The notes under the pieces were generated by a model. The model was not told where the DNA came from. It ran no database searches and was given only the letters and a program-made list of their open reading frames with translations. Both the position numbers and the translations under genes were made by a program. DNA of 64,000 bases from Sphingomonas sp. (lineage in GTDB: Bacteria > Pseudomonadota > Alphaproteobacteria > Sphingomonadales > Sphingomonadaceae): positions 62,001 through 126,000 of the forward strand of contig NZ_JAFKMA010000001.1 of the NCBI RefSeq assembly GCF_017304635.1, given 5' to 3'. Below, piece by piece: positions 1-64,000 of this stretch. Position 1 is the stretch's first letter. Every line of letters begins with the position of its first letter.

Positions 1-1
1 C

Positions 2-1330
2 CAGCCCGCCTCGGCCGGGCTGCTGCGCGAACTCTCGCAGCATCTGGTCGAGGTGCATGGCCAGCACGACGATCGCGGCCTGCTGGCCCCGGCCGGGCAT
101 CGCGCGCTGCTCGATGCGTTCGGCCGGTGCAGCGCGGCGGCGACGGCGCGCGCCTATCGCGGCTGGCGCGAGGCGGAGGATGCGCTGGCGGTGGCGCGGG
201 CCGAGATCGACGCCGCCGTCCGCGACCGCGATTGGCTCGAACATGCGGTCGGCGAACTCGACGCGTTCGCGCCGGAGCCGGGCGAGGAAGAAGCGCTGGC
301 CGATCGCCGCCGCGTCATGCAGCGGTCGGAGAAGATCGCCGACGACCTCGCGGCGATCGACCAGTTCCTGGAAGGGTCGGACGGCGGATTGTCGCGGCTG
401 CGCCAGGCGGCCCGCGTGCTCGAACGCGTCGCCGACGCGCATCCGACGCTGGCCGACGCGCTGGCCGCGATCGATCGCGCGGTGACCGAGGGCGCGGTGG
501 CGGAGGATCGGCTGAAGGAAGCGCGCGACGCCCTGTGGTTCGATCCCGCCGCGCTGGAGGGCGACGAAGAACGGCTGTTCGATCTGCGCGCGCTCGCCCG
601 CAAGCATCGCGTCCAGCCCGACGACCTCGCCGCGCTGGCCGACGACCTGCGTGGCCGGCTCGACCGACTTAATTCGGGCCAGGAGGGCGTCGGCGCGCTC
701 GAATCGCAGGTCGCCATGCGCAAGGCCGAGTACGAACGGGCGGCGGATGCGCTGGCGGCGGAGCGGCAGGCGGCGGCGGGCCGCCTCGACACGGCGGTCG
801 CGAGCGAGCTCGCCCCGCTCAAGCTCGACGCCGCGCGCTTCCGCACGGTGGTCGCGCCGCTCCCGCCCGAGCAATGGGGGCCCGGCGGCAAGGACCGGGT
901 CGAGTTCGAGATCGCCACCAATCCGGGCGCGCCGTTCGCCGCGCTCGCCAGGATCGCGAGCGGCGGCGAACTGTCGCGCTTCATCCTCGCGCTGAAGGTT
1001 GCGCTGGCGGAGGAAGGCGGAGCGGCGACGATGGTGTTCGACGAGATCGACCGCGGCGTCGGCGGCGCGGTGGCGTCGGCGATCGGCGATCGGCTGGCGC
1101 GGCTGGCAGAGCGGACCCAGGTGCTGGTGGTGACGCATAGTCCGCAGGTCGCGGCACGTGGGAGCCGGCATTTCTTCATCGCCAAGTCGTCCGACGGCAC
1201 CGTCACGCGCACCGGCGTCCACGCGCTCGACGAGGGCGAACGCCGCGAGGAGATCGCGCGGATGCTGTCGGGCGCGACGATCACCGACGAAGCCCGCGCG
1301 CAGGCCGGGCGGCTGCTCGAAGTCGCCTAG
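2..1330 (+). CDS. recN: DNA repair protein RecN, 3' part
   Basis: SMC-like ATPase that acts in recombinational repair of double-strand breaks. The reading frame is open from base 2, so the 5' end lies outside the window and the N-terminal Walker A is not seen. Visible parts: a VHGQHD Q-loop-type motif at about 50-70, a long coiled-coil middle rich in Ala/Arg/Glu, the ABC signature SGGELSRF near 958-981, Walker B TMVFDEIDRG near 1028-1057, and the H-loop VVTHSPQVAA near 1126-1155. This order is diagnostic for RecN. The stop overlaps the stop of the convergent small gene in the tetranucleotide ctag. ligA follows downstream on the same strand. Confidence 0.96.
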   Translation, partial: QPASAGLLRELSQHLVEVHGQHDDRGLLAPAGHRALLDAFGRCSAAATARAYRGWREAEDALAVARAEIDAAVRDRDWLEHAVGELDAFAPEPGEEEALADRRRVMQRSEKIADDLAAIDQFLEGSDGGLSRLRQAARVLERVADAHPTLADALAAIDRAVTEGAVAEDRLKEARDALWFDPAALEGDEERLFDLRALARKHRVQPDDLAALADDLRGRLDRLNSGQEGVGALESQVAMRKAEYERAADALAAERQAAAGRLDTAVASELAPLKLDAARFRTVVAPLPPEQWGPGGKDRVEFEIATNPGAPFAALARIASGGELSRFILALKVALAEEGGAATMVFDEIDRGVGGAVASAIGDRLARLAERTQVLVVTHSPQVAARGSRHFFIAKSSDGTVTRTGVHALDEGERREEIARMLSGATITDEARAQAGRLLEVA

Positions 1331-1653
1331 AAGGGCAGCTTCAACCGCACCATCGCGGCGGGGCCGCAGAAGCCGCCGACGCAATGCTGTTCCGCGTGGC
1401 TGTCGATCGTGCCGTTACCGACCTTCGCCGTCATCGGCGGCAGCGGCGTGCCGTTGGGCGGCGGGCCGATCGGGCGCAGGCGATAGCGTTCGCTGTCGCT
1501 CTTGCCGCACACGACGACGTCGTCGCTGTCGCCGTCCTTGGGCGGGCAGGACCGGACCAGCGTCGTCGATGGCGGCAGGAGCGGACCGATCGTCCGCGGC
1601 TTCGCCGGTGGATCGAGCACCACTTGCGCCACCATCAGCATCGCGACGAGCAT
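1327..1653 (-). CDS. small exported Cys-containing protein, unknown function
   Basis: A 108-residue protein beginning MLVAMLMVAQ. The ATG at 1653 was chosen because a GGGGGAG ribosome-binding site lies just upstream; a longer frame starting at 1704 has no such site. The hydrophobic N-terminus followed by a Pro-rich stretch resembles a short signal peptide. The mature part has four Cys in two pairs (SCPPKDG...VVVCGK and HCVGGFCG), which could form disulfides in the periplasm. The motif DGDSDDVVVCGKSDSERYRL looks like small secreted proteins common in sphingomonads, but I know of no function. It is convergent with recN and divergent from ligA. Confidence 0.7.
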   Translation of the reverse strand: MLVAMLMVAQVVLDPPAKPRTIGPLLPPSTTLVRSCPPKDGDSDDVVVCGKSDSERYRLRPIGPPPNGTPLPPMTAKVGNGTIDSHAEQHCVGGFCGPAAMVRLKLPF

Positions 1654-1742
1654 ATGCCATCTCCCCCGCCTATCAGGATCGCTGTCGCAGCCAAACGCAG
1701 CCAAAATGCGGCACGCATTCCCTCGCCGGGCGGCTCTGCTAA

Positions 1743-3830
<2,088 letters not shown>

Positions 3831-3892
3831 CTTTGCGGTGATGCTTTTCTGCAACGCAGCATAACGATTTCCCGGCTGTCCACAGCCTGACC

Positions 3893-3920
3893 TTGCACTG
3901 TCATCGAACCGACATATTCT
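3893..3920 (+). promoter_or_regulatory. possible sigma70-type promoter for the first TonB receptor
   Basis: TTGCAC at 3893-3898 and TATTCT at 3915-3920 are separated by 16 bp, about 70 bp before the receptor start at 3988. The fit to consensus is moderate and only seen by eye. Confidence 0.3.
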
Positions 3921-3987
3921 GCGTTCATGGGGCCGAGCAGCGGTGAGAACACCGGGCTTGGGCGGTCAGCGCCTTTAAGGGGAAACC

Positions 3988-6900
3988 ATGCGACATCATC
4001 TGTTTATCGGTGCGGCCATGGCCGCGCTCGTCATGCCTGCCGCGGCCTACGCGCAGGAAACCACTGCCACCATTCGCGGCACGGTGACCGCCAACGGCAC
4101 ACCCGTCGCTGACGCTCAGGTCGTCGTCACCGACGTCGCCTCGGGCACCAAGCTGCAGACCAAGAGCGACGGCGCCGGCGCGTTCACCGCAGCCGGTCTG
4201 CGTGCCGGCGGTCCCTACTCGGTCGAAGTGACCAGCGCCTCGGGCAGCACCACCGTCACCGACATCTACACCGTCGTCGGTCAGCCGTACGAGTTGCCGG
4301 TCGATCTGACCGCTCAGGCGGCGCAGGGCGGTACCACGAACGACATCGTCGTTACGGCTTCACGGGTCCGCGGCGCCGGCGTGATCGGCAGCGGCCCGGC
4401 CACCGTGCTGACTGCGCAGGACATTTCGAAGGTCGCCTCGGTCAACCGCGACATTCGCGACCTAATGCGCCGCGATCCGTTCGCGACGCTCGACACGTCG
4501 CAGTCGACCGGCCGCCAAGTGACCTTCGCGGGTACCAACCCCCGCTTCAATCGCTTCACGGTGGACGGCGTGCCGATCACCGACAGCTTCGGTCTCAATC
4601 CTGACGCGCTCCCGTCGCGCCGTGGCCCGGTACCGCTCGATTCGATCGGCGAGTTCCAGACCAAGGTCGCGCCGTACGACATTCGCGAGGGCTTCTTCCA
4701 GGGTGGCGTCATCAACGCCGTGCTGCGTTCGGGCACCAATTCGTTTCAGGGTACGGGCTTCTACAGCATTAACACCGACGGTCTGACCGGCGAGCATCTG
4801 AAGCCCTATGTCACCAACACCACCGGCTATGCGCCGCAGCCCAAGTTCAGCAGCAAGGATTACGGCGTCGAACTGTCGGGCCCGATCATCAAGGACAAGC
4901 TGTTCTTCATGATCGCGGCGGAGCGTGTCCGTGCGACCAATCCGTTCAACGTCGCCGCCAACTCGCTGACTCAGGCGCAATACGACCAGATCACCAGCAT
5001 CGCCAAGACCAAGTATGGCGTCGATGCCGGTGGCAAGCTGACCAGCCAGGGCGACAAGGACGACCGTATCGTCGGTCGTATCGACGCCAACATCGCGACG
5101 GGCCAGCGCCTGTCGCTGACCGGCATCTACACCAAGGACGCGATCAACGTCCTGGGCTTCAACAGCGCCACGTCACAGTCGACGCTGTCTAACGACTACG
5201 TCAAGCCGAACCGCCTCTGGGCGGGCGTCGCGACGCTGAACTCGACCTGGTCACCGGTACTTTCGACCGAAACCCGCGTCATGTACAAGGATTACAAGAG
5301 CGGTCAGAACCCGATCCTGGCGAAGACCGCGTTAGCGCTGGTCTGCAGCGACGCGGGCACTTCAGCGGCGATCACCGTCGGCACCGCCACGCAGTGTTCG
5401 TCGAACGTGACGTCGCTGGGCATCGGGCCGCTCGGCTCGGCGCAGACGAACGTGCTGCAAACCAAGACGTTCGACGTGCAGGAACTGATGCGCTTCTCGT
5501 TCGGCGACCATAACGTCCGGGCTCTGTACGATTACCAGCACGTGTCGAACTACAACCTGTTCATCGGGCAGACGGCGCAGCCGGCCGGTATTTCGTCGGG
5601 CGCGTATGGTGCGTACTATTTCGACTCGATCGCCGCGTTCCAGGCGGGCACCGCGCAAGCGTTTGGTTACGCCAACGCTACGACGGGTAACCCCAACGAT
5701 GCCGCTGCGCGCTTCAGCTATGCCACCCACACGTTCGGCCTGCAGGACGACTGGCGCGTCAACTCGTCGCTGACGGTGACGGCTGGCGTCCGCTACGACC
5801 TGTTCGGCGGTCACGACCGGCCGCTGGTCAACGCGGCGTTCGTGGCGCGCGAGGGCTTCAACAACAACGCCTTCGTGAGCGGGCGTGGCCTGTTCCAGCC
5901 GCGCGTCGGGTTCGACTGGAAGGCGACGTCGCGCCTCAACATCCACGGCGGCGTCGGCATCTTCGGCGGTGGTACGCCGGACGTCTACATCGGCAACAGC
6001 TTCTCCTCGAGCGGTGTTCAGCCGGTGCTGTATTCGACCACGACCAATGCGGCATTCCTCAACAACGTCAGCCTGACGTCGGTGCCGGCCGGCGCTACCG
6101 CGGCGCTGAATGGTCTGCAGAACTCGCCGGTCGCGGCACTCGACCCGAACTTCAAAATCGCGTCGCAGTATCGCGGTTCGCTGTCGGCCACGTACGACTT
6201 CGATCTCGGGCCGCTCGGCGATCGCTGGCAGCTTGGCGCCAGCGTGCTGGCATCGAAGGTTCGCCAGGGGCTGCTGTATCGCGATGGTCGTGCGCGCCCG
6301 CTGACCAATTCGGACGGCAGCAATTCGCTGACCCCGGACGGCCGTCAGCGTTACTACGACATCACACCGACCAGCCAAGGCGGTCCGTCGGGTAACGCCG
6401 ACACGATCCTGGGTAATACCACGCGCGGTCATGGCTATATCGGCGTCGTCAGCCTGCGGAAGAAGTGGGACTTCGGTCTCGGCCTGTTCGGCAGCTTCAC
6501 TTATCAGGACGTGAAGGATCAGGCGGCGGTTACGTCGTCGATTGCATCGTCGAACTATGGCAACACGGCCTATTTCGACGCCAATGGCGGGGCTTTCGGT
6601 CACTCGAACGACGAGGTTCGGTACTCGTTCAAGTACAGCATCGACTTCGATCATGCATTCTTCGGCGACTACAAGACTCGCATCCAGCTGTTCGGCGAAA
6701 CCCGCATTGGTTCACCGTACAGCTACACGATGCAGGACGCCGCGACGGTCAATGGTCGCAGTGCCGTGTTCGGGACGGCTGGCAACACAAGCCGCTTCCT
6801 GTTCTATGTGCCGACCGGTATCAACGATCCCAAGGTCACGTACTCGGATATCGATTCATCCGGGAATAGCGCGACTGCCACGCGGATCGATCAGATCATC

Positions 6901-7275
6901 AACTCCACTGGTCTAAGTAAGTATCGCGGTATGATCGCGCCGCGCAACGCGTTCAACTCGAAGTGGTTTACGAAGCTTGACCTTCACGTCGAGCAGGAAA
7001 TCCCGACCTTTATCGGCAAGTCGCGGATTTCGCTGTTCGCCGACATCGAGAATCTGCCCAACCTCATCAACCACAATTGGGGTGAGCAGCTGCGTAACTT
7101 TTTCCCGTTCACGGATGTCGTGACGCGAGTCGCTTGTCAGACGGTCGGCAGCAATCCGTGCGGCAAATACGTCTATTCGTCGCCGAGCAGTGACACGTTC
7201 CTGGCCGATCAGCTGATTACCGTAAACGGCTCGTCGCTCTACTCGATCCGGGTCGGCGCACGCGTTTCGTTCTGA
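3988..7275 (+). CDS. TonB-dependent receptor with carboxypeptidase-regulatory-like N-terminal domain (Oar type)
   Basis: Outer-membrane receptor of 1095 residues. A signal peptide (MRHHLFIGAAMAALVMPAAA, then YAQ) leads into a carboxypeptidase-D-like beta-sandwich (about 30-115, TIRGTVTANGTPVADAQVVV), then a TonB-box-like DIVVTASRV and the plug domain (SIGEFQTKVAPYDIREG), then a long beta-barrel ending in an aromatic residue (RVGARVSF). This is the Oar/SusC-like layout seen for many large-substrate receptors. The start has the ribosome-binding site AGGGGAAA. A strong terminator follows directly. The substrate cannot be told from sequence. Codons are less GC-saturated than in the neighbours, usual for long receptor genes. 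Confidence 0.93.
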   Translation: MRHHLFIGAAMAALVMPAAAYAQETTATIRGTVTANGTPVADAQVVVTDVASGTKLQTKSDGAGAFTAAGLRAGGPYSVEVTSASGSTTVTDIYTVVGQPYELPVDLTAQAAQGGTTNDIVVTASRVRGAGVIGSGPATVLTAQDISKVASVNRDIRDLMRRDPFATLDTSQSTGRQVTFAGTNPRFNRFTVDGVPITDSFGLNPDALPSRRGPVPLDSIGEFQTKVAPYDIREGFFQGGVINAVLRSGTNSFQGTGFYSINTDGLTGEHLKPYVTNTTGYAPQPKFSSKDYGVELSGPIIKDKLFFMIAAERVRATNPFNVAANSLTQAQYDQITSIAKTKYGVDAGGKLTSQGDKDDRIVGRIDANIATGQRLSLTGIYTKDAINVLGFNSATSQSTLSNDYVKPNRLWAGVATLNSTWSPVLSTETRVMYKDYKSGQNPILAKTALALVCSDAGTSAAITVGTATQCSSNVTSLGIGPLGSAQTNVLQTKTFDVQELMRFSFGDHNVRALYDYQHVSNYNLFIGQTAQPAGISSGAYGAYYFDSIAAFQAGTAQAFGYANATTGNPNDAAARFSYATHTFGLQDDWRVNSSLTVTAGVRYDLFGGHDRPLVNAAFVAREGFNNNAFVSGRGLFQPRVGFDWKATSRLNIHGGVGIFGGGTPDVYIGNSFSSSGVQPVLYSTTTNAAFLNNVSLTSVPAGATAALNGLQNSPVAALDPNFKIASQYRGSLSATYDFDLGPLGDRWQLGASVLASKVRQGLLYRDGRARPLTNSDGSNSLTPDGRQRYYDITPTSQGGPSGNADTILGNTTRGHGYIGVVSLRKKWDFGLGLFGSFTYQDVKDQAAVTSSIASSNYGNTAYFDANGGAFGHSNDEVRYSFKYSIDFDHAFFGDYKTRIQLFGETRIGSPYSYTMQDAATVNGRSAVFGTAGNTSRFLFYVPTGINDPKVTYSDIDSSGNSATATRIDQIINSTGLSKYRGMIAPRNAFNSKWFTKLDLHVEQEIPTFIGKSRISLFADIENLPNLINHNWGEQLRNFFPFTDVVTRVACQTVGSNPCGKYVYSSPSSDTFLADQLITVNGSSLYSIRVGARVSF

Positions 7276-7295
7276 TCGCGCCGTCACCGGGCCAA

Positions 7296-7333
7296 GAAAA
7301 AGGCCGCCATCTTCCGGGATGGCGGCCTTTTTT
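7296..7333. terminator. bidirectional rho-independent terminator
   Basis: Arms aaaaaggccgccatc and gatggcggccttttt form a near-perfect stem with a 6-base loop and a T-run on both strands. It lies between the convergent ends of the two TonB receptor genes (7275 and 7339), so it can serve both. Confidence 0.93.
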
Positions 7334-7338
7334 GTTAG

Positions 7339-9615
7339 CTAGAATCGCAGCGTCGCGTCGGCGTGGAACGTGCGTTGCGTGAACGGATGGAACAGGAAGT
7401 AGCGGTCGTTGGTGAGGTTATCGACACCCAGGCCTAGCGTGTACGCCCTGGTCACCGCGAACTGCGCGCGCAGGTCGGCGACCAGGTAGCGATAGAAGCC
7501 CTGATAGGTGTTGCCGATCGTGTCGCTGTTATCGAGCGTGCCGTAGATGCGTCTGGCGTAGCGCGCCGCGGCGGTCAGCGACACGCGGTCGATCGGGCGC
7601 CAGGTCGCCACGGCCGTCGCCTTCCAGCGCGGTACGCCGGGGATCGCCTTGCCGATGGCGGCGGGCAAGGCGGGGTCGGCGCGGGTGGTCGCGTCGGCAT
7701 AGGTGACGCTGCCGGCCAGATCGACGCGCGGGATCACGTCGCGGCGGTCGATCGCGGCCTCGACACCGCGTGCACGCGTCCGATCGACGTTCTGGACGAA
7801 GGTCGCGATCGTAGCGGTGCCGTTGAGTGGACCGCTTTGCGACACCAACGCATCGCCGACGATCTCGTTGAACAGCGACAGACGCAGCGTCCCCTTGGCG
7901 CCGGCATGCTCGATCGCGAGTTCCTCCGACCGGGCATGTTCGGGGCGAAGAGTGGGGTTCGGCACGGCCGCGACCGGCGTCGTCACGACCTGGTAGAGTT
8001 CCCCGACCGTCGGAAAGCGCCACGCCTCACCGTAGGACAGACGCAACGTCAGCCCAGGAGCGGCACTCCAAGCCAGCGTCGCCTTGGGCGAGAGGCGGGC
8101 GGCGGACCGCTCGGGCTGCTGCGCCGCGATCGCTGGTGAGGCGGAGAAATTGACCCCGCCATAGGCGCGCCACCATTCCTGCCGCGCGCCGATCGTCAGC
8201 GTCAGCGGCGGGGCGATCGTCCAGGCGTCCTGCGCCCAGAGCGCGGCGGTGCCGGTGCGACCGAGCGATTGGAGCGTCAGCGCGCCCTCGCTCCCGCTCC
8301 GCCAGCCGCTCGTCGCATAACGATTGCTCGCCAATACGAAGCGGTCACCGTGCAGCCCGCCGCTCAGCACGTGCCCGCCGCCGGCGCGCCATGCGGCCTT
8401 GGCGTCGAGCGTCGTCCAGCCGGTGCCGTCGAGCCGCGTGATCGTGCCGGCGCCGCCGCCAAGCGCCGTGGGCAGCGCGGTGGTCGGGCTGCGTTGCGTA
8501 TCGCGATCGAAGCGATAGCTGGTTGCGATCACCTGCCAGTCGACGGCGCGGCTATCGCCGGCCAGAGAAAGCGCGTGCGACCAATGCCGCTGGTCGGTCG
8601 TGTAAACGCCACCCGAAAAGGCGCTGGCTGCGATCGTGTATGGGCGCCCCTCGATATTGACCGACCCGGCATAGACTGGACCGCTCGCGCCGGTCAGGTA
8701 GGACGTCGCACTCGCATCGGTGCGGTTGAAGAACAGCGCGCCGGTATAGCTCAACCGCATGCTGGGCGTGAGGTCGAGGCCGAGGCGAAGCTTCGCGCGC
8801 TGCTGCCGCTGATCCTCGATCCCGCTTTCGCCGAACACGCGGATCGCCGCGCCGGTGCGGTTGAGGTCGGGCACCGCGCCGGTCACCGGCGTGCCGATGC
8901 TACCGGTCGCGGCGGGGACCAATGCAGTGACATAGGTCAGCGGCTGGCTGCGGCTGTGGACGTTGTCGTAGCTCGCGAAGATCGCGAGCGGTCCGAACCG
9001 GTCGCCGATCGTCGCGCCGAACTGGTAGGCGGGATAGGTCGCGTGCCCGGCATATTGGTCGTACGTCTGGACGCTGGTGCCGGCGGTGACGCTGCCCTCC
9101 AGGTGATCGGGCAGGCGCGTAGTGATGTTGACCACCGCGCCGATCGAATTGCCCGGATAGGCCGCCGCGAACGGGCCGTAGAGCACGTCGATCCGCTCGA
9201 TTTCCTGCGGGCTGACCAGGCTCCAGCGGGGCGATGCGCTGGTATTGTTGTTGCCGATCAGCGCGGAGAGCAGCGCGCCGTCGGCGTAGATCAGGTTACG
9301 CGCGCTGGCGCCGAGCCCCGACGTGCGTGTCGCCAGCGGCGCTTGGGTGTCGCCGATGTGGCGTTTGCGCACGATCAGGCTGGGCAGATACTTGACCGTA
9401 TCCTCGACGTTCATCGCGTTGACCTGGCGCGCGATCGTCTCGGCATCGGTCGAGGCGGTGGTCGCGGGCCCCTTGGCGGTGTCGCGCTGGCGCTGGTGCG
9501 TGATGACGATGTCGGCTCGCTGGTCGTCGTCGGATTCGGCCCAGGCGGGCATGGCGGAAGTGCTCGCCAGAACGACGAGCGAGGCGCGCCACAGCGCCCC
9601 GGTGGAAATAGTCAC
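7339..9615 (-). CDS. TonB-dependent receptor, probable metal or metallophore uptake
   Basis: Outer-membrane receptor of 758 residues. It starts at GTG 9615, with AAGGGG nine bases upstream. A signal peptide ends near AMPAWA; then come a TonB-box-like DIVITHQR, a plug domain (AMNVEDTVKYLPSLIVRKR, IERIDVLYGPFAAAYPGNSI), and a 22-strand-type barrel ending in FHADATLRF. The gene lies 56 bp downstream of a His/Met-rich DUF2946 gene on the same strand. DUF2946 proteins commonly accompany copper-related receptors, so a metal substrate is likely but is inferred from context only. Confidence 0.92.
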   Translation of the reverse strand: MTISTGALWRASLVVLASTSAMPAWAESDDDQRADIVITHQRQRDTAKGPATTASTDAETIARQVNAMNVEDTVKYLPSLIVRKRHIGDTQAPLATRTSGLGASARNLIYADGALLSALIGNNNTSASPRWSLVSPQEIERIDVLYGPFAAAYPGNSIGAVVNITTRLPDHLEGSVTAGTSVQTYDQYAGHATYPAYQFGATIGDRFGPLAIFASYDNVHSRSQPLTYVTALVPAATGSIGTPVTGAVPDLNRTGAAIRVFGESGIEDQRQQRAKLRLGLDLTPSMRLSYTGALFFNRTDASATSYLTGASGPVYAGSVNIEGRPYTIAASAFSGGVYTTDQRHWSHALSLAGDSRAVDWQVIATSYRFDRDTQRSPTTALPTALGGGAGTITRLDGTGWTTLDAKAAWRAGGGHVLSGGLHGDRFVLASNRYATSGWRSGSEGALTLQSLGRTGTAALWAQDAWTIAPPLTLTIGARQEWWRAYGGVNFSASPAIAAQQPERSAARLSPKATLAWSAAPGLTLRLSYGEAWRFPTVGELYQVVTTPVAAVPNPTLRPEHARSEELAIEHAGAKGTLRLSLFNEIVGDALVSQSGPLNGTATIATFVQNVDRTRARGVEAAIDRRDVIPRVDLAGSVTYADATTRADPALPAAIGKAIPGVPRWKATAVATWRPIDRVSLTAAARYARRIYGTLDNSDTIGNTYQGFYRYLVADLRAQFAVTRAYTLGLGVDNLTNDRYFLFHPFTQRTFHADATLRF

Positions 9616-9671
9616 GATGTAAAACCCCTTGCAGAAACGCGATGCGCCGCCCAGTCTCGAGCGGCGGCGGT

Positions 9672-10088
9672 TCAGGCGAGGGCAGGCGGTCCGGTCGCGG
9701 GAGGCGGCGGCGCGGCGAGCCCGCGCCCCGGGAGCATGGCCAACGTGGCGGCCAGCGCCGGCGCGGTATCGCGGCGGAGCGGGATGGCGATCGCGAGCGG
9801 CGGCGCCATGTCGAGCGCGGCGATCCCGGCGAAGGCGCAGGGGTGGTCAGCGCGACTGCCGTGATCCTGCTTGTGGTGATTGCCGTCATGGTGGCCCGCC
9901 ATCGGCATGGCCATCGGCTGGCCCGATGTCGTCGGCGCGGGCATGGCGCCATCGCATGGCATCAGCGCGATGCCGCCGTTCGCGGCGGCCATCGTCATAT
10001 ACCCCTGCGGCGTCAGCGCGCGCACCGACAGCGCCGCGATCAGCAGCACCAGCCAGACATATCGGCGCAGGGACCAGGCGGCAGCCAT
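9672..10088 (-). CDS. DUF2946-like His/Met-rich membrane-associated protein
   Basis: A 138-residue protein. The N-terminal hydrophobic segment (YVWLVLLIAALSVRAL) is followed by TPQGYMTM, then a His/Met/Cys-rich stretch (MAMPMAGHHDGNHHKQDH), CAFAG, a second hydrophobic segment, and a Pro-rich ATGPPALA tail. This pattern (R-A-L-x-P-x-G-F/Y-M near the N-terminus, His cluster, C-A-F, terminal GPPA) is typical of DUF2946. The cluster of His, Met and Cys could bind Cu or another soft metal. It is first in a two-gene unit with the TonB receptor and divergent from the sensor kinase gene. Confidence 0.78.
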   Translation of the reverse strand: MAAAWSLRRYVWLVLLIAALSVRALTPQGYMTMAAANGGIALMPCDGAMPAPTTSGQPMAMPMAGHHDGNHHKQDHGSRADHPCAFAGIAALDMAPPLAIAIPLRRDTAPALAATLAMLPGRGLAAPPPPATGPPALA

Positions 10089-10178
10089 CGCGCGCTCCTA
10101 TACGAGGGGATGGTTAATAAGCCATCGCTTTCGCCCGCTTTGCGCCCACGCGTGCCGCGGTGTAGGGAAGCGCCGCTG

Positions 10179-11330
10179 ATGGCCACGCTACCCGCCTCCG
10201 ACCTGCCGCCGCCCGCGCCGCCGCGCGGAGCCTGGCCCCCGGCGATCCTGTCGCAGCCGTTCTTCGAGAATAAGGGCCGCGCGTTCTGGCGGCTGCAGGC
10301 GATCGGCTGGTCGGGCTATCTCGTGCTGCGCTCGGTCTCGGCGATCTCGAACAATTTGCCGACCTCGGCGCTGGTCACCAACATCATCGAGGCGATCATC
10401 GGCTATTGCGTGACAGCGTTGCTGTCGACGCTCTACGGCTATTACCGCCGCCTGCCGCGGTTGAGCGAGGTGCTGCTGACGCTACTGACGCTCGGGGCGG
10501 CCACGCTCATCATCGCGACGCTCAACGCGTTCGCGTTCAGCCTGGTCAACCGGTTCGACAATCCCGGCCTGACGCTGCAACTCGTGCTGGGACAGCTGTT
10601 CCTGACGATGACGGTGCTCGCCGGGTGGACCGCGCTCTACTTCGGGATCAATTTCTACCTGATCGTCGAGGAGCAGTCGCACCAGCTCGAGCGATTGGAG
10701 ACGCAGGCGTCGTCGGCCCAGCTGGCGATGCTGCGCTACCAGCTCAACCCGCATTTCCTGTTCAACACGCTCAACTCGATCTCGACCTTGGTGCTGCTGA
10801 AGGAGACCGAGCGCGCCAATGCGATGCTGTCGCGGCTTGCCGATTTCCTGCGCTTCACCCTCGTCTATGAGCCGACCGCGCTCGTCACCGTCGCGCAGGA
10901 AGTGCAGACGCTGAAACTCTATCTCGAGATCGAGAAGATGCGCTTCGAAAAGCGGCTGCGCCCGGTGTTCGAGATCGACCCGCGCGCCGAACGCGCCCGG
11001 CTGCCCTCGCTGTTGCTGCAACCTTTGGTCGAAAACGCGATCAAATATGCGGTGACGCCGAGCGAGGAGGGGGCGGAGATCGCGGTTTCCGCACGGCTCG
11101 TCGGCGAACGCGTGCGGATCGCGGTTTCGGACACCGGTCCTGGCTTGATCGAGAACAAGTTGGGGCCGAGTCTTTCAACCGGCGTTGGGCTCGCCAATAT
11201 AAGGGACCGGTTGGTGCAGGCGTACGGGCCTGACCACCGGTTCGACGCTCGGTCTCTGCCAGGGGGCGGCTATGCTGTGGAGATCGAGATCCCGTACCAG
11301 TTGGACGATCCGAATAGAGAGGCCGCATGA
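10179..11330 (+). CDS. LytS/YehU-type sensor histidine kinase
   Basis: A 383-residue kinase of the His_kinase (PF06580) class. Start at ATG 10179 has AGGGAAG upstream; an in-frame ATG at 10110 would add 23 unconserved residues. Four hydrophobic segments lie between about residues 40 and 170. The phosphoacceptor motif is QLNPHFLFNTLNS (His192), followed by an HATPase domain with an N box (QPLVENAIKYAV), DTGPGL and a G-rich GVGLANIRDRL. It overlaps the response-regulator gene by 4 bases (ATGA), so the two form a two-component pair. No periplasmic sensor domain is visible; the signal is unknown. Confidence 0.93.
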   Translation: MATLPASDLPPPAPPRGAWPPAILSQPFFENKGRAFWRLQAIGWSGYLVLRSVSAISNNLPTSALVTNIIEAIIGYCVTALLSTLYGYYRRLPRLSEVLLTLLTLGAATLIIATLNAFAFSLVNRFDNPGLTLQLVLGQLFLTMTVLAGWTALYFGINFYLIVEEQSHQLERLETQASSAQLAMLRYQLNPHFLFNTLNSISTLVLLKETERANAMLSRLADFLRFTLVYEPTALVTVAQEVQTLKLYLEIEKMRFEKRLRPVFEIDPRAERARLPSLLLQPLVENAIKYAVTPSEEGAEIAVSARLVGERVRIAVSDTGPGLIENKLGPSLSTGVGLANIRDRLVQAYGPDHRFDARSLPGGGYAVEIEIPYQLDDPNREAA

Positions 11331-12133
11331 CTATCCGAACCATCCTGGTGGATGATGAAACCCTGGCGATCCAGGGACTTGAACTTCGCCTGAAGGCGCA
11401 TCCCGACGTCGAGATCATCGACCGCTGCTCGAATGGGCGGGAGGCGATCCGCAGCATCAAGACGAACAAGCCCGACCTCGTCTTTCTCGATATCCAGATG
11501 CCAGGCTTCGACGGCTTCTCGGTGGTGCAGGGCCTGATGGAGGTCGAGCCGCCGCTGTTCGTGTTCGTGACGGCCTATTCGGAACATGCCCTGCGCGCGT
11601 TCGAGGCGCAGGCGGTCGATTACCTGGTCAAGCCGGTCGAGGAATCGCGGCTGGCCGACACGCTCGAGCGCGTCCGCCAGCGGCTGACCGAGAAGCGCGG
11701 CGCCGAGGAAGTCGAGAAGTACAAGGAAGCGCTGGCCGAGGTGTCGCCCGAGGCGGCGGGCGAGATCGCCGATGCCGGCGGCGGCGACGGCCATTCGTCG
11801 AACCGCTTCGAAAAGCTCATCAACATCAAGGATCGCGGCAAGATCTTCCGCGTCGACGTCGATTCGATCGAAGTGGTCGAGGCGGCGGGCGATTACATGT
11901 GCATCAAGACCGGCGACAACACGCTGATCCTGCGCCAGACGATGAAGGACCTCGAAAAGCGGCTCGACCCGCGCCGGTTCCAGCGCGTGCATCGCTCGAC
12001 CATCGTCAACCTCGACCTGGTCCGCGAGGTGAAGCCGCACACCAACGGCGAATGCTTCCTGGTGCTCGATTCGGGCGGGCAGGTGAAGGTCAGCCGCAGC
12101 TATCGGGACGTGGTCGCGCGGTTCGTGCATTGA
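11327..12133 (+). CDS. LytTR-family response regulator
   Basis: A 268-residue regulator. The receiver domain has the acidic pair D9-D10, phosphoacceptor D55 in LVFLDIQMPG, and the conserved Lys in YLVKPVEES. The C-terminal LytTR DNA-binding domain starts near residue 160 (KLINIKDRGKIFRVDVDSIE) and includes FQRVHRSTIVNL, the classic LytTR core. It is translated with the upstream kinase through a 4-base overlap. Targets are unknown; the neighbouring TonB receptor pair is one possibility, on proximity alone. Confidence 0.95.
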   Translation: MTIRTILVDDETLAIQGLELRLKAHPDVEIIDRCSNGREAIRSIKTNKPDLVFLDIQMPGFDGFSVVQGLMEVEPPLFVFVTAYSEHALRAFEAQAVDYLVKPVEESRLADTLERVRQRLTEKRGAEEVEKYKEALAEVSPEAAGEIADAGGGDGHSSNRFEKLINIKDRGKIFRVDVDSIEVVEAAGDYMCIKTGDNTLILRQTMKDLEKRLDPRRFQRVHRSTIVNLDLVREVKPHTNGECFLVLDSGGQVKVSRSYRDVVARFVH

Positions 12134-12140
12134 CCTTGTT

Positions 12141-12249
12141 CCCCTCCCGCTTGCGGGAGGGGTAAGGGGTGGGCATACGCTCACCATGATCGACAACGCT
12201 TGAGAGGGGGCGGGTGCCCACCCCCGACCCCTCCCGCAAGCGGGAGGGG
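12141..12249. repeat. composite palindromic repeat (double hairpin)
   Basis: Two copies of a 22-bp palindrome built on CCCCTCCCGC and GCGGGAGGGG, at 12141-12162 and 12228-12249, lie in inverted orientation with a further GGGTGGGCA/TGCCCACCC match inside them. The whole could fold as one long stem or two hairpins. It starts 8 bp after the response-regulator stop and ends 6 bp before the next start codon, so its right edge (GGGAGGGGAGAG) acts as that gene's ribosome-binding site. Confidence 0.85.
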
Positions 12250-12255
12250 AGAGCA

Positions 12256-13008
12256 ATGCCGACGCCTTACGAAACCTTCGCCACGCTGCACGTCCCCGGC
12301 GACCCGCTCATCATCTATAATTGCTGGGATCCCGGCAGCGCCGTCGCGATCGCGCGGGCGGGGGCGAAGGCGATCGCGACCGGCAGCTACGGCGTCGCGG
12401 AGTCGCTCGGCTTCTGCGACGGCGAGAAGGCGCCGCTGCCCCATGTGCTCGACAATGCGCGGCGGATCATGAGTGTCGTCGACCTGCCCGTGTCGATCGA
12501 TTTCGAGGGCGGCTATGCCGTCGATCCGGCGGGTGTCGCCGCCAATCTCGGCAAGCTCGCCGCGACGGGCGCGGTCGGGTGCAACTTCGAGGATTCGGTG
12601 ATCGGCGGGGAGGGCGTACATCCGCTCGATGTCCAGGTCGCGCGGATCGCGGCGGCGCGGTGCGGGGCGGGAGAAGCCTTCTACATCAATGCGCGCTGCG
12701 ACCTGTACCTGCGGACGCCGCCGGAGCGCCACGATGCGAGCCTGCTCGACACCGTGGTCGATCGCGCGCAGGCCTATCTCGCGGCGGGCGGCAGCGGCAT
12801 CTTCGTGCCCGGCCTGCGCGATATCGCGACGATCGCGGCGATCGTGCGGCGCACCGACGCCAAGCTCAACGTCATCCCCGCACCGGGCGCCCCGACCCGC
12901 CCGCTGGCGGACGCCGGCGTCGCGCGCGTCAGCTACGGTCACGGCCCATGGGCCGCGACGATGCACTGGCTCGAGGATCAGGCGCGAGGGGCGATCGACT
13001 GGCGCTAA
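12256..13008 (+). CDS. isocitrate lyase/PEP mutase superfamily enzyme
   Basis: A 250-residue alpha/beta-barrel protein of the PEP mutase/isocitrate lyase superfamily. Visible motifs are YNCWDPGSAVAIARAGAKAI near the N-terminus, VSIDFEGGYA (metal-binding acidic residues) and GCNFEDSV. The KKCGH catalytic loop of true isocitrate and methylisocitrate lyases is absent, so it is probably a C-C or C-P lyase or hydrolase of unknown substrate. The ATG at 12256 was preferred to that at 12214 because the latter would translate the palindromic repeat; GGGAGGGGAGAG precedes 12256. Confidence 0.88.
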   Translation: MPTPYETFATLHVPGDPLIIYNCWDPGSAVAIARAGAKAIATGSYGVAESLGFCDGEKAPLPHVLDNARRIMSVVDLPVSIDFEGGYAVDPAGVAANLGKLAATGAVGCNFEDSVIGGEGVHPLDVQVARIAAARCGAGEAFYINARCDLYLRTPPERHDASLLDTVVDRAQAYLAAGGSGIFVPGLRDIATIAAIVRRTDAKLNVIPAPGAPTRPLADAGVARVSYGHGPWAATMHWLEDQARGAIDWR

Positions 13009-13014
13009 CCCGCC

Positions 13015-13032
13015 AAACTTGACAAACTTGAC
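13015..13032. repeat. tandem 9-bp direct repeat
   Basis: AAACTTGAC occurs twice head-to-tail in the 136-bp gap between the PEP-mutase-like gene and pyrE. No other feature is recognised in that gap. Confidence 0.6.
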
Positions 13033-13144
13033 GAGGGTACGGCCTGAACATTCCGCCGCCCCGGCCGTCGAAAGATGATCCGGTTCAGGCACTTCGTCGC
13101 TGCTGGCAGCGAAATTCCAACATCGCCAGCCAAACGCGCCGCAT

Positions 13145-13741
13145 CTATTCGACCGGCCGCTTGTCCTCCTCGGTCACGCCGAGATCGGTCGCGGTGAACA
13201 AGGCATGGAGCGTGATGCCGCGTTCGGCCAGCGTCGCGTCGGCGCCCTGTTCGCGGTCGAGGATGACGATCGCGTCGGTCATCACCGCGCCGGCCGCCGC
13301 GATCTGGTCGGCCGCCTTCAGGATCGACCCGCCGCTGGTCGCGACATCGTCGATCAGGACCACGTGCTTGCCCGCCAGCGTCTCGCCGCCGGCATCGTCG
13401 AGCCCCTCGACCATCAGCGAGGTGCCGTGCGCCTTCGCCGCCTTGCGCACGAACACCGCGCCGATCGGCCGGCCCGCGTCCCAGCTCGCCGCCGCGATCC
13501 CGCCGAGCAGCGGCACCGCGCCCATCTCCAGCCCGGCGACGTAATCCGCCGTCAGACCGTCCAGCACGCCGAGCAGCCCGCGCGCGCATTGCGCCGCGCC
13601 CTCGGGCGTCATCATCGTCGCCTTCATGTTGAAATAGACGCGGCTGCGCTTGCCCGACACGAGCAGGAAATCACCGCGCTTCAACGTGCGCGTCGCAAGC
13701 AAACGCCGCAGCGCCTCGCGGTCGTAGGTCGGTTTCGTCAT
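13145..13741 (-). CDS. pyrE: orotate phosphoribosyltransferase
   Basis: Converts orotate and PRPP to orotidine 5'-phosphate in de novo pyrimidine synthesis. The 198 residues include RSRVYFNMKA near the N-terminus, AGLEMGAVPL, FVRKAAKAHGT (the flexible catalytic loop with Lys) and the PRPP-binding motif VVLIDDVATSGGS (about 126-138). A GGAG ribosome-binding site precedes the ATG. No other pyr gene is adjacent; it is convergent with the PEP-mutase-like gene and lies 48 bp downstream of the S9 peptidase gene on the same strand. Confidence 0.96.
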   Translation of the reverse strand: MTKPTYDREALRRLLATRTLKRGDFLLVSGKRSRVYFNMKATMMTPEGAAQCARGLLGVLDGLTADYVAGLEMGAVPLLGGIAAASWDAGRPIGAVFVRKAAKAHGTSLMVEGLDDAGGETLAGKHVVLIDDVATSGGSILKAADQIAAAGAVMTDAIVILDREQGADATLAERGITLHALFTATDLGVTEEDKRPVE

Positions 13742-13789
13742 CGGCGCTCCATCGGCGATCCCTTGGCGGGCGTCAACGCGATCCGCCGA

Positions 13790-15829
13790 TCAGGCCGGGT
13801 TGAAGCGACTCAGGAATTTGGCGACTTCCTGCATCAACTGGACGCGGTCCGCCTCTCGCAACAAGTGATGCGTGTTGAGGGGCTGTTCGACGTAGAAGAA
13901 GTCCTTTCCCTCGACCTTGCCGACCTTTTTCAAACGCGCAACGAGGTCACGCGCTTGCGACGGCGGCACCCGGGTATCCTTGCCACCCTGTACGATAAGG
14001 ATCGGAATAGTATATTTTTCCGGATGAAGTCCGGGCGACGCCTCGATCAGGTCGTTGCTCGCCGACCCCAGAAACGCCTTCGCGCCGTAGCGGCCCAGAT
14101 AATTCTTGTCATACCGCACCATCGCCGGAAGGTCGTGGACCCCCGCACCGGCGATCGCGCAACGGTATTTGTCGCCATCGCGTTCCGCCGCTCGCGACGC
14201 CGCATAGCCACCATAGGACCAGCCGAAAATGCAAACGCGCTTCGGGTCGACGATACCTTGTTGCGCCAGCCAGGGAATGGCGTCGTTCAGGTCGTCCTGC
14301 ATCCGATAGCCCCACGAATGCTCGGATGCTTTCTCCCAGTCGCTGCCATAGCCGGTAGAACCGCGATAATTGGGTTGGATCACGACATAGCCCATCTCGG
14401 CGAGAGATTGCGCCCAGCCATAGACGTCCCAATCAGCCTCGTCCCTCGCCCACGGGCCACCGTGCGGCAGGACGATCAATGGTAGCTTCTTCTCACCGGT
14501 TCGATGCCGCGGCATCGTCAATATCGCTTCGATCTGCTTGCCGTCCGACGCCGGATAGCGAACGACCGATACCGGATTGAGCACCGCGTCCTTCAACGTA
14601 TCGTTGGCGTAGGTCATTCGGCCGATGCTGCCCGAAACGGTATCGAACAGATACCACGACTCGGCTTGACCGAGCCGGGCGACACGGAACAAGATCATCT
14701 CGCGCTTCGCATCGGTCGTCGCGATCATGACATTGCCTTGCCCGAAGCTCTTTTCGAGTACGGCCTGGATCTCCTTGAGGCGAGGGTCGAAATAGGCCCA
14801 ATGCTCTCGGTCCGACGTGTAACGCACGCCGAGCAACCCGGCGCGATCGAACGTCGTTGCCGCGCCGTCTTCGTCGATGTCGTAACCCGGTACGCCGAAC
14901 ACCTTCTTGCCGAGCTTCATCGTCGCGAGATCGTAGTCGTATAGCGCGCGAAAGCCGTCCTGACGCGAGATCACATAGGCTTTCTTGCCGCCGGCAAGAA
15001 AAATGTCGGGCACGGCGACGCCAGCATAGCGATCAGGTACGCCGTCGAATATCAGCTTGAGCGGCTGATCGGCACCACCCCGATAGTAAAGCTTTACGCG
15101 ACCGGTCTCGCGATCGCTGGACGTTCCGATACGAACCACGCCATCGGCATCCGCCGTCCATGACTGAACCGATGGGTTCTGCTTCATGGCGACGCTGTAT
15201 TTTCCCGTATCGAGATCGACATCGATGACTTCGGGATTGTTTATCAGTTCCGTGCTGAAGTCCATTTCGCCGGAAAAATCGTAGGGTCGCCGCTCGAGCA
15301 AGATGTGGGGGCGCCCGGATCGTGACGACCAAAGCTCGCGGGTCTGTCCGACGCCAAGGTCGGTGCCTAACCCGGTCGTGACCTTTGTTGCGCGGTTATA
15401 GCCTATATAGCGATAGTTATCGAACCAGCCGCCGCCGATATTATCCCGAGCCGTATATACGATCACAAGGTGATCGGAATCCACCCAGTGATAGCCATAT
15501 AATTGGCGATCGTCTTGCTTGTCGGACGCTGCTTCGTTCGACCGCGCGATGAACTGAATCTTGCCGTCCTCCGGATGTACGGGAACGATGGCAAGCAGTT
15601 GTTCGCCGTTGGCGCGGATACGGGTCGCCAGCCACTTGCCGTCGGGGCTCATCCGCGGCTGGCTGATCAATGGGAAGCGAGCGAAAGTGTCAATCGGTAT
15701 GGTCTTGTCGGCCCATTCTGTTGTCGGGGGCGTGACCTGTGCCTGTGAAGCGGGTCCCACGACCAACGCCGCAGCCGAGCCCGCCAAGTAAAAGCCGGCC
15801 ATCAGCTTGGCCCGAAAAGTCCGAGTCAT
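13790..15829 (-). CDS. exported S9-family prolyl oligopeptidase-like serine peptidase
   Basis: A 679-residue secreted peptidase. The signal peptide has a hydrophobic core AGFYLAGSAAALVVGPASQA. A beta-propeller-like region (about 50-400) contains repeated SPDGKWLATRI-like strands. The C-terminal alpha/beta hydrolase has the nucleophile Ser538 in CIFGWSYGGYAAS, an Asp in QGGKDTRVPPSQA and a His in NTHHLL. This matches the acylaminoacyl-peptidase/dipeptidyl-peptidase branch of S9. A hydrophobic segment and the cleavage-type end (SQAQV) suggest periplasmic location. Its peptide substrates are not evident. Confidence 0.93.
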   Translation of the reverse strand: MTRTFRAKLMAGFYLAGSAAALVVGPASQAQVTPPTTEWADKTIPIDTFARFPLISQPRMSPDGKWLATRIRANGEQLLAIVPVHPEDGKIQFIARSNEAASDKQDDRQLYGYHWVDSDHLVIVYTARDNIGGGWFDNYRYIGYNRATKVTTGLGTDLGVGQTRELWSSRSGRPHILLERRPYDFSGEMDFSTELINNPEVIDVDLDTGKYSVAMKQNPSVQSWTADADGVVRIGTSSDRETGRVKLYYRGGADQPLKLIFDGVPDRYAGVAVPDIFLAGGKKAYVISRQDGFRALYDYDLATMKLGKKVFGVPGYDIDEDGAATTFDRAGLLGVRYTSDREHWAYFDPRLKEIQAVLEKSFGQGNVMIATTDAKREMILFRVARLGQAESWYLFDTVSGSIGRMTYANDTLKDAVLNPVSVVRYPASDGKQIEAILTMPRHRTGEKKLPLIVLPHGGPWARDEADWDVYGWAQSLAEMGYVVIQPNYRGSTGYGSDWEKASEHSWGYRMQDDLNDAIPWLAQQGIVDPKRVCIFGWSYGGYAASRAAERDGDKYRCAIAGAGVHDLPAMVRYDKNYLGRYGAKAFLGSASNDLIEASPGLHPEKYTIPILIVQGGKDTRVPPSQARDLVARLKKVGKVEGKDFFYVEQPLNTHHLLREADRVQLMQEVAKFLSRFNPA

Positions 15830-15951
15830 CGTTGCCCCATTAGTAGAAACCGGGTGGATCGATTCAGCATAGGCGGCTCATCGGGCAAAGCACAGCCCGC
15901 TTATATACTTGATATACGGGACCGGTGCCGAAAGTGCCGTTTGCCGTTGGG

Positions 15952-15981
15952 ATGACGGGTCGGTGTATGCCGACCCGTCAT
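15952..15981. other. strong hairpin between hppA and the S9 peptidase gene
   Basis: A perfect 12-bp inverted repeat (atgacgggtcgg / ccgacccgtcat) with a 6-base loop begins 12 bp after the hppA stop. There is no T-run, so it may be a 3'-end stabilising hairpin rather than a true intrinsic terminator. Confidence 0.6.
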
Positions 15982-15992
15982 TCCACACGGGC

Positions 15993-18110
15993 TCAGTGAC
16001 CCGCCGCCAAAGCCGCGAGCAGCAGCAGCGCGACGATGTTGGTGATCTTAATCATCGGGTTGACCGCCGGGCCGGCCGTATCCTTGTACGGATCGCCCAC
16101 GGTGTCGCCGGTGACCGCGGCCTTGTGGGCGTCGCTGCCCTTGCCGCCGAAATTGCCGTCCTCGATATATTTCTTGGCATTGTCCCAGGCGCCGCCGCCC
16201 GAGGTCATCGAGATCGCGACGAACAGGCCGGAGACGATCACGCCCATCAGCATCGCGCCGACGGTCGCGAAGCCCTGTTCGCGATTGGCGACCGCCTGGA
16301 CGATGAAGAACACCGCGATCGGGCTCAGCACCGGCAGCAGCGAGGGGATAATCATCTCCTTGATCGCCGCGCGCGTGACGATGTCGACGGTGCGGCCGTA
16401 ATTGGGGCGGCTGGTTCCTTCCATGATGCCCTTGTCCGCGGCGAACTGCGCGCGGACGTCCTCGACGACGCTGCCCGCCGCGCGGCCGACCGCGGTCATG
16501 CCGAACGCGCCGAACAGGTACGGCAGCAACGCCCCGAGCAGCAGCCCGACGATGACGTACGGATTGCTGAGCGTGAAGTTGATCGTGCCGATCCCGAGCT
16601 GGGTCGCATAGCGGCCGAGGTCGGTGGTGTAGGCGCCGAACAGCACCAAAGCCGCCAGCGCCGCCGAGCCGATCGCATAGCCCTTGGTCACCGCCTTGGT
16701 CGTGTTGCCGACCGCGTCGAGCGCGTCGGTGCGGTGGCGGACGTCGTCGGGCAGGCCGGCCATCTCGGCAATGCCGCCGGCATTGTCGGTGACCGGGCCA
16801 TAGGCGTCGAGCGCGACGACCATGCCGGCGAGCGCCAGCAGGCTGGTCGCGGCGAACGCCACGCCCAGGATGCCCGCGATCTGGTAGGTCGCGATCACCG
16901 CGACGACGATCACGATCGTCGGCAGCGCGGTCGATTCCAGGCTGATCGCCAGGCCCTGGATGACGTTGGTGCCGTGACCGGTGGTCGATGCCTTGGCGAT
17001 CGACTTGACCGGGCGATAGTTGGTGCCGGTGTAATATTCGGTGATCCAGACGAGCAGGCCGGTGACGGCGAGCCCGATCAGCATGCACCAGAACAGCCCC
17101 ATGCCGGTGAACGTCACGTCGCCGGTCGCGCCCGCGACGGTCATGGTCTGGTTGAGGTCGACGAGCGTGTATTTCGTCGCGACGTAGATCGCCGGAACCG
17201 ACAGGATCGCGGTGGTCCAGAACCCCTTGTACAGCGCCCCCATGATCGACTGGCCGCCACCGAGGCGGACCATGTAGGTGCCGATGATCGAGGTGATGAT
17301 GCACACGCCGCCGACGATCAGCGGCAGGCTCATCAGCGCGAACAGGTTCTGCGCATCGGGCAGCAGCAGCGCGATCGACACCATGGTCAGACCGAGCGTC
17401 ACGACATAGGTCTCGAACAGGTCGGCCGCCATGCCGGCGCAGTCGCCGACATTGTCGCCGACGTTATCGGCGATCGTCGCGGGGTTGCGGGGATCGTCCT
17501 CCGGAATGCCGGCCTCGACCTTGCCGACCAGGTCGGCGCCGACGTCGGCGGCTTTCGTGAAGATGCCGCCGCCGAGGCGCGCGAAGATCGAGATGAGCGA
17601 GGCGCCGAAGGCGAGGGCGGTCAGCGCGGCGACGATCTCGTGGTCGCCCGGCTCGAGGTGCTTGACCCCGGTCAGGTACCAGAAGATCCCCGCGATCGAC
17701 AGCAGGCCGAGCCCCGCCACCAGCATGCCGGTGATCGCGCCCGAGCGGAACGCCATCGTCAGCCCGCCCTGCAAGCTACCGCGCGCGGCCTCCGCCGTGC
17801 GCACGTTGGCGCGGACCGAGATGTTCATGCCGACGAACCCGGCGACCCCCGACAGGATCGCGCCGATCAGGAACGAGACGGTCGACAGTCCGCCGAGGGT
17901 GAAGAACAGGATGACGGCAACGATGACGCCGACGATCGCGATGGTGGTGTATTGGCGGCCGAGATAAGCCTTGGCGCCTTCCTGCACGGCCGACGCGATG
18001 TCCTGCATCTTGTCGTTGCCGGCCGGCGCACGGAGCACCTGCTGACTGGTGATGAAGCCATAGAGCACGGCAATCAGGCCGCACGCGATGGCCGCGTAGA
18101 CGATCGTCAT
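15993..18110 (-). CDS. hppA: K+-independent membrane H+-translocating pyrophosphatase
   Basis: Inner-membrane pump that couples pyrophosphate hydrolysis to proton export. The 705 residues, mostly transmembrane helices, carry the substrate motifs [20 protein letters not shown] and [20 protein letters not shown]. In [18 protein letters not shown] the Lys after GNTT is the mark of the K+-independent subclass (K+-dependent enzymes have Ala). The start at 18110 was chosen for the upstream GGGGAAGAGGA; the frame extends to 18200 without similarity. It is the last gene of the minus-strand run from hisG; thiL ends 100 bp upstream. Confidence 0.96.
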
Positions 18111-18210
18111 TCCTCTTCCCCTGCTACTCGTACGTCGCCGGTCGGCGCGCACTCTTTCCCTAGGTGGGGAGAGGTATAACCGGGCATCGGCGCGGCGCAA
18201 GCGCCGGAAG

Positions 18211-19053
18211 TCAGTGCTGGTACCCGAGCGGACCGGCGACCGGACGACCGTCGAGCAGCACGTCGTGGTCGCAGCGCGGCAGGACGCGACCGATGGCGCG
18301 GGCGGGAAGGGCGGGGTCGAGTGGTCCGGCGGTCAGCAACAGCGCGTAATCGTCGCCCCAGCGCATGTCCGCCTCGTCGAACAAAGGCGCGATGTCGATC
18401 GTCACCCCGCTCGCCGCCGCCATGCGCGACGCGTCGAGCAGCAGGCCGTCCGACACGTCCATCATCGCGTGCGCGTGCGGTGCCAGCGCGCGGCCCTCCG
18501 CGAGGAGCGGGCGTGGGCGGAGGTAGGCGAGGTGGTCGGTGTCGCTCGCGGTTCCGCCCTCGCTCAGGCCCAGCCAGCCGCGCCGCGCCGCGCCGATCGT
18601 GCCCGCCAAGTACAGCGTATCGCCCTCCCGCGCACCACTCCGCGCCGGCACCGGCCGCGTGGTCGCGCGTCCGATCGCGGTGCAGCCGAAACTCGCCGGC
18701 CCGGCCGGTCGGATGGAGTCGCCGCCGAGCAGCGGTACGTCATACTCGCTCAGGATCGCGCGCAATCCCTCGACGAACCGCTCGCTGCCATCGCCCAGGC
18801 TCGCCCCGATCAGCACGCCGACCGGCTCCGCGCCCTTGGCGGCAAGGTCGGACAGGTTCACCGCGACCAGCTTCCACGCAATGTCGAACGGATCGGTGCC
18901 GGGCAGATAATGGACGCCCTCGGCGATCATGTCGTGCGTGACGATCAGCGCTTCGCCGCCGATCTCGATCACCGCCGCGTCGTCGGCCAGGCCCCGCGCG
19001 CCGGGATGAAGCGGCAGCCCGCGCAATGCGGCGATGAAGTCGGCTTCGGTCAC
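18211..19053 (-). CDS. thiL: thiamine-monophosphate kinase
   Basis: Phosphorylates thiamine monophosphate to the active cofactor thiamine diphosphate. The 280 residues (slightly short for the family) show [54 protein letters not shown] and [12 protein letters not shown], the standard AIR-synthase-fold ATP and Mg sites of ThiL. Its start overlaps the stop of the DUF4169 gene by 4 bases, so translation is probably coupled. Pairing with nusB is common in proteobacteria. Confidence 0.95.
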
Positions 19054-19226
19054 GGCTCGCGCCTGGCGCCGTCCAGTTCACGCTCGCGGCGTCGCGCCTC
19101 GGCTTCCGCCGCCTGCCTTTCCGCCTTGGTCCGGCCGAAGGCGGCGCGATTGGCCGCGGCCTTCGCCGCTGCGTCGGTCCGCGCCTTGGCCTTGCGGGCG
19201 CGGTTGAGGTTGACGATCTCGGCCAT
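19050..19226 (-). CDS. DUF4169 small basic protein
   Basis: A 58-residue, highly charged protein starting MAEIVNLNRARKAKAR and ending LDGARREP. The N-terminal EIVNLNRARKAKAR, central NRAAFGRTKAER and C-terminal LDGxR match the small alphaproteobacterial DUF4169 family. It is predicted as mostly helical and basic; nucleic-acid or ribosome association is conceivable but unproven. It lies 11 bp after nusB and overlaps thiL by 4 bases, so it belongs to that operon. Confidence 0.88.
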   Translation of the reverse strand: MAEIVNLNRARKAKARTDAAAKAAANRAAFGRTKAERQAAEAEARRRERELDGARREP

Positions 19227-19237
19227 CGCGCCGGCGA

Positions 19238-19711
19238 TCAGCCCCGAGGCTCGCCCTCGCGAGCCTCCTTCGCCACCGCGTCGAGCACGCCGTTGACGAA
19301 CCCGGCCTCGCGCTTTTCGTAGAAGGCGCGGGCGACATCGACATATTCGGTGATGACGGTGGCGACCGGCACGTCGGCGCGCGCGAGCAGTTCGTAGGTC
19401 GCGGCGCGGAACAGCGCCTTCATCGGCTTGTCGAGCCGCTCGATGCTCCACCCGGCGGCGAGCTTCGCGGCGATCGCAGCGTCGATCTCGCCCTGCCGCG
19501 CCAGCGCCCCGGTCACGACGTCGTCGAAGAAATCGATATCGGCCTCGTTATACTCGGCCCCCTCGATCTCCGCGCCCAGCCGATGCTGGTGGAACTCGAC
19601 CAGCAATTTGGCCTGCGGCGTGCCCTCCATCTCGTGCTGATAGAGCGCCTGCGTGGCGGCAAGGCGCGCGGCGGCGCGGGCTTTCGTACGGGCGGCGGTT
19701 CGACGTGACAT
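19238..19711 (-). CDS. nusB: transcription antitermination factor NusB
   Basis: RNA-binding partner of NusE/S10 in antitermination of rRNA operons. The 157 residues form the all-helical NusB fold with an Arg-rich N-terminus (RTKARAAARLAATQALYQHE), DFFDDVVTGAL, ERLDKPMKALFRAATYELL and VITEYVDVARAFYEKREAGF followed by VNGVLDAVA, all family hallmarks. Its start lies one base after the stop of the preceding unknown gene, indicating cotranscription with the his genes upstream. Confidence 0.96.
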   Translation of the reverse strand: MSRRTAARTKARAAARLAATQALYQHEMEGTPQAKLLVEFHQHRLGAEIEGAEYNEADIDFFDDVVTGALARQGEIDAAIAAKLAAGWSIERLDKPMKALFRAATYELLARADVPVATVITEYVDVARAFYEKREAGFVNGVLDAVAKEAREGEPRG

Positions 19712-19712
19712 T

Positions 19713-20108
19713 TCAGTTGCGGGACCATTTCTTCAAAGGTTCTTGTGCAGCGAGCGCCACACTTGCGTCGTCGCCCGGCTCGATATTGATGACATGCTCG
19801 GGGCCAAAGGGAATTTCGGTCCCTACCCAAAACGCATCGTTCTCGGCAATCGCATTGGGCTCGTTGTCGAGCAACCCGAAGTACCGGTCACTCGAAATTT
19901 CGCTGACCACTACCCACATTCGTTCGACCGAGACAGGATCTTCCTCGTTATTTACGCTGATCTCGAAAATCAGCTTTGCGAAATCGCCGATACGAAGCGA
20001 CCGGCGCGCAATGAAGTCCGGAATCCAAAACGTTTCTGGTGCTGCGGCATGCGCCTCTTCGCCACTGCGCAGCGCCCAGCCATCATCGAAGAGCGCGGGC
20101 TCTCTCAT
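19713..20108 (-). CDS. uncharacterised protein between hisD and nusB
   Basis: A 131-residue protein. The ATG at 20108 overlaps the hisD stop (ATGA-type, 4 bases). It has no signal peptide or membrane segment. It shows ERMWVVVSEISSDRYFGLLD, then NEPNAIAENDAFWVGTEIPF and GPEHVINIE, a beta-rich pattern reminiscent of DUF2314/DUF2185-type domains. I cannot name the family with confidence. Codon use is less GC-rich than in hisD or nusB. Its tight placement makes cotranslation with HisD and NusB likely, but no functional link is evident. Confidence 0.75.
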   Translation of the reverse strand: MREPALFDDGWALRSGEEAHAAAPETFWIPDFIARRSLRIGDFAKLIFEISVNNEEDPVSVERMWVVVSEISSDRYFGLLDNEPNAIAENDAFWVGTEIPFGPEHVINIEPGDDASVALAAQEPLKKWSRN

Positions 20109-21391
20109 TTCAATCGCAGCGCCACCGACCGGGCGTGCGCGGGCAGGCCCTCGGCTTCCGCCAGCGCGACTGCCGCCGGACCGATCGCGGCCAGGGCGGT
20201 GGCGTCGAGCGACAGGAAGCTCGTCCGCTTCATGAAATCGAGCACCGACAGGCCGGAGGCGAAGCGCGCGCGGCGGCCGGTGGGGAGGACGTGGTTGGGC
20301 CCGGCGACGTAATCGCCGACCGCCTCCGGCGTGTGGCGGCCGATGAACACCGATCCGGCATGCTTGACCATGTCGAACAGCGCGTCGGCATCGTCGCACG
20401 CCAGTTCGAGATGCTCGGGCGCGAGGCGGTTCACCAGCGGCATCGCCTCGGCCAGGTCGGTGGTAACGATGATCGCACCGTTCGCGTCCCAACTCGCTCG
20501 CGCGACCTTCGCGGTCGACAGCGCACCGATCTGGAGGTCGACCGCGTCGGCGACGGCGCGAGCCAGCGCGGCATCGTCGGTGAACAGGATCGACTGGCTG
20601 GAGGGGTCGTGCTCGGCCTGGCTCAGCAGGTCGGCGGCGATCCAGTCGGGCGAATTGCGGCCGTCCGCCACCACCACGATCTCGCTCGGCCCGGCGACCA
20701 TGTCGATCCCGACCACGCCGTAGAGCTGGCGCTTGGCCTCCGCGACCCAGGCATTGCCCGGCCCGCACACGACATCGACCGGCGCGATCCGCCCGGTGCC
20801 GTAGGCGAGCGCGGCGATCGCCTGCGCTCCGCCGATCCGCCAGATCTCATCGACCCCGGCGACGTGCGCGGCGGCGAGCACCAGCGGATTGACCGCGCCG
20901 TCGGGGGTCGGGGTGACCATCACCAGCCGCTCGACCCCGGCGACCTTGGCGGGGATCGCGTTCATCAGCACCGAACTGGGATAGGCCGCGCGCCCGCCGG
21001 GAACGTAGATCCCCGCCGCATCGACTGCGCGCCACCGCGCGCCGAGCCGGGCGCCGACCGCGTCGGTCTCGTCGCGATCCTCCGGCTTCTGCTTCAGGTG
21101 ATAGGCGGTGATGCGTTCGGCGGCGAGTTCGAGCGCGTCGCGCAGGTCGGGCGCCAGCGCGTCATGGGCGGCGAGCCACTCCGCCTTCTCGATCCGCCAG
21201 CCGGTCTCGTTCAGGTCGTGGCGATCGAACTTGCGCGTGAAGGCGTGGACCGCGGCATCGCCCTCGTCGCGCACGCTGGCGACGATCGTCCGCACGTCAC
21301 GCGCGACATCGACATCGGCCTCACGCCGCGCATCGACCATCGCCGCGAACTGGCGCTCGAAACCGGGTTCGGAGGTGGACAGGCGGATCAT
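20105..21391 (-). CDS. hisD: histidinol dehydrogenase
   Basis: Catalyses the last two steps of histidine synthesis, oxidising L-histidinol to L-histidine with NAD+. The 428 residues include [82 protein letters not shown] (Zn ligands Gln/His), [10 protein letters not shown] and GPNHVLPTG. The ATG at 21391 overlaps the hisG stop by 4 bases. Confidence 0.97.
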
Positions 21392-22050
21392 GCCGCTGCC
21401 GCTCCCACCACCGCGCGCCGGAACGCTTCGACCAGCGGGACCAGCTCGGCGCGAGTCTTGAACGCGGCGCGGTTGACGATCAGACGGCTGGTGACCTCGG
21501 CGATCGTCTCCACCTCGACCAGGCCGTTTTCCCTGAGCGTGCGGCCCGACGACACCAGGTCGACGATGCGCGGCGCGAGGCCGAGCGTCGGCGCCAGCTC
21601 CATCGCGCCGTTCAGCTTGACGCATTCGGCTTGGACCCCGCGCGCGGCGAAATGGCGTTTCGTGACGTGCGGATATTTGGTCGCGACGCGGACATGGCTC
21701 CACCCGCGCGGGTCGTCGCCGGCGGCGAGTGCGGCCGGCTCCGCCACCGACAGCCGGCAATGGCCGATGCCGAGGTCGATCGGCGCGTAGAGCTCCGGAT
21801 AGTCGAACTCGGCCAGCACGTCCGATCCGACGATGCCGAGCTGCGCCGCACCGTGCGCGACGAAGGTCGCGACGTCGAACGCGCGGACGCGGATCAGGTC
21901 GATGTCGGGGCGGTTGGTCGCGAAGCGCAGCGCGCGGCTGTCCTCGTCGGCGAAGGCCGGTTCCGGCTCGACCCCGGCGCGTGCGAGCAACGGCGCCGCC
22001 TCGGCGAGGATGCGGCCCTTGGGCACGGCGATGACGATCGGTTGAGCCAT
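21388..22050 (-). CDS. hisG: ATP phosphoribosyltransferase, short form
   Basis: First enzyme of histidine synthesis; joins ATP and PRPP. The 220 residues starting [14 protein letters not shown] and containing [34 protein letters not shown] and [19 protein letters not shown] mark the short HisG_S type, which lacks the regulatory C-terminal domain and works with HisZ. HisZ is not in this window. The start at 22050 fits family length; the frame runs on to 22134 without similarity. It is the first gene of the minus-strand his-nusB-thiL run. Confidence 0.96.
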
Positions 22051-22121
22051 GCGCGGGGCTTTACTTGTGCACGTGCGAAGGAGCAATGCGTCGGTGTGTG
22101 GTCTGCTTTGAGCGGACGGGC

Positions 22122-22200
22122 GGTACCGGCCCACGCCCCCACCCGACCTCCCATTGCAGGATACCTTGTGGGAGGTCGGGTGGGGGCGTGGGCCGGTGCC
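22122..22200. repeat. 32-bp-arm inverted repeat in a divergent promoter region
   Basis: Arms at 22122-22153 and 22169-22200 match over 32 bp with a single mismatch (core CCCACGCCCCCACCCGACCT and its complement), with a 15-base loop. It lies between hisG (minus) and the DUF2332 gene (plus), ending 20 bp before the latter's start and 8 bp before its AAGGAG site. Confidence 0.9.
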
Positions 22201-22220
22201 GCGACAATAAGGAGTCGGCG

Positions 22221-23321
22221 ATGGCGGGTGAGGAGAATAATCGCGGCGCGTTCCGCATCCAGGAATTCTACTGCCGCACCATGGACGCGCCGATGTATGC
22301 GCGGCTGTGCGCGGCGATCGCCGACGGGCTGACGCGCGAGAGCCGGACAGGCGCGCGCGTCCTCGACTGGCCCGGCGAGCCGACCCGCGACGCGCTGCCG
22401 CTGCGGCTGTGCGGCGGGCTCCATGCCTTGGTGCGGGCGGGCAAGGATGACGGGCTCGCCCGCGTGTTCGCCGGCGAAACGACCGATCCGGCGGCGATCG
22501 CGGCGGCGCTCAACGCCGCGCTGGTCGCGCATGACGCGGCGATGCTGCCGTGGCTCGACGGCCCGCCGCAGACCAACGAGCCCGGGCGGTCGGGTGCGCT
22601 GATGCTTGGCCTGATGGAGATCGCGCGGCGGCACGGGCCGAGGATCGAGGTGCTGGAGATCGGATCGAGCGCGGGGCTCAACCTGCTGATCGACCGCTAC
22701 GCCTTCGACCTGGGCGGTACGCGGGTCGGGCCGGCCGACGCGGCCGTCACGATCGCGCCGGAGTGGCGCGGCGCGCGGCCGGCGCCGGTGCCGCTCGACA
22801 TCGTGTCGGTGCGCGGGTGCGATATCCGGCCGCTCGACGCGACCGATCCCGCGGTCGAGACGCGGCTGCTCGCTTATGTCTGGCCGGAGACGCCGGCGCG
22901 TGGCGAGCGGCTGAAGGCGGCGATCGCGATGCAGCGGACGCAGCCCGTCGATCTGGTCGAGGCGGACGCCGCCGAGTGGATCGAGGCGCGGCTGGCCGAG
23001 CCGCAGGCGGCCGGCGTCACCCGCGTCCTGATGCATTCGGTGGTGTGGCAGTATCTGCCCGAGCCCGTCGCCGAGCGGATCCGCGCGGCGATGACGGCGG
23101 CCGCCGAGCGCGCCACGGCGGAGCGTCCGCTCGGCTGGGTGATGATGGAGCCCAACCGCGAGTCCGCGCGGCAGGAAGTGCGGGTGCGCAGCTGGCCGGG
23201 CCATGGCGAGTGGCAGCTGCTCGGGGTCGCGCACGCGCACGGGACGTGGGTCGGCACCGACCTCGGCATCATCGACGGCCAGCTCGGTCTCCCCGAATCG
23301 GCCAAGGTCACCGCCGGCTAG
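22221..23321 (+). CDS. DUF2332 family protein
   Basis: A 366-residue cytoplasmic protein. The motif [19 protein letters not shown] is the signature of DUF2332 and resembles a Rossmann-type nucleotide site; [15 protein letters not shown] and the C-terminal [14 protein letters not shown] are also typical. A methyltransferase-like role has been suggested by fold only; function is not established. The ATG at 22221 has AAGGAG upstream; an earlier in-frame ATG at 22065 would translate the inverted repeat. It ends in ctag, shared with the convergent hydrolase gene. Confidence 0.9.
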
Positions 23322-24223
23322 GCACCGCGTTCGCGTGGCGCCAGCCACGCGCGCATCGCGTTCGTCACCTGCTCCGGCGCTTCCCACGGCGCGAAGTGGC
23401 CGACGCCGTCGAGACGGTCGATCGTCAAATCGGGGACCAGCGCGTCGAGCCCCTCCAGCTGCACCGGCAGCAGCGCCTGGTCGTCCATTCCCCAGATCAC
23501 CAGCGTCGGCATCCTGAGCGGCGGGAACGGCGCGTCGAGGAAGGCGGGGCGCGTCGGGGTCTCGTCCATCCCCGGCACCTGCACGGCGCTCGCGCGGTAC
23601 CAGTTGAGCATCGCGGTCATCGCGCCGGGCTGGCCCCATTGCTCGAGATAGATCGGCTTTTCCGCGGCGATCTTCGCCCCGTCGACGTGCCGCATGAAGC
23701 TGTTGTCGAAGAAATCGGCCAGCCCGACACGGTCGAGATAGGCGTCGAAGTCGGGGTTGCGGAAGGCGGTGATATACTGGCTCGCCGCGCGCTGCGCCGG
23801 ATCGTCGAACAGCGATTTCTGGAAGATGAACGGGTGCGGCGCGTTGACGATGACGAGCCGCGCGACGCGATCCGGATGGTTGAGCGCCGCCATCCACGCG
23901 ATCGCGCCGCCCCAATCGTGCCCGACCAGCGTGAAGCGATCGATGTCGAACCGATCGGCCAGCGCGATCAGGTCGGCGACCGGCTTGTCCGGCGTGTAGT
24001 TGGCCACGCCCGCCGGCTTGTCCGATCTGGCGAAGCCGCGCTGGTCGGGGGCGAGGACGAAATGATCTTCGGCGAGCTCGGGAATCTGGTGCCGCCAGGT
24101 GCGGTGCGATTCGGGAAAGCCGTGGAGCAGGATGATCGCCGGGTTCGCCGGATCGCCCGCCACCGCGACGTCGAGTTCGATCCCGGTCGACAGCGCCACG
24201 CGCTGGAGCTCGAATTCCGCCAT
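23318..24223 (-). CDS. alpha/beta hydrolase, epoxide-hydrolase-like
   Basis: A 301-residue soluble hydrolase. It has an oxyanion-hole motif LLHGFPESHRTWRHQIPEL, the nucleophile Asp103 in VGHDWGGAIAWMAAL, an acidic residue in LVIWGMDDQALLP and the catalytic His in GVGHFAPWEAPE. An Asp nucleophile with the HGFPE motif and a lid Tyr (LNWYRAS) points to the epoxide hydrolase or haloacetate/haloalkane dehalogenase branch rather than an esterase. The ATG at 24223 was chosen because family similarity starts there (MAEFELQRVAL); the open frame upstream is non-coding. Confidence 0.9.
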   Translation of the reverse strand: MAEFELQRVALSTGIELDVAVAGDPANPAIILLHGFPESHRTWRHQIPELAEDHFVLAPDQRGFARSDKPAGVANYTPDKPVADLIALADRFDIDRFTLVGHDWGGAIAWMAALNHPDRVARLVIVNAPHPFIFQKSLFDDPAQRAASQYITAFRNPDFDAYLDRVGLADFFDNSFMRHVDGAKIAAEKPIYLEQWGQPGAMTAMLNWYRASAVQVPGMDETPTRPAFLDAPFPPLRMPTLVIWGMDDQALLPVQLEGLDALVPDLTIDRLDGVGHFAPWEAPEQVTNAMRAWLAPRERGA

Positions 24224-24380
24224 GTCCCACCGCTCTCCCGACGTTGCGATTGCCCCGCCACCGGGCCGAAGGTGGCGAAGTTGACGCGCAAAGGCGCCGT
24301 CCTTCGCCCCGCGGCGCTTCGCCATGCCGGGAACCGGCGACGATAGTGACAGGCGACATCCTACATTGCCAGCCCGCGTT

Positions 24381-25643
24381 TCACGGATGGACCGGCGGAT
24401 CGACCAGCACCGTCGAATTGCCGTAGCCGTAGCCGGCGCTGGTCTTGAGCTGCTTGCCGTTGCCGAGGTCGCCGCCGTTGCACGACAGCAGCAGGTCGAT
24501 GCAGTGGCTGGTCCAGCGCTCCATGATGCTGTCCTCCCACGCGCCGAACCAGTCGGAATGGAGCGTGGTCCCCGGCACCGCCCAGGCCATGCCGGGCATG
24601 CGGTCGGACGAGAGATACCAGGTGTCCGCCGTCGCCGACTCGTTGCCGCTGCGGTCGAGGGTCGAGTCGGTGGTGAACCAGGCCGCGATCTGGAACTGCG
24701 GGATGATATAGGGGTGCGCGGCGTCGCACTTGGGCTGCCCCCACGTATCGTAATATTGATACGCCAGGTGCGAGCGATGATCCGCGCTGTCGAGCTGCGT
24801 GCCGTTCCAGCAGATCGGCGCGACGACGACGGCCCCGATCCGCGCACCGACCGGGCAACCGGCCGCCGCCTGCGCGATGTCGGGGAAGTGGCCGCTCACC
24901 CCGCCGGCGCCGTCGCAATTCCAGTAGAACAGGCCGCTGTTCGACGGGCTCGACATGTTGAACCCGAACACGAAGCGCAGGCCGCGCGGCAATGCGACGC
25001 AGGCGGTCGCCTCGATCGCGCAGCGCGGGTCGCTGGCCGGCATCCGCTTGTAATAGATCTGGGCATAGTCGGCCATCACGACCTTGCCCTTGCCGTTCAT
25101 CAGCGCCGGCATCCAATAGGCCGAGCGGTTGAGGAAGTTGTTGCACGTGCTGTCGCCGGTCGTGCGCAGCGACTGGTAGCTCGAATTCGCGTCAGCCAGC
25201 GTGTTGCCATAGAAGGTATGCAGGTGCGACTTGCCCGACTGGCCCGGATAGACGACGGGATCGTCGTACGCGTTGTGGCTCGGTGCGCAGAGGAAACGGA
25301 ACGCGCCCTGGTCGACGTCGTGCCCGGGAATGTCGCCGGTGCCCCAGGCGGGCTGGAGATAATCGTCAACGCTGCCGATGCCCGACGACACCGGATCGAG
25401 ACCCGCGAGCGACGGTGCCGGAACGGGCGTGCCCGCCGTCGTCGCGGTCGGCGACGGGGTCGGCGTGGGTGATGCGGTCGGCGTGGCGGCGGGTGTCGCC
25501 GTCGGTGCCGGACTGGGCGTCGGCGTGCCCGAAACGGGGCCCGCGGTCAGCGATGGATTATCGGATTCACCGCCCCCGCAACCCGCGAGAGCCAGAACGA
25601 CGAGCGCCGGACCGAACAGCCGGACGCGAGAATGGATTTTCAA
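24381..25643 (-). CDS. DUF1996 lipoprotein with Pro/Thr-rich linker
   Basis: A 420-residue protein with a TTG start at 25643, a signal peptide and lipobox LALAGC, so it is probably a lipid-anchored envelope protein. A low-complexity linker of Pro/Thr/Ala/Ser (about 38-75) precedes a DUF1996 domain recognised by GKSHLHTFYGN, SAYWMPAL and CWNGTQLDSADHRSH. DUF1996 is common in fungi and some bacteria and sometimes linked to cell-wall or polysaccharide binding; its activity is not established. The linker would place the domain away from the membrane. It has no operon partner. Confidence 0.88.
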   Translation of the reverse strand: MKIHSRVRLFGPALVVLALAGCGGGESDNPSLTAGPVSGTPTPSPAPTATPAATPTASPTPTPSPTATTAGTPVPAPSLAGLDPVSSGIGSVDDYLQPAWGTGDIPGHDVDQGAFRFLCAPSHNAYDDPVVYPGQSGKSHLHTFYGNTLADANSSYQSLRTTGDSTCNNFLNRSAYWMPALMNGKGKVVMADYAQIYYKRMPASDPRCAIEATACVALPRGLRFVFGFNMSSPSNSGLFYWNCDGAGGVSGHFPDIAQAAAGCPVGARIGAVVVAPICWNGTQLDSADHRSHLAYQYYDTWGQPKCDAAHPYIIPQFQIAAWFTTDSTLDRSGNESATADTWYLSSDRMPGMAWAVPGTTLHSDWFGAWEDSIMERWTSHCIDLLLSCNGGDLGNGKQLKTSAGYGYGNSTVLVDPPVHP

Positions 25644-25850
25644 CTCGATACATACCTTGACGCCCCCACCAACGTAAGGCGGCCCTCAAAGCGTATGCAT
25701 TCCAGCAGGTTAATGATGTTGCGGGGAGCCGTGGCGATTAGCCGACCACTTGAGGAACCGTTTTCATCTCATCGCTGGCACGGACCGTTTGGTCTGGATC
25801 GGCCATAATTCGTTGGGCCGGCAAGGCGGCATTACCCGAATCGGTGACGG

Positions 25851-26924
25851 TTATTCGGACAGTTCCAGCAATTGCGTGCGCAGCGTCGGCCAGTCGTCGA
25901 ACCGCCACGTCTCGGGCCGCTCGATGCCGATGATCGGATCGGTCTTGGTGCTGATCCGCAGCCACGGGATCGTGCCGCCGCTCGCATAACGGAACACCGC
26001 GACCATCGGGTGTAGCGGGTCGCGCTCGGTCTCGTCGAGCACGACGCCGAGCCGATCGCTGCGCAACCGAACCAGCGCGCCGGGCAGGAAAGTGCCGACG
26101 ACACGACCGAACGCGCGCACCAGCCCGGTGTCGAACTCGCCGGGATGATCGCGCATATGGTCGATCGCCTGGCTCGACGACCATTTCGGCTGGCCCGGCG
26201 GCGGCGACGTCACCTTGTCGTAGAAGTTGCAGATCGCGGCGATCCGGGCGTTGCGCCCGACCGCATCGCCCGACTTGCCGGCCGGAAAGCCGCGCCCGTC
26301 GGGGCGCTCGTGATGATCGCGCACCACTTCCAGCACCAGTTCCGACATGTCGGGCACGCCTTGCAGCATGGCGTAGCCGCGCGCCGGATGCTCGCGGATC
26401 GCGGCCTTGTCCTCGGGCGTCATGCCGGCATGCGGCAGCAACAGGTAGGCGGGCAGCACGGCCTTGCCGATATCGTGGAGCAACCCGGCGAGCCCGGCGT
26501 CGCGAATGTCCTCCGGCGCGAAGTTAAGCTCCTGCGCCATCGCCACCATCCAGCCGCACACCGCGACCGAATGCGTGAAGGTATATTCGTCCTGCTGCCG
26601 CAGCCGGGTGATGCTGGGCAGCGCGACCGGATCGCGCATCAGCGAGGCGGTGACGCCGTCGACGATCTCGACCAGCTCGGTCGTCTGGACCGCGCGGCCT
26701 TCGCGCGCGGCCGCCATCTGCCCCGACATCGCGTCGCGGCCCGCCTCCAGGATCTGGCGCGCGCGGGCGCATTCCTCGCGGTGCGACGCGGGACGCGCGC
26801 GCAAGTGGAGTTCGCGGGCGCGCCCGAATACCGGCCGCTTCGGGGCCACCGACCGCAGTGGCGTCGTACTGGAAGGACCTCGCCAGTCGCCCGACAGCAT
26901 GGCGCCGTCGTCTTTCGTCATCAT
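25851..26924 (-). CDS. HD-GYP domain protein, probable c-di-GMP phosphodiesterase
   Basis: A 357-residue protein. The HD-GYP core shows FTHSVAV, GLLHDIGKAVLPAYLL, REHPARGYAML and RDHHERPDGRGFPAG, with the metal-binding His/Asp residues intact (GFP in place of GYP). Such proteins hydrolyse c-di-GMP. Relatives carry an N-terminal DUF3391 domain; here the first part of that domain is missing and the protein starts with a charged, Arg-rich segment. Nothing resembling the missing part lies upstream. The ATG at 26924 is followed by a second ATG; either could be used. Confidence 0.9.
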   Translation of the reverse strand: MMTKDDGAMLSGDWRGPSSTTPLRSVAPKRPVFGRARELHLRARPASHREECARARQILEAGRDAMSGQMAAAREGRAVQTTELVEIVDGVTASLMRDPVALPSITRLRQQDEYTFTHSVAVCGWMVAMAQELNFAPEDIRDAGLAGLLHDIGKAVLPAYLLLPHAGMTPEDKAAIREHPARGYAMLQGVPDMSELVLEVVRDHHERPDGRGFPAGKSGDAVGRNARIAAICNFYDKVTSPPPGQPKWSSSQAIDHMRDHPGEFDTGLVRAFGRVVGTFLPGALVRLRSDRLGVVLDETERDPLHPMVAVFRYASGGTIPWLRISTKTDPIIGIERPETWRFDDWPTLRTQLLELSE

Positions 26925-27003
26925 CGTATCGCGTCCCGCTCATGGTGATACTGTCGGTGGCCGACAGCTCACTTTGGCGGATGCAATAATCGATCATCCT
27001 CTA

Positions 27004-27025
27004 CAAAAAAGACGCTACGGCGTCC
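27004..27025 (-). terminator. rho-independent terminator after the pirin gene
   Basis: Read on the minus strand, gacgc-cgta-gcgtc is followed by six T. It lies about 30 bases after the pirin stop codon and before the HD-GYP gene, so it would separate the two transcripts. The stem is short (5 bp). Confidence 0.65.
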
Positions 27026-27055
27026 GCGATTCCATTATGGGTAGTCTGATCGAGA

Positions 27056-27958
27056 TCAAGGGTATGTGGCGGTCTTCGGCACCTCGGGAATGGGGATGAA
27101 CTCCCGTTCGTCGCCGGGCACCAGCGCGAAGCGGCCCGCCTTCCAGTCCTGCTTGGCCTGGTCGATCCGTTCCCGCCGCGAGCTGACGAAGTTCCACCAG
27201 ACGTGGCGCTCGGTCGCGAACGCCGCACCGCCGCACAGCATCACGCGACCGCCGCCTGCCGACCGCAGCGTCATCGCCGCCCCCGGCTTGAGCACGTAGA
27301 GCGTGTTGATCGCGAGGGACATGCCGTCGAGTTCGGCCTCGCCCAGCGCGAGATAGACCGCGCGCTCGTCCGCGCCGGCATCGATCGGCACGCTGGCGCC
27401 GGGGTCGAGCAGGATGTCGGCGTAGATCGTCTCGGCATAGGTGGTGGTCGGCGCCCGCGCTCCCCACAATTCGCCCATGATGACGCGCGCCGTCGCGCCA
27501 TGCCCGTCGATCACCGGCAGCGCGGCCTTCTCGACATGCTCGAACGCGGGGTCGATCTCCTCCTGGTCCTCCGGCATCGCCAGCCAGGTCTGGATGCCCG
27601 ACAGCGCCGGTCCGTGCGCGCGCTCGTCTCCGGGCGAGCGTTCCGAATGCGCGATGCCGTGGCCGGCGGTCATCAGATTGACAGCCCCCGGCTCGATCCG
27701 CGCGAAGGTGCCGAGCGAATCGCGATGGTCGATCGCGCCGGCGAACAGGTAGGTGACGGTCGACAGGTTGATGTGCGGATGCGGGCGGACGTCGATCCCG
27801 GTGCCGACGTCGAGATGCGCCGGCCCCATCTGGTCGAAGAAGATGAACGGGCCGACCATCTGGTGCGGCTTCGACGGCAGGGTGCGGTGGACCTTGAACC
27901 CGCCGAGATCGTGCGTGGTCGGCGTGATGACGCGATCGATGAAGTCGTTGCTGCTCAT
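27056..27958 (-). CDS. pirin family protein
   Basis: A 300-residue bicupin. The metal-site motifs are intact: VRPHPHINLSTVTYLF (His-x-His) and MTAGHGIAHSER (His and Glu), with the second cupin from about residue 180 (GADERAVYLALGEAELDGM). Bacterial pirins are reported to bind iron, and some act as quercetin dioxygenases; the physiological role here is unknown. The ATG at 27958 overlaps the NUDIX stop by 4 bases with GCGGAG upstream. A terminator follows. Confidence 0.94.
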   Translation of the reverse strand: MSSNDFIDRVITPTTHDLGGFKVHRTLPSKPHQMVGPFIFFDQMGPAHLDVGTGIDVRPHPHINLSTVTYLFAGAIDHRDSLGTFARIEPGAVNLMTAGHGIAHSERSPGDERAHGPALSGIQTWLAMPEDQEEIDPAFEHVEKAALPVIDGHGATARVIMGELWGARAPTTTYAETIYADILLDPGASVPIDAGADERAVYLALGEAELDGMSLAINTLYVLKPGAAMTLRSAGGGRVMLCGGAAFATERHVWWNFVSSRRERIDQAKQDWKAGRFALVPGDEREFIPIPEVPKTATYP

Positions 27959-28395
27959 GGGTTCAGCTCCGCGAGGATGGTGGTCAGGTCCTGGGGGAAA
28001 TAGGGCTCGTCGAGCGTGGCGAGGTCGCCGGGCGCGAACCAGCGCCACGTCTGCATGACGCGGCGTTCGAGCGCGGTATGGCCGGCGGGATCGACATCGG
28101 CGGTGTCGGCGCGGACCAGGAAATAGCGTTCGTCGGCCGTCACCTCGATGCCCTCGATGGTCAGGAAATCGACTTCGCGGCGGAGCACTTCGGGTCCCGG
28201 ATCGGCGGCGATGCCGGTCTCCTCCAGCAATTCGCGCCGCGCCGCCGCGGCGTAGCTCTCGCCCGGATCGACCGCGCCGCCGGGCGTGCACCAGAAGGGC
28301 GGCCGCCCGTCCTCCGGCGTGAAGCGGAACAGCAGGATGCGGTTCACCGGATCGAGCAGCAGGATGCGCGCGGCGGGGCGGGGGGTGCGGGCCAT
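27955..28395 (-). CDS. NUDIX hydrolase
   Basis: A 146-residue enzyme that hydrolyses a nucleoside diphosphate linked to another group. The Nudix box is complete: GGAVDPGESYAAAARREL then LEETGI (GX5EX7REUXEEXGU). The N-terminal ARILLLDPVNRILLFRF strand is typical. The ATG at 28395 was selected over 28473 because similarity begins with PAARILLLD and the extra residues overlap a repeat. It is translationally coupled to the pirin gene, but a joint role is not known. Confidence 0.93.
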   Translation of the reverse strand: MARTPRPAARILLLDPVNRILLFRFTPEDGRPPFWCTPGGAVDPGESYAAAARRELLEETGIAADPGPEVLRREVDFLTIEGIEVTADERYFLVRADTADVDPAGHTALERRVMQTWRWFAPGDLATLDEPYFPQDLTTILAELNP

Positions 28396-28467
28396 GCGAG
28401 GGAGATAGCGCCAGCTTGCCGCAAGCGCATCAACCAGTCGCTGAACGCTGCGTTTCCCAGCCCACAC

Positions 28468-28556
28468 CGTCACCCCGGACGTGTTCCGGGGTCCAACCCT
28501 CCCCGGGCGCTAACGCTTGTGGATGGTTGGATGCCGGGACAAGCCCGGCATGACGG
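28468..28556. repeat. palindromic intergenic repeat (TCACCCCGG...GGCATGACGG family)
   Basis: Ends are CCGTCA and TGACGG. Each side is itself a hairpin (CCCCGGACGTGTTCCGGGG and GCCGGGACAAGCCCGGC). The same family recurs at 48591-48699. It separates the GST gene from the NUDIX gene. Confidence 0.88.
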
Positions 28557-28562
28557 TTTGGG

Positions 28563-29273
28563 TCAGGCCGCGTCCAGTTCTGGATAATGCCGGAAGATGC
28601 CTTGCTCGTTGAACGGGATGCGGCGGTCGCTGGCGAGGTAGGCGGCGACGCCCGGCAATTCCGCCACGCGATCGTGCAGCGCGACCAGCGCCGGATAGCC
28701 GCCCTCGATCGCCGTCATCCGCCGCGGAAAGGCGTAGCGCAGGCCCTCGATCACCTGGAACAGGCTGGTGTCGATCGGCGACCATTGATCGCCCGCGACG
28801 AAATCGCCCGGCAACGCCTTCGCCGCGCGCTCGAAATAGCCGAGGAACTTGGGCATGCGCTGTTCGCGAAAACCCTCGGCATAGCGCGCCGCTTCCGCCG
28901 TCTGCTTCTCGTACGTCTCGTCGAGCGCGACCGGATGGTGCGTGTTGTGCACCTCGATCATGAAGTCGCTGACCGTCAGTTGCAGCTGGATCGTCCAGAA
29001 CAGTTTCGCTTCGTCGTGCGGCGCGAGGCCGTGCGCGTCGGCGACATAGGTCAGGATGTGCGCGACCTGCGCGATCGTCATCGTGCCGGTGTCGAGATAG
29101 GGCGGGGCGAACGGCGCGAACGGCTGCCGCGCCTGCATGTCCTTCATCAACGCCTCGGCGCCCTGCTCGCGCGCGCAGTCGATATAGGGCACGCCGGCGC
29201 CCTCCAGCGCCAGCCGCACGAACTCGCCGCGGCCCTGGATCGAAGGCCAGTACCAGAGTTTATAGGGGGCCAT
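28563..29273 (-). CDS. glutathione S-transferase family protein
   Basis: A 236-residue protein. The N-terminal thioredoxin-like half starts YKLWYWPSIQGRGEFVRLAL, where Tyr/Trp and Gly-Arg-Gly-Glu resemble sigma-like GSTs, and has TMTIAQVAHILTYVAD for the glutathione gamma-Glu site. The C-terminal helical half contains GDFVAGDQWSPIDTSLFQVI (the N-capping Asp motif). It probably conjugates or binds glutathione; substrate unknown. Its start has GGAGAAGGA and overlaps the end of bolA by 14 bases. Confidence 0.9.
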   Translation of the reverse strand: MAPYKLWYWPSIQGRGEFVRLALEGAGVPYIDCAREQGAEALMKDMQARQPFAPFAPPYLDTGTMTIAQVAHILTYVADAHGLAPHDEAKLFWTIQLQLTVSDFMIEVHNTHHPVALDETYEKQTAEAARYAEGFREQRMPKFLGYFERAAKALPGDFVAGDQWSPIDTSLFQVIEGLRYAFPRRMTAIEGGYPALVALHDRVAELPGVAAYLASDRRIPFNEQGIFRHYPELDAA

Positions 29274-29556
29274 GTCCTTCTCCCGGTGCCCGCGCCCGGA
29301 TGGCGAGCGCGTGGATACGGGAGGACAACAGATCGGCGAGCGCCTGGTTCACCAGCCGTTGCCGCGCGACGCGATTGAGCCCGACGAACGCGGGACTCTC
29401 GACCGTGACCGTCCAATGCGATTCGCCGGTGCCGTCGTCACCCAGGTGGCCGGTATGGTGGTGGCTGTCGTTGACGACCTCGAGCGCGGTCGGGGACAGC
29501 GCGTCGGCGAGGCGACGGTGGATTTCGGGGCCAAGCGGCGTAGCGGCGACGGTCAT
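29260..29556 (-). CDS. BolA family protein
   Basis: A 98-residue protein. The motif LEVVNDSHHHTGH, the ESHWTVTVESPAF strand and the helix NRVARQRLVNQALADLL followed by IHALAIRARAP match BolA. These proteins work with monothiol glutaredoxins in iron-sulfur handling; some bind DNA. It overlaps the downstream GST gene by 14 bases. Its start codon lies inside the 5' end of the divergent J-domain gene if that gene starts at its GTG. Confidence 0.94.
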   Translation of the reverse strand: MTVAATPLGPEIHRRLADALSPTALEVVNDSHHHTGHLGDDGTGESHWTVTVESPAFVGLNRVARQRLVNQALADLLSSRIHALAIRARAPGEGHGPL

Positions 29557-30198
29557 CGCGCCTATATACAGCGTTTTGGTCCGAAAGCCCGTCCGCTGTC
29601 CGTTCCCCCGAAAGATCGTCCCAACACCCGCTTCCACGGTCGTGTCGAAGGCACCGGCCGCACCTGCGACGAGCCGGGCTGTGCCGAGCCGGGCGAGTTC
29701 CGCGCGCCGTTGCTGGCCGGCGCGACGCCGCGCCGCGACGGGCCGGGCGCGTTCCGCTACCTCTGCCTCGACCATGTCCGCGCATTCAATTCGGGCTACA
29801 ATTTCTTCACCGGGATGAGCGCCGACGAGATCCACGACGCGCAGCGGCCGCTGGCGGGGTGGGAGAGCGAGACGCGCGCGTTCGCGCAGGGCGGTGCCGA
29901 CCGGCCGCCGCGCTGGGCCGATTTCGGCGACCCGCTCGACGCGATCGGCGCGCGCTTCCGCGAGCGGATGGCGGCGGTGCGCAAGGACGGCAAGCCGCTG
30001 AGCCAGGCCGACCGCCGCTCGCTCAAGGTGCTGGGGCTCGACCCCGACGCCGACCGGCGCGCCTTGCGGACGCGCTATTCGGAGCTCGTGCGCAAGTTCC
30101 ACCCCGATCGCAACGGCGGCGACCGCAGCATGGAAAAGGCGTTGCAGGAAGTGATCGCGGCGTATCAGCAGCTGAAGAAGTCGCCGGCGTTTGCGTAA
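29518..30198 (+). CDS. J-domain protein with N-terminal Cys motif
   Basis: About 226 residues. The C-terminal J domain (about 165-222) has LKVLGLDPDADRRALRTRY, the HPD motif in KFHPDRNGGD, and AYQQLKK. The N-terminal half has TCDEPGCAEPGEFRAP and YLCLDHVRAFNSGYNFF, which may be a small zinc site. It is probably a DnaK cochaperone of the alphaproteobacterial class. The start is unclear: no ATG lies after 29456 in the conserved region; GTG 29518 with GAGG upstream is my choice, which overlaps bolA head-to-head by 39 bases. CTG 29596 is the alternative. Confidence 0.85.
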   Translation: MDFGAKRRSGDGHRAYIQRFGPKARPLSVPPKDRPNTRFHGRVEGTGRTCDEPGCAEPGEFRAPLLAGATPRRDGPGAFRYLCLDHVRAFNSGYNFFTGMSADEIHDAQRPLAGWESETRAFAQGGADRPPRWADFGDPLDAIGARFRERMAAVRKDGKPLSQADRRSLKVLGLDPDADRRALRTRYSELVRKFHPDRNGGDRSMEKALQEVIAAYQQLKKSPAFA

Positions 30199-30202
30199 GG
30201 GA

Positions 30203-30329
30203 AATCCTCCCCGTTCACGGGGAGGTGGCGCGCGTAGCGCGACGGAGGGGGTGAGCCTCGGCCGTGGCGCCTGCGGCCTCCCCCCTCCACCGGCTTCGCC
30301 GGTTCCCCTCCCCGCAAGCGGGGAGGATT
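30203..30329. repeat. palindromic intergenic repeat (AATCCTCCCC...GGGGAGGATT family)
   Basis: Ends are AATCCTCCCC and GGGGAGGATT, with inner hairpins (CCCCGTTCACGGGG, CACCGGCTTCGCCGG, CCCCGCAAGCGGGG). The same family recurs at 42209-42331. It sits between the J-domain gene and metZ. Confidence 0.88.
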
Positions 30330-30363
30330 GATTTATGCGCCCCGTCCCCGCAAAGCCCCGCCC

Positions 30364-31572
30364 ATGAAACGCCGTACCGGACAGGACCGCTCGATCACGC
30401 AACACTGGCGCCCGGCGACGCAGGCCGTGCGCGGGGGGACGGCGCGGTCGGATTTCGGGGAGACGTCGGAAGCGCTCTTCCTGACCTCGGGCTACAGCTA
30501 CGACACCGCCGGCGACGCCGCCGCGCGGTTCGCGGGCGAACAGGTCGGCATGACCTATTCCCGCCTCCAGAACCCGACCGTCGAGATGTTCGAGCAGCGC
30601 GCCGCGATGCTGGAGGGGGCGGAGGCCGCGCGCGCCACCGCGACCGGCATGGCGGCGATGACCGCGGCGCTGCTGTGCCAGCTCCAGACCGGCGACCATG
30701 TCGTGGCGGGGCGCGCCGCGTTCGGCTCGTGCCGCTGGCTGGTCGACACGCTGCTGCCGAAATTCGGGATCGGCGCCACCGTGGTCGATGCCCGCGATCC
30801 GCAGGCGTTCATCGACGCGACCCGGCCCGAGACCAAAGTCTATTTCTTCGAGACGCCGGCCAACCCGACGATGGACATCGTCGATCTGGCGGCGGTGTGC
30901 GGCATCGCGCGCGAGCGCGGCATCACCAGCGTGGTCGACAACGCCTTCGCCAGCCCCGCGCTGCAGCGGCCGATCGAGTTCGGCGCCGACGTCGTCGCGC
31001 ATTCGGCGACCAAGATGATGGACGGCCAGGGCCGCGTGCTCGCCGGCGTGGTGTGCGGGAGCGAGGACTTCATCACCAACACGCTGCTGCCGTTTCATCG
31101 CAACACCGGCCCGACGCTCAGCGCGTTCAACGCCTGGGTGGTGCTGAAGGGGTTGGAAACGCTCGATCTCCGCATCCGCCGCCAGAGCGAGAATGCGATC
31201 GAGGTCGGCCGCTTCGTCGAGGGACGGGTGCCGCGCATCCTCCACCCCGGCCTGCCGAGCCACCCGCAGCACGATCTCGCGATGCGCCAGATGGACGCGG
31301 CCGGCAGCATCTTCGCGTTCGAACTCGACGGCGGGCGGGCGCAGGCGCACGCCTTGCTCGACGCGCTCCGGCTGATCGACATCTCGAACAATATCGGCGA
31401 TTCCCGCTCGCTGATGACGCATCCCTCCTCGACCACGCATTACGGGGTGGCCGAGGACAAAAGGATCGAGATGGGCGTGACCGAGGGGCTGCTGCGCTTC
31501 AACGTCGGGCTGGAGGATCCGGCCGACCTGATCGAGGATCTCGACCAGGCATTCCGCGCGGTCGGGTTGTAA
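30364..31572 (+). CDS. metZ: O-succinylhomoserine sulfhydrylase
   Basis: PLP enzyme that makes homocysteine from O-succinylhomoserine and sulfide in methionine synthesis. The 402 residues of the Cys/Met-metabolism family include SEALFLTSGYSYDTA, YSRLQNPTVEMFEQRAAMLE, ATGMAAM, FFETPANPTMDIVDL, the PLP Lys in AHSATKMMDGQGR and PSSTTHYGVAEDKRIEMGV. The specific name MetZ is preferred over MetC/MetB by similarity to alphaproteobacterial enzymes. The ATG at 30364 starts KRRTGQDRSIT; an upstream ATG at 30328 lies at the repeat edge. Confidence 0.93.
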   Translation: MKRRTGQDRSITQHWRPATQAVRGGTARSDFGETSEALFLTSGYSYDTAGDAAARFAGEQVGMTYSRLQNPTVEMFEQRAAMLEGAEAARATATGMAAMTAALLCQLQTGDHVVAGRAAFGSCRWLVDTLLPKFGIGATVVDARDPQAFIDATRPETKVYFFETPANPTMDIVDLAAVCGIARERGITSVVDNAFASPALQRPIEFGADVVAHSATKMMDGQGRVLAGVVCGSEDFITNTLLPFHRNTGPTLSAFNAWVVLKGLETLDLRIRRQSENAIEVGRFVEGRVPRILHPGLPSHPQHDLAMRQMDAAGSIFAFELDGGRAQAHALLDALRLIDISNNIGDSRSLMTHPSSTTHYGVAEDKRIEMGVTEGLLRFNVGLEDPADLIEDLDQAFRAVGL

Positions 31573-31574
31573 CG

Positions 31575-31988
31575 ATGGCGGGCGGCGCGATGACGGCGCT
31601 GTTCCCCAACGTCGCGGAAACGCGACAGGTGACGGTGCGCGTGTCGGTCAGCTACCTGCCCGAACAGTCGGAGCCGGCGCGCGGGCGCTGGTTCTGGGCC
31701 TACCACGTCCGGATCGAGAATGACGGATCGACCGCGGTCCAGCTGCTGACGCGGCACTGGATCATCACCGACGGCCGCGGCGCGCGCCATGCGGTCGAGG
31801 GCGAGGGCGTGGTCGGCGAGCAGCCGGTGATCGCGCCGGGCGCCTCGTTCGACTACGTCTCCGGCTGTCCGCTGGCGACCCCGACCGGGCGGATGGAGGG
31901 CAGCTATCACATGATCGCGGAGGACGGATCGACCTTCGACGTCGCGATCCCGCGCTTCGCCCTGGTCGCGCCGGCGGTCGGGGCGTGA
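31575..31988 (+). CDS. apaG: ApaG protein (Co2+/Mg2+ efflux-associated)
   Basis: A 137-residue fibronectin-III-like beta-sandwich protein. Family motifs: VRVSVSYLPEQSEP, FWAYHVRIENDGSTAVQLL, RHWIITDGRG, VEGEGVVGEQPVIAPGASF, YVSGCPLATPTGRMEGSYHM and FDVAIPRFAL. ApaG has been linked genetically to cobalt resistance and diadenosine tetraphosphate levels; molecular function is unsettled. It lies 2 bp after metZ. The start could instead be ATG 31590. Confidence 0.95.
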   Translation: MAGGAMTALFPNVAETRQVTVRVSVSYLPEQSEPARGRWFWAYHVRIENDGSTAVQLLTRHWIITDGRGARHAVEGEGVVGEQPVIAPGASFDYVSGCPLATPTGRMEGSYHMIAEDGSTFDVAIPRFALVAPAVGA

Positions 31989-31989
31989 C

Positions 31990-32547
31990 ATGGAGCGGGA
32001 GGGTCCGCGGGTCCCGACCCTGACGACCGAGCGGCTGGTGCTGCGGCAACTGCGCGCCGACGATGCCGATGCGCTGCACCCGATGTATGCCGATGTCGAC
32101 GCCACGATGTACGGCAGCCACCCCGCCACCAGGACGATCGCGGAAACGCGCGAGCAGGTGGCGAAGCGGGCCGCTGCACCGGACTGGCGGGCATGGGCGA
32201 TCACGCGGACCGGCGACGATACCGCGATCGGCACGGTTGCGAGCTACGAAAAGCGCCAGGGCAAGGTGACCGAGATCGGCTATTTCCTGTCACGCGCGCA
32301 TTGGGGGCAGGGGATCGTCACCGAAGCGGTCGCGGCGTTGCTCGACCGGCTGTTCGCCGAAGGACAGCGGCGGGTGTTCGCCGATACCGATCCCGACAAC
32401 ACCGCGTCGACGCGCGTGCTCGAGCGGCTGGGCTTCACGCCGGAGGCGCGCTTGCGCGCCGAGTGGGAGACGCATATCGGCGTGCGCGACAGCCTGATCT
32501 GGGGCTTATTGGAACCCGAATGGACCGCCGCCCGCCACCGAACCTGA
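31990..32547 (+). CDS. GNAT family N-acetyltransferase (RimJ/RimL-like)
   Basis: A 185-residue acetyltransferase. TLTTERLVLRQLRADDADAL is the typical opening of the Acetyltransf_3 (RimJ/RimL) class, and EIGYFLSRAHWGQGIVTEAV carries the acetyl-CoA pyrophosphate loop, followed by VFADTDPDNTASTRVLERLG. The acceptor may be a protein N-terminus or a small molecule. It starts 1 bp after the apaG stop and overlaps the next small gene by 28 bases. Confidence 0.92.
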   Translation: MEREGPRVPTLTTERLVLRQLRADDADALHPMYADVDATMYGSHPATRTIAETREQVAKRAAAPDWRAWAITRTGDDTAIGTVASYEKRQGKVTEIGYFLSRAHWGQGIVTEAVAALLDRLFAEGQRRVFADTDPDNTASTRVLERLGFTPEARLRAEWETHIGVRDSLIWGLLEPEWTAARHRT

Positions 32548-32786
32548 ACGATCCCACCGAGCGCATCGCGTACCGGCAGGAGTTGCGCCGTATCGCGCGC
32601 GGCGTTCGTTATGGCGGCGTCGCGATCACCTTGGCCGGCGTGGCGCTCGCCCTGCTCCGCGCGAAGCTGTGGCCGCACGTGCCGAGCGTCGCGGTGATCG
32701 TCGTCATCGCGCTCGGCGCACTCCTGATGCTCACTGCGATCGCGCTGCGCACGGCCTACCACGCGGCGCGAATGCGCGGCGATTGA
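32520..32786 (+). CDS. small two-helix membrane protein
   Basis: An 88-residue protein starting MDRRPPPNLNDPTERIAYRQ. A charged N-terminal stretch is followed by two hydrophobic helices (about 31-47 and 55-77) and a short basic tail, suggesting an inner-membrane hairpin. It overlaps the GNAT gene by 28 bases and ends the metZ-apaG-GNAT unit. No family is recognised. Confidence 0.7.
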   Translation: MDRRPPPNLNDPTERIAYRQELRRIARGVRYGGVAITLAGVALALLRAKLWPHVPSVAVIVVIALGALLMLTAIALRTAYHAARMRGD

Positions 32787-32845
32787 CGTTCCACGTCTCG
32801 TAGGACGCTACCGTTTATACCAACTGCATAGTCAGCGGTTGGCCA

Positions 32846-34072
32846 TTATTGTTTCGCTTTTTGCAACTTCGTGCTGCCGTCGGGGGCGGCGGTCGGATCG
32901 ACCGACAGATCAAGTGTTTCGATTTGCGGGGTCGCCTCGCGAGACGGAATATGCGACCCGATCGATGCATCGACGACCCGAGCGGTCAGGGTATATCGTT
33001 CGACTCGCAGAACCCCGGGCGCCGACGCGTCCATGTTGAGGGGCGCGTAGCGGCGGCCCCGGATCGACTTGATGATCGGGGCGATCCATGTGGGCGTTCC
33101 TTTTTTGCCGGCGCGCAACACATCGACATCGGACACGTGTCCATCCGGTCCCACCCAGAAATCAATGTCGACCCATTCGCCGTCGAAATTCTGACGCGCG
33201 ACCAATTCCATATCTGAAACTGTGCCACCTGAACTGGCCCGTGCATCGCCTTCGATGTAATCGTACGGCGGAGCGTAGAGGAGGATCGGCGCCTTTACCG
33301 ATTTGTCCGTGCGGAAATTTGCGATCAGGCGGTCGACGGCCCCGGGATCGCCGGTCTTGGCATCGAGCATCGCAATGGTGATCCGCGCCGCCTCGCCAAA
33401 CGGTTTCATCCGGGGATCGGGATTGTCGATCAGCCAGGCCGCCGCCTTCTTCGCCTCGGTCTTGTAGCGATAGGGAGGATGACTGGCGAGTTGGCTATAC
33501 AGGCCGACGATGCGAAAACGTGCCAGTCCTTGGACGGTGAGCAGGCCCAGCGCCGCGGCTCGTTTCTCCACGAGGGTGTAGCGGTCGATGGCTTCGTGGT
33601 AGCGATAAAAACGCACCAGCATGTCGCCGACCTCGAGGTCGGCGCCCAAGATGCGATAGTCGTCTGCGGCTAACCCGGCTTTCAGCGAGCGAAGCGAGCC
33701 GTACACGCCGGTTATGTAGGTATCGGCGTCGCCCAGATGCTCGGCGACCCGATAACTGGCCCGATAAAGATAAGATACCGAGACCGGGTAATCTTTGGCG
33801 AAACCCCTGTTGCGGCCGAGCGACTTGCGCAGCGTCACGCTGGCATCGGCATATTTGCCATCGACGAACTGCTGTTCGGCAACCTTTATCGTCGCGGATA
33901 TGTCTTCGTTCGGAGGACATTTGCGCGCGAGGCACGCGTCAAGGTTTTTTTGCAGATCGTGCAATCGTACGCCCGTAACGACGACCGTATTGCCGCTGGT
34001 ATCGGCGGGCTTTTCCTGGGCAAATACCGGTGTGGCGGTCGCCAGGGCGACAATGGGCAGCACACGCAACAT
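32846..34072 (-). CDS. exported protein with TonB C-terminal-like domain
   Basis: A 408-residue periplasmic protein. The start at 34072 has GGAGG upstream and a signal peptide MLRVLPIVALATATPVFAQ. The middle (about 60-260) is helical and TPR-like (QQFVDGKYADASVTLRKSLG, RYHEAIDRYTLVEKRAAALG). The C-terminal part GEWVDIDFWVGPDGHVSDVD, then VLRAGKKG and RGRRYAPL, resembles the TonB/energy-transducer C-terminal domain. There is no transmembrane anchor other than the signal peptide, so it is not a classical TonB. Function unknown; possibly an envelope scaffold. Confidence 0.8.
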   Translation of the reverse strand: MLRVLPIVALATATPVFAQEKPADTSGNTVVVTGVRLHDLQKNLDACLARKCPPNEDISATIKVAEQQFVDGKYADASVTLRKSLGRNRGFAKDYPVSVSYLYRASYRVAEHLGDADTYITGVYGSLRSLKAGLAADDYRILGADLEVGDMLVRFYRYHEAIDRYTLVEKRAAALGLLTVQGLARFRIVGLYSQLASHPPYRYKTEAKKAAAWLIDNPDPRMKPFGEAARITIAMLDAKTGDPGAVDRLIANFRTDKSVKAPILLYAPPYDYIEGDARASSGGTVSDMELVARQNFDGEWVDIDFWVGPDGHVSDVDVLRAGKKGTPTWIAPIIKSIRGRRYAPLNMDASAPGVLRVERYTLTARVVDASIGSHIPSREATPQIETLDLSVDPTAAPDGSTKLQKAKQ

Positions 34073-34137
34073 CGACGACCTCCGTATGACCGACCCAAGA
34101 CTAGCCGATACCTTTGCTCGTCGGAAGATAGTTCCCG

Positions 34138-36147
<2,010 letters not shown>

Positions 36148-36171
36148 TTACGCGTGCAAGCGTATCGCCGA

Positions 36172-36393
36172 TCAGGCGTCCGCGAGGTCGAGGCGGCGTT
36201 TGACGAGGCCGACGTCGCCCCGGATCTGGTCGAGCTCGACATTGATGCGCGCGATATCCACCGCCATCGTCGCGACATGTTGCTCCAGTGACGACAATCG
36301 CATCTTCACCGACGCCATGTCGCGACGAAAGTCCGCAAACTCGCCATGGAGCCGCTTCAGCAGTTCGTAGGTGAGTTTGGCGGTGTCGCTCAT
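36172..36393 (-). CDS. small coiled-coil protein
   Basis: A 73-residue soluble protein, almost wholly helical and heptad-like (EFADFRRDMASVKMRLSSLE, then QHVATMAVDIARINVELDQI). No Cys, no membrane segment. It lies 48 bp upstream of parE on the same strand. Similar short coiled-coil proteins occur in sphingomonads without known function. Confidence 0.7.
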   Translation of the reverse strand: MSDTAKLTYELLKRLHGEFADFRRDMASVKMRLSSLEQHVATMAVDIARINVELDQIRGDVGLVKRRLDLADA

Positions 36394-36428
36394 TCGCGCA
36401 ATCTACCGCCGAAACCCTGCGAAGCCCA

Positions 36429-37112
36429 TTAACGCACGCGCGGGCCGCCGAACGGCAGCGGGGGTGGGGGGCGACGGTCGCGGCGGGGGAGCTGCGCCTG
36501 GTAGGCGTGACCGCAATGCGCGACGCAATACGGGAAGCCGGGGTTCACCTTCTCGCCGCAGAAATGGAAATCGGGTTCGCCGGGATGGCCGAGCGGCCAT
36601 TTGCAGACCTTGTCGTTCAGATCGAGCAGGCTGGTCTTGTCGGCCATTTCGGGCGACGGCTTGGCCGGGACCAGCCGGCGGGGCGGGGCGGGGGCGATCG
36701 GCGGCTGCTGTTCGCCCGGCGCCTGACGCACGAAGCCGCCGGGACCGACCGAGCGCAGGATCGGCTGCGGCGGGGCGGCGGCGGGCTCGCCGACTTCGGT
36801 GACGGTGGTGATCGGCGGCGCGGTGTTGATGGGCGCGCGGGGGGGTGCCGCCGGAGCGGGCGTCGAGGCCGCGGGCGCGGCGGCGGCTGGCTTCCTGACC
36901 GGGGCGGCAGCGGCGGGTGCGGCGGCAGGCGCCGCGGCCTCGCTGTCGTTCGCCTTCACCGGCGACGGCCGCGATTGCAGCCCCAGGCGATGCGCCTTGC
37001 CGATCACGGCGTTGCGGCTGACCCCGCCCAGCGCCTCGGCGATCTGGCTCGCGGTCTGGCCCGCTTCCCACATCTTCTTGAGCGAGTCGATCCGCTCGTC
37101 GGTCCAGCTCAT
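36429..37112 (-). CDS. gcrA: GcrA cell-cycle regulator
   Basis: Alphaproteobacterial sigma70 cofactor that activates promoters carrying CcrM-methylated GANTC sites. The 227 residues start MSWTDERIDSLKKMWEAGQT, then a helix-turn-helix GGVSRNAVIGKAHRLGL, a long Ala/Pro-rich linker (about 50-150) and the C-terminal sigma-binding domain with KVCKWPLGHPGEPDFHFCG and YCVAHCGHAYQ. The linker is long compared with Caulobacter GcrA. Start 37112 has AAAGGA upstream and is divergent from the ABC permease gene. Confidence 0.95.
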   Translation of the reverse strand: MSWTDERIDSLKKMWEAGQTASQIAEALGGVSRNAVIGKAHRLGLQSRPSPVKANDSEAAAPAAAPAAAAPVRKPAAAAPAASTPAPAAPPRAPINTAPPITTVTEVGEPAAAPPQPILRSVGPGGFVRQAPGEQQPPIAPAPPRRLVPAKPSPEMADKTSLLDLNDKVCKWPLGHPGEPDFHFCGEKVNPGFPYCVAHCGHAYQAQLPRRDRRPPPPLPFGGPRVR

Positions 37113-37179
37113 CCTTGGTCCTTTCAAACTCGTCGCGGGCGGTTGCGGGTGCGTGCATCCGGGCCTAACTGCCCAGGTC

Positions 37180-38025
37180 ATGGACGCGCCCACTCCCGCT
37201 CATCAAAACCTTGCGATGACGCCGCCCGGCGTTCCGGTGATCCGAAGCGTGAATTGGGGCGGCCTCAAGACCCTCTATGTGAAGGAGGTGCGCCGGTTCT
37301 TCAAGGTGCACCTGCAGACGATCTGGGCGCCGGCGGCGACGACATTGCTGTTCCTGGTCGTTTTCACCATCGCGACGGGGGCGAAGCGGCCGGTCACGGT
37401 CGGCGGCGTCGACATCCCGTTCGCCGATTTCATCGCCCCCGGCCTCATCATCAGCCAGGGGATGATGGGCCCGGCCTTCGCCAATGCCAGCTTCTCGTTG
37501 CTGGTCGGCAAGATCCAGGGGACGATCGTCGATTACCTGATGCCGCCTTTGTCCACGCTTGAACTGCTGGCGGCGCTGGTCGGGGGCGCGATGACGCGGG
37601 CGTTCTTCGTCGGAGCGATCGTATGGGCGGCGATGGCGCTGTACGGCGTCGGGGTCTGGCCGCAGCATCTCTGGGCGGTGGTGTGGTTCGGGTTCCTGGG
37701 CGCGATGTTCCTGTCGCTGCTCGGCGTCCTGACCTCGATCTGGGCGGACAAGTTCGATCATGCCGCGGCGGTGACCAATTTCGTGATCGTGCCGCTCGGG
37801 TTGCTGTCGGGCACCTTCTATTCGGTCGACCGGCTGGCGCCGGCGTTCCGCGCGTTCAGCCATATGAACCCGTTCTTCTACATCATCTCGGGCTTTCGCT
37901 ACGGGTTCCTCGGCACCGCCGATTCGCCGATCGTGGTCGGCAGCGTGGCGGTGTTCGGGCTCGACGTCGTGCTCGCGATCGTCTGCTACACGCTCCTCGC
38001 CAAGGGGTGGAAGATCAAGAGCTGA
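37180..38025 (+). CDS. ABC-2 type transporter permease
   Basis: A 281-residue inner-membrane permease with six hydrophobic helices, of the ABC2_membrane type. It starts near KTLYVKEVRRFFKVHLQTIW, with GLIISQGMMGPAFANASFSL, the conserved loop FVIVPLGLLSGTFYSVDRL, and SHMNPFFYIISGFRYGFLG near the C-terminus. The usual ATPase partner is not adjacent, so it may be encoded elsewhere. ATG 37180 or 37216 could be the start. The cargo (drug, polysaccharide or lipid) is unknown. Confidence 0.9.
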   Translation: MDAPTPAHQNLAMTPPGVPVIRSVNWGGLKTLYVKEVRRFFKVHLQTIWAPAATTLLFLVVFTIATGAKRPVTVGGVDIPFADFIAPGLIISQGMMGPAFANASFSLLVGKIQGTIVDYLMPPLSTLELLAALVGGAMTRAFFVGAIVWAAMALYGVGVWPQHLWAVVWFGFLGAMFLSLLGVLTSIWADKFDHAAAVTNFVIVPLGLLSGTFYSVDRLAPAFRAFSHMNPFFYIISGFRYGFLGTADSPIVVGSVAVFGLDVVLAIVCYTLLAKGWKIKS

Positions 38026-38131
38026 CCCGCGCCATCCGGCTGAACGGCGGCTGCACGCCGCATTCAGCCTGCACGCATCGCGACTCGCCTAGACCGGCTC
38101 CAGCACCGACATGGTGCCAAGGAGGTAGGTT

Positions 38132-38593
38132 ATGCGTAAGGCTCTCGTTTCGATCGCCGCCCTCGGCGCCGCGCTGGTCGCGGTTCCGGCGATGGCGCAA
38201 TCCTATGGCTATCCCGACGCCAATTACGGCCCGCAGGCGTGGCACCATGGCGGACAGGGCGGCTATCGCCCCGATCGCGTGTCGGTCGATCAGGTCCGTT
38301 ATGCGGTCGATCGCGCTATCCGCAGCGGGCGCGTGTCGGGACGCGAGGCGTGGGCGCTGCGTCGCGCGGTCGACGACCTCCAACGCCGCGACTGGCGGGC
38401 GCAGCGCGACGGCTATAGCTGGGACGAGCGCCGCGACATCGACATGCGCGGGCGCGAGATCCTGCAGCGGCTGCGCTACAGCGACGGCTACGGCGGATAT
38501 GGCGATGACGGCTATGGCGATCGCGGCCCCGGTGCGCCGCCCCCGCCGCCGCCCGGCCCTCCGGGACCGCCGCCGCCGCCCCGCGGCTGGTAG
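38132..38593 (+). CDS. exported Pro/Gly-rich small protein
   Basis: A 153-residue protein. The start has a strong AAGGAGG site. The signal peptide RKALVSIAALGAALVAVPAM ends at AMAQS. The mature part has a Tyr/Gly-rich segment, a helical charged stretch (VSVDQVRYAVDRAIRSGRVS) and a Pro-Gly-rich tail ending in RGW. It is probably periplasmic or surface associated. A terminator follows, so it is monocistronic. Function unknown. Confidence 0.8.
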   Translation: MRKALVSIAALGAALVAVPAMAQSYGYPDANYGPQAWHHGGQGGYRPDRVSVDQVRYAVDRAIRSGRVSGREAWALRRAVDDLQRRDWRAQRDGYSWDERRDIDMRGREILQRLRYSDGYGGYGDDGYGDRGPGAPPPPPPGPPGPPPPPRGW

Positions 38594-38604
38594 TCGAGCG
38601 ACCG

Positions 38605-38632
38605 AACGGCGGGTGGCGACACCCGCCGTTTT
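38605..38632 (+). terminator. rho-independent terminator
   Basis: aacggcgggtg and cacccgccgtt form an 11-bp stem with a 4-base loop followed by TTTT, 12 bases after the stop of the exported Pro/Gly-rich gene. Confidence 0.85.
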
Positions 38633-38680
38633 CGCATGGTGTTGACGCTCGCCGTCCCCCCCAAGTAAATGCGCGCGCCG

Positions 38681-38715
38681 GGCGGTCCCATTCCGGGGCC
38701 GCCTTTTGCATTTTT
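38681..38715 (+). promoter_or_regulatory. terminator-like hairpin in the argD leader
   Basis: ggcggtccc and ggggccgcc form a 9-bp stem (one G-T pair) with a 5-base loop, followed by TTTTGCATTTTT. It lies 17 bases before the argD GTG. It is either a second terminator or an attenuator for argD; the second reading is inference. Confidence 0.55.
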
Positions 38716-38731
38716 ATGAGGAGTCAGGCCC

Positions 38732-39928
38732 GTGACGATCACCCCGCTCATGCCCGTTTACCCGCGGTGCGGGGTGCGGCCGGTGCGAGGCGAGGGGGTC
38801 TATCTCTACGGCGAGCGCGGCGAGCAGTATCTCGACTTCGCCGCCGGCATCGCGGTCAACGCGCTGGGGCATGGGCATCCGAAGCTGGTCAAGGCGATCG
38901 CCGACCAGGCGGCGACGCTGATGCACGTGTCGAACCTCTACGGCAGTCCGCAGGGCGAGAGTCTCGCACAGCGCATCGTCGACATGAGCTTCGCCGACAC
39001 GGTGTTCTTCACCAATTCGGGCGTCGAGGCGATCGAGTGCGCGATTAAGACCGCGCGCCGCTATCACTACGTCAACGGCAATCCGGAGCGGCACAAGCTC
39101 GTCACGTTCAAGAACGCGTTCCACGGCCGCTCGATCGGCGCGATCTCCGCGACCGACCAGGCCAAGATGCGCGACGGGTTCGAGCCGTTGCTGCCCGGGT
39201 TTGACTATGTGAAGTTCAACGACCTAGCGGGTGCGCTGGCGAAGATCGACGGCGAGACGGCCGGCTTCCTGGTCGAGACGGTGCAGGGCGAGGGCGGGAT
39301 GACTGCCGGTACGCCCGAATTCATCCGCGGCCTGCGCCAGGCGTGTGACGAGCACAGGCTCTTGCTCATCCTCGACGAGATCCAGTGCGGCTACGGCCGG
39401 ACCGGCAAGATGTGGGCGTACGAGCATTACGGCATCACCCCCGACATCATGACGGTGGCGAAGGGCATCGGCGGCGGCTTCCCGCTCGGCGCGTGCCTCG
39501 CGACCGAGGAAGCGGCCAAGGGCATGGTGATCGGCACCCACGGCTCGACCTATGGCGGCAATCCGCTGGCGATGGCGGCGGGCGAGGCGGTGCTCGACGT
39601 GATGCAGGAGCCGGGGTTCCTGGAGCATGTGACCGCAATGGGCGACCGCCTGCGCGCCGCGTTCGAGCAGCTGATCCCGAACCACGACCATCTGTTCGAG
39701 GAAATCCGGGGCAAGGGCTTGATGCTCGGCATCAAGATGAAGGAGCCGGCGGTCAGCCGCGATTTCGTGGCGCATCTCCGCGACAATCACGGCCTGCTGA
39801 CGGTCGCGGCGGGCGAGAACGTGTTCCGCGTCCTGCCGCCGCTCGTCATCGAGGAATCGCACATCGCCGAATGCATCGAGCGCCTGAGCGAAGGCGCCCG
39901 GACCTTCGCAGGGCCGAGCGATGATTGA
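38732..39928 (+). CDS. argD: acetylornithine/succinyldiaminopimelate aminotransferase
   Basis: PLP transaminase that converts N-acetylglutamate semialdehyde to N-acetylornithine in arginine synthesis; related enzymes also serve lysine synthesis. The 398 residues have GVYLYGERGEQYLDFAAGIA, NSGVEAIECAIKTARRY, FKNAFHGRSIGAISAT, LILDEIQCGYGRTGKMWAYE and the PLP Lys in MTVAKGIGGGFPLGA. The start is GTG 38732 with GAGGAG upstream. argF follows after a 150-bp gap filled by a palindromic repeat. Confidence 0.96.
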   Translation: MTITPLMPVYPRCGVRPVRGEGVYLYGERGEQYLDFAAGIAVNALGHGHPKLVKAIADQAATLMHVSNLYGSPQGESLAQRIVDMSFADTVFFTNSGVEAIECAIKTARRYHYVNGNPERHKLVTFKNAFHGRSIGAISATDQAKMRDGFEPLLPGFDYVKFNDLAGALAKIDGETAGFLVETVQGEGGMTAGTPEFIRGLRQACDEHRLLLILDEIQCGYGRTGKMWAYEHYGITPDIMTVAKGIGGGFPLGACLATEEAAKGMVIGTHGSTYGGNPLAMAAGEAVLDVMQEPGFLEHVTAMGDRLRAAFEQLIPNHDHLFEEIRGKGLMLGIKMKEPAVSRDFVAHLRDNHGLLTVAAGENVFRVLPPLVIEESHIAECIERLSEGARTFAGPSDD

Positions 39929-39938
39929 CGGTATCCAT

Positions 39939-40076
39939 CACCCCTCTCCCCTGGGGAGAGGGGCAAGCCGCGCAGCGGCGCGGGGTGAGGGCTGGGTCGA
40001 GACGCTAGCCGTTCCGACCTGTCCTCACCCTCCCGCCGCCTGCGGCGGCTCCTTCCCTCTCCCAGTGGGAGAGGGA
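39939..40076. repeat. palindromic intergenic repeat (CCTCACCC...CCCTCTCCC family)
   Basis: Left end CACCCCTCTCCCC/GGGGAGAGGGG; right part CCTCACCCTCCCGCCGCC, then TTCCCTCTCCC and GGGAGAGGGA. The right part matches the in-gene element at 50654-50742. Its last bases (GGAGAGGGA) lie 4-12 nt before the argF GTG and can act as its ribosome-binding site. Confidence 0.88.
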
Positions 40077-40078
40077 CA

Positions 40079-40999
40079 GTGACGCGCCACTTCCTCAACC
40101 TCTCCGATGCCGGACCCGACGGCGTCGCCGCGATCTTGGCCGATGCGATCGAGCGCAAGGCGGCGCGGGCCGGCTGGCCCAAGGGCAAGCCCGATGCCGA
40201 CGCCCCGCTTAGCGGGCGCGTGCTCGCGATGGTGTTCGAGAAGAACTCGACGCGCACGCGGTTCAGCTTCGACGCGGCGATCCGCCAGCTCGGCGGGGCG
40301 GCGATCATCTCCGACGCCGGGCAGATGCAGCTGGGTCGGGGCGAGAGCATCGCCGACACCGCGCGCATCCTGTCGGGCTATTGCGACGCGATCATGATCC
40401 GCACCGACGATCATGCCAAGGTCGTCGAGATGGCGGAATACGCCAGCGTGCCCGTCATCAACGGCCTGACCGACTATTCGCACCCCTGCCAGATCGTCGC
40501 CGACCTCCAGACGATCATCGAGAGCGGGCGGTCGCTGCCGGGGCTGAAGGTCGCGTGGCTGGGCGACGGCAACAACGTGCTGGCGTCGTTCATGGAAGCC
40601 GCCGGGCTGATGCACTTCGACGTCGTCGCGGCCTGTCCGCAGGGGTTCCAGCCCTCCGACGCCGACGTCGCGCTGGGGCAGGGGCGGGCGACGATCGTCG
40701 GCACCGCGAAGGAAGCGGTCGAGGGCGCGGACGTCGTCGTCACCGACACCTGGATCTCGATGGGCCAGGCGCATGCCGAGACCAAGCTGGCGGCGATGAT
40801 GCCGTTCCAGGTCGATGCCGCGCTGATGGCGGCGGCGAAACCCGACGCGAAATTCCTCCACTGCCTGCCCGCGCATCGCGGCGAGGAAGTGACGCCCGAC
40901 GTGATCGACGGCCCGCAATCGCTGATCTGGCAGGAGGCGGAGAACCGGCTGCATGCGCAGAAAGCGATCCTGCGCTGGTGCTTCGGGCAGATCGGTTGA
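40079..40999 (+). CDS. argF: ornithine carbamoyltransferase
   Basis: Joins ornithine and carbamoyl phosphate to citrulline in arginine synthesis. The 306 residues contain [13 protein letters not shown] (carbamoyl phosphate loop), the [11 protein letters not shown] motif, [17 protein letters not shown] (replacing the SMG-type ornithine loop region), DTWISMGQ and [11 protein letters not shown]. The start is GTG 40079; its ribosome-binding site is formed by the edge of the preceding palindromic repeat. argD lies upstream on the same strand. Confidence 0.97.
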
Positions 41000-41036
41000 G
41001 GTTGCGGGCGCGCATCCCGCTCACCAAATAGCCGCC

Positions 41037-41140
41037 ATCCTCGCGAAAGCGGGGACCCATTTCCGACGACTTCCACGATCACGACGGCTGTGATGCGCGG
41101 TTAGCGCGGGAGATGGGTCCCCGCTTTCGCGGGGATGACG
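41037..41140. repeat. palindromic intergenic repeat (GGGGACCCAT...ATGGGTCCCC family)
   Basis: Arms at about 41037-41064 and 41112-41140 contain CGCGAAAGCGGGGACCCAT and its complement, each with its own small hairpin (CGCGAAAGCG / CGCTTTCGCG). It fills most of the gap between argF and hslO and ends 15 bp before the hslO start. Confidence 0.88.
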
Positions 41141-41155
41141 TTTTGAGGATTTGCC

Positions 41156-42055
41156 GTGACCGACCACACCCCCGACATCGACGAAGCGATCGGCTTCACC
41201 CTTCCCGGCCGGCATGCGCGCGGGCGGATGGTGCGAGTGGGGTCGGTGCTCGACACGATCCTGTCGGCGCATGCCTATCCGCCCGCGATCGAGGCATTGC
41301 TGGCCGAGGCGCTGACGCTGACCGCGCTGATCGGCGCGACGCTGAAGGATCCGTCCGGGCAGCTGACGTTGCAGGCGCAGACCCAGGCCGGCGTCGTCAC
41401 GCTGCTGGTGTGCGACTATCGCGGTGGCGAACTGCGCGGGTACGTGCAGTACGACGCCGACCGGCTGGCCGAGGCGCCCGCCGACCCGACCCTGTTCGCG
41501 CTGTTCGGTGAGGGATATCTGGCGATCACGTTCGACCTCGCGTCGTCGGGCGAGCGGTATCAGGGCATCGTCCCGCTCGACGGCGAGACGATGGCGCAGG
41601 CGGCCGAGAGCTATTTCGTCCAGTCCGAGCAGATTCCGACGCTGATCCGTATCGACACCAAGCGCGACACCGCCGGGCGGCACGTCGCCGGCGGGCTGTT
41701 CCTCCAGCACCTGCCCGAGGGCGAGGACGGGCGCGAGCGGCTGCACACCCGGCTCGACCATCCCGAATGGGAGCATGTCGCGATCCTGGGCCAGACCGTC
41801 GCCGCCGACGAACTCGCCGACCTCGGACTGCCGTTCGAGACGCTGATCTGGCGCTTGTTCAACGAGGAGGACGAAGTCCGCCTGCTCGCGCGCACCGCGA
41901 TCACCAAGGGGTGCCGCTGCGACCCCGCTTACATCGCCAGCGTCCTCGCCAAGTTCACGCCCGAAGATCGCCGCGAGATGGCCGACGAGGCCGGCATGAT
42001 CCAGGTCGATTGCAAGTTCTGCGCGCGCGCCTTTCCGGTTCCCGCCGACGCGTGA
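41156..42055 (+). CDS. hslO: redox-regulated chaperone Hsp33
   Basis: Holdase chaperone switched on by oxidation of its zinc-binding Cys. The 299 residues carry the N-terminal domain with [19 protein letters not shown], the middle [20 protein letters not shown], and the C-terminal zinc centre GCRCDP (CxC) and [10 protein letters not shown] (CxxC). All four Cys are present. The start is GTG 41156. It stands alone between two palindromic repeats, with a terminator about 100 bases downstream. Confidence 0.96.
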
Positions 42056-42154
42056 GCGCGCGTTAAGCCGAGGTTTAGACTTATTCTGCCATATTCCCGT
42101 CATTGCTTTCGGGCATGCTTTTCTCCCTGTTAGACGCATGGAAGCGTCCAGACT

Positions 42155-42186
42155 GGGCCATCTCGCAAGGGGTGGCCCTTTTCTTT
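42155..42186 (+). terminator. rho-independent terminator downstream of hslO
   Basis: GGGCCA (42155-42160) pairs with TGGCCC (42173-42178), extended by G-T pairs, followed by TTTTCTTT. It lies about 100 bases after the hslO stop. It might instead end a short separate transcript from this gap. The 42056-42380 gap holds this terminator, a palindromic repeat and no recognised gene of normal size. Confidence 0.75.
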
Positions 42187-42208
42187 GTAGCGTAGGGCGG
42201 AAAAACCA

Positions 42209-42331
42209 AATCCTCCCCCCGCAAGGGGGGAGGTGTCAGCGTAGCTGTCGGAGGGGGGGTCAGAGACCAACTATCGTTTCGTATCCGCCCCCTCCGGCGC
42301 CTTCGGCACCACCTCCCCTGGCGGGGAAGGA
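42209..42331. repeat. palindromic intergenic repeat (AATCCTCCCC family), second copy
   Basis: Starts AATCCTCCCCCC/GGGGGGAGG and ends CCTCCCCTGGCGGGG then AAGGAT. The inner order (GTAGC near the left arm, GGAGGGGG, then a GGCGCCTTCGGCACC hairpin) parallels 30203-30329. It ends about 50 bp before queC. Confidence 0.85.
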
Positions 42332-42380
42332 TGCGGCTGGGTTGCAGCCACGGCTCGAAGCGCCTAGCGCGCGGGAAATC

Positions 42381-43073
42381 ATGAAGGACGAACAACGACC
42401 CCTGGCGGTCGCCCTGATTTCGGGCGGCCTCGATTCGATGGTGACCGCGGCGTGGATGAAGGAGCGGGGCTATCGCCTGCTCGCGCTGTCGGTCGATTAC
42501 AACCAGCGCCACCAGATCGAGCTCGCCGCCGCGCGCCGTATCGCGCACGTGCTGGGGGCGGAGCGGCACGTCGTGCTGCCGCTCGACCTGCGCGCGTTTG
42601 GCGGGTCGGCGCTGACCGCGGAGATCGACGTTCCCAAGGGCGGCGTCGGCGCGGACATCCCGGTCACCTACGTGCCCGCGCGCAACACGATCTTCCTCTC
42701 GCTGTCGCTCGGCTGGGCGGAGGCCGCGGGCGCGCGCGACTTGGCGATCGGGGTCAACGCGCTCGATTATTCGGGCTATCCCGACTGCCGGCCCGAATTC
42801 ATCCAGGCGTTCGAGGCGATGGCGGCGCTGGCGACCAAGGCCGGGGTCGAGGGCGAGCGGTTTCGCGTCCACACCCCGCTCCAGCACCTGTCAAAGGCCG
42901 ATATCGTTCACGAGGGCGCGCGGCTGGGGCTGGACATGGGGCTGAGCTGGTCGTGCTACGACCCGGCGCCGGGCGGGCTGCATTGCGGGCTGTGCGACAG
43001 TTGCCGGCTGCGCGCCAAGGGGTTCGAGGAAGCGGGCATCGCCGACCCGACCGCCTACGCGACACGGCCCTGA
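42381..43073 (+). CDS. queC: 7-cyano-7-deazaguanine synthase QueC
   Basis: Makes preQ0 from 7-carboxy-7-deazaguanine with ATP and ammonia, in queuosine tRNA modification. The 230 residues show the PP-loop [69 protein letters not shown] and the zinc site SCYDP, then [17 protein letters not shown] 42381 was chosen because upstream codons overlap the palindromic repeat. queE follows after 10 bp. Confidence 0.97.
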
Positions 43074-43083
43074 GGATCGGGGC

Positions 43084-43725
43084 ATGAGCTATGCCGTCAA
43101 GGAGATGTTCCTGACGCTCCAGGGGGAGGGCGTGCAGGCCGGACGCCGCGCGGTGTTCGTACGCTTTGCCGGGTGCAATCTGTGGTCGGGGCGCGAGCAG
43201 GACCGTGCGCAGGCGATCTGCCGCTTCTGCGACACCGATTTCGTCGGGACCGACGGCGATGGCGGCGGCAAGTTCGCCGATGCGGCGGCGCTGGCCATGG
43301 CGGCGGCGGCGATGTGGGGCGAGGGGACGGCGGAACGCTTCTGCGTGCTGACCGGGGGCGAGCCGATGTTGCAGGTCGACGACGCGCTGGTCGATGCGCT
43401 GCACGGCGCGGGGTTCACGATCGCGATGGAGAGCAACGGGACGCTCGCTGCGCATTCCGGGATCGACTGGCTCTGCGTCAGCCCCAAGGCGGGGAGCGAC
43501 GTGGTGCAGCGCACGGGCGATGAATTGAAGCTGGTCTGGCCGCAACCGGGCAGCGATGTCGCCGCGATCGAGACGTGGGACTTCGCGCACCATCTGGTGC
43601 AGCCGCTCGATACCGGCGACGCGGCCGGCAATGCGGCGAGCATGGCGGCGGCGATCGCGCTGGTGATGGACCGCCCGCGCTGGCGCCTGACGTTGCAGGC
43701 GCACAAGCAACTGGGCCTGCGGTAG
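43084..43725 (+). CDS. queE: 7-carboxy-7-deazaguanine synthase QueE
   Basis: Radical SAM enzyme that makes 7-carboxy-7-deazaguanine for queuosine. The 213 residues start YAVKEMFLTLQGEGVQAGRR. The iron-sulfur Cys are in GCNLW...ICRFCDTDF with CX14CX2C spacing, the extended motif known for one QueE group. LTGGEPMLQVDDALV and AMESNGT are the SAM and substrate regions. It lies 10 bp after queC in a two-gene unit. Confidence 0.95.
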   Translation: MSYAVKEMFLTLQGEGVQAGRRAVFVRFAGCNLWSGREQDRAQAICRFCDTDFVGTDGDGGGKFADAAALAMAAAAMWGEGTAERFCVLTGGEPMLQVDDALVDALHGAGFTIAMESNGTLAAHSGIDWLCVSPKAGSDVVQRTGDELKLVWPQPGSDVAAIETWDFAHHLVQPLDTGDAAGNAASMAAAIALVMDRPRWRLTLQAHKQLGLR

Positions 43726-43767
43726 GACGCGCTCCCCCCATGTGGCGGCGAGCGCGGTCCGCCGCTG

Positions 43768-44442
43768 CTACCGCTTCTTCTTCTTGCCCTGACGGCCGCA
43801 CTCGCTCGGATAATAGACGTCGCGCTTCCAGCAACTGGGATCGGTATCGGGATAGCTCGACGGCAGCACGACCATATAGCGCGGGAATTGCTGCTCGCCG
43901 TAAGGGATCAGGCTGTTGCGCATCTGGCGCATGTAATTGACCGCGACGTCGCCCATCTCACCGCGCTTGGCGAAGATCAGCTCGCGGCCGACCTCGCTCG
44001 CGGTCTGGCAGAAATTATACTGCGCGCTGACCGTCGCGAACGCCGAATAGGTGCGCGTGCCGAACTTGTCGAACGCTGCCTGGCCCGCCGCCTTGGTCTT
44101 GTTGACCCGCGTGAAATAGCCGGTGAGCGCGTTGAGCGCCCCCGTCAGCTCCGTGCCATGGTCGCGCAGCAGCGCGTTGTAATGATCGACCGTCAGCAGC
44201 GACGGCGCGAAATCGCATTGCAGCGCGGCGACGTTGAGCGCGGCGCGCAGGTTCCAGACCAGTCCCGCGCGGACTTCCGCCGGGGTCGCCCCGGGCAGCG
44301 TCATGCCGAGTTCCGGCTCCAGCCCCGTCACCGGCGCCCCGCGGAAATCGTACGACTTCATGAAGAATTGCGCCGATGCCGGCGTCCCGGCGCACAGACC
44401 CGTGGCGACCATCAGGCCCACCATGCAACGCACGATTGTCAT
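43768..44442 (-). CDS. exported protein of unknown function with Lys-rich tail
   Basis: A 224-residue protein. ATG 44442 has AAGGGACGGGG upstream and a signal peptide (VGLMVATGLCAGTPASAQ). The mature part is mostly helical (EVRAGLVWNLRAALNVAALQ) with scattered Cys (LQCDFAPS, NFCQTAS, PSCWKRDVYYPSECGR), and ends KKKKR. It is convergent with queE. No family recognised. Confidence 0.75.
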   Translation of the reverse strand: MTIVRCMVGLMVATGLCAGTPASAQFFMKSYDFRGAPVTGLEPELGMTLPGATPAEVRAGLVWNLRAALNVAALQCDFAPSLLTVDHYNALLRDHGTELTGALNALTGYFTRVNKTKAAGQAAFDKFGTRTYSAFATVSAQYNFCQTASEVGRELIFAKRGEMGDVAVNYMRQMRNSLIPYGEQQFPRYMVVLPSSYPDTDPSCWKRDVYYPSECGRQGKKKKR

Positions 44443-44543
44443 CCCCGTCCCTTCGAACCCCCGTTCGACCGCCATTCTCTACGGCGCTTCGTGCGGGCAC
44501 CCAAACACTTTTGTCGTTTTTTCGCACGAACTTCGGCGAATCG

Positions 44544-44575
44544 AAAGGGGCCGCCCGATGGTCGGACGGCCCCTT
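44544..44575 (-). terminator. hairpin terminator after the small lipoprotein gene
   Basis: Read on minus, GGGGCCGTCCGA pairs with TCGGGCGGCCCC (one G-T) around a 3-base loop, followed by TTTCG. It lies about 50 bases after the stop of the Thr/Asn-rich lipoprotein gene. Confidence 0.75.
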
Positions 44576-44626
44576 CCTCAACCACACCATCCGCCAGCGC
44601 GTCGCCGCGCGCGGACGGCAAGCGAA

Positions 44627-44857
44627 TTACATCGCGTTGCCGGTCGTGGTGTTGGTCGTCGTGGTCGTGGTGTTGGTCGTCATGGCGCCGGCGGCGTTCA
44701 TGTCGGTGCCGTTCATGGCGTCCATCGACGGGGTCATCGTGTCGGTGGTGTTGGTCACCTCCGTCGCGGTGTTGACTTCGGTCGTGTTGGTGGTCTCGGT
44801 CTTGGCGCAGCCAGCGACCGCCAGGGCGGCGGCGGCGAGGACGATGAAAGAACGCAT
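44627..44857 (-). CDS. small Thr/Asn-rich lipoprotein
   Basis: A 76-residue protein. The signal peptide RSFIVLAAAALAVAGC carries a lipobox (VAGC), so it is probably lipid anchored. The mature part is low complexity: Thr, Asn, Met and Ala with runs such as TTNTTTTTTNTTT. A GGGAG site precedes the ATG. It could be a surface or periplasmic spacer; no family recognised. It is separately terminated and lies between lipB and an unknown exported gene. Confidence 0.8.
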   Translation of the reverse strand: MRSFIVLAAAALAVAGCAKTETTNTTEVNTATEVTNTTDTMTPSMDAMNGTDMNAAGAMTTNTTTTTTNTTTGNAM

Positions 44858-44905
44858 TTTGGAAGCTCCCTTAAGGTAACGGATTTGGCTTAGAGGTGGG
44901 CCCCC

Positions 44906-44933
44906 TTAATACCCAAATCACGCTGGGCATTAA
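44906..44933. other. inverted repeat spanning the lipB stop codon
   Basis: TTAATACCCA and TGGGCATTAA (9 of 10 match) flank an 8-base loop. The right arm contains the lipB stop codon. AT-rich ends could allow termination, but there is no clear T-run. Confidence 0.5.
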
Positions 44934-45616
44934 TCGCTATTGGCGGTCGGCTCAAGCAAATTTGCTTTCCGGCGCAACCCGCCGAGGAAACCGGGCAGCC
45001 GCCGGGCGAGCGCATCGTCGAATGTCGTAGCGGAAAGCGCGACCCTCAGTGCGGCGGCGCTGGTCACCGGATAGTCGGGCAGGCCGCACGGCACGATGCC
45101 CCCGAAATGCGTAAGATCGGGGTCGAGATTGACCGAAAAGCCGTGGAGCGTGACCCAGCGCTTTACCCGCACGCCGATCGCGCCGATCTTCGCTTCCGCC
45201 GTGCCTGTCCCGGTCCAGATGCCGACGCGCCCCGGCTCGGCCCGCGCCGCGATGCCGCAATCGCCGAGCGTCGCGATCAGCCAGTTCTCCAGCTCGTGGA
45301 CGAAACAGCGCACGTCGCGCCCGCGCTGGTCGAGGTCGAGCACCAGATAGCCGACGCGCTGCCCCGGCCCGTGATAGGTATAGCGCCCGCCGCGCCCCGC
45401 CGAGACCACCGGGAAGCGCGGATCGAGCAGCTCGGCCGGGTCGGCGCTGGTCCCGGCGGTATAGACCGGCGGATGTTCGAGCAGCCAGATCAGCTCGCGC
45501 GCGGTCCCGTCGCGCACCGCCGCCGCGCGCGCCCCCATCGCCGCCAGGCTCTCGGCATAGGGCACCGGCTCGGGCGAGACGCGCCATTCGATGTCGTCGG
45601 GCGGGGCGAGGGTCAT
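44930..45616 (-). CDS. lipB: octanoyl-[ACP]:protein N-octanoyltransferase
   Basis: Transfers octanoyl from acyl carrier protein to lipoyl domains, the first step of lipoate synthesis. The 228 residues show [34 protein letters not shown], the Lys in [19 protein letters not shown] and the acyl-thioester Cys in [14 protein letters not shown]. lipA is not adjacent. It is divergent from two membrane protein genes, with a 155-bp gap without further features. Confidence 0.96.
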
Positions 45617-45770
45617 GGCCGGCCTGCGATATGGGGTGGCGCGGCGGAAAACAACGATCGCGGTGCGGCGACCGCGCGAACGGCGGAAATGGCGGCCTCG
45701 CGCAAATCGCGATGGCAGTCGCTGTGTCGCTCGGCTAAGGCAGGGCGATCAAGGTTCGGGGAGGCGCGCG

Positions 45771-46601
45771 ATGGTCGACATGGGCAACATCTGGGACCGC
45801 ACCGTCGCGTTCGTCGGCGACCATGCCCGCGCGATCGTGCCTGTCGCGCTGCTCGCGTTGCTGCTGCCATTGTCGATCGGCAACGTGATCTCCGGCGCGG
45901 CACAGGCGTGCGACGACAGCATCAACCCGCTGGTCGCAGGCGTGGCCGGGGTCGTGCTGGTGCTGCCGACGCTATGGGCGCAGCTCGCGCTGTCGGCGCT
46001 GGTGCTGGCGCCTGAGGGCGGCGCGGGGCCCGCGCATCGCGCCGCAACCGCGGGGCTGTGGCGCGCGATCGCGGCGATGCTGGTGATCTTCGTAGCGTTC
46101 GCGATCGTCGCGATACCGCTCGCACTGGCGATGCCGGCCGGCGCCGGCGCGATGCGCGGCGGGTGCGATGCCGCCGCCACGGCGGGGCAGTTCCACGCCG
46201 TCGGCTGGTTCCTGCCGCTCTACGGCGTGCTGTTCGCGGTGGCGGCGGTGTTCGTATCGGTGCGACTGACGATGCTGTATCCGGTGATCGTCGCCGAGCG
46301 CCGTAGCGTCGGCGCGATCGGCCGGGCGTTCCGGCTGAGCGCCGGGATTACCTGGAAGCTGATCGGCGTGTGGCTGGTGTTCGGGATCGTCTATGTGATC
46401 GCGTGGATGGCGGCGTCGAGCGCGATCGGCGCGATCCTGCGGCTGCTCGCGCCCGGCGCCGGGCCGTATGCGGTGACCTCGATCCTGCTCGCGATCATCG
46501 TCGCGGCGGTACGCACCGCCTTCACCGTGATCGTCGCGACCTTCGCCGCGCAACTGTACTGTGCGGTGACCGGCCCGGGTGTGGAGCGAACCACGGCGTG
46601 A
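45771..46601 (+). CDS. multi-pass membrane protein, unknown function (paralogue 1)
   Basis: A 276-residue protein with about six hydrophobic helices. The segment VIVAERRSVGAIGRAFRLSA, followed by GITWKLIGVWLVFGIVYVIA, resembles the membrane domain seen in glycerophosphodiester-phosphodiesterase-type YciC/DUF proteins (long loop between helices with R-S-x-x-A-x-G/F-R). ATG 45771 has GGGGAGG upstream. The stop overlaps the start of a second, similar gene. Function unknown. Confidence 0.8.
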   Translation: MVDMGNIWDRTVAFVGDHARAIVPVALLALLLPLSIGNVISGAAQACDDSINPLVAGVAGVVLVLPTLWAQLALSALVLAPEGGAGPAHRAATAGLWRAIAAMLVIFVAFAIVAIPLALAMPAGAGAMRGGCDAAATAGQFHAVGWFLPLYGVLFAVAAVFVSVRLTMLYPVIVAERRSVGAIGRAFRLSAGITWKLIGVWLVFGIVYVIAWMAASSAIGAILRLLAPGAGPYAVTSILLAIIVAAVRTAFTVIVATFAAQLYCAVTGPGVERTTA

Positions 46602-47362
46602 GGCTGCGCGCATCGACGGTACTCGCCGACGCCTGGGCGGCGTGGCGGACCGACTGGACCATCCTGACCGCGATCGCGGGGGCGTTCCTGTTCCTGCCGC
46701 AACTGGCGCTGCTGCTGCTGGTGCCGGCGCTGCCCGATTTGCCGCCGATCACGAGTTCCGACCCCAACGATCCCGGCGTGCAGGCCGCGCTGACGATCAT
46801 CGCCGACTGGTTGTCGCGCTATGGCGGGTGGCATGTGCTGGTCGTGTTGGTCGCCATGTTCGGGCAGTTCGCGATCGTCGCCTGCTACGTGCTGCCCGAA
46901 CGGCCGAGCGTCGGGCGCGCGCTGGTGACGGCGCTCACGCTGTCGTGGCGGTTCATCCTTGCGACGATCGCGTGGATGCTGCCGCTGGGCATGGCGCAGT
47001 TCCTGACGCTGGCGGTGGTGCCGTTGCTCTATTTCCCGATCACCGCGCTCGTGTCGGCGCGGATGCTGCTGGTCGGGCCGGCGATCCTGGCGGAGCGGCC
47101 GATCGGCGCGCTGGCCGCGATCGGGCGGAGCGTGCGCGCGACGCGCGGCAACATGCTGATGCTGGCGACGGTCATCCTGGGGCTGGTGATCGCGCAATAT
47201 CTGCTGACGATGCCGACCGTGCTGGCCGACCAGTGGATGGCGCTGCACGCGCCCAACCCGGTCGCGCGGGCGATCGTCGACGTCGCGACCTCGGCGGTGC
47301 TGGCGACGGGCGGGATCGCGCTGGCGCTGATCCAGGTCGCAGCCTGGCGCAGGCTCGGCTGA
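46598..47362 (+). CDS. multi-pass membrane protein, unknown function (paralogue 2)
   Basis: A 254-residue protein beginning at GTG 46598, inside the GTGA overlap with the preceding gene. It has about five or six helices and repeats the pattern of its neighbour (ILAERPIGALAAIGRSVRAT, RGNMLMLATVILGLVIAQYL). The two probably arose by duplication and act together, perhaps as a heteromer; this is inference. Confidence 0.8.
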   Translation: MRLRASTVLADAWAAWRTDWTILTAIAGAFLFLPQLALLLLVPALPDLPPITSSDPNDPGVQAALTIIADWLSRYGGWHVLVVLVAMFGQFAIVACYVLPERPSVGRALVTALTLSWRFILATIAWMLPLGMAQFLTLAVVPLLYFPITALVSARMLLVGPAILAERPIGALAAIGRSVRATRGNMLMLATVILGLVIAQYLLTMPTVLADQWMALHAPNPVARAIVDVATSAVLATGGIALALIQVAAWRRLG

Positions 47363-47370
47363 ACGCGATC

Positions 47371-47399
47371 AGCCCGCCCCTCCGGTGGAGAGGCGGGCC
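47371..47399. terminator. hairpin between convergent genes
   Basis: GCCCGCC and GGCGGGC flank an imperfect inner stem (cctcc/ggagagg). It lies between the second membrane gene (ends 47362) and rpmB (ends 47439) and may end both transcripts. There is no T-run. Confidence 0.5.
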
Positions 47400-47438
47400 G
47401 ATGAAGATCGCGATCCGGCCGCAGCCGAAGCGAGAAGG

Positions 47439-47729
47439 TTACGCCGCGGCGCTCAGCTTCTTCTTGACGTCGCGCTTCAGCCGACGTGCGCGCAGCGACA
47501 GGTCGTCGTCGCTGGTCTTGATGAGCCAGTTGTCGAGGCCGCCGACATGCTCGACCGAGCGCAGGCCGTGCGTCGACACGCGCAGCCGCACGCTGGTGCC
47601 CAGCGCGTCGGAGATCAGCGTCACGTTCTGCAGGTTGGGCAGGAACGTCCGCTTGGTCTTGTTGTTGGCGTGGGAAACGTTGTTGCCCACCTGCCGGCCC
47701 TTGCCGGTCAGCTCGCAAATGCGCGACAT
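47439..47729 (-). CDS. rpmB: 50S ribosomal protein L28
   Basis: Large-subunit ribosomal protein of 96 residues. [20 protein letters not shown] opens the protein, followed by [18 protein letters not shown] and [20 protein letters not shown], all typical. The N-terminal Cys is present. AGGA lies upstream of the ATG. The 160 bp upstream, before the plus-strand gene at 47890, must hold divergent promoters. Confidence 0.98.
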
Positions 47730-47889
47730 GTGTCTAATCCTGAGTTTCGGGCCAAGACGTGCCTGGCCCCGGAAAGGTCGCGCCGATAGCGGGAAGCGCG
47801 GCGCGGGTCAACAGATTCGCTGGCCGTCCACGCAACCAGCCTCGCGCCGATGAGTTTATTACGATAACGACTCGATTTTCCAGGAGGGA

Positions 47890-48132
47890 ATGATGCGCTT
47901 TCTGCTTGGCCTGATCGCGATCGCCGCGATCGTCGTCATCGTGTTGCTGTGGACGGGGATGCTGACGCTGGGCGGCTCGGTCGGGTCGATCAAGGTGACG
48001 GGGACGCCGCCGGACATCACCGCCAACATGGCGACGGTCAGCGTGGGGACGGAGAACAAGGTGATCGAAGTGCCCAAGGTCCAGATCAACAAGCCTGGCC
48101 CGGCACCGTCGCCGACCGCGCCCGCGCAATAA
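47890..48132 (+). CDS. small single-pass membrane protein
   Basis: An 80-residue protein. AGGAGGGA precedes ATG 47890 (a second ATG follows). One hydrophobic helix (FLLGLIAIAAIVVIVLLWTG) is followed by a beta-like segment and a Pro/Ala-rich C-terminus (NKPGPAPSPTAPAQ). It is likely an inner-membrane or exported protein. It lies 3 bp before tadA and is probably cotranscribed; no family recognised. Confidence 0.75.
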   Translation: MMRFLLGLIAIAAIVVIVLLWTGMLTLGGSVGSIKVTGTPPDITANMATVSVGTENKVIEVPKVQINKPGPAPSPTAPAQ

Positions 48133-48135
48133 CCA

Positions 48136-48582
48136 TTGCGCCTGCCGCCCCCGATGCGCGCCGCGCTCGATGCGGCGCAGGCGGCGGCCGACGCGGGCGA
48201 GGTGCCGGTCGGCGCCGTCGTGATGCTGGGCGACCGCGTCGTCGCGACCGCGGCCAACGCGCCGCGTGCGCAGCACGACCCGACCGCGCATGCCGAGATG
48301 CTGGCGATCCGCGCGGCGGCGGCGGCGATCGGCGACGACCGGCTGAGCGATTGCGACCTGTGGGTGACGCTGGAGCCCTGCGCGATGTGCGCCGGCGCCA
48401 TCGCCCATGCCCGCATCGCGCGGCTCTATTACGGCGCGAGCGATCCGAAGGGCGGGGCGGTCGAACACGGCCCGCGGCTGTTCGGACAACCGACGATCCA
48501 CCACCGGCCGGACGTCTATGGCGGCATCGGTGAAGGCGAGGCGGCGGCGTTGCTGCGCGGGTTTTTCGCGCGGCGACGATAA
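48136..48582 (+). CDS. tadA: tRNA-specific adenosine deaminase
   Basis: Converts A34 to inosine in the wobble position of tRNA-Arg(ACG). The 148 residues have the cytidine-deaminase zinc motif: HAEML (His, Glu) and EPCAMCAGAIAHARI (PCxxC), with AANAPRAQHDPTAH upstream. It starts at TTG 48136, or at ATG 48154, which removes six residues; neither has a clear ribosome-binding site, so coupling to the preceding gene (stop 3 bp before) is likely. Confidence 0.95.
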   Translation: MRLPPPMRAALDAAQAAADAGEVPVGAVVMLGDRVVATAANAPRAQHDPTAHAEMLAIRAAAAAIGDDRLSDCDLWVTLEPCAMCAGAIAHARIARLYYGASDPKGGAVEHGPRLFGQPTIHHRPDVYGGIGEGEAAALLRGFFARRR

Positions 48583-48590
48583 TTCTACAT

Positions 48591-48699
48591 CGTCACCCCG
48601 GCCTTGTGCCGGGGTCCACCATGCCGCAAGTGCGATCGATCGACCCTTTGGCGACGGCGCGTGCCGCACGGTGGATGCCGGGACGAGCCCGGCATGACG
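48591..48699. repeat. palindromic intergenic repeat (TCACCCCGG family), second copy
   Basis: CGTCACCCCGGCCTTGTGCC / GGGGTCCACC on the left and GGTGGATGCCGGGACGAGC / CCGGCATGACG on the right, with an inner ATGCCGCA...TGCCGCAC pair. It is clearly the same family as 28468-28556. It separates tadA and the CorC-like gene. Confidence 0.88.
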
Positions 48700-48747
48700 G
48701 AGGTGATTTGCGTCGCGCGAGGTCATCCCTATAGGGTCCAGCATATC

Positions 48748-50046
48748 ATGGCGCCTTATCCCTGGATCGACGTCGTCATCATCCTCGTGCTCGTCGCGGT
48801 CAACGGCGTGTTCGCGATGAGCGAACTCGCCATCGCCTCGTCGCGGAAAGCGCGGCTGGAGGCGATGGCGCGGACCGGCAGCCACGGCGCGCGCGCGGCG
48901 ATCGCGCTGGCGGCCGACCCCGGCAAGTTCCTGTCGACGGTGCAGGTCGGGATCACGCTGATCGCGATCCTGTCGGGCGCCTATTCGGGCGAGGCGCTGG
49001 GCGGGCCGACCGCCGACCGGCTCGAACCGCTGGGACTGAGCCACGAGACCGCCCAGACGGTCGGCTTCGTGCTGGTGATCGGCGTCACCACCTTCGTCTC
49101 GCTGATCGTCGGCGAACTGGTGCCGAAACAGATTGCACTCCGCTCGCCGGAACCGATCGCGGCGATCGTCGCGATGCCGATGACGTGGCTGTCGAAGGCG
49201 GCGGCGCCGGTCGTGTGGCTGCTCGATTCGACCAGCAAGGCGATCTTCTGGCTGCTTGGCATGCGCCGCGAGAGCGAGGACCAGGTCACGGCGGAGGAGC
49301 TTCATCTGATCGTCGCCGAAGCGTCCAAGTCGGGCGTGATCGAGGAGCATGAGCGCTCGATCATCTCCGGCGTCGTCCGGCTGGCGGACCGCCCGGTGCG
49401 CGAAGTGATGACGCCGCGGACCGAGGTCGAATGGCTCGATGTCCGGCTCGACCCGCAAGGGATTCGCGAGCGGCTGGCGGCGTCCCCGCACACGCGGCTG
49501 CCGGTCGCCGACGGGTCGGTCGACGCGGTGATCGGCGTGGTCCAGGCGCGCGACATCGTCGCGGCGGCGATCAAGGGCGATCCGCTCGACCTGAAGGCGT
49601 TGATGCGGGCCGCGCCGGTCGTGATCGACCAGCTCGACGCGATGGACGCGCTCGTCCGCCTGCGCCGCGCCGACGTGCCGATGGCGCTGATCCACGACGA
49701 ATACGGCCATTTCGAAGGGATCGTGACGCCCGCCGACCTGCTGGCGGCGATCGCCGGCGAGTTCGCGTCGGACGCCGACCCCGACGAGGCGCCCGATTTC
49801 GTCCAGCGCGACGACGGCAGCTATCTGGTCGCGGGGTCGGCGTCGGCGGACCTGCTGGCGGAAAAGCTCGACCTCGACCTGCCCGACGACCGCGACTATG
49901 CGACCGCCGCCGGCTTCGCCCTCGCTGCCTTCCGCCGCCTGCCGGGCGAGGGCGAAAGCGTCACCGAACAGGGCTGGACGTTCGAGGTGGTCGACCTGGA
50001 CGGACGCCGCATCGACAAGTTGCTGGTGTCGCGGGCGCGGGGTTAG
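48748..50046 (+). CDS. hemolysin/CorC family membrane protein (CNNM-CBS type)
   Basis: A 432-residue protein. The N-terminal CNNM (DUF21) domain has four helices (WIDVVIILVLVAVNGVFAMS, ELAIASSRKARLEAMA) and GELVPKQIALRSPEPIA. Next come a CBS pair (about 210-335; VREVMTPRTEVEWLDV, MALIHDEYGHFEGIVTPADL) and a C-terminal CorC_HlyC domain ending GRRIDKLLVSRARG. Relatives are linked to magnesium or cobalt efflux. The ATG at 48748 begins APYPWIDVV; the upstream frame overlaps a repeat. Confidence 0.94.
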   Translation: MAPYPWIDVVIILVLVAVNGVFAMSELAIASSRKARLEAMARTGSHGARAAIALAADPGKFLSTVQVGITLIAILSGAYSGEALGGPTADRLEPLGLSHETAQTVGFVLVIGVTTFVSLIVGELVPKQIALRSPEPIAAIVAMPMTWLSKAAAPVVWLLDSTSKAIFWLLGMRRESEDQVTAEELHLIVAEASKSGVIEEHERSIISGVVRLADRPVREVMTPRTEVEWLDVRLDPQGIRERLAASPHTRLPVADGSVDAVIGVVQARDIVAAAIKGDPLDLKALMRAAPVVIDQLDAMDALVRLRRADVPMALIHDEYGHFEGIVTPADLLAAIAGEFASDADPDEAPDFVQRDDGSYLVAGSASADLLAEKLDLDLPDDRDYATAAGFALAAFRRLPGEGESVTEQGWTFEVVDLDGRRIDKLLVSRARG

Positions 50047-50082
50047 GCGCGCAGTTCGTATACGCTGCGCTGACATCCGAAG

Positions 50083-50191
50083 CCCCCACCCCGGCGAACG
50101 CCGGGGCCCAGTTGGAATGGCGGCGGTGACGGCGCAGCGTTTCTCATGATCGTCCCCCAACTGGGCCCCGGCTTCCGCCGGGTTGGGGACG
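50083..50191. repeat. palindromic intergenic repeat (CCCCCACCCCGG...TTGGGGACG family)
   Basis: Left CCCCACCCCGGCGAACGCCG / GGGCCCAGTTGG and right CCAACTGGGCCCCGGCTTCC / GCCGGGTTGGGG are inverted copies with inner hairpins. It sits between the CorC-like gene and the convergent HhH gene. Confidence 0.85.
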
Positions 50192-50234
50192 GACAATGAA
50201 GGACGGTGAACGGGGCGATGGGCGTCGAGCCGAC

Positions 50235-51134
50235 TTACCCCAGTTTCCCGAACTCCGCTTCGTAGGCGGCGGTGTCGCCGCTGGCGAGCAGATTCGCCTG
50301 GTCGAGCCAGCGGTCGCGGGTCATGCGGCCGGCGAAGGTGCCGAGCTGGGCGTCGAGGGCGGCCGCGTCGGCATCGCTGAGCGCGGCGAGCTGATCGACG
50401 CGCGTGACGCCGCGTTCGGCGAGCAAGGCGGCGACCTTGGGACCGAGGCCCTTGATCGTGGTGAGGGCGAGGGCGCCGGTGAGGGGGGCTTCGGGGGCCG
50501 GCGCTGCCGGCGGGGTGATGGCCTCGGATATCGGGGCGGGGGCGGGGGGAGTAGCCGGCTCGGAACCTACGGCCGCGATCGGTGTCGGTTCGGGCTGGGC
50601 AGCGTTATCCTCGGCGACAGGTTTGGACGCCGAATCGATCTCTGTCGCTTCATCCTCACCCTTCCCACCGCCTTCGGCGGCGGGCCCCTTCCCTCTCCCA
50701 TCGGGAGAGGGAGGGAGCGATGCAGCCGCGGAAGGGTGAGGGTGAGCCGGTTCCGATTCGGACGCGTCGGGCGTCGGCTCGTTCTCGTCACGTAGCGAGC
50801 GAGCAGGCGCCGCCTTGGCGCTGGGCGCGGGCCTCGGCTCTGACGCCGGCCGGGCCCCCTCCACCGCCCGATCGGCCGGATCCGCTTCCTTTGCCACCTC
50901 CGGCGCCGGCGCCACGTCGCCCGATGTCGGCGCGGGAGTAGGCTCGACGCCCGCTTCCTCCGCGCGTTCCTCGGCGGCGTCGATCGCCTTGTGGCGCTGG
51001 CGCGCGAGGTAGTTGCCGTAGATCATCCCGGCGATCACCACCGCCGCGCCGATCGCCAGCAGAATCAGCACGATTACCGTCCAGCTGAAGAATTGCGCGG
51101 CGGCGCCGCCCGGCGTCTGTGCTGGAGGATTCAT
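50235..51134 (-). CDS. membrane-anchored protein with C-terminal helix-hairpin-helix domain
   Basis: A 299-residue protein. One N-terminal helix (about 18-38, [20 protein letters not shown]) is followed by a charged segment, a long Ala/Pro/Glu-rich linker (about 55-220), and a C-terminal HhH_5 domain ([20 protein letters not shown], then [20 protein letters not shown]), as found in NuoE-like and ribosomal-like fusions. HhH folds bind DNA or proteins without sequence specificity. Residues about 131-161 are encoded by a palindromic repeat element. It overlaps purD by 4 bases. Confidence 0.85.
50654..50742. repeat. palindromic repeat inserted in frame inside a coding region
   Basis: CCTCACCCTTCC at the left and GGAAGGGTGAGG at the right are terminal inverted repeats, with inner hairpins GCCGCCGAAGGCGG-type and CCCTCTCCCATCGGGAGAGG. 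The family matches the repeat before argF (39939-40076). On the minus strand it encodes [20 protein letters not shown] and the next eleven residues without interrupting the frame. Confidence 0.85.
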
Positions 51135-52438
51135 CGTCTGACTGCCCCTTCGTGTTCGCGCGTCGATACCGCAACGGCCGCGTCGCCGGAAAGTGCCCGC
51201 CAGCCGATGTCGCGCCGGCAGAAACCGCTGGGGAAGTCGATCGCGTCGACCGCGCGATAGGCGGCGGCCTGTGCCGCCGCGACGTCGTGCCCGGTCGCGG
51301 TGACCGCGAGCACGCGCCCGCCGGCCGCGACCAGTTCGCCGCCGGCGAGCTTCGTCCCGGCCTGAAAGACTTTCGCCCCGTTCGCCTCGGCCTGCTCGAT
51401 CCCGCGGATCGCGCCGCCGGTCGCGGGCGTGCCGGGATAGCCGTTCGCCGCCATTACCACCGTCAGCGCGACCTCATCGGCGAAGACCGGCGCGGGCGCC
51501 TCGGCCAGCCGCCCCTCCGCCACCGCCAGCATCAGCGGCAACAGGTCGCTCTCCAGCCGCATCATCAGCACCTGGCATTCGGGATCGCCGAACCGGGCAT
51601 TGTATTCGATCAGCTTTGGCCCCTCGGCGGTCAGCATCAGCCCGGCATAGAGGACGCCCGAAAACCAGTTCTTCTCTTCCGCCAAGGTGCGGACCGTCGG
51701 CTCGATAATCTCGGCAATTGCACGTGCCTCAAGTTCCGCGGTCAGCACGCGCGCGGGACTGTAAGCGCCCATGCCGCCGGTATTGGGGCCAGTGTCGCCG
51801 TCGCCGACGCGCTTGTGGTCCTGCGCCGATCCGAACGGGACGATCGTTTCCCCATCGGTCAGCGCGAACAGGCTGGCTTCCTCGCCGTCCAGAAATTCCT
51901 CGATCACCGCGCTCGCGCCGGGCTCGGCGAACAGAGCTTCGATCGCGGCGTGCGCCTCGGCCAGCGTCATCGCCACCGTCACGCCCTTGCCCGCCGCCAG
52001 GCCGTCCGCCTTCACCACCACCGGCACGCCGAACGCTGTGATCGCCGCGCGCGCCTCGTCGAGCGACTGCACCGCGCGATAGCCGGCGGTCGGGATGCCG
52101 GCGCGGTCGCACAGCATCTTGGTGAACGCCTTCGATCCTTCGAGCTGCGCCGCCGCCTTGCTCGGCCCGAACACGCGGATGCCGGCAGCGGCCAGGTCGT
52201 CGGCGATCCCGGCGACCAGCGGCGCCTCCGGCCCGACCACGACCAGCCCGATGTCGCGCGTGCGGCAGAAATCGATCACCGCCGCATGGTCGGTCACGTC
52301 GATCGCGACCACCTCCGCCGCTTCCGCGATCCCCGGATTGCCCGGCGCCGCGTTCAGCCGGTCGAGCATCGGCGATTGCGCCAGCTTCCACGCAAGCCCA
52401 TGTTCGCGTCCACCCGACCCGATCAGCAGGACGTTCAT
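51131..52438 (-). CDS. purD: phosphoribosylamine-glycine ligase
   Basis: ATP-grasp enzyme of purine synthesis that joins phosphoribosylamine and glycine. The 435 residues begin [20 protein letters not shown] and contain [65 protein letters not shown] and [15 protein letters not shown], all typical. The start codon is certain and shares two bases with the divergent xseA start. It overlaps the HhH gene by 4 bases. Confidence 0.98.
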
Positions 52439-53822
52439 GCCCGACCCCTATTTCGACAAAGACGCGCGGCTGGTAGCCGAGGCGATGCCCGGCGACAATT
52501 CCGCAGCCGAGACGGTCGGCGAACTGTCGAGCCGGCTGAAGCGGATGGTCGAGGGCGAGTTTGGTCGCGTCCGGCTGCGCGGCGAGATTTCGGGGTACAA
52601 ACGCGCCGCGTCGGGGCACGTCTATCTCTGCCTGAAGGACGACCAGGCGGTGATCGACGGCGTGATGTGGAAGGGGCAGGCGGCGCTGCTGCCGTTCGCC
52701 GCGCAGGACGGGGTCGAGGTGGTCGCGACGGGCAAGCTGACCACCTATCCCGGCCGGTCGAAATACCAGGTGGTGATCGACCGCATGGAACTGGCGGGCG
52801 AGGGGGCGCTGATGGCGCTGCTCGAAAAGCTCAAGCAGCAACTGGGCGCGGAGGGGCTGTTCGACCCGGCCCGCAAGCGGCCGCTGCCGTTCATGCCGCG
52901 CGTGATCGGCGTGGTGACGTCGCCGACCGGGGCGGTGATCCGTGATATTCTCCATCGCCTGGCCGACCGCTGCCCGACGCGCGTATTGGTGTGGCCGGTC
53001 AAGGTGCAGGGGGCGGGGGCGGCCGAGGAAGTGGCGGCGGCCATCCGCGGCTTCGACGCGCTGGCGGCGGACGGGACGGTGCCCCGGCCGGACCTCGTCA
53101 TCGTCGCGCGCGGCGGGGGCTCGATCGAGGATCTGTGGGCGTTCAACGAGGAAGTGGTGGTGCGCGCGATCGCGGCGTGCTCGATCCCGCTGATCTCGGC
53201 GGTGGGGCATGAGACCGACACCTCGCTTGCCGACCACGCCGCCGACCTGCGCGCGCCGACCCCGACCGCGGCGGCGGAGCTGGCGGTGCCGGTGCTGGCC
53301 GAGCTAAGGCTGGCGCTCGACGCGTACGGTCAGCGCAGCGAGCGGTGCGCGCGGCGCTATGTCGAGCGCGGGCGCGAACGAGTCGAGGCGCAGGCGCGGT
53401 TGTTGCCCAAGCGCGACGCGCTGCTCGGGCCGCAACGCCAGCGCGCGGACGAGGCGGGCGGGCGGCTCGATCGCGCGCTGGAGCGGCGGGTGACGTTGGC
53501 GCGCGGGCAGCTCGACCGCTCGGCCGGGGCGCTGCGCCCGGCGATGCTGGCGCAGCGGCTGGCGGCGGCGCGGCAGCGGCTGGATGATACGTTCAAGCTG
53601 GTCGAGGCGCTCAATCCCGCCCGCGTGCTCGACCGCGGCTATGCCTGGGTCGCGGCGCGGGGCGGCAAGGGCGCGGGCGGCGTCGTGTCGAGCGCAGCGG
53701 CCGCGCGCCAGGCCGGCGCGCTGGTGCTCCATTTCGGGGACGGCGAGGTCGCCGCACGGGTTGAGGGCGCCGCGCCCAAGGCCTATGGCAAACCCGCCCC
53801 CGAGCAGCCGACCTTGCTGTAA
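52437..53822 (+). CDS. xseA: exodeoxyribonuclease VII large subunit
   Basis: Catalytic subunit of exonuclease VII, which degrades single-stranded DNA. The 461 residues show an OB-fold N-terminus ([38 protein letters not shown]), the catalytic core [38 protein letters not shown] and [20 protein letters not shown], then a coiled-coil region and a C-terminal segment [16 protein letters not shown] 52437 shares CATG with purD; ATG 52485 ([14 protein letters not shown]) is a possible alternative. Confidence 0.96.
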
Positions 53823-53850
53823 AGCGCCGTAAACCGCGAGAACGCACCAG

Positions 53851-54054
53851 ATGCTGATGTCCAACACCGATCGCCCCGCCCGCTTGCACTATATGGCCAA
53901 CGGCTTTCGCGTGCTCAGCCCCGGCAGCCACGTGACCTGCGCCGTGTCGGGCGCCACGATCGACCTCGACGACCTGCGCTACTGGAGCGTGGCGAAGCAG
54001 GAGGCGTACGTGGACGCGGCGGCGGCATTGGCGGCCGAAACGACGAAACGATAA
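53851..54054 (+). CDS. DUF2093 protein
   Basis: A 67-residue protein. RPARLHYMANGFRVLSPGSH and VTCAVSGATIDLDDLRYWSV, then KQEAYVDAAAAL, match DUF2093. Two closely spaced starts exist (ATG 53851 and ATG 53857). The fold is beta-rich with one Cys; function is not known. It lies 28 bp after xseA on the same strand. Confidence 0.9.
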   Translation: MLMSNTDRPARLHYMANGFRVLSPGSHVTCAVSGATIDLDDLRYWSVAKQEAYVDAAAALAAETTKR

Positions 54055-54213
54055 TCGCAATTCGGCGAAGCAACCGCGCTAAGCGACGTCATGCCGACGA
54101 GTACATAAATCGTCGGTTGGAAGGAATGGCGATCTGAACGGTCCGCCAGTCAACACCGACGCATTTCATTCATTGGGCACCGATCGTACAAAGCCGATAG
54201 GAAGGTGCTATCG

Positions 54214-54747
54214 CTAGTTTACACGATGGACGGAAAATCCCGGACGGTGAGCGATCGTTGCGAAGTACGAGCCTAGCGCGCCTCGCTTGATCGTCACGTC
54301 GGATCCCGGATCGATTCGACCGGCAACGACCTGATCGTCATCCTGAACCCAATTGGCGCCCTCCGTCGTCGTAAACCTGACTCGCCCGTCACCTGTCGAT
54401 CCAATCGAAATTATCTTTGAGGCGACTACGGATACCTCCTCGTCGCCGCGCACCGCTCCGCTGAACAACCGAATACGCGGCAGGCGCAATCCAAAGAGCG
54501 AGCGTTTGGCTTCGACAAGTTGGTAACTGTCAACCACGGCGACTTTTCCGTCACGCTCCGCTTGATCCAATTTCGAGACCTCGCGATCGAAGCAGGCAAG
54601 GCGCTGGTCGTGGTCGGTGAGCTTTTGGCACGACACAACCGACTCCAGTGCTTGTGATCGGGGCGGCTCGTTTTTGGCGCTGGCGGCGCTCGACAAACAT
54701 GCCGCTATCCCGGCGATCATCGACAACGACAGGCATCGATTCCACAT
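54214..54747 (-). CDS. exported protein of unknown function
   Basis: A 177-residue protein. GAGGGGAC precedes the ATG. The signal peptide (LSLSMIAGIAACLSSAASA) is followed by SVVSCQKLTDHDQRLACFDR, a Cys-pair motif common in exported proteins of sphingomonads, then RSLFGLRLPRIRLFSG and a beta-rich C-terminal half (GRVRFTTTEGANWVQDDDQV, then VTIKRGALGSYF). It is probably periplasmic. It is divergent from the third TonB receptor. Function is unknown; the 150 bp downstream hold nothing recognisable. Confidence 0.82.
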   Translation of the reverse strand: MWNRCLSLSMIAGIAACLSSAASAKNEPPRSQALESVVSCQKLTDHDQRLACFDREVSKLDQAERDGKVAVVDSYQLVEAKRSLFGLRLPRIRLFSGAVRGDEEVSVVASKIISIGSTGDGRVRFTTTEGANWVQDDDQVVAGRIDPGSDVTIKRGALGSYFATIAHRPGFSVHRVN

Positions 54748-54815
54748 TGCGGGTCCCCTCGGCCGCTGTTGCCAGAAAGTGACAGTTTTTTTACTTGCGT
54801 CACCGGAAACACCTT

Positions 54816-54852
54816 ACTCGTTTACAAGCGACAGTGCTGATTGCAAACGAGT
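54816..54852. promoter_or_regulatory. inverted repeat upstream of the third TonB receptor
   Basis: ACTCGTTT (54816-54823) and AAACGAGT (54845-54852) are perfect inverted 8-mers with a 21-base spacer, about 75-110 bp before the receptor start. This could be an operator or an RNA stem; no regulator is known. Confidence 0.4.
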
Positions 54853-54927
54853 GAAATACGACAGGGCTATTGAGCCATCCGCGAGTGATGGAGGTGCCTG
54901 CCGTGTAATTTAGCAAGGGATGTTCCG

Positions 54928-57900
54928 ATGATGAAATCCAAGGTAGCGCTCCAGCTGAGCGCAGCGCCCGTTGCGATTGGTCTAGCAATTGTGGCGATGC
55001 CCGCCGCCGCGCAGACCACGCCCGCACCGGAAACGCAGACCACGACGACCCCCGTCGTCGCTCAGACCGATACCAGCACCACGCCGCCTGCCGACATCGT
55101 CGTTACGGGTTCGCGCATCGCGTCCCCCAACCTTGCTTCCGTATCGCCGATCACGGTCGTGACGGCGCAAGAGCTGAAGCTCCAGGGCACGACTCGCGTC
55201 GAGGATATGCTCAATTCGCTGCCGCAGGTTTTCGCGAGCCAGGCTAGCACGGTGTCCAACGGCGCGACCGGTACGGCGACCGTCAACCTTCGCGGACTTG
55301 GTTCTGTTCGCACGCTGGTCCTGATCAATGGCCGTCGCCTCCTGCCGGGCGATCCCAACGACTCGTCGGCCGACTTGAATGCGATCCCGTCGTCGCTGAT
55401 CAAGCGTGTGGACGTCCTGACGGGCGGCGCTTCGGCGACGTATGGCGCGGACGCGGTTGCTGGCGTCGTCAACTTCGTCATGGATACCGACTTCACGGGT
55501 ATCCGGCTCGACGGTCAGTACAGCCTGTATAACCACGACAACCGTAGTACGATCACGCCGCCGCTTCTTGATGCGCGTACGAAGGCGGGCTTTGCCAATT
55601 ACGGCTATCCGACCGGTCAGGTTGCCGACGGCGGCGGTGTCGACACGACGCTCACCGTCGGTGCCGGCTTCGACGACAATCGGGGACATATCACCGGTTA
55701 TTTCGGATATCGTCGAGTCGACGCCATCAAGCAGAACCGGCGCGATTACAGTGCCTGTACCGTTCAGAACGCTTCGGCGACGGCGCTGCAGTGCGGCGGT
55801 TCGTCGACGTCGACGCCCGGCAATGCGGTTGTGTATCACAGCGGCACGTCGACTTTCTATCAGATCGGCGCCAACAGAACCCTGATACCCGGCCGGACGC
55901 GTTACAACTTTGCTCCGACCAACTATTATCAGCGTCCGGACGAACGGTACACGGCGGGCTTCTTCGCGCACTATGACGTGAACGACTCGATCAAGCCGTA
56001 CGCCGAGTTCATGTTCATGGACGATCGGTCGGTAGCGCAGATCGCGCCGTCGGGCGATTTCGGTAACACGCTAACGATCAATTGCGACAATCCTCTGCTC
56101 TCGTCGCAAGCCAAGACGATTGCGTGCGCGCAGGAAAACCTGGTCAATGGTTTCTTGGGTACCTTCCCGCTCACGCAGAAGACCAACGCCACCGGAACGC
56201 CGATCAACTTCATCGATCCGACCACCGGGCAGATATACAATAAGGGCTTCTTCCAGCTCCTGCGCCGCAATGTCGAAGGCGGGCCCCGTCAGGACGACCG
56301 TGAACACACCGAGTATCGCGGCCTCGTCGGTATGAAGGGCGATCTCGGCAAGCCATGGTCCTACGACGCTTATTATCAGTACGGTCGTACGCTGTTCGCC
56401 GAAACGTATAACAACGACGTCTCTGTTTCTCGACTGACCAAGGCGCTTGACGTGGTCACCGGGCCGAACGGGACGCCGATCTGTCGGTCGGTTCGGGACG
56501 GCACCGATCCCAACTGCGTTCCGTACGATATCTTCGGTCAGAACGTGACGCCGGCTGCGATTGCGTATCTGTCGACGCCGGGTTTCCAGCGCGGCGTTCT
56601 TTCCGAGCAGGTCGCCAGCGGCTCGATCACCGGCCGGCTCGGTGAGTATGGGATCAAGAGCCCGTGGGCGAACGAGGGCATTTCGATCAACGTCGGTGCG
56701 GAATATCGCAAGGAAAAGCTCGATCTCACGGTCGATCAGGAGTTCGCGACCGGCGACTTGAGCGGTCAGGGTGGTGCGACGTTGCCGATCTCGGGCAGCT
56801 ATCACGTCACCGAGTTCTTCGGCGAAGCGCAGGTTCCGCTGGTCCGCGATAGTTTCTTCAACGATCTTACGCTGTCCGGTGGCTATCGCTACTCCAGCTA
56901 TTCGCTGAGCAACGGTCGAGCGTTCAATACCGATACGTACAAGCTGGGTGTCGAATTCGCTCCGGTACGCGATATCCGTTTCCGTGCGAGCTATAACCGC
57001 GCGGTGCGGGCGCCGAACATTCAGGAATTGTTCGCCACGCAGCACGTGGCTCTCGACGGATCGACCGATCCGTGCGCGGGCCGCGTCATCACGGCGGCCG
57101 ACGTCGGCTGTATCGCAACTGGCTTGCGCGTCGGTCAGTCGACTCCGTCCAATCCGGCTGGTCAGTATAACGGCCTGATCGGCGGCACGCCGACGCTGAA
57201 CCCCGAGCGGGCGACCACCAAGTCGTTCGGCGTCGTGCTCCAGCCGCGCTTCATGCCGCGGTTTGCGCTCAGCGTCGATTATTATGACATCAAGGTGACG
57301 AACGCGATCCAGGGCTTCGGCGCGGACGCGATCATCACGACCTGCGTGGCAAGCCAGAATCCGCTGGCTTGCGGCCTTATCCATCGCAATCCGGTCAGCG
57401 GGTCGCTTTGGTTGACGACCGATGGGTATATCACGGATATCGCTGCCAATATCGGCGGCGTGAGCACGAAGGGCATCGACGTCAACGGCAGCTATTCGGC
57501 ACCGGTCGGAAGCCTCGGTACGGCGTCGCTGAGCTTGGTCGGAACGTATCTCGACAAGTTCACCACCAACAACGGCCTGTCGCAGCCGTATGACTGCGCC
57601 GGATATTATGGCGTTATCTGCGGCGTGCCTGCGCCGAAGTGGCGTCACAAGTTGCGCGCTGGCTTCACGTTCCAGAACGGCATCGGCATTTCGGCGCAGT
57701 GGCGGTATTTCGGACCGGTCAAGGTCGATTATTCGAGCTCGAACCCGTCGCTTTCGCAGGCCGGATATTTCGCGTTCGGTTCGCGCATCAGCGGCCAGAG
57801 CTATTTCGATCTGGCATCGACGTTCGTCATCGGCGATCATTACACGTTCCGGCTCGGCGCGAACAATCTGCTCGACCGGCAGCCACCGCTGGTGACGTCG

Positions 57901-58020
57901 GGCAATGCTGCGGGTTCGCTGAGCGCGTGCCCGACCGGCTTCTGTAACGGCAATACTTATCCGGCGGTCTACGACGCGCTGGGCCGGTACCTGTACGCGT
58001 CGGTGACGCTCAAGTTCTGA
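54928..58020 (+). CDS. TonB-dependent receptor, large (1030 residues)
   Basis: Outer-membrane receptor. The start has AAGGGA; the signal peptide is rich in Ala and ends near AAAQ (VAIGLAIVAMPAAAQ), with a Thr/Pro-rich segment after it. The TonB-box-like DIVVTGSRI precedes a plug domain with VNLRGLGSVRTLVLINGRRL and VDVLTGGASATYGADAVAGV. A long barrel follows, with a GEYGIKSPW segment and RASYNRAVRAPNIQELFA, ending ASVTLKF. No CarboxypepD-type extension is present. It resembles receptors adjacent to modification enzymes in sphingomonads and xanthomonads; substrate unknown. A terminator follows. Confidence 0.93.
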   Translation: MMKSKVALQLSAAPVAIGLAIVAMPAAAQTTPAPETQTTTTPVVAQTDTSTTPPADIVVTGSRIASPNLASVSPITVVTAQELKLQGTTRVEDMLNSLPQVFASQASTVSNGATGTATVNLRGLGSVRTLVLINGRRLLPGDPNDSSADLNAIPSSLIKRVDVLTGGASATYGADAVAGVVNFVMDTDFTGIRLDGQYSLYNHDNRSTITPPLLDARTKAGFANYGYPTGQVADGGGVDTTLTVGAGFDDNRGHITGYFGYRRVDAIKQNRRDYSACTVQNASATALQCGGSSTSTPGNAVVYHSGTSTFYQIGANRTLIPGRTRYNFAPTNYYQRPDERYTAGFFAHYDVNDSIKPYAEFMFMDDRSVAQIAPSGDFGNTLTINCDNPLLSSQAKTIACAQENLVNGFLGTFPLTQKTNATGTPINFIDPTTGQIYNKGFFQLLRRNVEGGPRQDDREHTEYRGLVGMKGDLGKPWSYDAYYQYGRTLFAETYNNDVSVSRLTKALDVVTGPNGTPICRSVRDGTDPNCVPYDIFGQNVTPAAIAYLSTPGFQRGVLSEQVASGSITGRLGEYGIKSPWANEGISINVGAEYRKEKLDLTVDQEFATGDLSGQGGATLPISGSYHVTEFFGEAQVPLVRDSFFNDLTLSGGYRYSSYSLSNGRAFNTDTYKLGVEFAPVRDIRFRASYNRAVRAPNIQELFATQHVALDGSTDPCAGRVITAADVGCIATGLRVGQSTPSNPAGQYNGLIGGTPTLNPERATTKSFGVVLQPRFMPRFALSVDYYDIKVTNAIQGFGADAIITTCVASQNPLACGLIHRNPVSGSLWLTTDGYITDIAANIGGVSTKGIDVNGSYSAPVGSLGTASLSLVGTYLDKFTTNNGLSQPYDCAGYYGVICGVPAPKWRHKLRAGFTFQNGIGISAQWRYFGPVKVDYSSSNPSLSQAGYFAFGSRISGQSYFDLASTFVIGDHYTFRLGANNLLDRQPPLVTSGNAAGSLSACPTGFCNGNTYPAVYDALGRYLYASVTLKF

Positions 58021-58046
58021 GCAAGCTAACGCAGTTGAGCTGACAG

Positions 58047-58077
58047 GGCGGCGGGCTTTGGTCCGCCGCCTTTTTTT
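58047..58077 (+). terminator. rho-independent terminator after the third TonB receptor
   Basis: ggcggcgg and ccgccgcc form an 8-bp stem with an 8-base loop followed by seven T. It lies 26 bases after the receptor stop, so the following sulfotransferase gene needs its own promoter or read-through. Confidence 0.92.
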
Positions 58078-58163
58078 GCGCGTGCCCAATATGGCAAATT
58101 TGACTGTTACGGCTCGCTTTCGGCGGATTCTTTCTTTTGCAGATCGGGTTGGCGGCCTATTTG

Positions 58164-60182
58164 ATGGAGATGAACACGACGACGATGACTGCCCGCGCGA
58201 CCGAGGAGGCAATGCGTATCGCGTTGACTGCGGCGCGTCGCGGCGATGTGGCAACGGCACGCCAAATCGGTGAACAGGCGCTGCTGGGTGATCCTCAGTC
58301 TCCACAGTTGCATGCAATGTTGGGAATGCTGTGCTGTCGGATCGGTGATTTCGCCGCCGGCGCGAGCCATCTCCGGCAAGCCCACGCCGCATTTCCGAAC
58401 GACGTTACCATCGCGTGCAATTTGATTACCGCGTTGACCGAACAAGGCGACATTGCAGGAGCGCTATCTGTCTGCACGCCATCGCTTGCGGATGGTGACC
58501 GCTCGTTTCGATTGTGGCGGATGCGAGGCTATCTTCTGCAGCAAAGCGAGCAATTCGCCGCGGCAGCTGATGCATATCGATGTGTCGTTCGTGAAGCTGA
58601 GGACGATTTCGAAAGCTGGAACAATCTGGGCAATGCCTGTGCAGGCGCAGGCGATCTGGAGGGGAGTGTTCAAGCGTTGCGGCGAGCCGTCGCACTTCGT
58701 CCCGATGTCGCTCCCGTGCGGATCAATCTGGCCGCGACCTTGGTTGCAGCGGAGCAGTGGGACGAGGCAATCGATGTCTTGCAAGCGATGGCGAGCGAAT
58801 TTCCTGGTGACGCCAAGCCGCTGATCGAACTGTGTGCTTTGTTCAAGCAACTCGCGCGTGATCCGGAAGCGCTTGATGCGTTGGAAGAAGCAGTAAGGCG
58901 TGATGCCGGAGACTCCGATTTGCAAGTCAAGCTTGGGGTCGAGCGTATCATCGGTTGGCAGATGGATGCCGCTGGCGATGCTTTTAGGAATGCGATCAAG
59001 CTCGATCCGAGTCATCGCGATGCGCATGTCTTGCTTGGTGTCCTGCTTGAACACACGAACAGGTCGGAGGAGTTCCCGGCCCTCATCGAACTCGCGAAGC
59101 GAAACGATATCCAGTCCGGTGCGATCGATTTCATTCGTGCGCTTCAGCTTCGTCGAGAGCGACGGTTTGCCGAGGGTCTGGTTGCGCTCAAGACAGTGCC
59201 CGACGATGTCGAGCCGATCCGACGGTTGCAGTTGGCGGGCCAGTTTCACGATCGGCTGGGGGACGTCGACGCCGCTTTTACCGCATTCGCCGAAATGAAC
59301 CGGATCCAGATGGAGGATCCTTCGCAACCCCTGCGGCGCGCCGCGGAATACCGCGAGGCGTTGACCGTCGATCGCAGCATCGTGACACCCGATTGGTATG
59401 AAAGCTGGATACCCTTCGTACCTGACGACGAATTCACCAGTCCGGTCTTCCTCGTGGGTTTTCCGCGATCGGGAACGACTTTGCTGGATACGATGCTGAT
59501 GGGGCATCCTGACGTACAGGTGATGGAGGAACTGCCGCCCTTGACTCGGGTCGAACAGGAACTGGGGAGTATCGAGCGTCTTGCAAAGCTCGATCACGAC
59601 GCCGTTTCCGCGCTCCGTCGTACATATTTCGACAATGTCGACCAGCTTATCGATCGTCGACCGGGGGCTTTGCTCGTCGACAAGTTTCCTCTGCATCTAA
59701 ACAAGGTGCCGATCATTCACCGGCTATTTCCTGACGCTCGCTTCATATTGGCGATGCGTCACCCGTGCGACGTCTTGTTGAGTTGCTACATCACCAATTT
59801 CCGCCTCAACAATGCCATGGTGAACTTCCTGGATCTCGATACGGCGGCTTGGGTATACGATCAGACCTTCGCGTTCTGGAAGCAGTCGAGCTTGCTGATG
59901 CGTATTTCGCTGCATCAGGTTACCTACGAAGGAATGGTGGCCGACACCGCAGGAGAATTACGGCCACTCTTCGATTTCCTAGACCTGGATTGGCATGAAT
60001 CTGCGCTCGACCATCAACGAACTGCCGCCGAACGGGGAACGATTTCCACCGCGAGCTATTCGCAGGTCACCGAACCGATCTATGCGCGTTCGGCAGGTCG
60101 TTGGCAGCGTTATCGTCGACAGTTGGCACCGATACTGCCTGTTCTCAAGCCATGGATCTCGCAATACGGATACGATGATTGA
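58164..60182 (+). CDS. TPR-repeat sulfotransferase
   Basis: About 672 residues. The N-terminal half (to about 400) is TPR repeats (SWNNLGNACAGAGDLEGSVQ; WDEAIDVLQAMASEFPGDAK). The C-terminal half is a PAPS-dependent sulfotransferase: FLVGFPRSGTTLLDTMLMGH is the 5'-phosphosulfate loop, FILAMRHPCDVLLSCYITNF the 3'-phosphate motif. The domain pair is known for enzymes that sulfate tyrosine, sugars or small molecules. Start 58164 is one of several close ATGs (58170, 58185), and the frame also opens at TTG 58137. It lies 144 bp after the receptor. Codon use looks less GC-rich than housekeeping genes. Confidence 0.9.
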   Translation: MEMNTTTMTARATEEAMRIALTAARRGDVATARQIGEQALLGDPQSPQLHAMLGMLCCRIGDFAAGASHLRQAHAAFPNDVTIACNLITALTEQGDIAGALSVCTPSLADGDRSFRLWRMRGYLLQQSEQFAAAADAYRCVVREAEDDFESWNNLGNACAGAGDLEGSVQALRRAVALRPDVAPVRINLAATLVAAEQWDEAIDVLQAMASEFPGDAKPLIELCALFKQLARDPEALDALEEAVRRDAGDSDLQVKLGVERIIGWQMDAAGDAFRNAIKLDPSHRDAHVLLGVLLEHTNRSEEFPALIELAKRNDIQSGAIDFIRALQLRRERRFAEGLVALKTVPDDVEPIRRLQLAGQFHDRLGDVDAAFTAFAEMNRIQMEDPSQPLRRAAEYREALTVDRSIVTPDWYESWIPFVPDDEFTSPVFLVGFPRSGTTLLDTMLMGHPDVQVMEELPPLTRVEQELGSIERLAKLDHDAVSALRRTYFDNVDQLIDRRPGALLVDKFPLHLNKVPIIHRLFPDARFILAMRHPCDVLLSCYITNFRLNNAMVNFLDLDTAAWVYDQTFAFWKQSSLLMRISLHQVTYEGMVADTAGELRPLFDFLDLDWHESALDHQRTAAERGTISTASYSQVTEPIYARSAGRWQRYRRQLAPILPVLKPWISQYGYDD

Positions 60183-60394
60183 GGGCGGATCGCGATGACG
60201 GGCTCGTCCTTGCCAATGCGCCCGGATCGGTTGCATAACATGGTGTGGCCCGAATTATGACGTGCACGCTAGAATCGGGGTCGAAGGTCTCGATTCGCAT
60301 TTTCCGTGCGCAGGTCGCATCGCGACGTTGTTCCTCATGACCAATATGCTGTCCGCTTTATCATGAAAGCAGACGGCGTGGACTTCATTGCTTC

Positions 60395-61903
60395 ATGAGC
60401 TTTGCCGCCGCGCTTTCGCAGGCGCGGCGGATGCCGTTCGATGTCGCCACGCTGGAATGGTTGGCGGAAACGGCGCTTGCCGAAGACGGCGAAATCGATG
60501 CTCTGACGCTGGTCGAACGTGCGGCCGAAGCCGGAAACGACGCGCGGCTTTGGCAATGGACCGGTCTGTTATATCGGTCGCTAGCCGACCACCGCCGAGC
60601 CATCGCGGCATTCAAGCGTGCCACGATGGCGGCTCCGGATGATCCGCTGATCGCACGAGGCAGCGCTCAGGTCGCTTTGGAAGCCGGCATACCGGCAGTC
60701 GCGTCGTTTGATCGGGCATTGCAGCTTGCGCCATTATCGGACGACGCTGTGTTCGGCTTGGCGGCTGCCCGCTTGGCGTCCGGCGATGGAAGTGGCGCCA
60801 TGGCTGGTCTGGCAGCCGTCGTTTCGGCACATCCGACATGGACAAGTGGTCATGAGCGGTTGAGCCAGTTGCGTTGGATGCTGGGCGACAGGACCGCGGC
60901 GACGACATCGTTCGACGAGGCGCTTGCCCAGTTACCCGACAATATTCCGCTGTGGCAGACGCTGATCGCAATCTTGTCTCGCAGTCGACAATTCGACGCG
61001 GCGCTTACCGCGATTGCACGGGCTCGGTTCCGTATCGGCGCTGCACCGTTCCTTGATGCCTACGAGGCGGTGGCCGCATCGGAACTTGGTGACGAGGCGA
61101 AAGGCGATCGGTTGTTCGCTCGCCTGGCCGAGTCAGCCGATCCGATGCTCGCTGTACATCGCGTACGCCACCTGTTGCGTTTTCGTCGCGTCGACGAAGC
61201 TGCAACGTTGATCGAGCCTCGGCTCGTTGCCGAAGATCCCTTGTTATGGCCATACGCAGCTATCGTTTGGCGTCTCAATGGCGATCCGAGAATTGCGTGG
61301 CTTGAGCAGCCCGCTCTCGTTTCGGTGATCGACTTGGCGGACGTGCTGCCTCCTTTGGACGAATTGGCCGATCATCTCACCGCGCTGCATCGTGCGACCG
61401 ACCGCCATCTCGACCAGTCGGTCCGCGGCGGTACGCAAACGGATGGCGATTTGCTGTTGAGGATCGACCCGCTCATCGTCGCGCTGCGTATGGCGATATT
61501 GGACGCGGTGAAAGACCATCTCGACAAATTGCCCGTAGGCGACGGCAGGCATCCGATCTTGATGCATCGTCGTGATCGGCCAATACGGCTGGCGGGGTCG
61601 TGGTCGGTGCGTCTTGCCGGCGCTGGTTTCCATGACAGTCACATCCATCCGGCTGGCTGGTTCAGTTCGGCCCTCTACATCGCATTGCCGGATGCGGTGA
61701 CACGCGGCGAAGACAATAGCGGCTGGCTGGCGCTTGGAGCACCCCCGCGAGAGTTTGCCAATGACCTCGGTCCGTCGCGATTGATCGAGCCGAAACCGGG
61801 TCGCCTTGTGCTGTTCCCTTCGACGATGTGGCACGCAACCCTGCCATTCGCTGACGGTGAACGGCTGACGGTTGCCTTCGACGTCGCTCGGCCGCGGCCG
61901 TGA
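60395..61903 (+). CDS. TPR-repeat putative 2OG-Fe(II) oxygenase
   Basis: A 502-residue protein. The N-terminal 280 residues are TPR-like (LWQWTGLLYRSLADHRRAIA; FDRALQLAPLSDDAVFGLAA). The C-terminal 170 residues contain HDSHIHPAGWFSSALYIALP and GRLVLFPSTMWHATLPFADG, then RLTVAFDV, matching the 2OG-FeII_Oxy_5 type of double-stranded beta-helix dioxygenase: His, Asp-like and distal His plus Arg appear present. It may hydroxylate a peptide or small molecule. No ribosome-binding site precedes ATG 60395; ATG 60431 has AGGCG. It is 212 bp after the sulfotransferase gene, with no feature in that gap. Confidence 0.87.
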   Translation: MSFAAALSQARRMPFDVATLEWLAETALAEDGEIDALTLVERAAEAGNDARLWQWTGLLYRSLADHRRAIAAFKRATMAAPDDPLIARGSAQVALEAGIPAVASFDRALQLAPLSDDAVFGLAAARLASGDGSGAMAGLAAVVSAHPTWTSGHERLSQLRWMLGDRTAATTSFDEALAQLPDNIPLWQTLIAILSRSRQFDAALTAIARARFRIGAAPFLDAYEAVAASELGDEAKGDRLFARLAESADPMLAVHRVRHLLRFRRVDEAATLIEPRLVAEDPLLWPYAAIVWRLNGDPRIAWLEQPALVSVIDLADVLPPLDELADHLTALHRATDRHLDQSVRGGTQTDGDLLLRIDPLIVALRMAILDAVKDHLDKLPVGDGRHPILMHRRDRPIRLAGSWSVRLAGAGFHDSHIHPAGWFSSALYIALPDAVTRGEDNSGWLALGAPPREFANDLGPSRLIEPKPGRLVLFPSTMWHATLPFADGERLTVAFDVARPRP

Positions 61904-61908
61904 TTGCA

Positions 61909-62865
61909 CTACATCGCTAACCGCGCCTCGGCTAACCGGTTGGCGGCTGCTTTGCCGCCTGCCTGATCGACCAGTTCTTGCGCCTCCGCGATTTCGGGAG
62001 CGAGCACGACTTCCAACGCCGCACGTCGAGCCAATCGCGCATCGTTATCGAACGGAATGGTCGAGTCCTTCGAATAGGTGGCCAGCAATCCGCCGTTTAT
62101 CGTCGCGTCGATGGTGGCCTTTGTTGAACATATGCCGAGATGTTGCGCGGCGCGCTCAATGATGGGCGCGGGGGCGGCGAAGAACGCCTCGGTCTCGATC
62201 ACTCGGGCCCGCGGCATAGTGTCGACGGCGCTGGCAAACGCACGAGTCTGCGCAAGCCAGAGCGCCGCAACTCGTCGAGCATCCGATGATCCGGATAGAT
62301 CGCCGAGATACTGCGCAAGGCGCGTGGTCAACGTGCGTAACCAGGCGCGGTGACCATCGCTGCGCAGGATGGCGAGGAGATAGTCGCGAAGCTCGCAGTG
62401 CAAAAATATCGCCGGGGCGGAGGGATCAAGCTCGATGAGGCCGTCCAACAGAAAGTTGACCGGGACGTTTGCTTTGATGATGGTCGGCGCATCGGCTCGG
62501 TAGCGCTTGCTAAGCATCGCGACGACCATCGGCAGGCGAGTGCGATCGCCGATTATGGCCGTCTGGCGCAGAGCGACAGGCTCGCGCATAATGATGTTAC
62601 TCGCCGGATCGTCGAGCGCTCGCGCCAAAAGGGTGGATCCACAGTGCGCCATGTGAAAGATCCAGCCCACCGGTAACGCCGGCGGCGATGATGCGATCAA
62701 CTCCGTGATCGATCGGCGTCGCGACCCCTCAGCGGCAAGCGAAATACGTCCGTCGAGAAAGATCGATCGATGATAGGCGTCGCGATCCATCTCCACAAAA
62801 ATCGCGTCGGGACCATCGAACGAATGGAGAAAATGATCAGGCGATGTGAAGAGGTCGTCTGTCAT
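61909..62865 (-). CDS. P-loop sulfotransferase-like protein
   Basis: A 318-residue protein. GWIFHMAHCGSTLLARALDD is a P-loop resembling the sulfotransferase 5'-PSB motif, but the usual Arg before Ser-Gly-Thr-Thr is replaced by His-Cys. The conserved helix LHCELRDYLLAILRSDGHRA could be the 3'-phosphate site. ATG 62865 begins MTDDLFTSP; the frame continues upstream to 62946 without support. It is convergent with the TPR-oxygenase (5 bp between stops) and divergent from the TauD-like gene (49 bp). Confidence 0.78.
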   Translation of the reverse strand: MTDDLFTSPDHFLHSFDGPDAIFVEMDRDAYHRSIFLDGRISLAAEGSRRRSITELIASSPPALPVGWIFHMAHCGSTLLARALDDPASNIIMREPVALRQTAIIGDRTRLPMVVAMLSKRYRADAPTIIKANVPVNFLLDGLIELDPSAPAIFLHCELRDYLLAILRSDGHRAWLRTLTTRLAQYLGDLSGSSDARRVAALWLAQTRAFASAVDTMPRARVIETEAFFAAPAPIIERAAQHLGICSTKATIDATINGGLLATYSKDSTIPFDNDARLARRAALEVVLAPEIAEAQELVDQAGGKAAANRLAEARLAM

Positions 62866-62914
62866 ACGCAACCTATAGCGTGGGTGGTTGGCGGTCGCTA
62901 TCCTGCTTACCGTT

Positions 62915-63880
62915 ATGACAGCCGTGCGATTGCCCGACGCCGCCACTCCCTATGTGCTCATTGAGCGGACGAATGAGCGCGATGTTCTCGAGGTCGATCC
63001 TGCAACGATCATCGATCTGTACCGAACGCATGGCGCTATCCTGCTACGAGGATTCTGCGCGGACGCCGTTCATTTTCGAGACTTTGCGCGGCAGTTTTGC
63101 GCGACGGCGGTAGTCAACGAAAGTCGGGGGAGGCAACCGATCGACGCCGCTCATCATATCCATGCGGTGGATGCCGGAACGCGGGCATTTGCGCTTCATC
63201 CTGAGTTGGCACGCGAGCCATGGAAGCCCGACGTTGCGATGTTCGGATGCCTGTCGGCACCGAGCGTCGGCGGTCGAACCACGATTTGCGATGGCGTGGC
63301 CCTCAATCGTGCGTTGCCAGAGGTAGTCCGGTCGGGCTTGGCGGGGCGTCGCCTCGTTTATGTCATGCCGACATGGCCGGCATTGCTGGAATATTGGTTA
63401 GGTTCCGGCGAGCCCGATGATGCATTGTTGTCTAGTCCGCCGCAATCGTGCCCCTACCGTTTCGAGCGGAGGGGGGACAGGGTCGTCCGATATTTTTCAA
63501 GACCGGCATTACACCGCCCGATGTTCATCGACGCTCCCGCATTCGGAAATTTCCTGCTGTTTGCGCGATTCAATAATAACCGGACGGATTTTCCCTTGCT
63601 CGATGACGGGACGTCGGTTCCTGAGGTGTGGTTGCAGTCGATCAAGTCGGCTGGCGACCGGATTGCCACCGAGATATCGTGGCAATCCGGTGATGTGCTG
63701 ATGCTCGACAACACGCGGTTCATGCACGGGAGAACCGCGATCGTCGACGGGGGAACGCGTCTGGTCGCGACCTTCTTCGGTTACCTCAAGTTTGCCTGTC
63801 CGAATCCGGAAGAACCCGTCGACGCGATATGGCGGCGAGAGGATTTTCGACCGCCACTTCCTCCAGATCTGGTACGATGA
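62915..63880 (+). CDS. TauD/TfdA- or clavaminate-synthase-like dioxygenase
   Basis: A 321-residue Fe(II)/2-oxoglutarate oxygenase. RTHGAILLRGFCADAVHF is the typical N-terminal motif (H-G-x-x-L-L-R-G-F), and FALHPELAREPWKPDVAMFG with CLSAPSVGGRTTICDG contain the first His and Glu of the metal site (HxE), while DNTRFMHGRTAI and RLVATFFGYL give the distal His and Arg. Substrate unknown. ATG 62915 was chosen; the frame also has TTG 62888. It completes the receptor-linked modification cluster. Confidence 0.85.
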   Translation: MTAVRLPDAATPYVLIERTNERDVLEVDPATIIDLYRTHGAILLRGFCADAVHFRDFARQFCATAVVNESRGRQPIDAAHHIHAVDAGTRAFALHPELAREPWKPDVAMFGCLSAPSVGGRTTICDGVALNRALPEVVRSGLAGRRLVYVMPTWPALLEYWLGSGEPDDALLSSPPQSCPYRFERRGDRVVRYFSRPALHRPMFIDAPAFGNFLLFARFNNNRTDFPLLDDGTSVPEVWLQSIKSAGDRIATEISWQSGDVLMLDNTRFMHGRTAIVDGGTRLVATFFGYLKFACPNPEEPVDAIWRREDFRPPLPPDLVR

Positions 63881-63887
63881 GCGTACA

Positions 63888-64000
63888 TCACCCAACCGAC
63901 AAGTTCAGCCTTCCATCCCCCTCATCCACGCTCACCGTCTGCCCATCACGCACACCGCCCGATAGGATCAGGTCGGCCAGCGGGTCCTGCAAATAGCGTT
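63888..64000 (-). CDS. clpB: ATP-dependent chaperone ClpB, 3' end only
   Basis: The last 36 codons of a gene read into the window from the right on the minus strand. RYLQDPLADLILSGGVRDGQ and VSVDEGDGRLNLSVG are typical of the C-terminal small domain of the ClpB disaggregase. The stop is 7 bp from the end of the TauD-like gene. The rest is outside the window; the identification rests on this short segment. Confidence 0.8.
   Translation of the reverse strand, partial: RYLQDPLADLILSGGVRDGQTVSVDEGDGRLNLSVG

Follow-up and report, generated by a model that had tools for sequence, protein, structure and literature searches.

The locus at the end of the window, the 64,000-nucleotide stretch of Sphingomonas sp. 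DNA analyzed here, raises the question of why the gene for a TonB-dependent receptor (TBDR) stands beside genes for sulfotransferase-type proteins and 2OG oxygenases, and on which substrate these enzymes may act. Five adjacent genes had been proposed in a preliminary description. All of them were present at the coordinates given there, four with Pfam domains, and the locus begins one gene before the TBDR gene, with the divergently oriented gene for UP177:

54214..54747, minus strand: UP177, an exported protein of 177 amino acids, the N-terminus of which looks Sec-type by eye; its gene diverges from that of the TBDR
54928..58020, plus strand: TBDR of 1030 amino acids (PF00593, 5.4e-33; PF07715, 3.4e-24)
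58045..58072, plus strand: terminator-like hairpin after the TBDR gene, 12 pairs followed by a T-run
58164..60182, plus strand: TPR-sulfotransferase, TPR-ST (PF13469, 8.7e-34, plus TPRs)
60395..61903, plus strand: TPR-2OG-Fe(II) oxygenase (PF13759, 1.8e-20, plus TPRs)
61909..62865, minus strand: P-loop-A, a divergent sulfotransferase-like protein and TauD partner (no family in Pfam or NCBIfam at E 0.01)
62915..63880, plus strand: TauD/TfdA-family 2OG oxygenase (PF02668, 6.7e-25)

The P-loop-A gene is convergent with that of the TPR-2OG oxygenase and divergent from that of TauD. The TBDR and enzyme genes probably do not form one simple operon because a strong terminator-like stem follows the TBDR gene; its fold z-score was −3.0, and 0 of 200 shuffles were equally stable. 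No RNA elements were found at the locus at the gathering score. In the genome of the window, the sole PF13469 gene found, the sole PF02668 gene found, and the sole P-loop relative all adjoin one of 31 TBDR genes.

Domain scores exceeded the curated cut-off for TPR-ST (118.1 bits for PF13469 compared to a cut-off of 27), for the TPR-2OG oxygenase (73.6 bits for PF13759, cut-off 27), and for TauD (88.9 bits for PF02668, cut-off 27). TPR-ST carries GFPRSGTTL and RHPCDVLLS, presumably the PAPS-binding motifs, and is a putative sulfotransferase predicted to use PAPS as the sulfate donor for side chains of a protein. An HxE pattern occurred in 50 of 54 TauD sequences and a distal His in 52 of 54; the TauD of the window has both (HPE and NTRFMHGR), and this HxD/E...H set is taken to represent the metal ligands. 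Of the two sulfotransferase-type proteins proposed before, TPR-ST could be retained, while P-loop-A yielded only weak profile matches. The P-loop-A protein of the window had no sulfotransferase match in Pfam above cut-off, one of 20 relatives matched PF13469 (at 7.6e-4), and hhalign aligned the family weakly and collinearly with that of TPR-ST (E values of 2.3e-4 and 9.9e-5 at probabilities of 44 and 58%). In place of the PRSGTT-type loop of TPR-ST, which is absent, P-loop-A has AHCGSTLL.

None of the cassette enzymes has a signal peptide by eye. Three catalytic domains, each joined to TPRs, were found in the same neighborhood: ST, PF13759, and, in relatives, AspH (PF05118 in 14 of 14 TPR-AspH proteins). 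The locus of the window itself contains no PF05118; two AspH-profile matches were obtained elsewhere in this genome (G000), of which the one listed lies in a frame of 304 residues, with 18 of 41 candidates scored. A common origin of the TPRs of TPR-ST and the TPR-2OG oxygenase was considered and rejected, the TPR similarity being weak (E 0.003).

Comparison with relatives revealed a conserved, modular locus that often adjoins clpB. The enzyme sets vary and draw on TPR-ST, TPR-PF13759, TPR-AspH, two sulfotransferase-like P-loop types, and TauD; order and strand of the genes vary as well. In relatives, the PF13759 gene is often swapped for that of a TPR-AspH hydroxylase, and the exact five-gene set is therefore not the conserved unit. 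That four or more of the five genes would occur together, as expected beforehand, was borne out in part: four genomes of the genus (L034 to L037) have TBDR, TPR-ST, P-loop-A, and TauD together. At least one enzyme was encoded at 34 of 48 UP177-TBDR loci and none nearby at the other 14; when 11 loci found through the P-loop gene were excluded, enzymes remained at 23 of 37. These 48 loci leave out L071 (overlapping calls) and 5 UP177 genes that lack a TBDR gene in divergent orientation, and include two near-identical copies from one genome (L068, L088).

TPR-AspH genes were located within 12 kb of 26 of the 49 UP177 sites in the genus, compared to 0.32 expected at random, and 30 of the 47 TPR-AspH genes of the genus were near UP177. 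The genome co-occurrence table of both (30/11/2/18) gave a Fisher p of 4.5e-6, not corrected for kinship. Seventeen of the 47 TPR-AspH sites were away from UP177, and for 13 of them neither relocation nor a contig end accounts for this; 8 of these 13 stretches were read and had no TBDR match above 45 bits. For PF13759, 12 of 38 genes were within 12 kb of UP177, counted over long-frame rows. The neighborhood counts leave out the weak UP177 rows G013:C131, G043, G038:C5, and the second G000 fragment as well as weaker or unlisted AspH rows, and the genome searches for UP177, AspH, and SMC (see below) scored part of the first-look candidates in most genomes. Outside the Sphingomonadales, only scattered cases appeared (L112, L162, L163, L167, L180, and L199). 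Eight of nine distant TPR-AspH loci were without an adjacent TBDR match. The TBDR profile was built from the subfamily of this locus and misses distant barrels such as that of L163.

A second view started from the P-loop gene, through which the best 80 of 269 relatives were located. Among these, the P-loop-A gene was accompanied by that of TauD in 50 of 51 loci, and in three gammaproteobacterial contigs the two were fused. This tie to TauD by pairing and fusion provides a functional handle for a P-loop family without Pfam or NCBIfam match. The loci of the other type, P-loop-B, had a TBDR gene in the stretch in 41 of 42 cases and TPR-AspH in 30 of 42; 30 of the 51 P-loop-A loci had no TBDR match in the stretch, some stretches being short and the L163 barrel being missed by the profile. 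SMC, a family of small exported C..TGS..C proteins, was encoded in 25 of the 42 P-loop-B loci and in three genomes is located with the enzymes, away from the TBDR gene. It had no match in the genome of the window (86 of 124 first-look candidates scored). SMC was rejected as a universal substrate on these grounds and kept as a lead.

Do receptor and enzymes share their history? For the loci whose stretch includes clpB, raw p-distances were correlated with control for clpB. The partial r was 0.82 to 0.91 for TBDR and AspH, 0.78 to 0.79 for TBDR and P-loop-B, and 0.79 for TBDR and TPR-ST, but 0.21 to 0.43 for TBDR and UP177, far below the enzymes although UP177 adjoins the TBDR gene. AspH and P-loop-B compared to UP177 gave 0.31 to 0.47. 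Separate phylogenies, named beforehand as an observation against a joint system, were looked for in the TBDR tree and the distance correlations and not found. Enzyme content was phylogenetically structured across the TBDR tree, after removal of 11 of 92 TBDRs as near-identical and with L052 to L054 scored by hand as enzyme-bearing, their enzymes being encoded elsewhere in these genomes. When the TBDRs were screened for candidate target residues, the strongest columns were an inserted Ser/Thr, present in 49 of 52 TBDRs with P-loop genes and in 1 of 29 lacking them, and an Asn or Asp, present in 16 of 19 with TauD and 0 of 62 without; both are uncorrected for kinship and resemble clade markers. 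Three genomes of one lineage retain every enzyme even though the enzyme genes are unlinked from that of the TBDR, which speaks for a joint system. Membership of the genes in one cassette is well supported. Co-divergence would also result if linked genes were transferred as a block or if the TBDR recognized a product.

UP177 has a helical N-terminal part with a C..RL.C motif and a C-terminal beta domain; its AlphaFold2 model had a mean pLDDT of 76.6 and a pTM of 0.42. Eight of 11 members matched VasI at an E value up to 1, the best at 3.1e-5 and that of the window at 0.13. As a conserved core partner UP177 was rejected. It marks the site but follows clpB (r 0.56 to 0.77) more than the TBDR (r 0.42 to 0.66) and was therefore taken as a backbone neighbor and a less likely substrate.

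The claim of less GC-saturated codon use proved right, with a GC3 of 0.63 to 0.77 in UP177 and the five genes, whereas three genes upstream reached 0.80 to 0.89 and clpB reached 0.90. A different history had been suggested from it, which is right only in part. Recent horizontal import as the reason for the low GC3 was rejected; among eight loci checked, the dip appeared in L037, L067, L074, and L081 and hardly in L035, L064, and L077. The site between UP177 and clpB is common to many relatives, whereas TBDR and enzymes track clpB only loosely (for the TBDR, r 0.22 to 0.65, and 0.58 to 0.65 in stricter sets). An anti-phage defense system was also considered and rejected, the six proteins giving 0 PADLOC matches at 1e-5.

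On which molecule might the cassette act? The reading tentatively preferred, at somewhat less than an even chance, is a receptor-centered tailoring cassette, the cytoplasmic enzymes of which hydroxylate and sulfate a protein before its export. In the cytoplasm, the TPR arrays would bind a polypeptide, most likely the TBDR precursor itself, the side chains of which would then be hydroxylated and sulfated by the catalytic domains. The P-loop/TauD pair may be a self-contained two-step unit, possibly also with other targets. The modification may alter binding of ligands, phages, or bacteriocins by exposed TBDR loops, and swapping of cassettes at the clpB site could diversify the surface. TPRs usually bind proteins. 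Two enzymes of the locus have TPRs, and no inner-membrane transporter is encoded within the locus of the window; for these reasons, we lean toward enzymes that modify the receptor rather than a receptor that imports their substrate.

Alternatively, the enzymes may produce or complete an exported small molecule or peptide, such as a metallophore, a signal, or a RiPP, with the TBDR as the cognate re-uptake receptor, comparable to methanobactin operons. This is less likely but a serious rival. A cognate product and its receptor should co-diverge, as was observed, small molecules are often the substrates of TauD-type 2OG oxygenases, and SMC with its 25 of 42 P-loop-B loci and, in three genomes, its place beside the enzymes would suit such a product. 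SMC is unmatched among the 86 of 124 candidates scored in the genome of the window, however, the MbnB-type enzyme (PF05114) is absent from it, the main enzymes bear TPRs, and no NRPS, peptidase, or exporter is encoded among the six genes from the small neighbor of xseA to clpB. Import of an outside ligand, a peptide, glycan, or other polymer that the cytoplasmic enzymes modify or detoxify, is improbable. It would follow the classic logic of TBDR loci, and nine cysteine columns conserved above 80% in the TBDRs of this family fit it, but no transporter, hydrolase, or catabolic gene recurred between the TBDR gene and clpB in the loci read, and, to our knowledge, degradation does not typically proceed by sulfation or AspH-type hydroxylation.

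A similarly improbable explanation is a hitch-hiking block, in which unrelated genes stay together only because they have shared a permissive site next to clpB. Linked genes are co-inherited, the enzyme content is structured along the TBDR tree, and the three genomes in which every enzyme was kept though unlinked from the TBDR gene trace to one lineage. On the other side, co-divergence with the TBDR is weaker for UP177, the nearest gene, than for the enzymes, the genes differ in order and strand between loci, P-loop and TauD are found fused, and the same enzyme kinds recur together with TBDRs in other families (L100, L112, L162, and L163). Least probable of all is action on envelope lipids or glycans, the TBDR linkage reflecting envelope co-regulation. 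The AspH-type enzymes LpxO and OlsC hydroxylate lipids, and sulfotransferases can sulfate sugars; indeed, among eight queries, with the approximate stretch L120 disregarded, the NCBIfam models OlsC and LpxO matched the TPR-AspH relatives L050 (4e-23 and 2.5e-10) and L074 (2.1e-26 and 9.6e-18). These scores reached at most 92.6 bits compared to equivalog cut-offs of 450 and 500, and this reading would leave unexplained both the TPRs and why the enzymes co-diverge so tightly with a single TBDR subfamily.

Should tailoring of the receptor be correct, it could extend to a system widespread in sphingomonads, in which TPR-guided enzymes hydroxylate and sulfate the TBDR within the cytoplasm before its export, with exchangeable TPR-ST, TPR-AspH, TPR-PF13759, and P-loop-TauD modules giving a lineage-specific surface chemistry and the sulfotransferase-like protein and TauD, paired or fused, acting as a new two-component enzyme; this wider claim is doubtful. 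TBDRs decide on nutrient uptake and on entry of phages or bacteriocins, and we know of no established hydroxylation or sulfation of outer-membrane transporters after translation. A receptor combined with changing tailoring enzymes was not found described in the open-license literature searched. The locus offers a tractable and testable case, combining a single TBDR and defined enzymes with enzyme swaps and unlinked variants that occur in nature.

Known systems resemble parts of this cassette. RaxST of Xanthomonas sulfates a tyrosine of RaxX in the cytoplasm before export, and RaxST and the human TPST enzymes are presumably of the same Sulfotransfer_3 type as TPR-ST; the window locus differs by its TPR array and the adjoining TBDR and 2OG oxygenase genes, and no exporter or peptide was seen there. 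Human AspH, the aspartyl/asparaginyl beta-hydroxylase, has a TPR plus oxygenase layout, as has the enzyme of the relatives, the catalytic domain of which matches human AspH structures at about 1e-43; the latter is bacterial and, by eye, cytoplasmic, and the window has a TPR-PF13759 oxygenase instead. Cytoplasmic decoration ahead of Sec export occurs in some autotransporters, in which TibC-type heptosyltransferases decorate an outer-membrane protein; TibC performs glycosyl transfer with another fold, while sulfation and hydroxylation are predicted for the window locus. The best PDB match of the P-loop family was a weak C-terminal profile match to the CurM sulfotransferase (PDB 4gbm, E 0.014), compared to which the PRSGTT-type loop is altered and the partner is TauD. 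None of the genes of this locus encodes an assembly enzyme for a siderophore or RiPP, MbnB (PF05114) had 0 matches in G000, and no small exported ORF that could be a precursor peptide was recognized at the locus among the 25 largest ORF groups listed. Group II methanobactin (mbn) operons contain, according to the excerpted text of PMC3621798, a TonB-dependent transporter and a sulfotransferase for which a role in tailoring of the peptide is proposed. The window locus likewise pairs a TonB-dependent receptor with a sulfotransferase, but of the TPR-PF13469 instead of the PF00685 type, and adds 2OG oxygenases and the P-loop/TauD pair, which are not among the methanobactin features described in that excerpt (PMC3621798).

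All five genes that led the preliminary description to propose a receptor-sulfation-hydroxylation cluster were present as claimed in the window (positions 62001-126000 of contig C7; genome size, 3.18 Mb), and its observation was sound and even understated, the cassette being conserved, modular, and co-diverging. The locus starts one gene before that of the TonB-dependent receptor (TBDR), with a divergent gene for an exported protein of 177 residues ("UP177"), and is followed by a gene which we take to be clpB (locus stretch L032).

53851-54054, + strand, conserved frame of 67 residues, located between xseA and UP177
54214-54747, - strand, UP177
54928-58020, + strand, TBDR
58164-60182, + strand, TPR protein with PF13469 domain ("TPR-ST")
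60395-61903, + strand, TPR protein with PF13759 domain ("TPR-2OG")
61909-62865, - strand, P-loop protein
62915-63880, + strand, TauD-like protein (PF02668)

The TPR-2OG and P-loop genes are convergent, those for the P-loop protein and TauD are divergent with an ATG-to-ATG gap of 49 bases, and a terminator-like hairpin is located directly 3' of the TBDR gene. Clustering of 48 locus stretches recovered the 67-residue frame, without an export signal as judged by eye, in 26; it was counted as backbone because it is also present at the enzyme-free loci L052 and L053, and is probably a housekeeping neighbor. GC3 was 0.63 to 0.77 across 54214-63880 versus 0.80 to 0.90 in three upstream genes and clpB. 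A GC3 dip at the locus was also visible in some relatives, for instance in stretches L037, L067, L074, and L081. Elsewhere in the window, 3988-7275 encodes a large, presumably Oar-like receptor whose N-terminal part is carboxypeptidase-regulatory-like, and a presumed TBDR gene is convergent with it (7339-9615); this pair is followed by a frame taken to be a LytS-like histidine kinase (9642-11330).

With all first-look candidates scored, the genome contained one site each for PF13469, PF02668, and relatives of the P-loop protein, all three at the window locus, in addition to 4 PF13759 and 31 TBDR sites. Outside the window, a further PF13759 gene that has a TPR-like portion as judged by eye is divergent from and adjoins another TBDR gene (L192, G000:C7:35000-54900, about 5445-9608). 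A second UP177-TBDR pair without tailoring enzymes adjoins a gene with an alanine-racemase domain (L089, G000:C3:219000-238900, about 9400-13200).

The P-loop protein had matches in 31 of 100 genomes searched, with orthologues of 53-55% identity in seven genus members besides the own genome. In neighborhoods of relatives, read as stretches of up to 20 kb, the recurring order was UP177 divergent to TBDR, a variable enzyme set, and often clpB. A recurring extra enzyme that does not occur in the window combines TPRs with an AspH domain ("TPR-AspH"; PF05118 in 14 of 14 members). In several species, a second TPR-AspH paralogue is positioned on the opposite strand directly behind the first (L046:12866-14041, L049:12644-13819, L057, and L058). 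At least one of the enzymes was found at 34 of 48 UP177-TBDR pairs and none at 14, or at 23 of 37 when the 11 loci reached via the P-loop gene were left out. TPR-AspH was at most 12 kb from UP177 at 26 of 49 UP177 sites, compared to 0.32 expected for random placement in 4-Mb genomes, and the UP177 and AspH searches placed UP177 near 30 of 47 TPR-AspH genes. Over 61 genus genomes, the presence of both was associated (both, 30; UP177 only, 11; AspH only, 2; neither, 18; Fisher p 4.5e-6, kinship ignored).

A P-loop profile scan of one genome per species (84,980 species) yielded 269 relatives; the best 80 represented 79 distinct loci, which were annotated together with L112 from the class search. 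These 80 loci comprised 3 with a fusion, 51 with the window type ("P-loop-A"), and 42 with a second type ("P-loop-B"), both types being present in 16. In this set, P-loop-A stretches contained TauD in 50 of 51 cases, TBDR in 21, TPR-ST in 19, and TPR-AspH in 18; P-loop-B stretches contained TBDR in 41 of 42, UP177 and TPR-AspH in 30 each, small exported proteins with a C..TGS..C core in 25, and TPR-ST in 23. In the loci read, P-loop-A adjoins TauD, mostly divergently but convergently in L158. In three gammaproteobacterial metagenome contigs, both form one reading frame of 665-681 residues, each half matching its own profile at 1e-70 or better, which gives this unnamed family of P-loop proteins a link to a TauD oxygenase.

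L161:2-1999, fusion, cut by the contig end
L162:9953-11998, fusion, with TPR-ST nearby together with a TBDR
L164:9971-12016, fusion, adjoined by TPR-ST

On a Parvularculaceae contig (L163), two TPR-ST-profile genes flank a TonB-type barrel beside a TauD/P-loop pair; Pfam at 1e-5 gave only sulfotransferase domains for the one of the two that was scanned.

In a tree of 52 TBDRs, the loci grouped by enzyme set. On a tree of 81 TBDRs, each of five enzyme labels needed fewer changes than in any of 200 shuffles (TauD, 4 versus a shuffle minimum of 13; PF13759, 7 versus 9). With clpB as the yardstick of organism history (n, 16-36), TBDR distances correlated with those of TPR-AspH (r, 0.86-0.92; partial, 0.82-0.91), P-loop-B (0.83-0.84; partial, 0.78-0.79), and TPR-ST (0.81; partial, 0.79; n, 18). 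Those of UP177 followed less closely, though it is a neighbor (0.42-0.66; partial, 0.21-0.43), and partial correlations of AspH or P-loop-B with UP177 were 0.31-0.47. The correlation with clpB was 0.56-0.77 for UP177 and, for TBDR, 0.22-0.34 in wider and 0.58-0.65 in stricter sets. This indicates that TBDR and enzymes behave as a single unit and that UP177 resembles the chromosome more closely. The UP177 values are lowered since this protein is short and divergent; linkage itself accounts for part of what remains. We are highly confident that TBDR and enzymes are one functional unit.

The UP177-TBDR pair is isolated in three genomes (G009, G037, and G042), where a TPR-ST/P-loop-B/AspH group is located elsewhere and the P-loop-A/TauD pair is at a third place. 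Their TBDR, TPR-ST, P-loop-B, and UP177 are nearest to the counterparts in L036, which has all parts together; for AspH, L060 and L036 are about equally close. Retention of the set after relocation points to a continuing mutual dependence of its parts, and because all three belong to one lineage, this was probably one event.

The association has limits. Away from UP177 were 17 of the 47 genus TPR-AspH sites: the three unlinked ones, one next to a TBDR fragment where a contig ends (G007), and 13 others, including a partial match in G027, of which the 8 stretches read gave no TBDR match above 45 bits. Among TPR-AspH stretches from other alphaproteobacterial families, 8 of 9 were without an adjacent TBDR match; weak matches were 8-9 kb off in the distant L195 and L196, and a short contig (L199) carried UP177, AspH, and a TBDR piece. 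No TBDR match was in the stretch at 30 of the 51 P-loop-A loci (best 80 of 269 relatives plus L112), and the P-loop profile matched in 13 of 289 genomes of the class, with matches better than 1e-50 in only three of them. The association is therefore found mainly in Sphingomonadales, and cases in other groups are scattered.

TauD kept the HxE...H set and TPR-ST the PAPS motifs, with roles that we presume for both. TPR-2OG contains HIHPAGW and WHATLPFADGER patterns, also found in 8 and 7, respectively, of 15 other TPR-2OG sequences scanned. The P-loop protein has AHCGSTLL in place of PRSGTT, and weak profile evidence makes it a putative sulfotransferase-like protein. Among relatives, a family of small exported proteins, mostly about 70-95 residues long and sharing a C..TGS..C..EW core, is encoded among the enzyme genes in many cases, at the following and other sites; no match was found among 86 of 124 candidates scored in the own genome.

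L035:13203-13475, small exported protein
L039:9198-9461 and 9544-9798, two small exported proteins
L074:13653-13925, small exported protein

As judged by eye, TBDR, UP177, and this family have signal peptides and the enzymes have none. The TPR arrays would bind a polypeptide substrate of the enzymes, as suggested by their position on three different catalytic domains. TBDR is the first candidate for this substrate because it is the sole exported protein found to co-diverge tightly with the enzymes and also to be present in nearly every P-loop-B locus. The main alternative is that the enzymes act on a peptide or metabolite recognized by TBDR, and a search for TBDR residues tracking each enzyme gave only apparent clade markers. 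Modification of TBDR itself, or of an exported partner, is thus a tentative reading that may well be wrong.

PADLOC gave no match for the locus, and the association of a TBDR with tailoring enzymes was not named among the literature matches listed (open-licence papers). The methanobactin core protein MbnB is missing from the own genome. In methanobactin operons, a TonB-dependent transporter is accompanied in Group II by a sulfotransferase (PMC3621798), which is the nearest published precedent found for what is a conserved, modular, and co-diverging TBDR-tailoring cassette.
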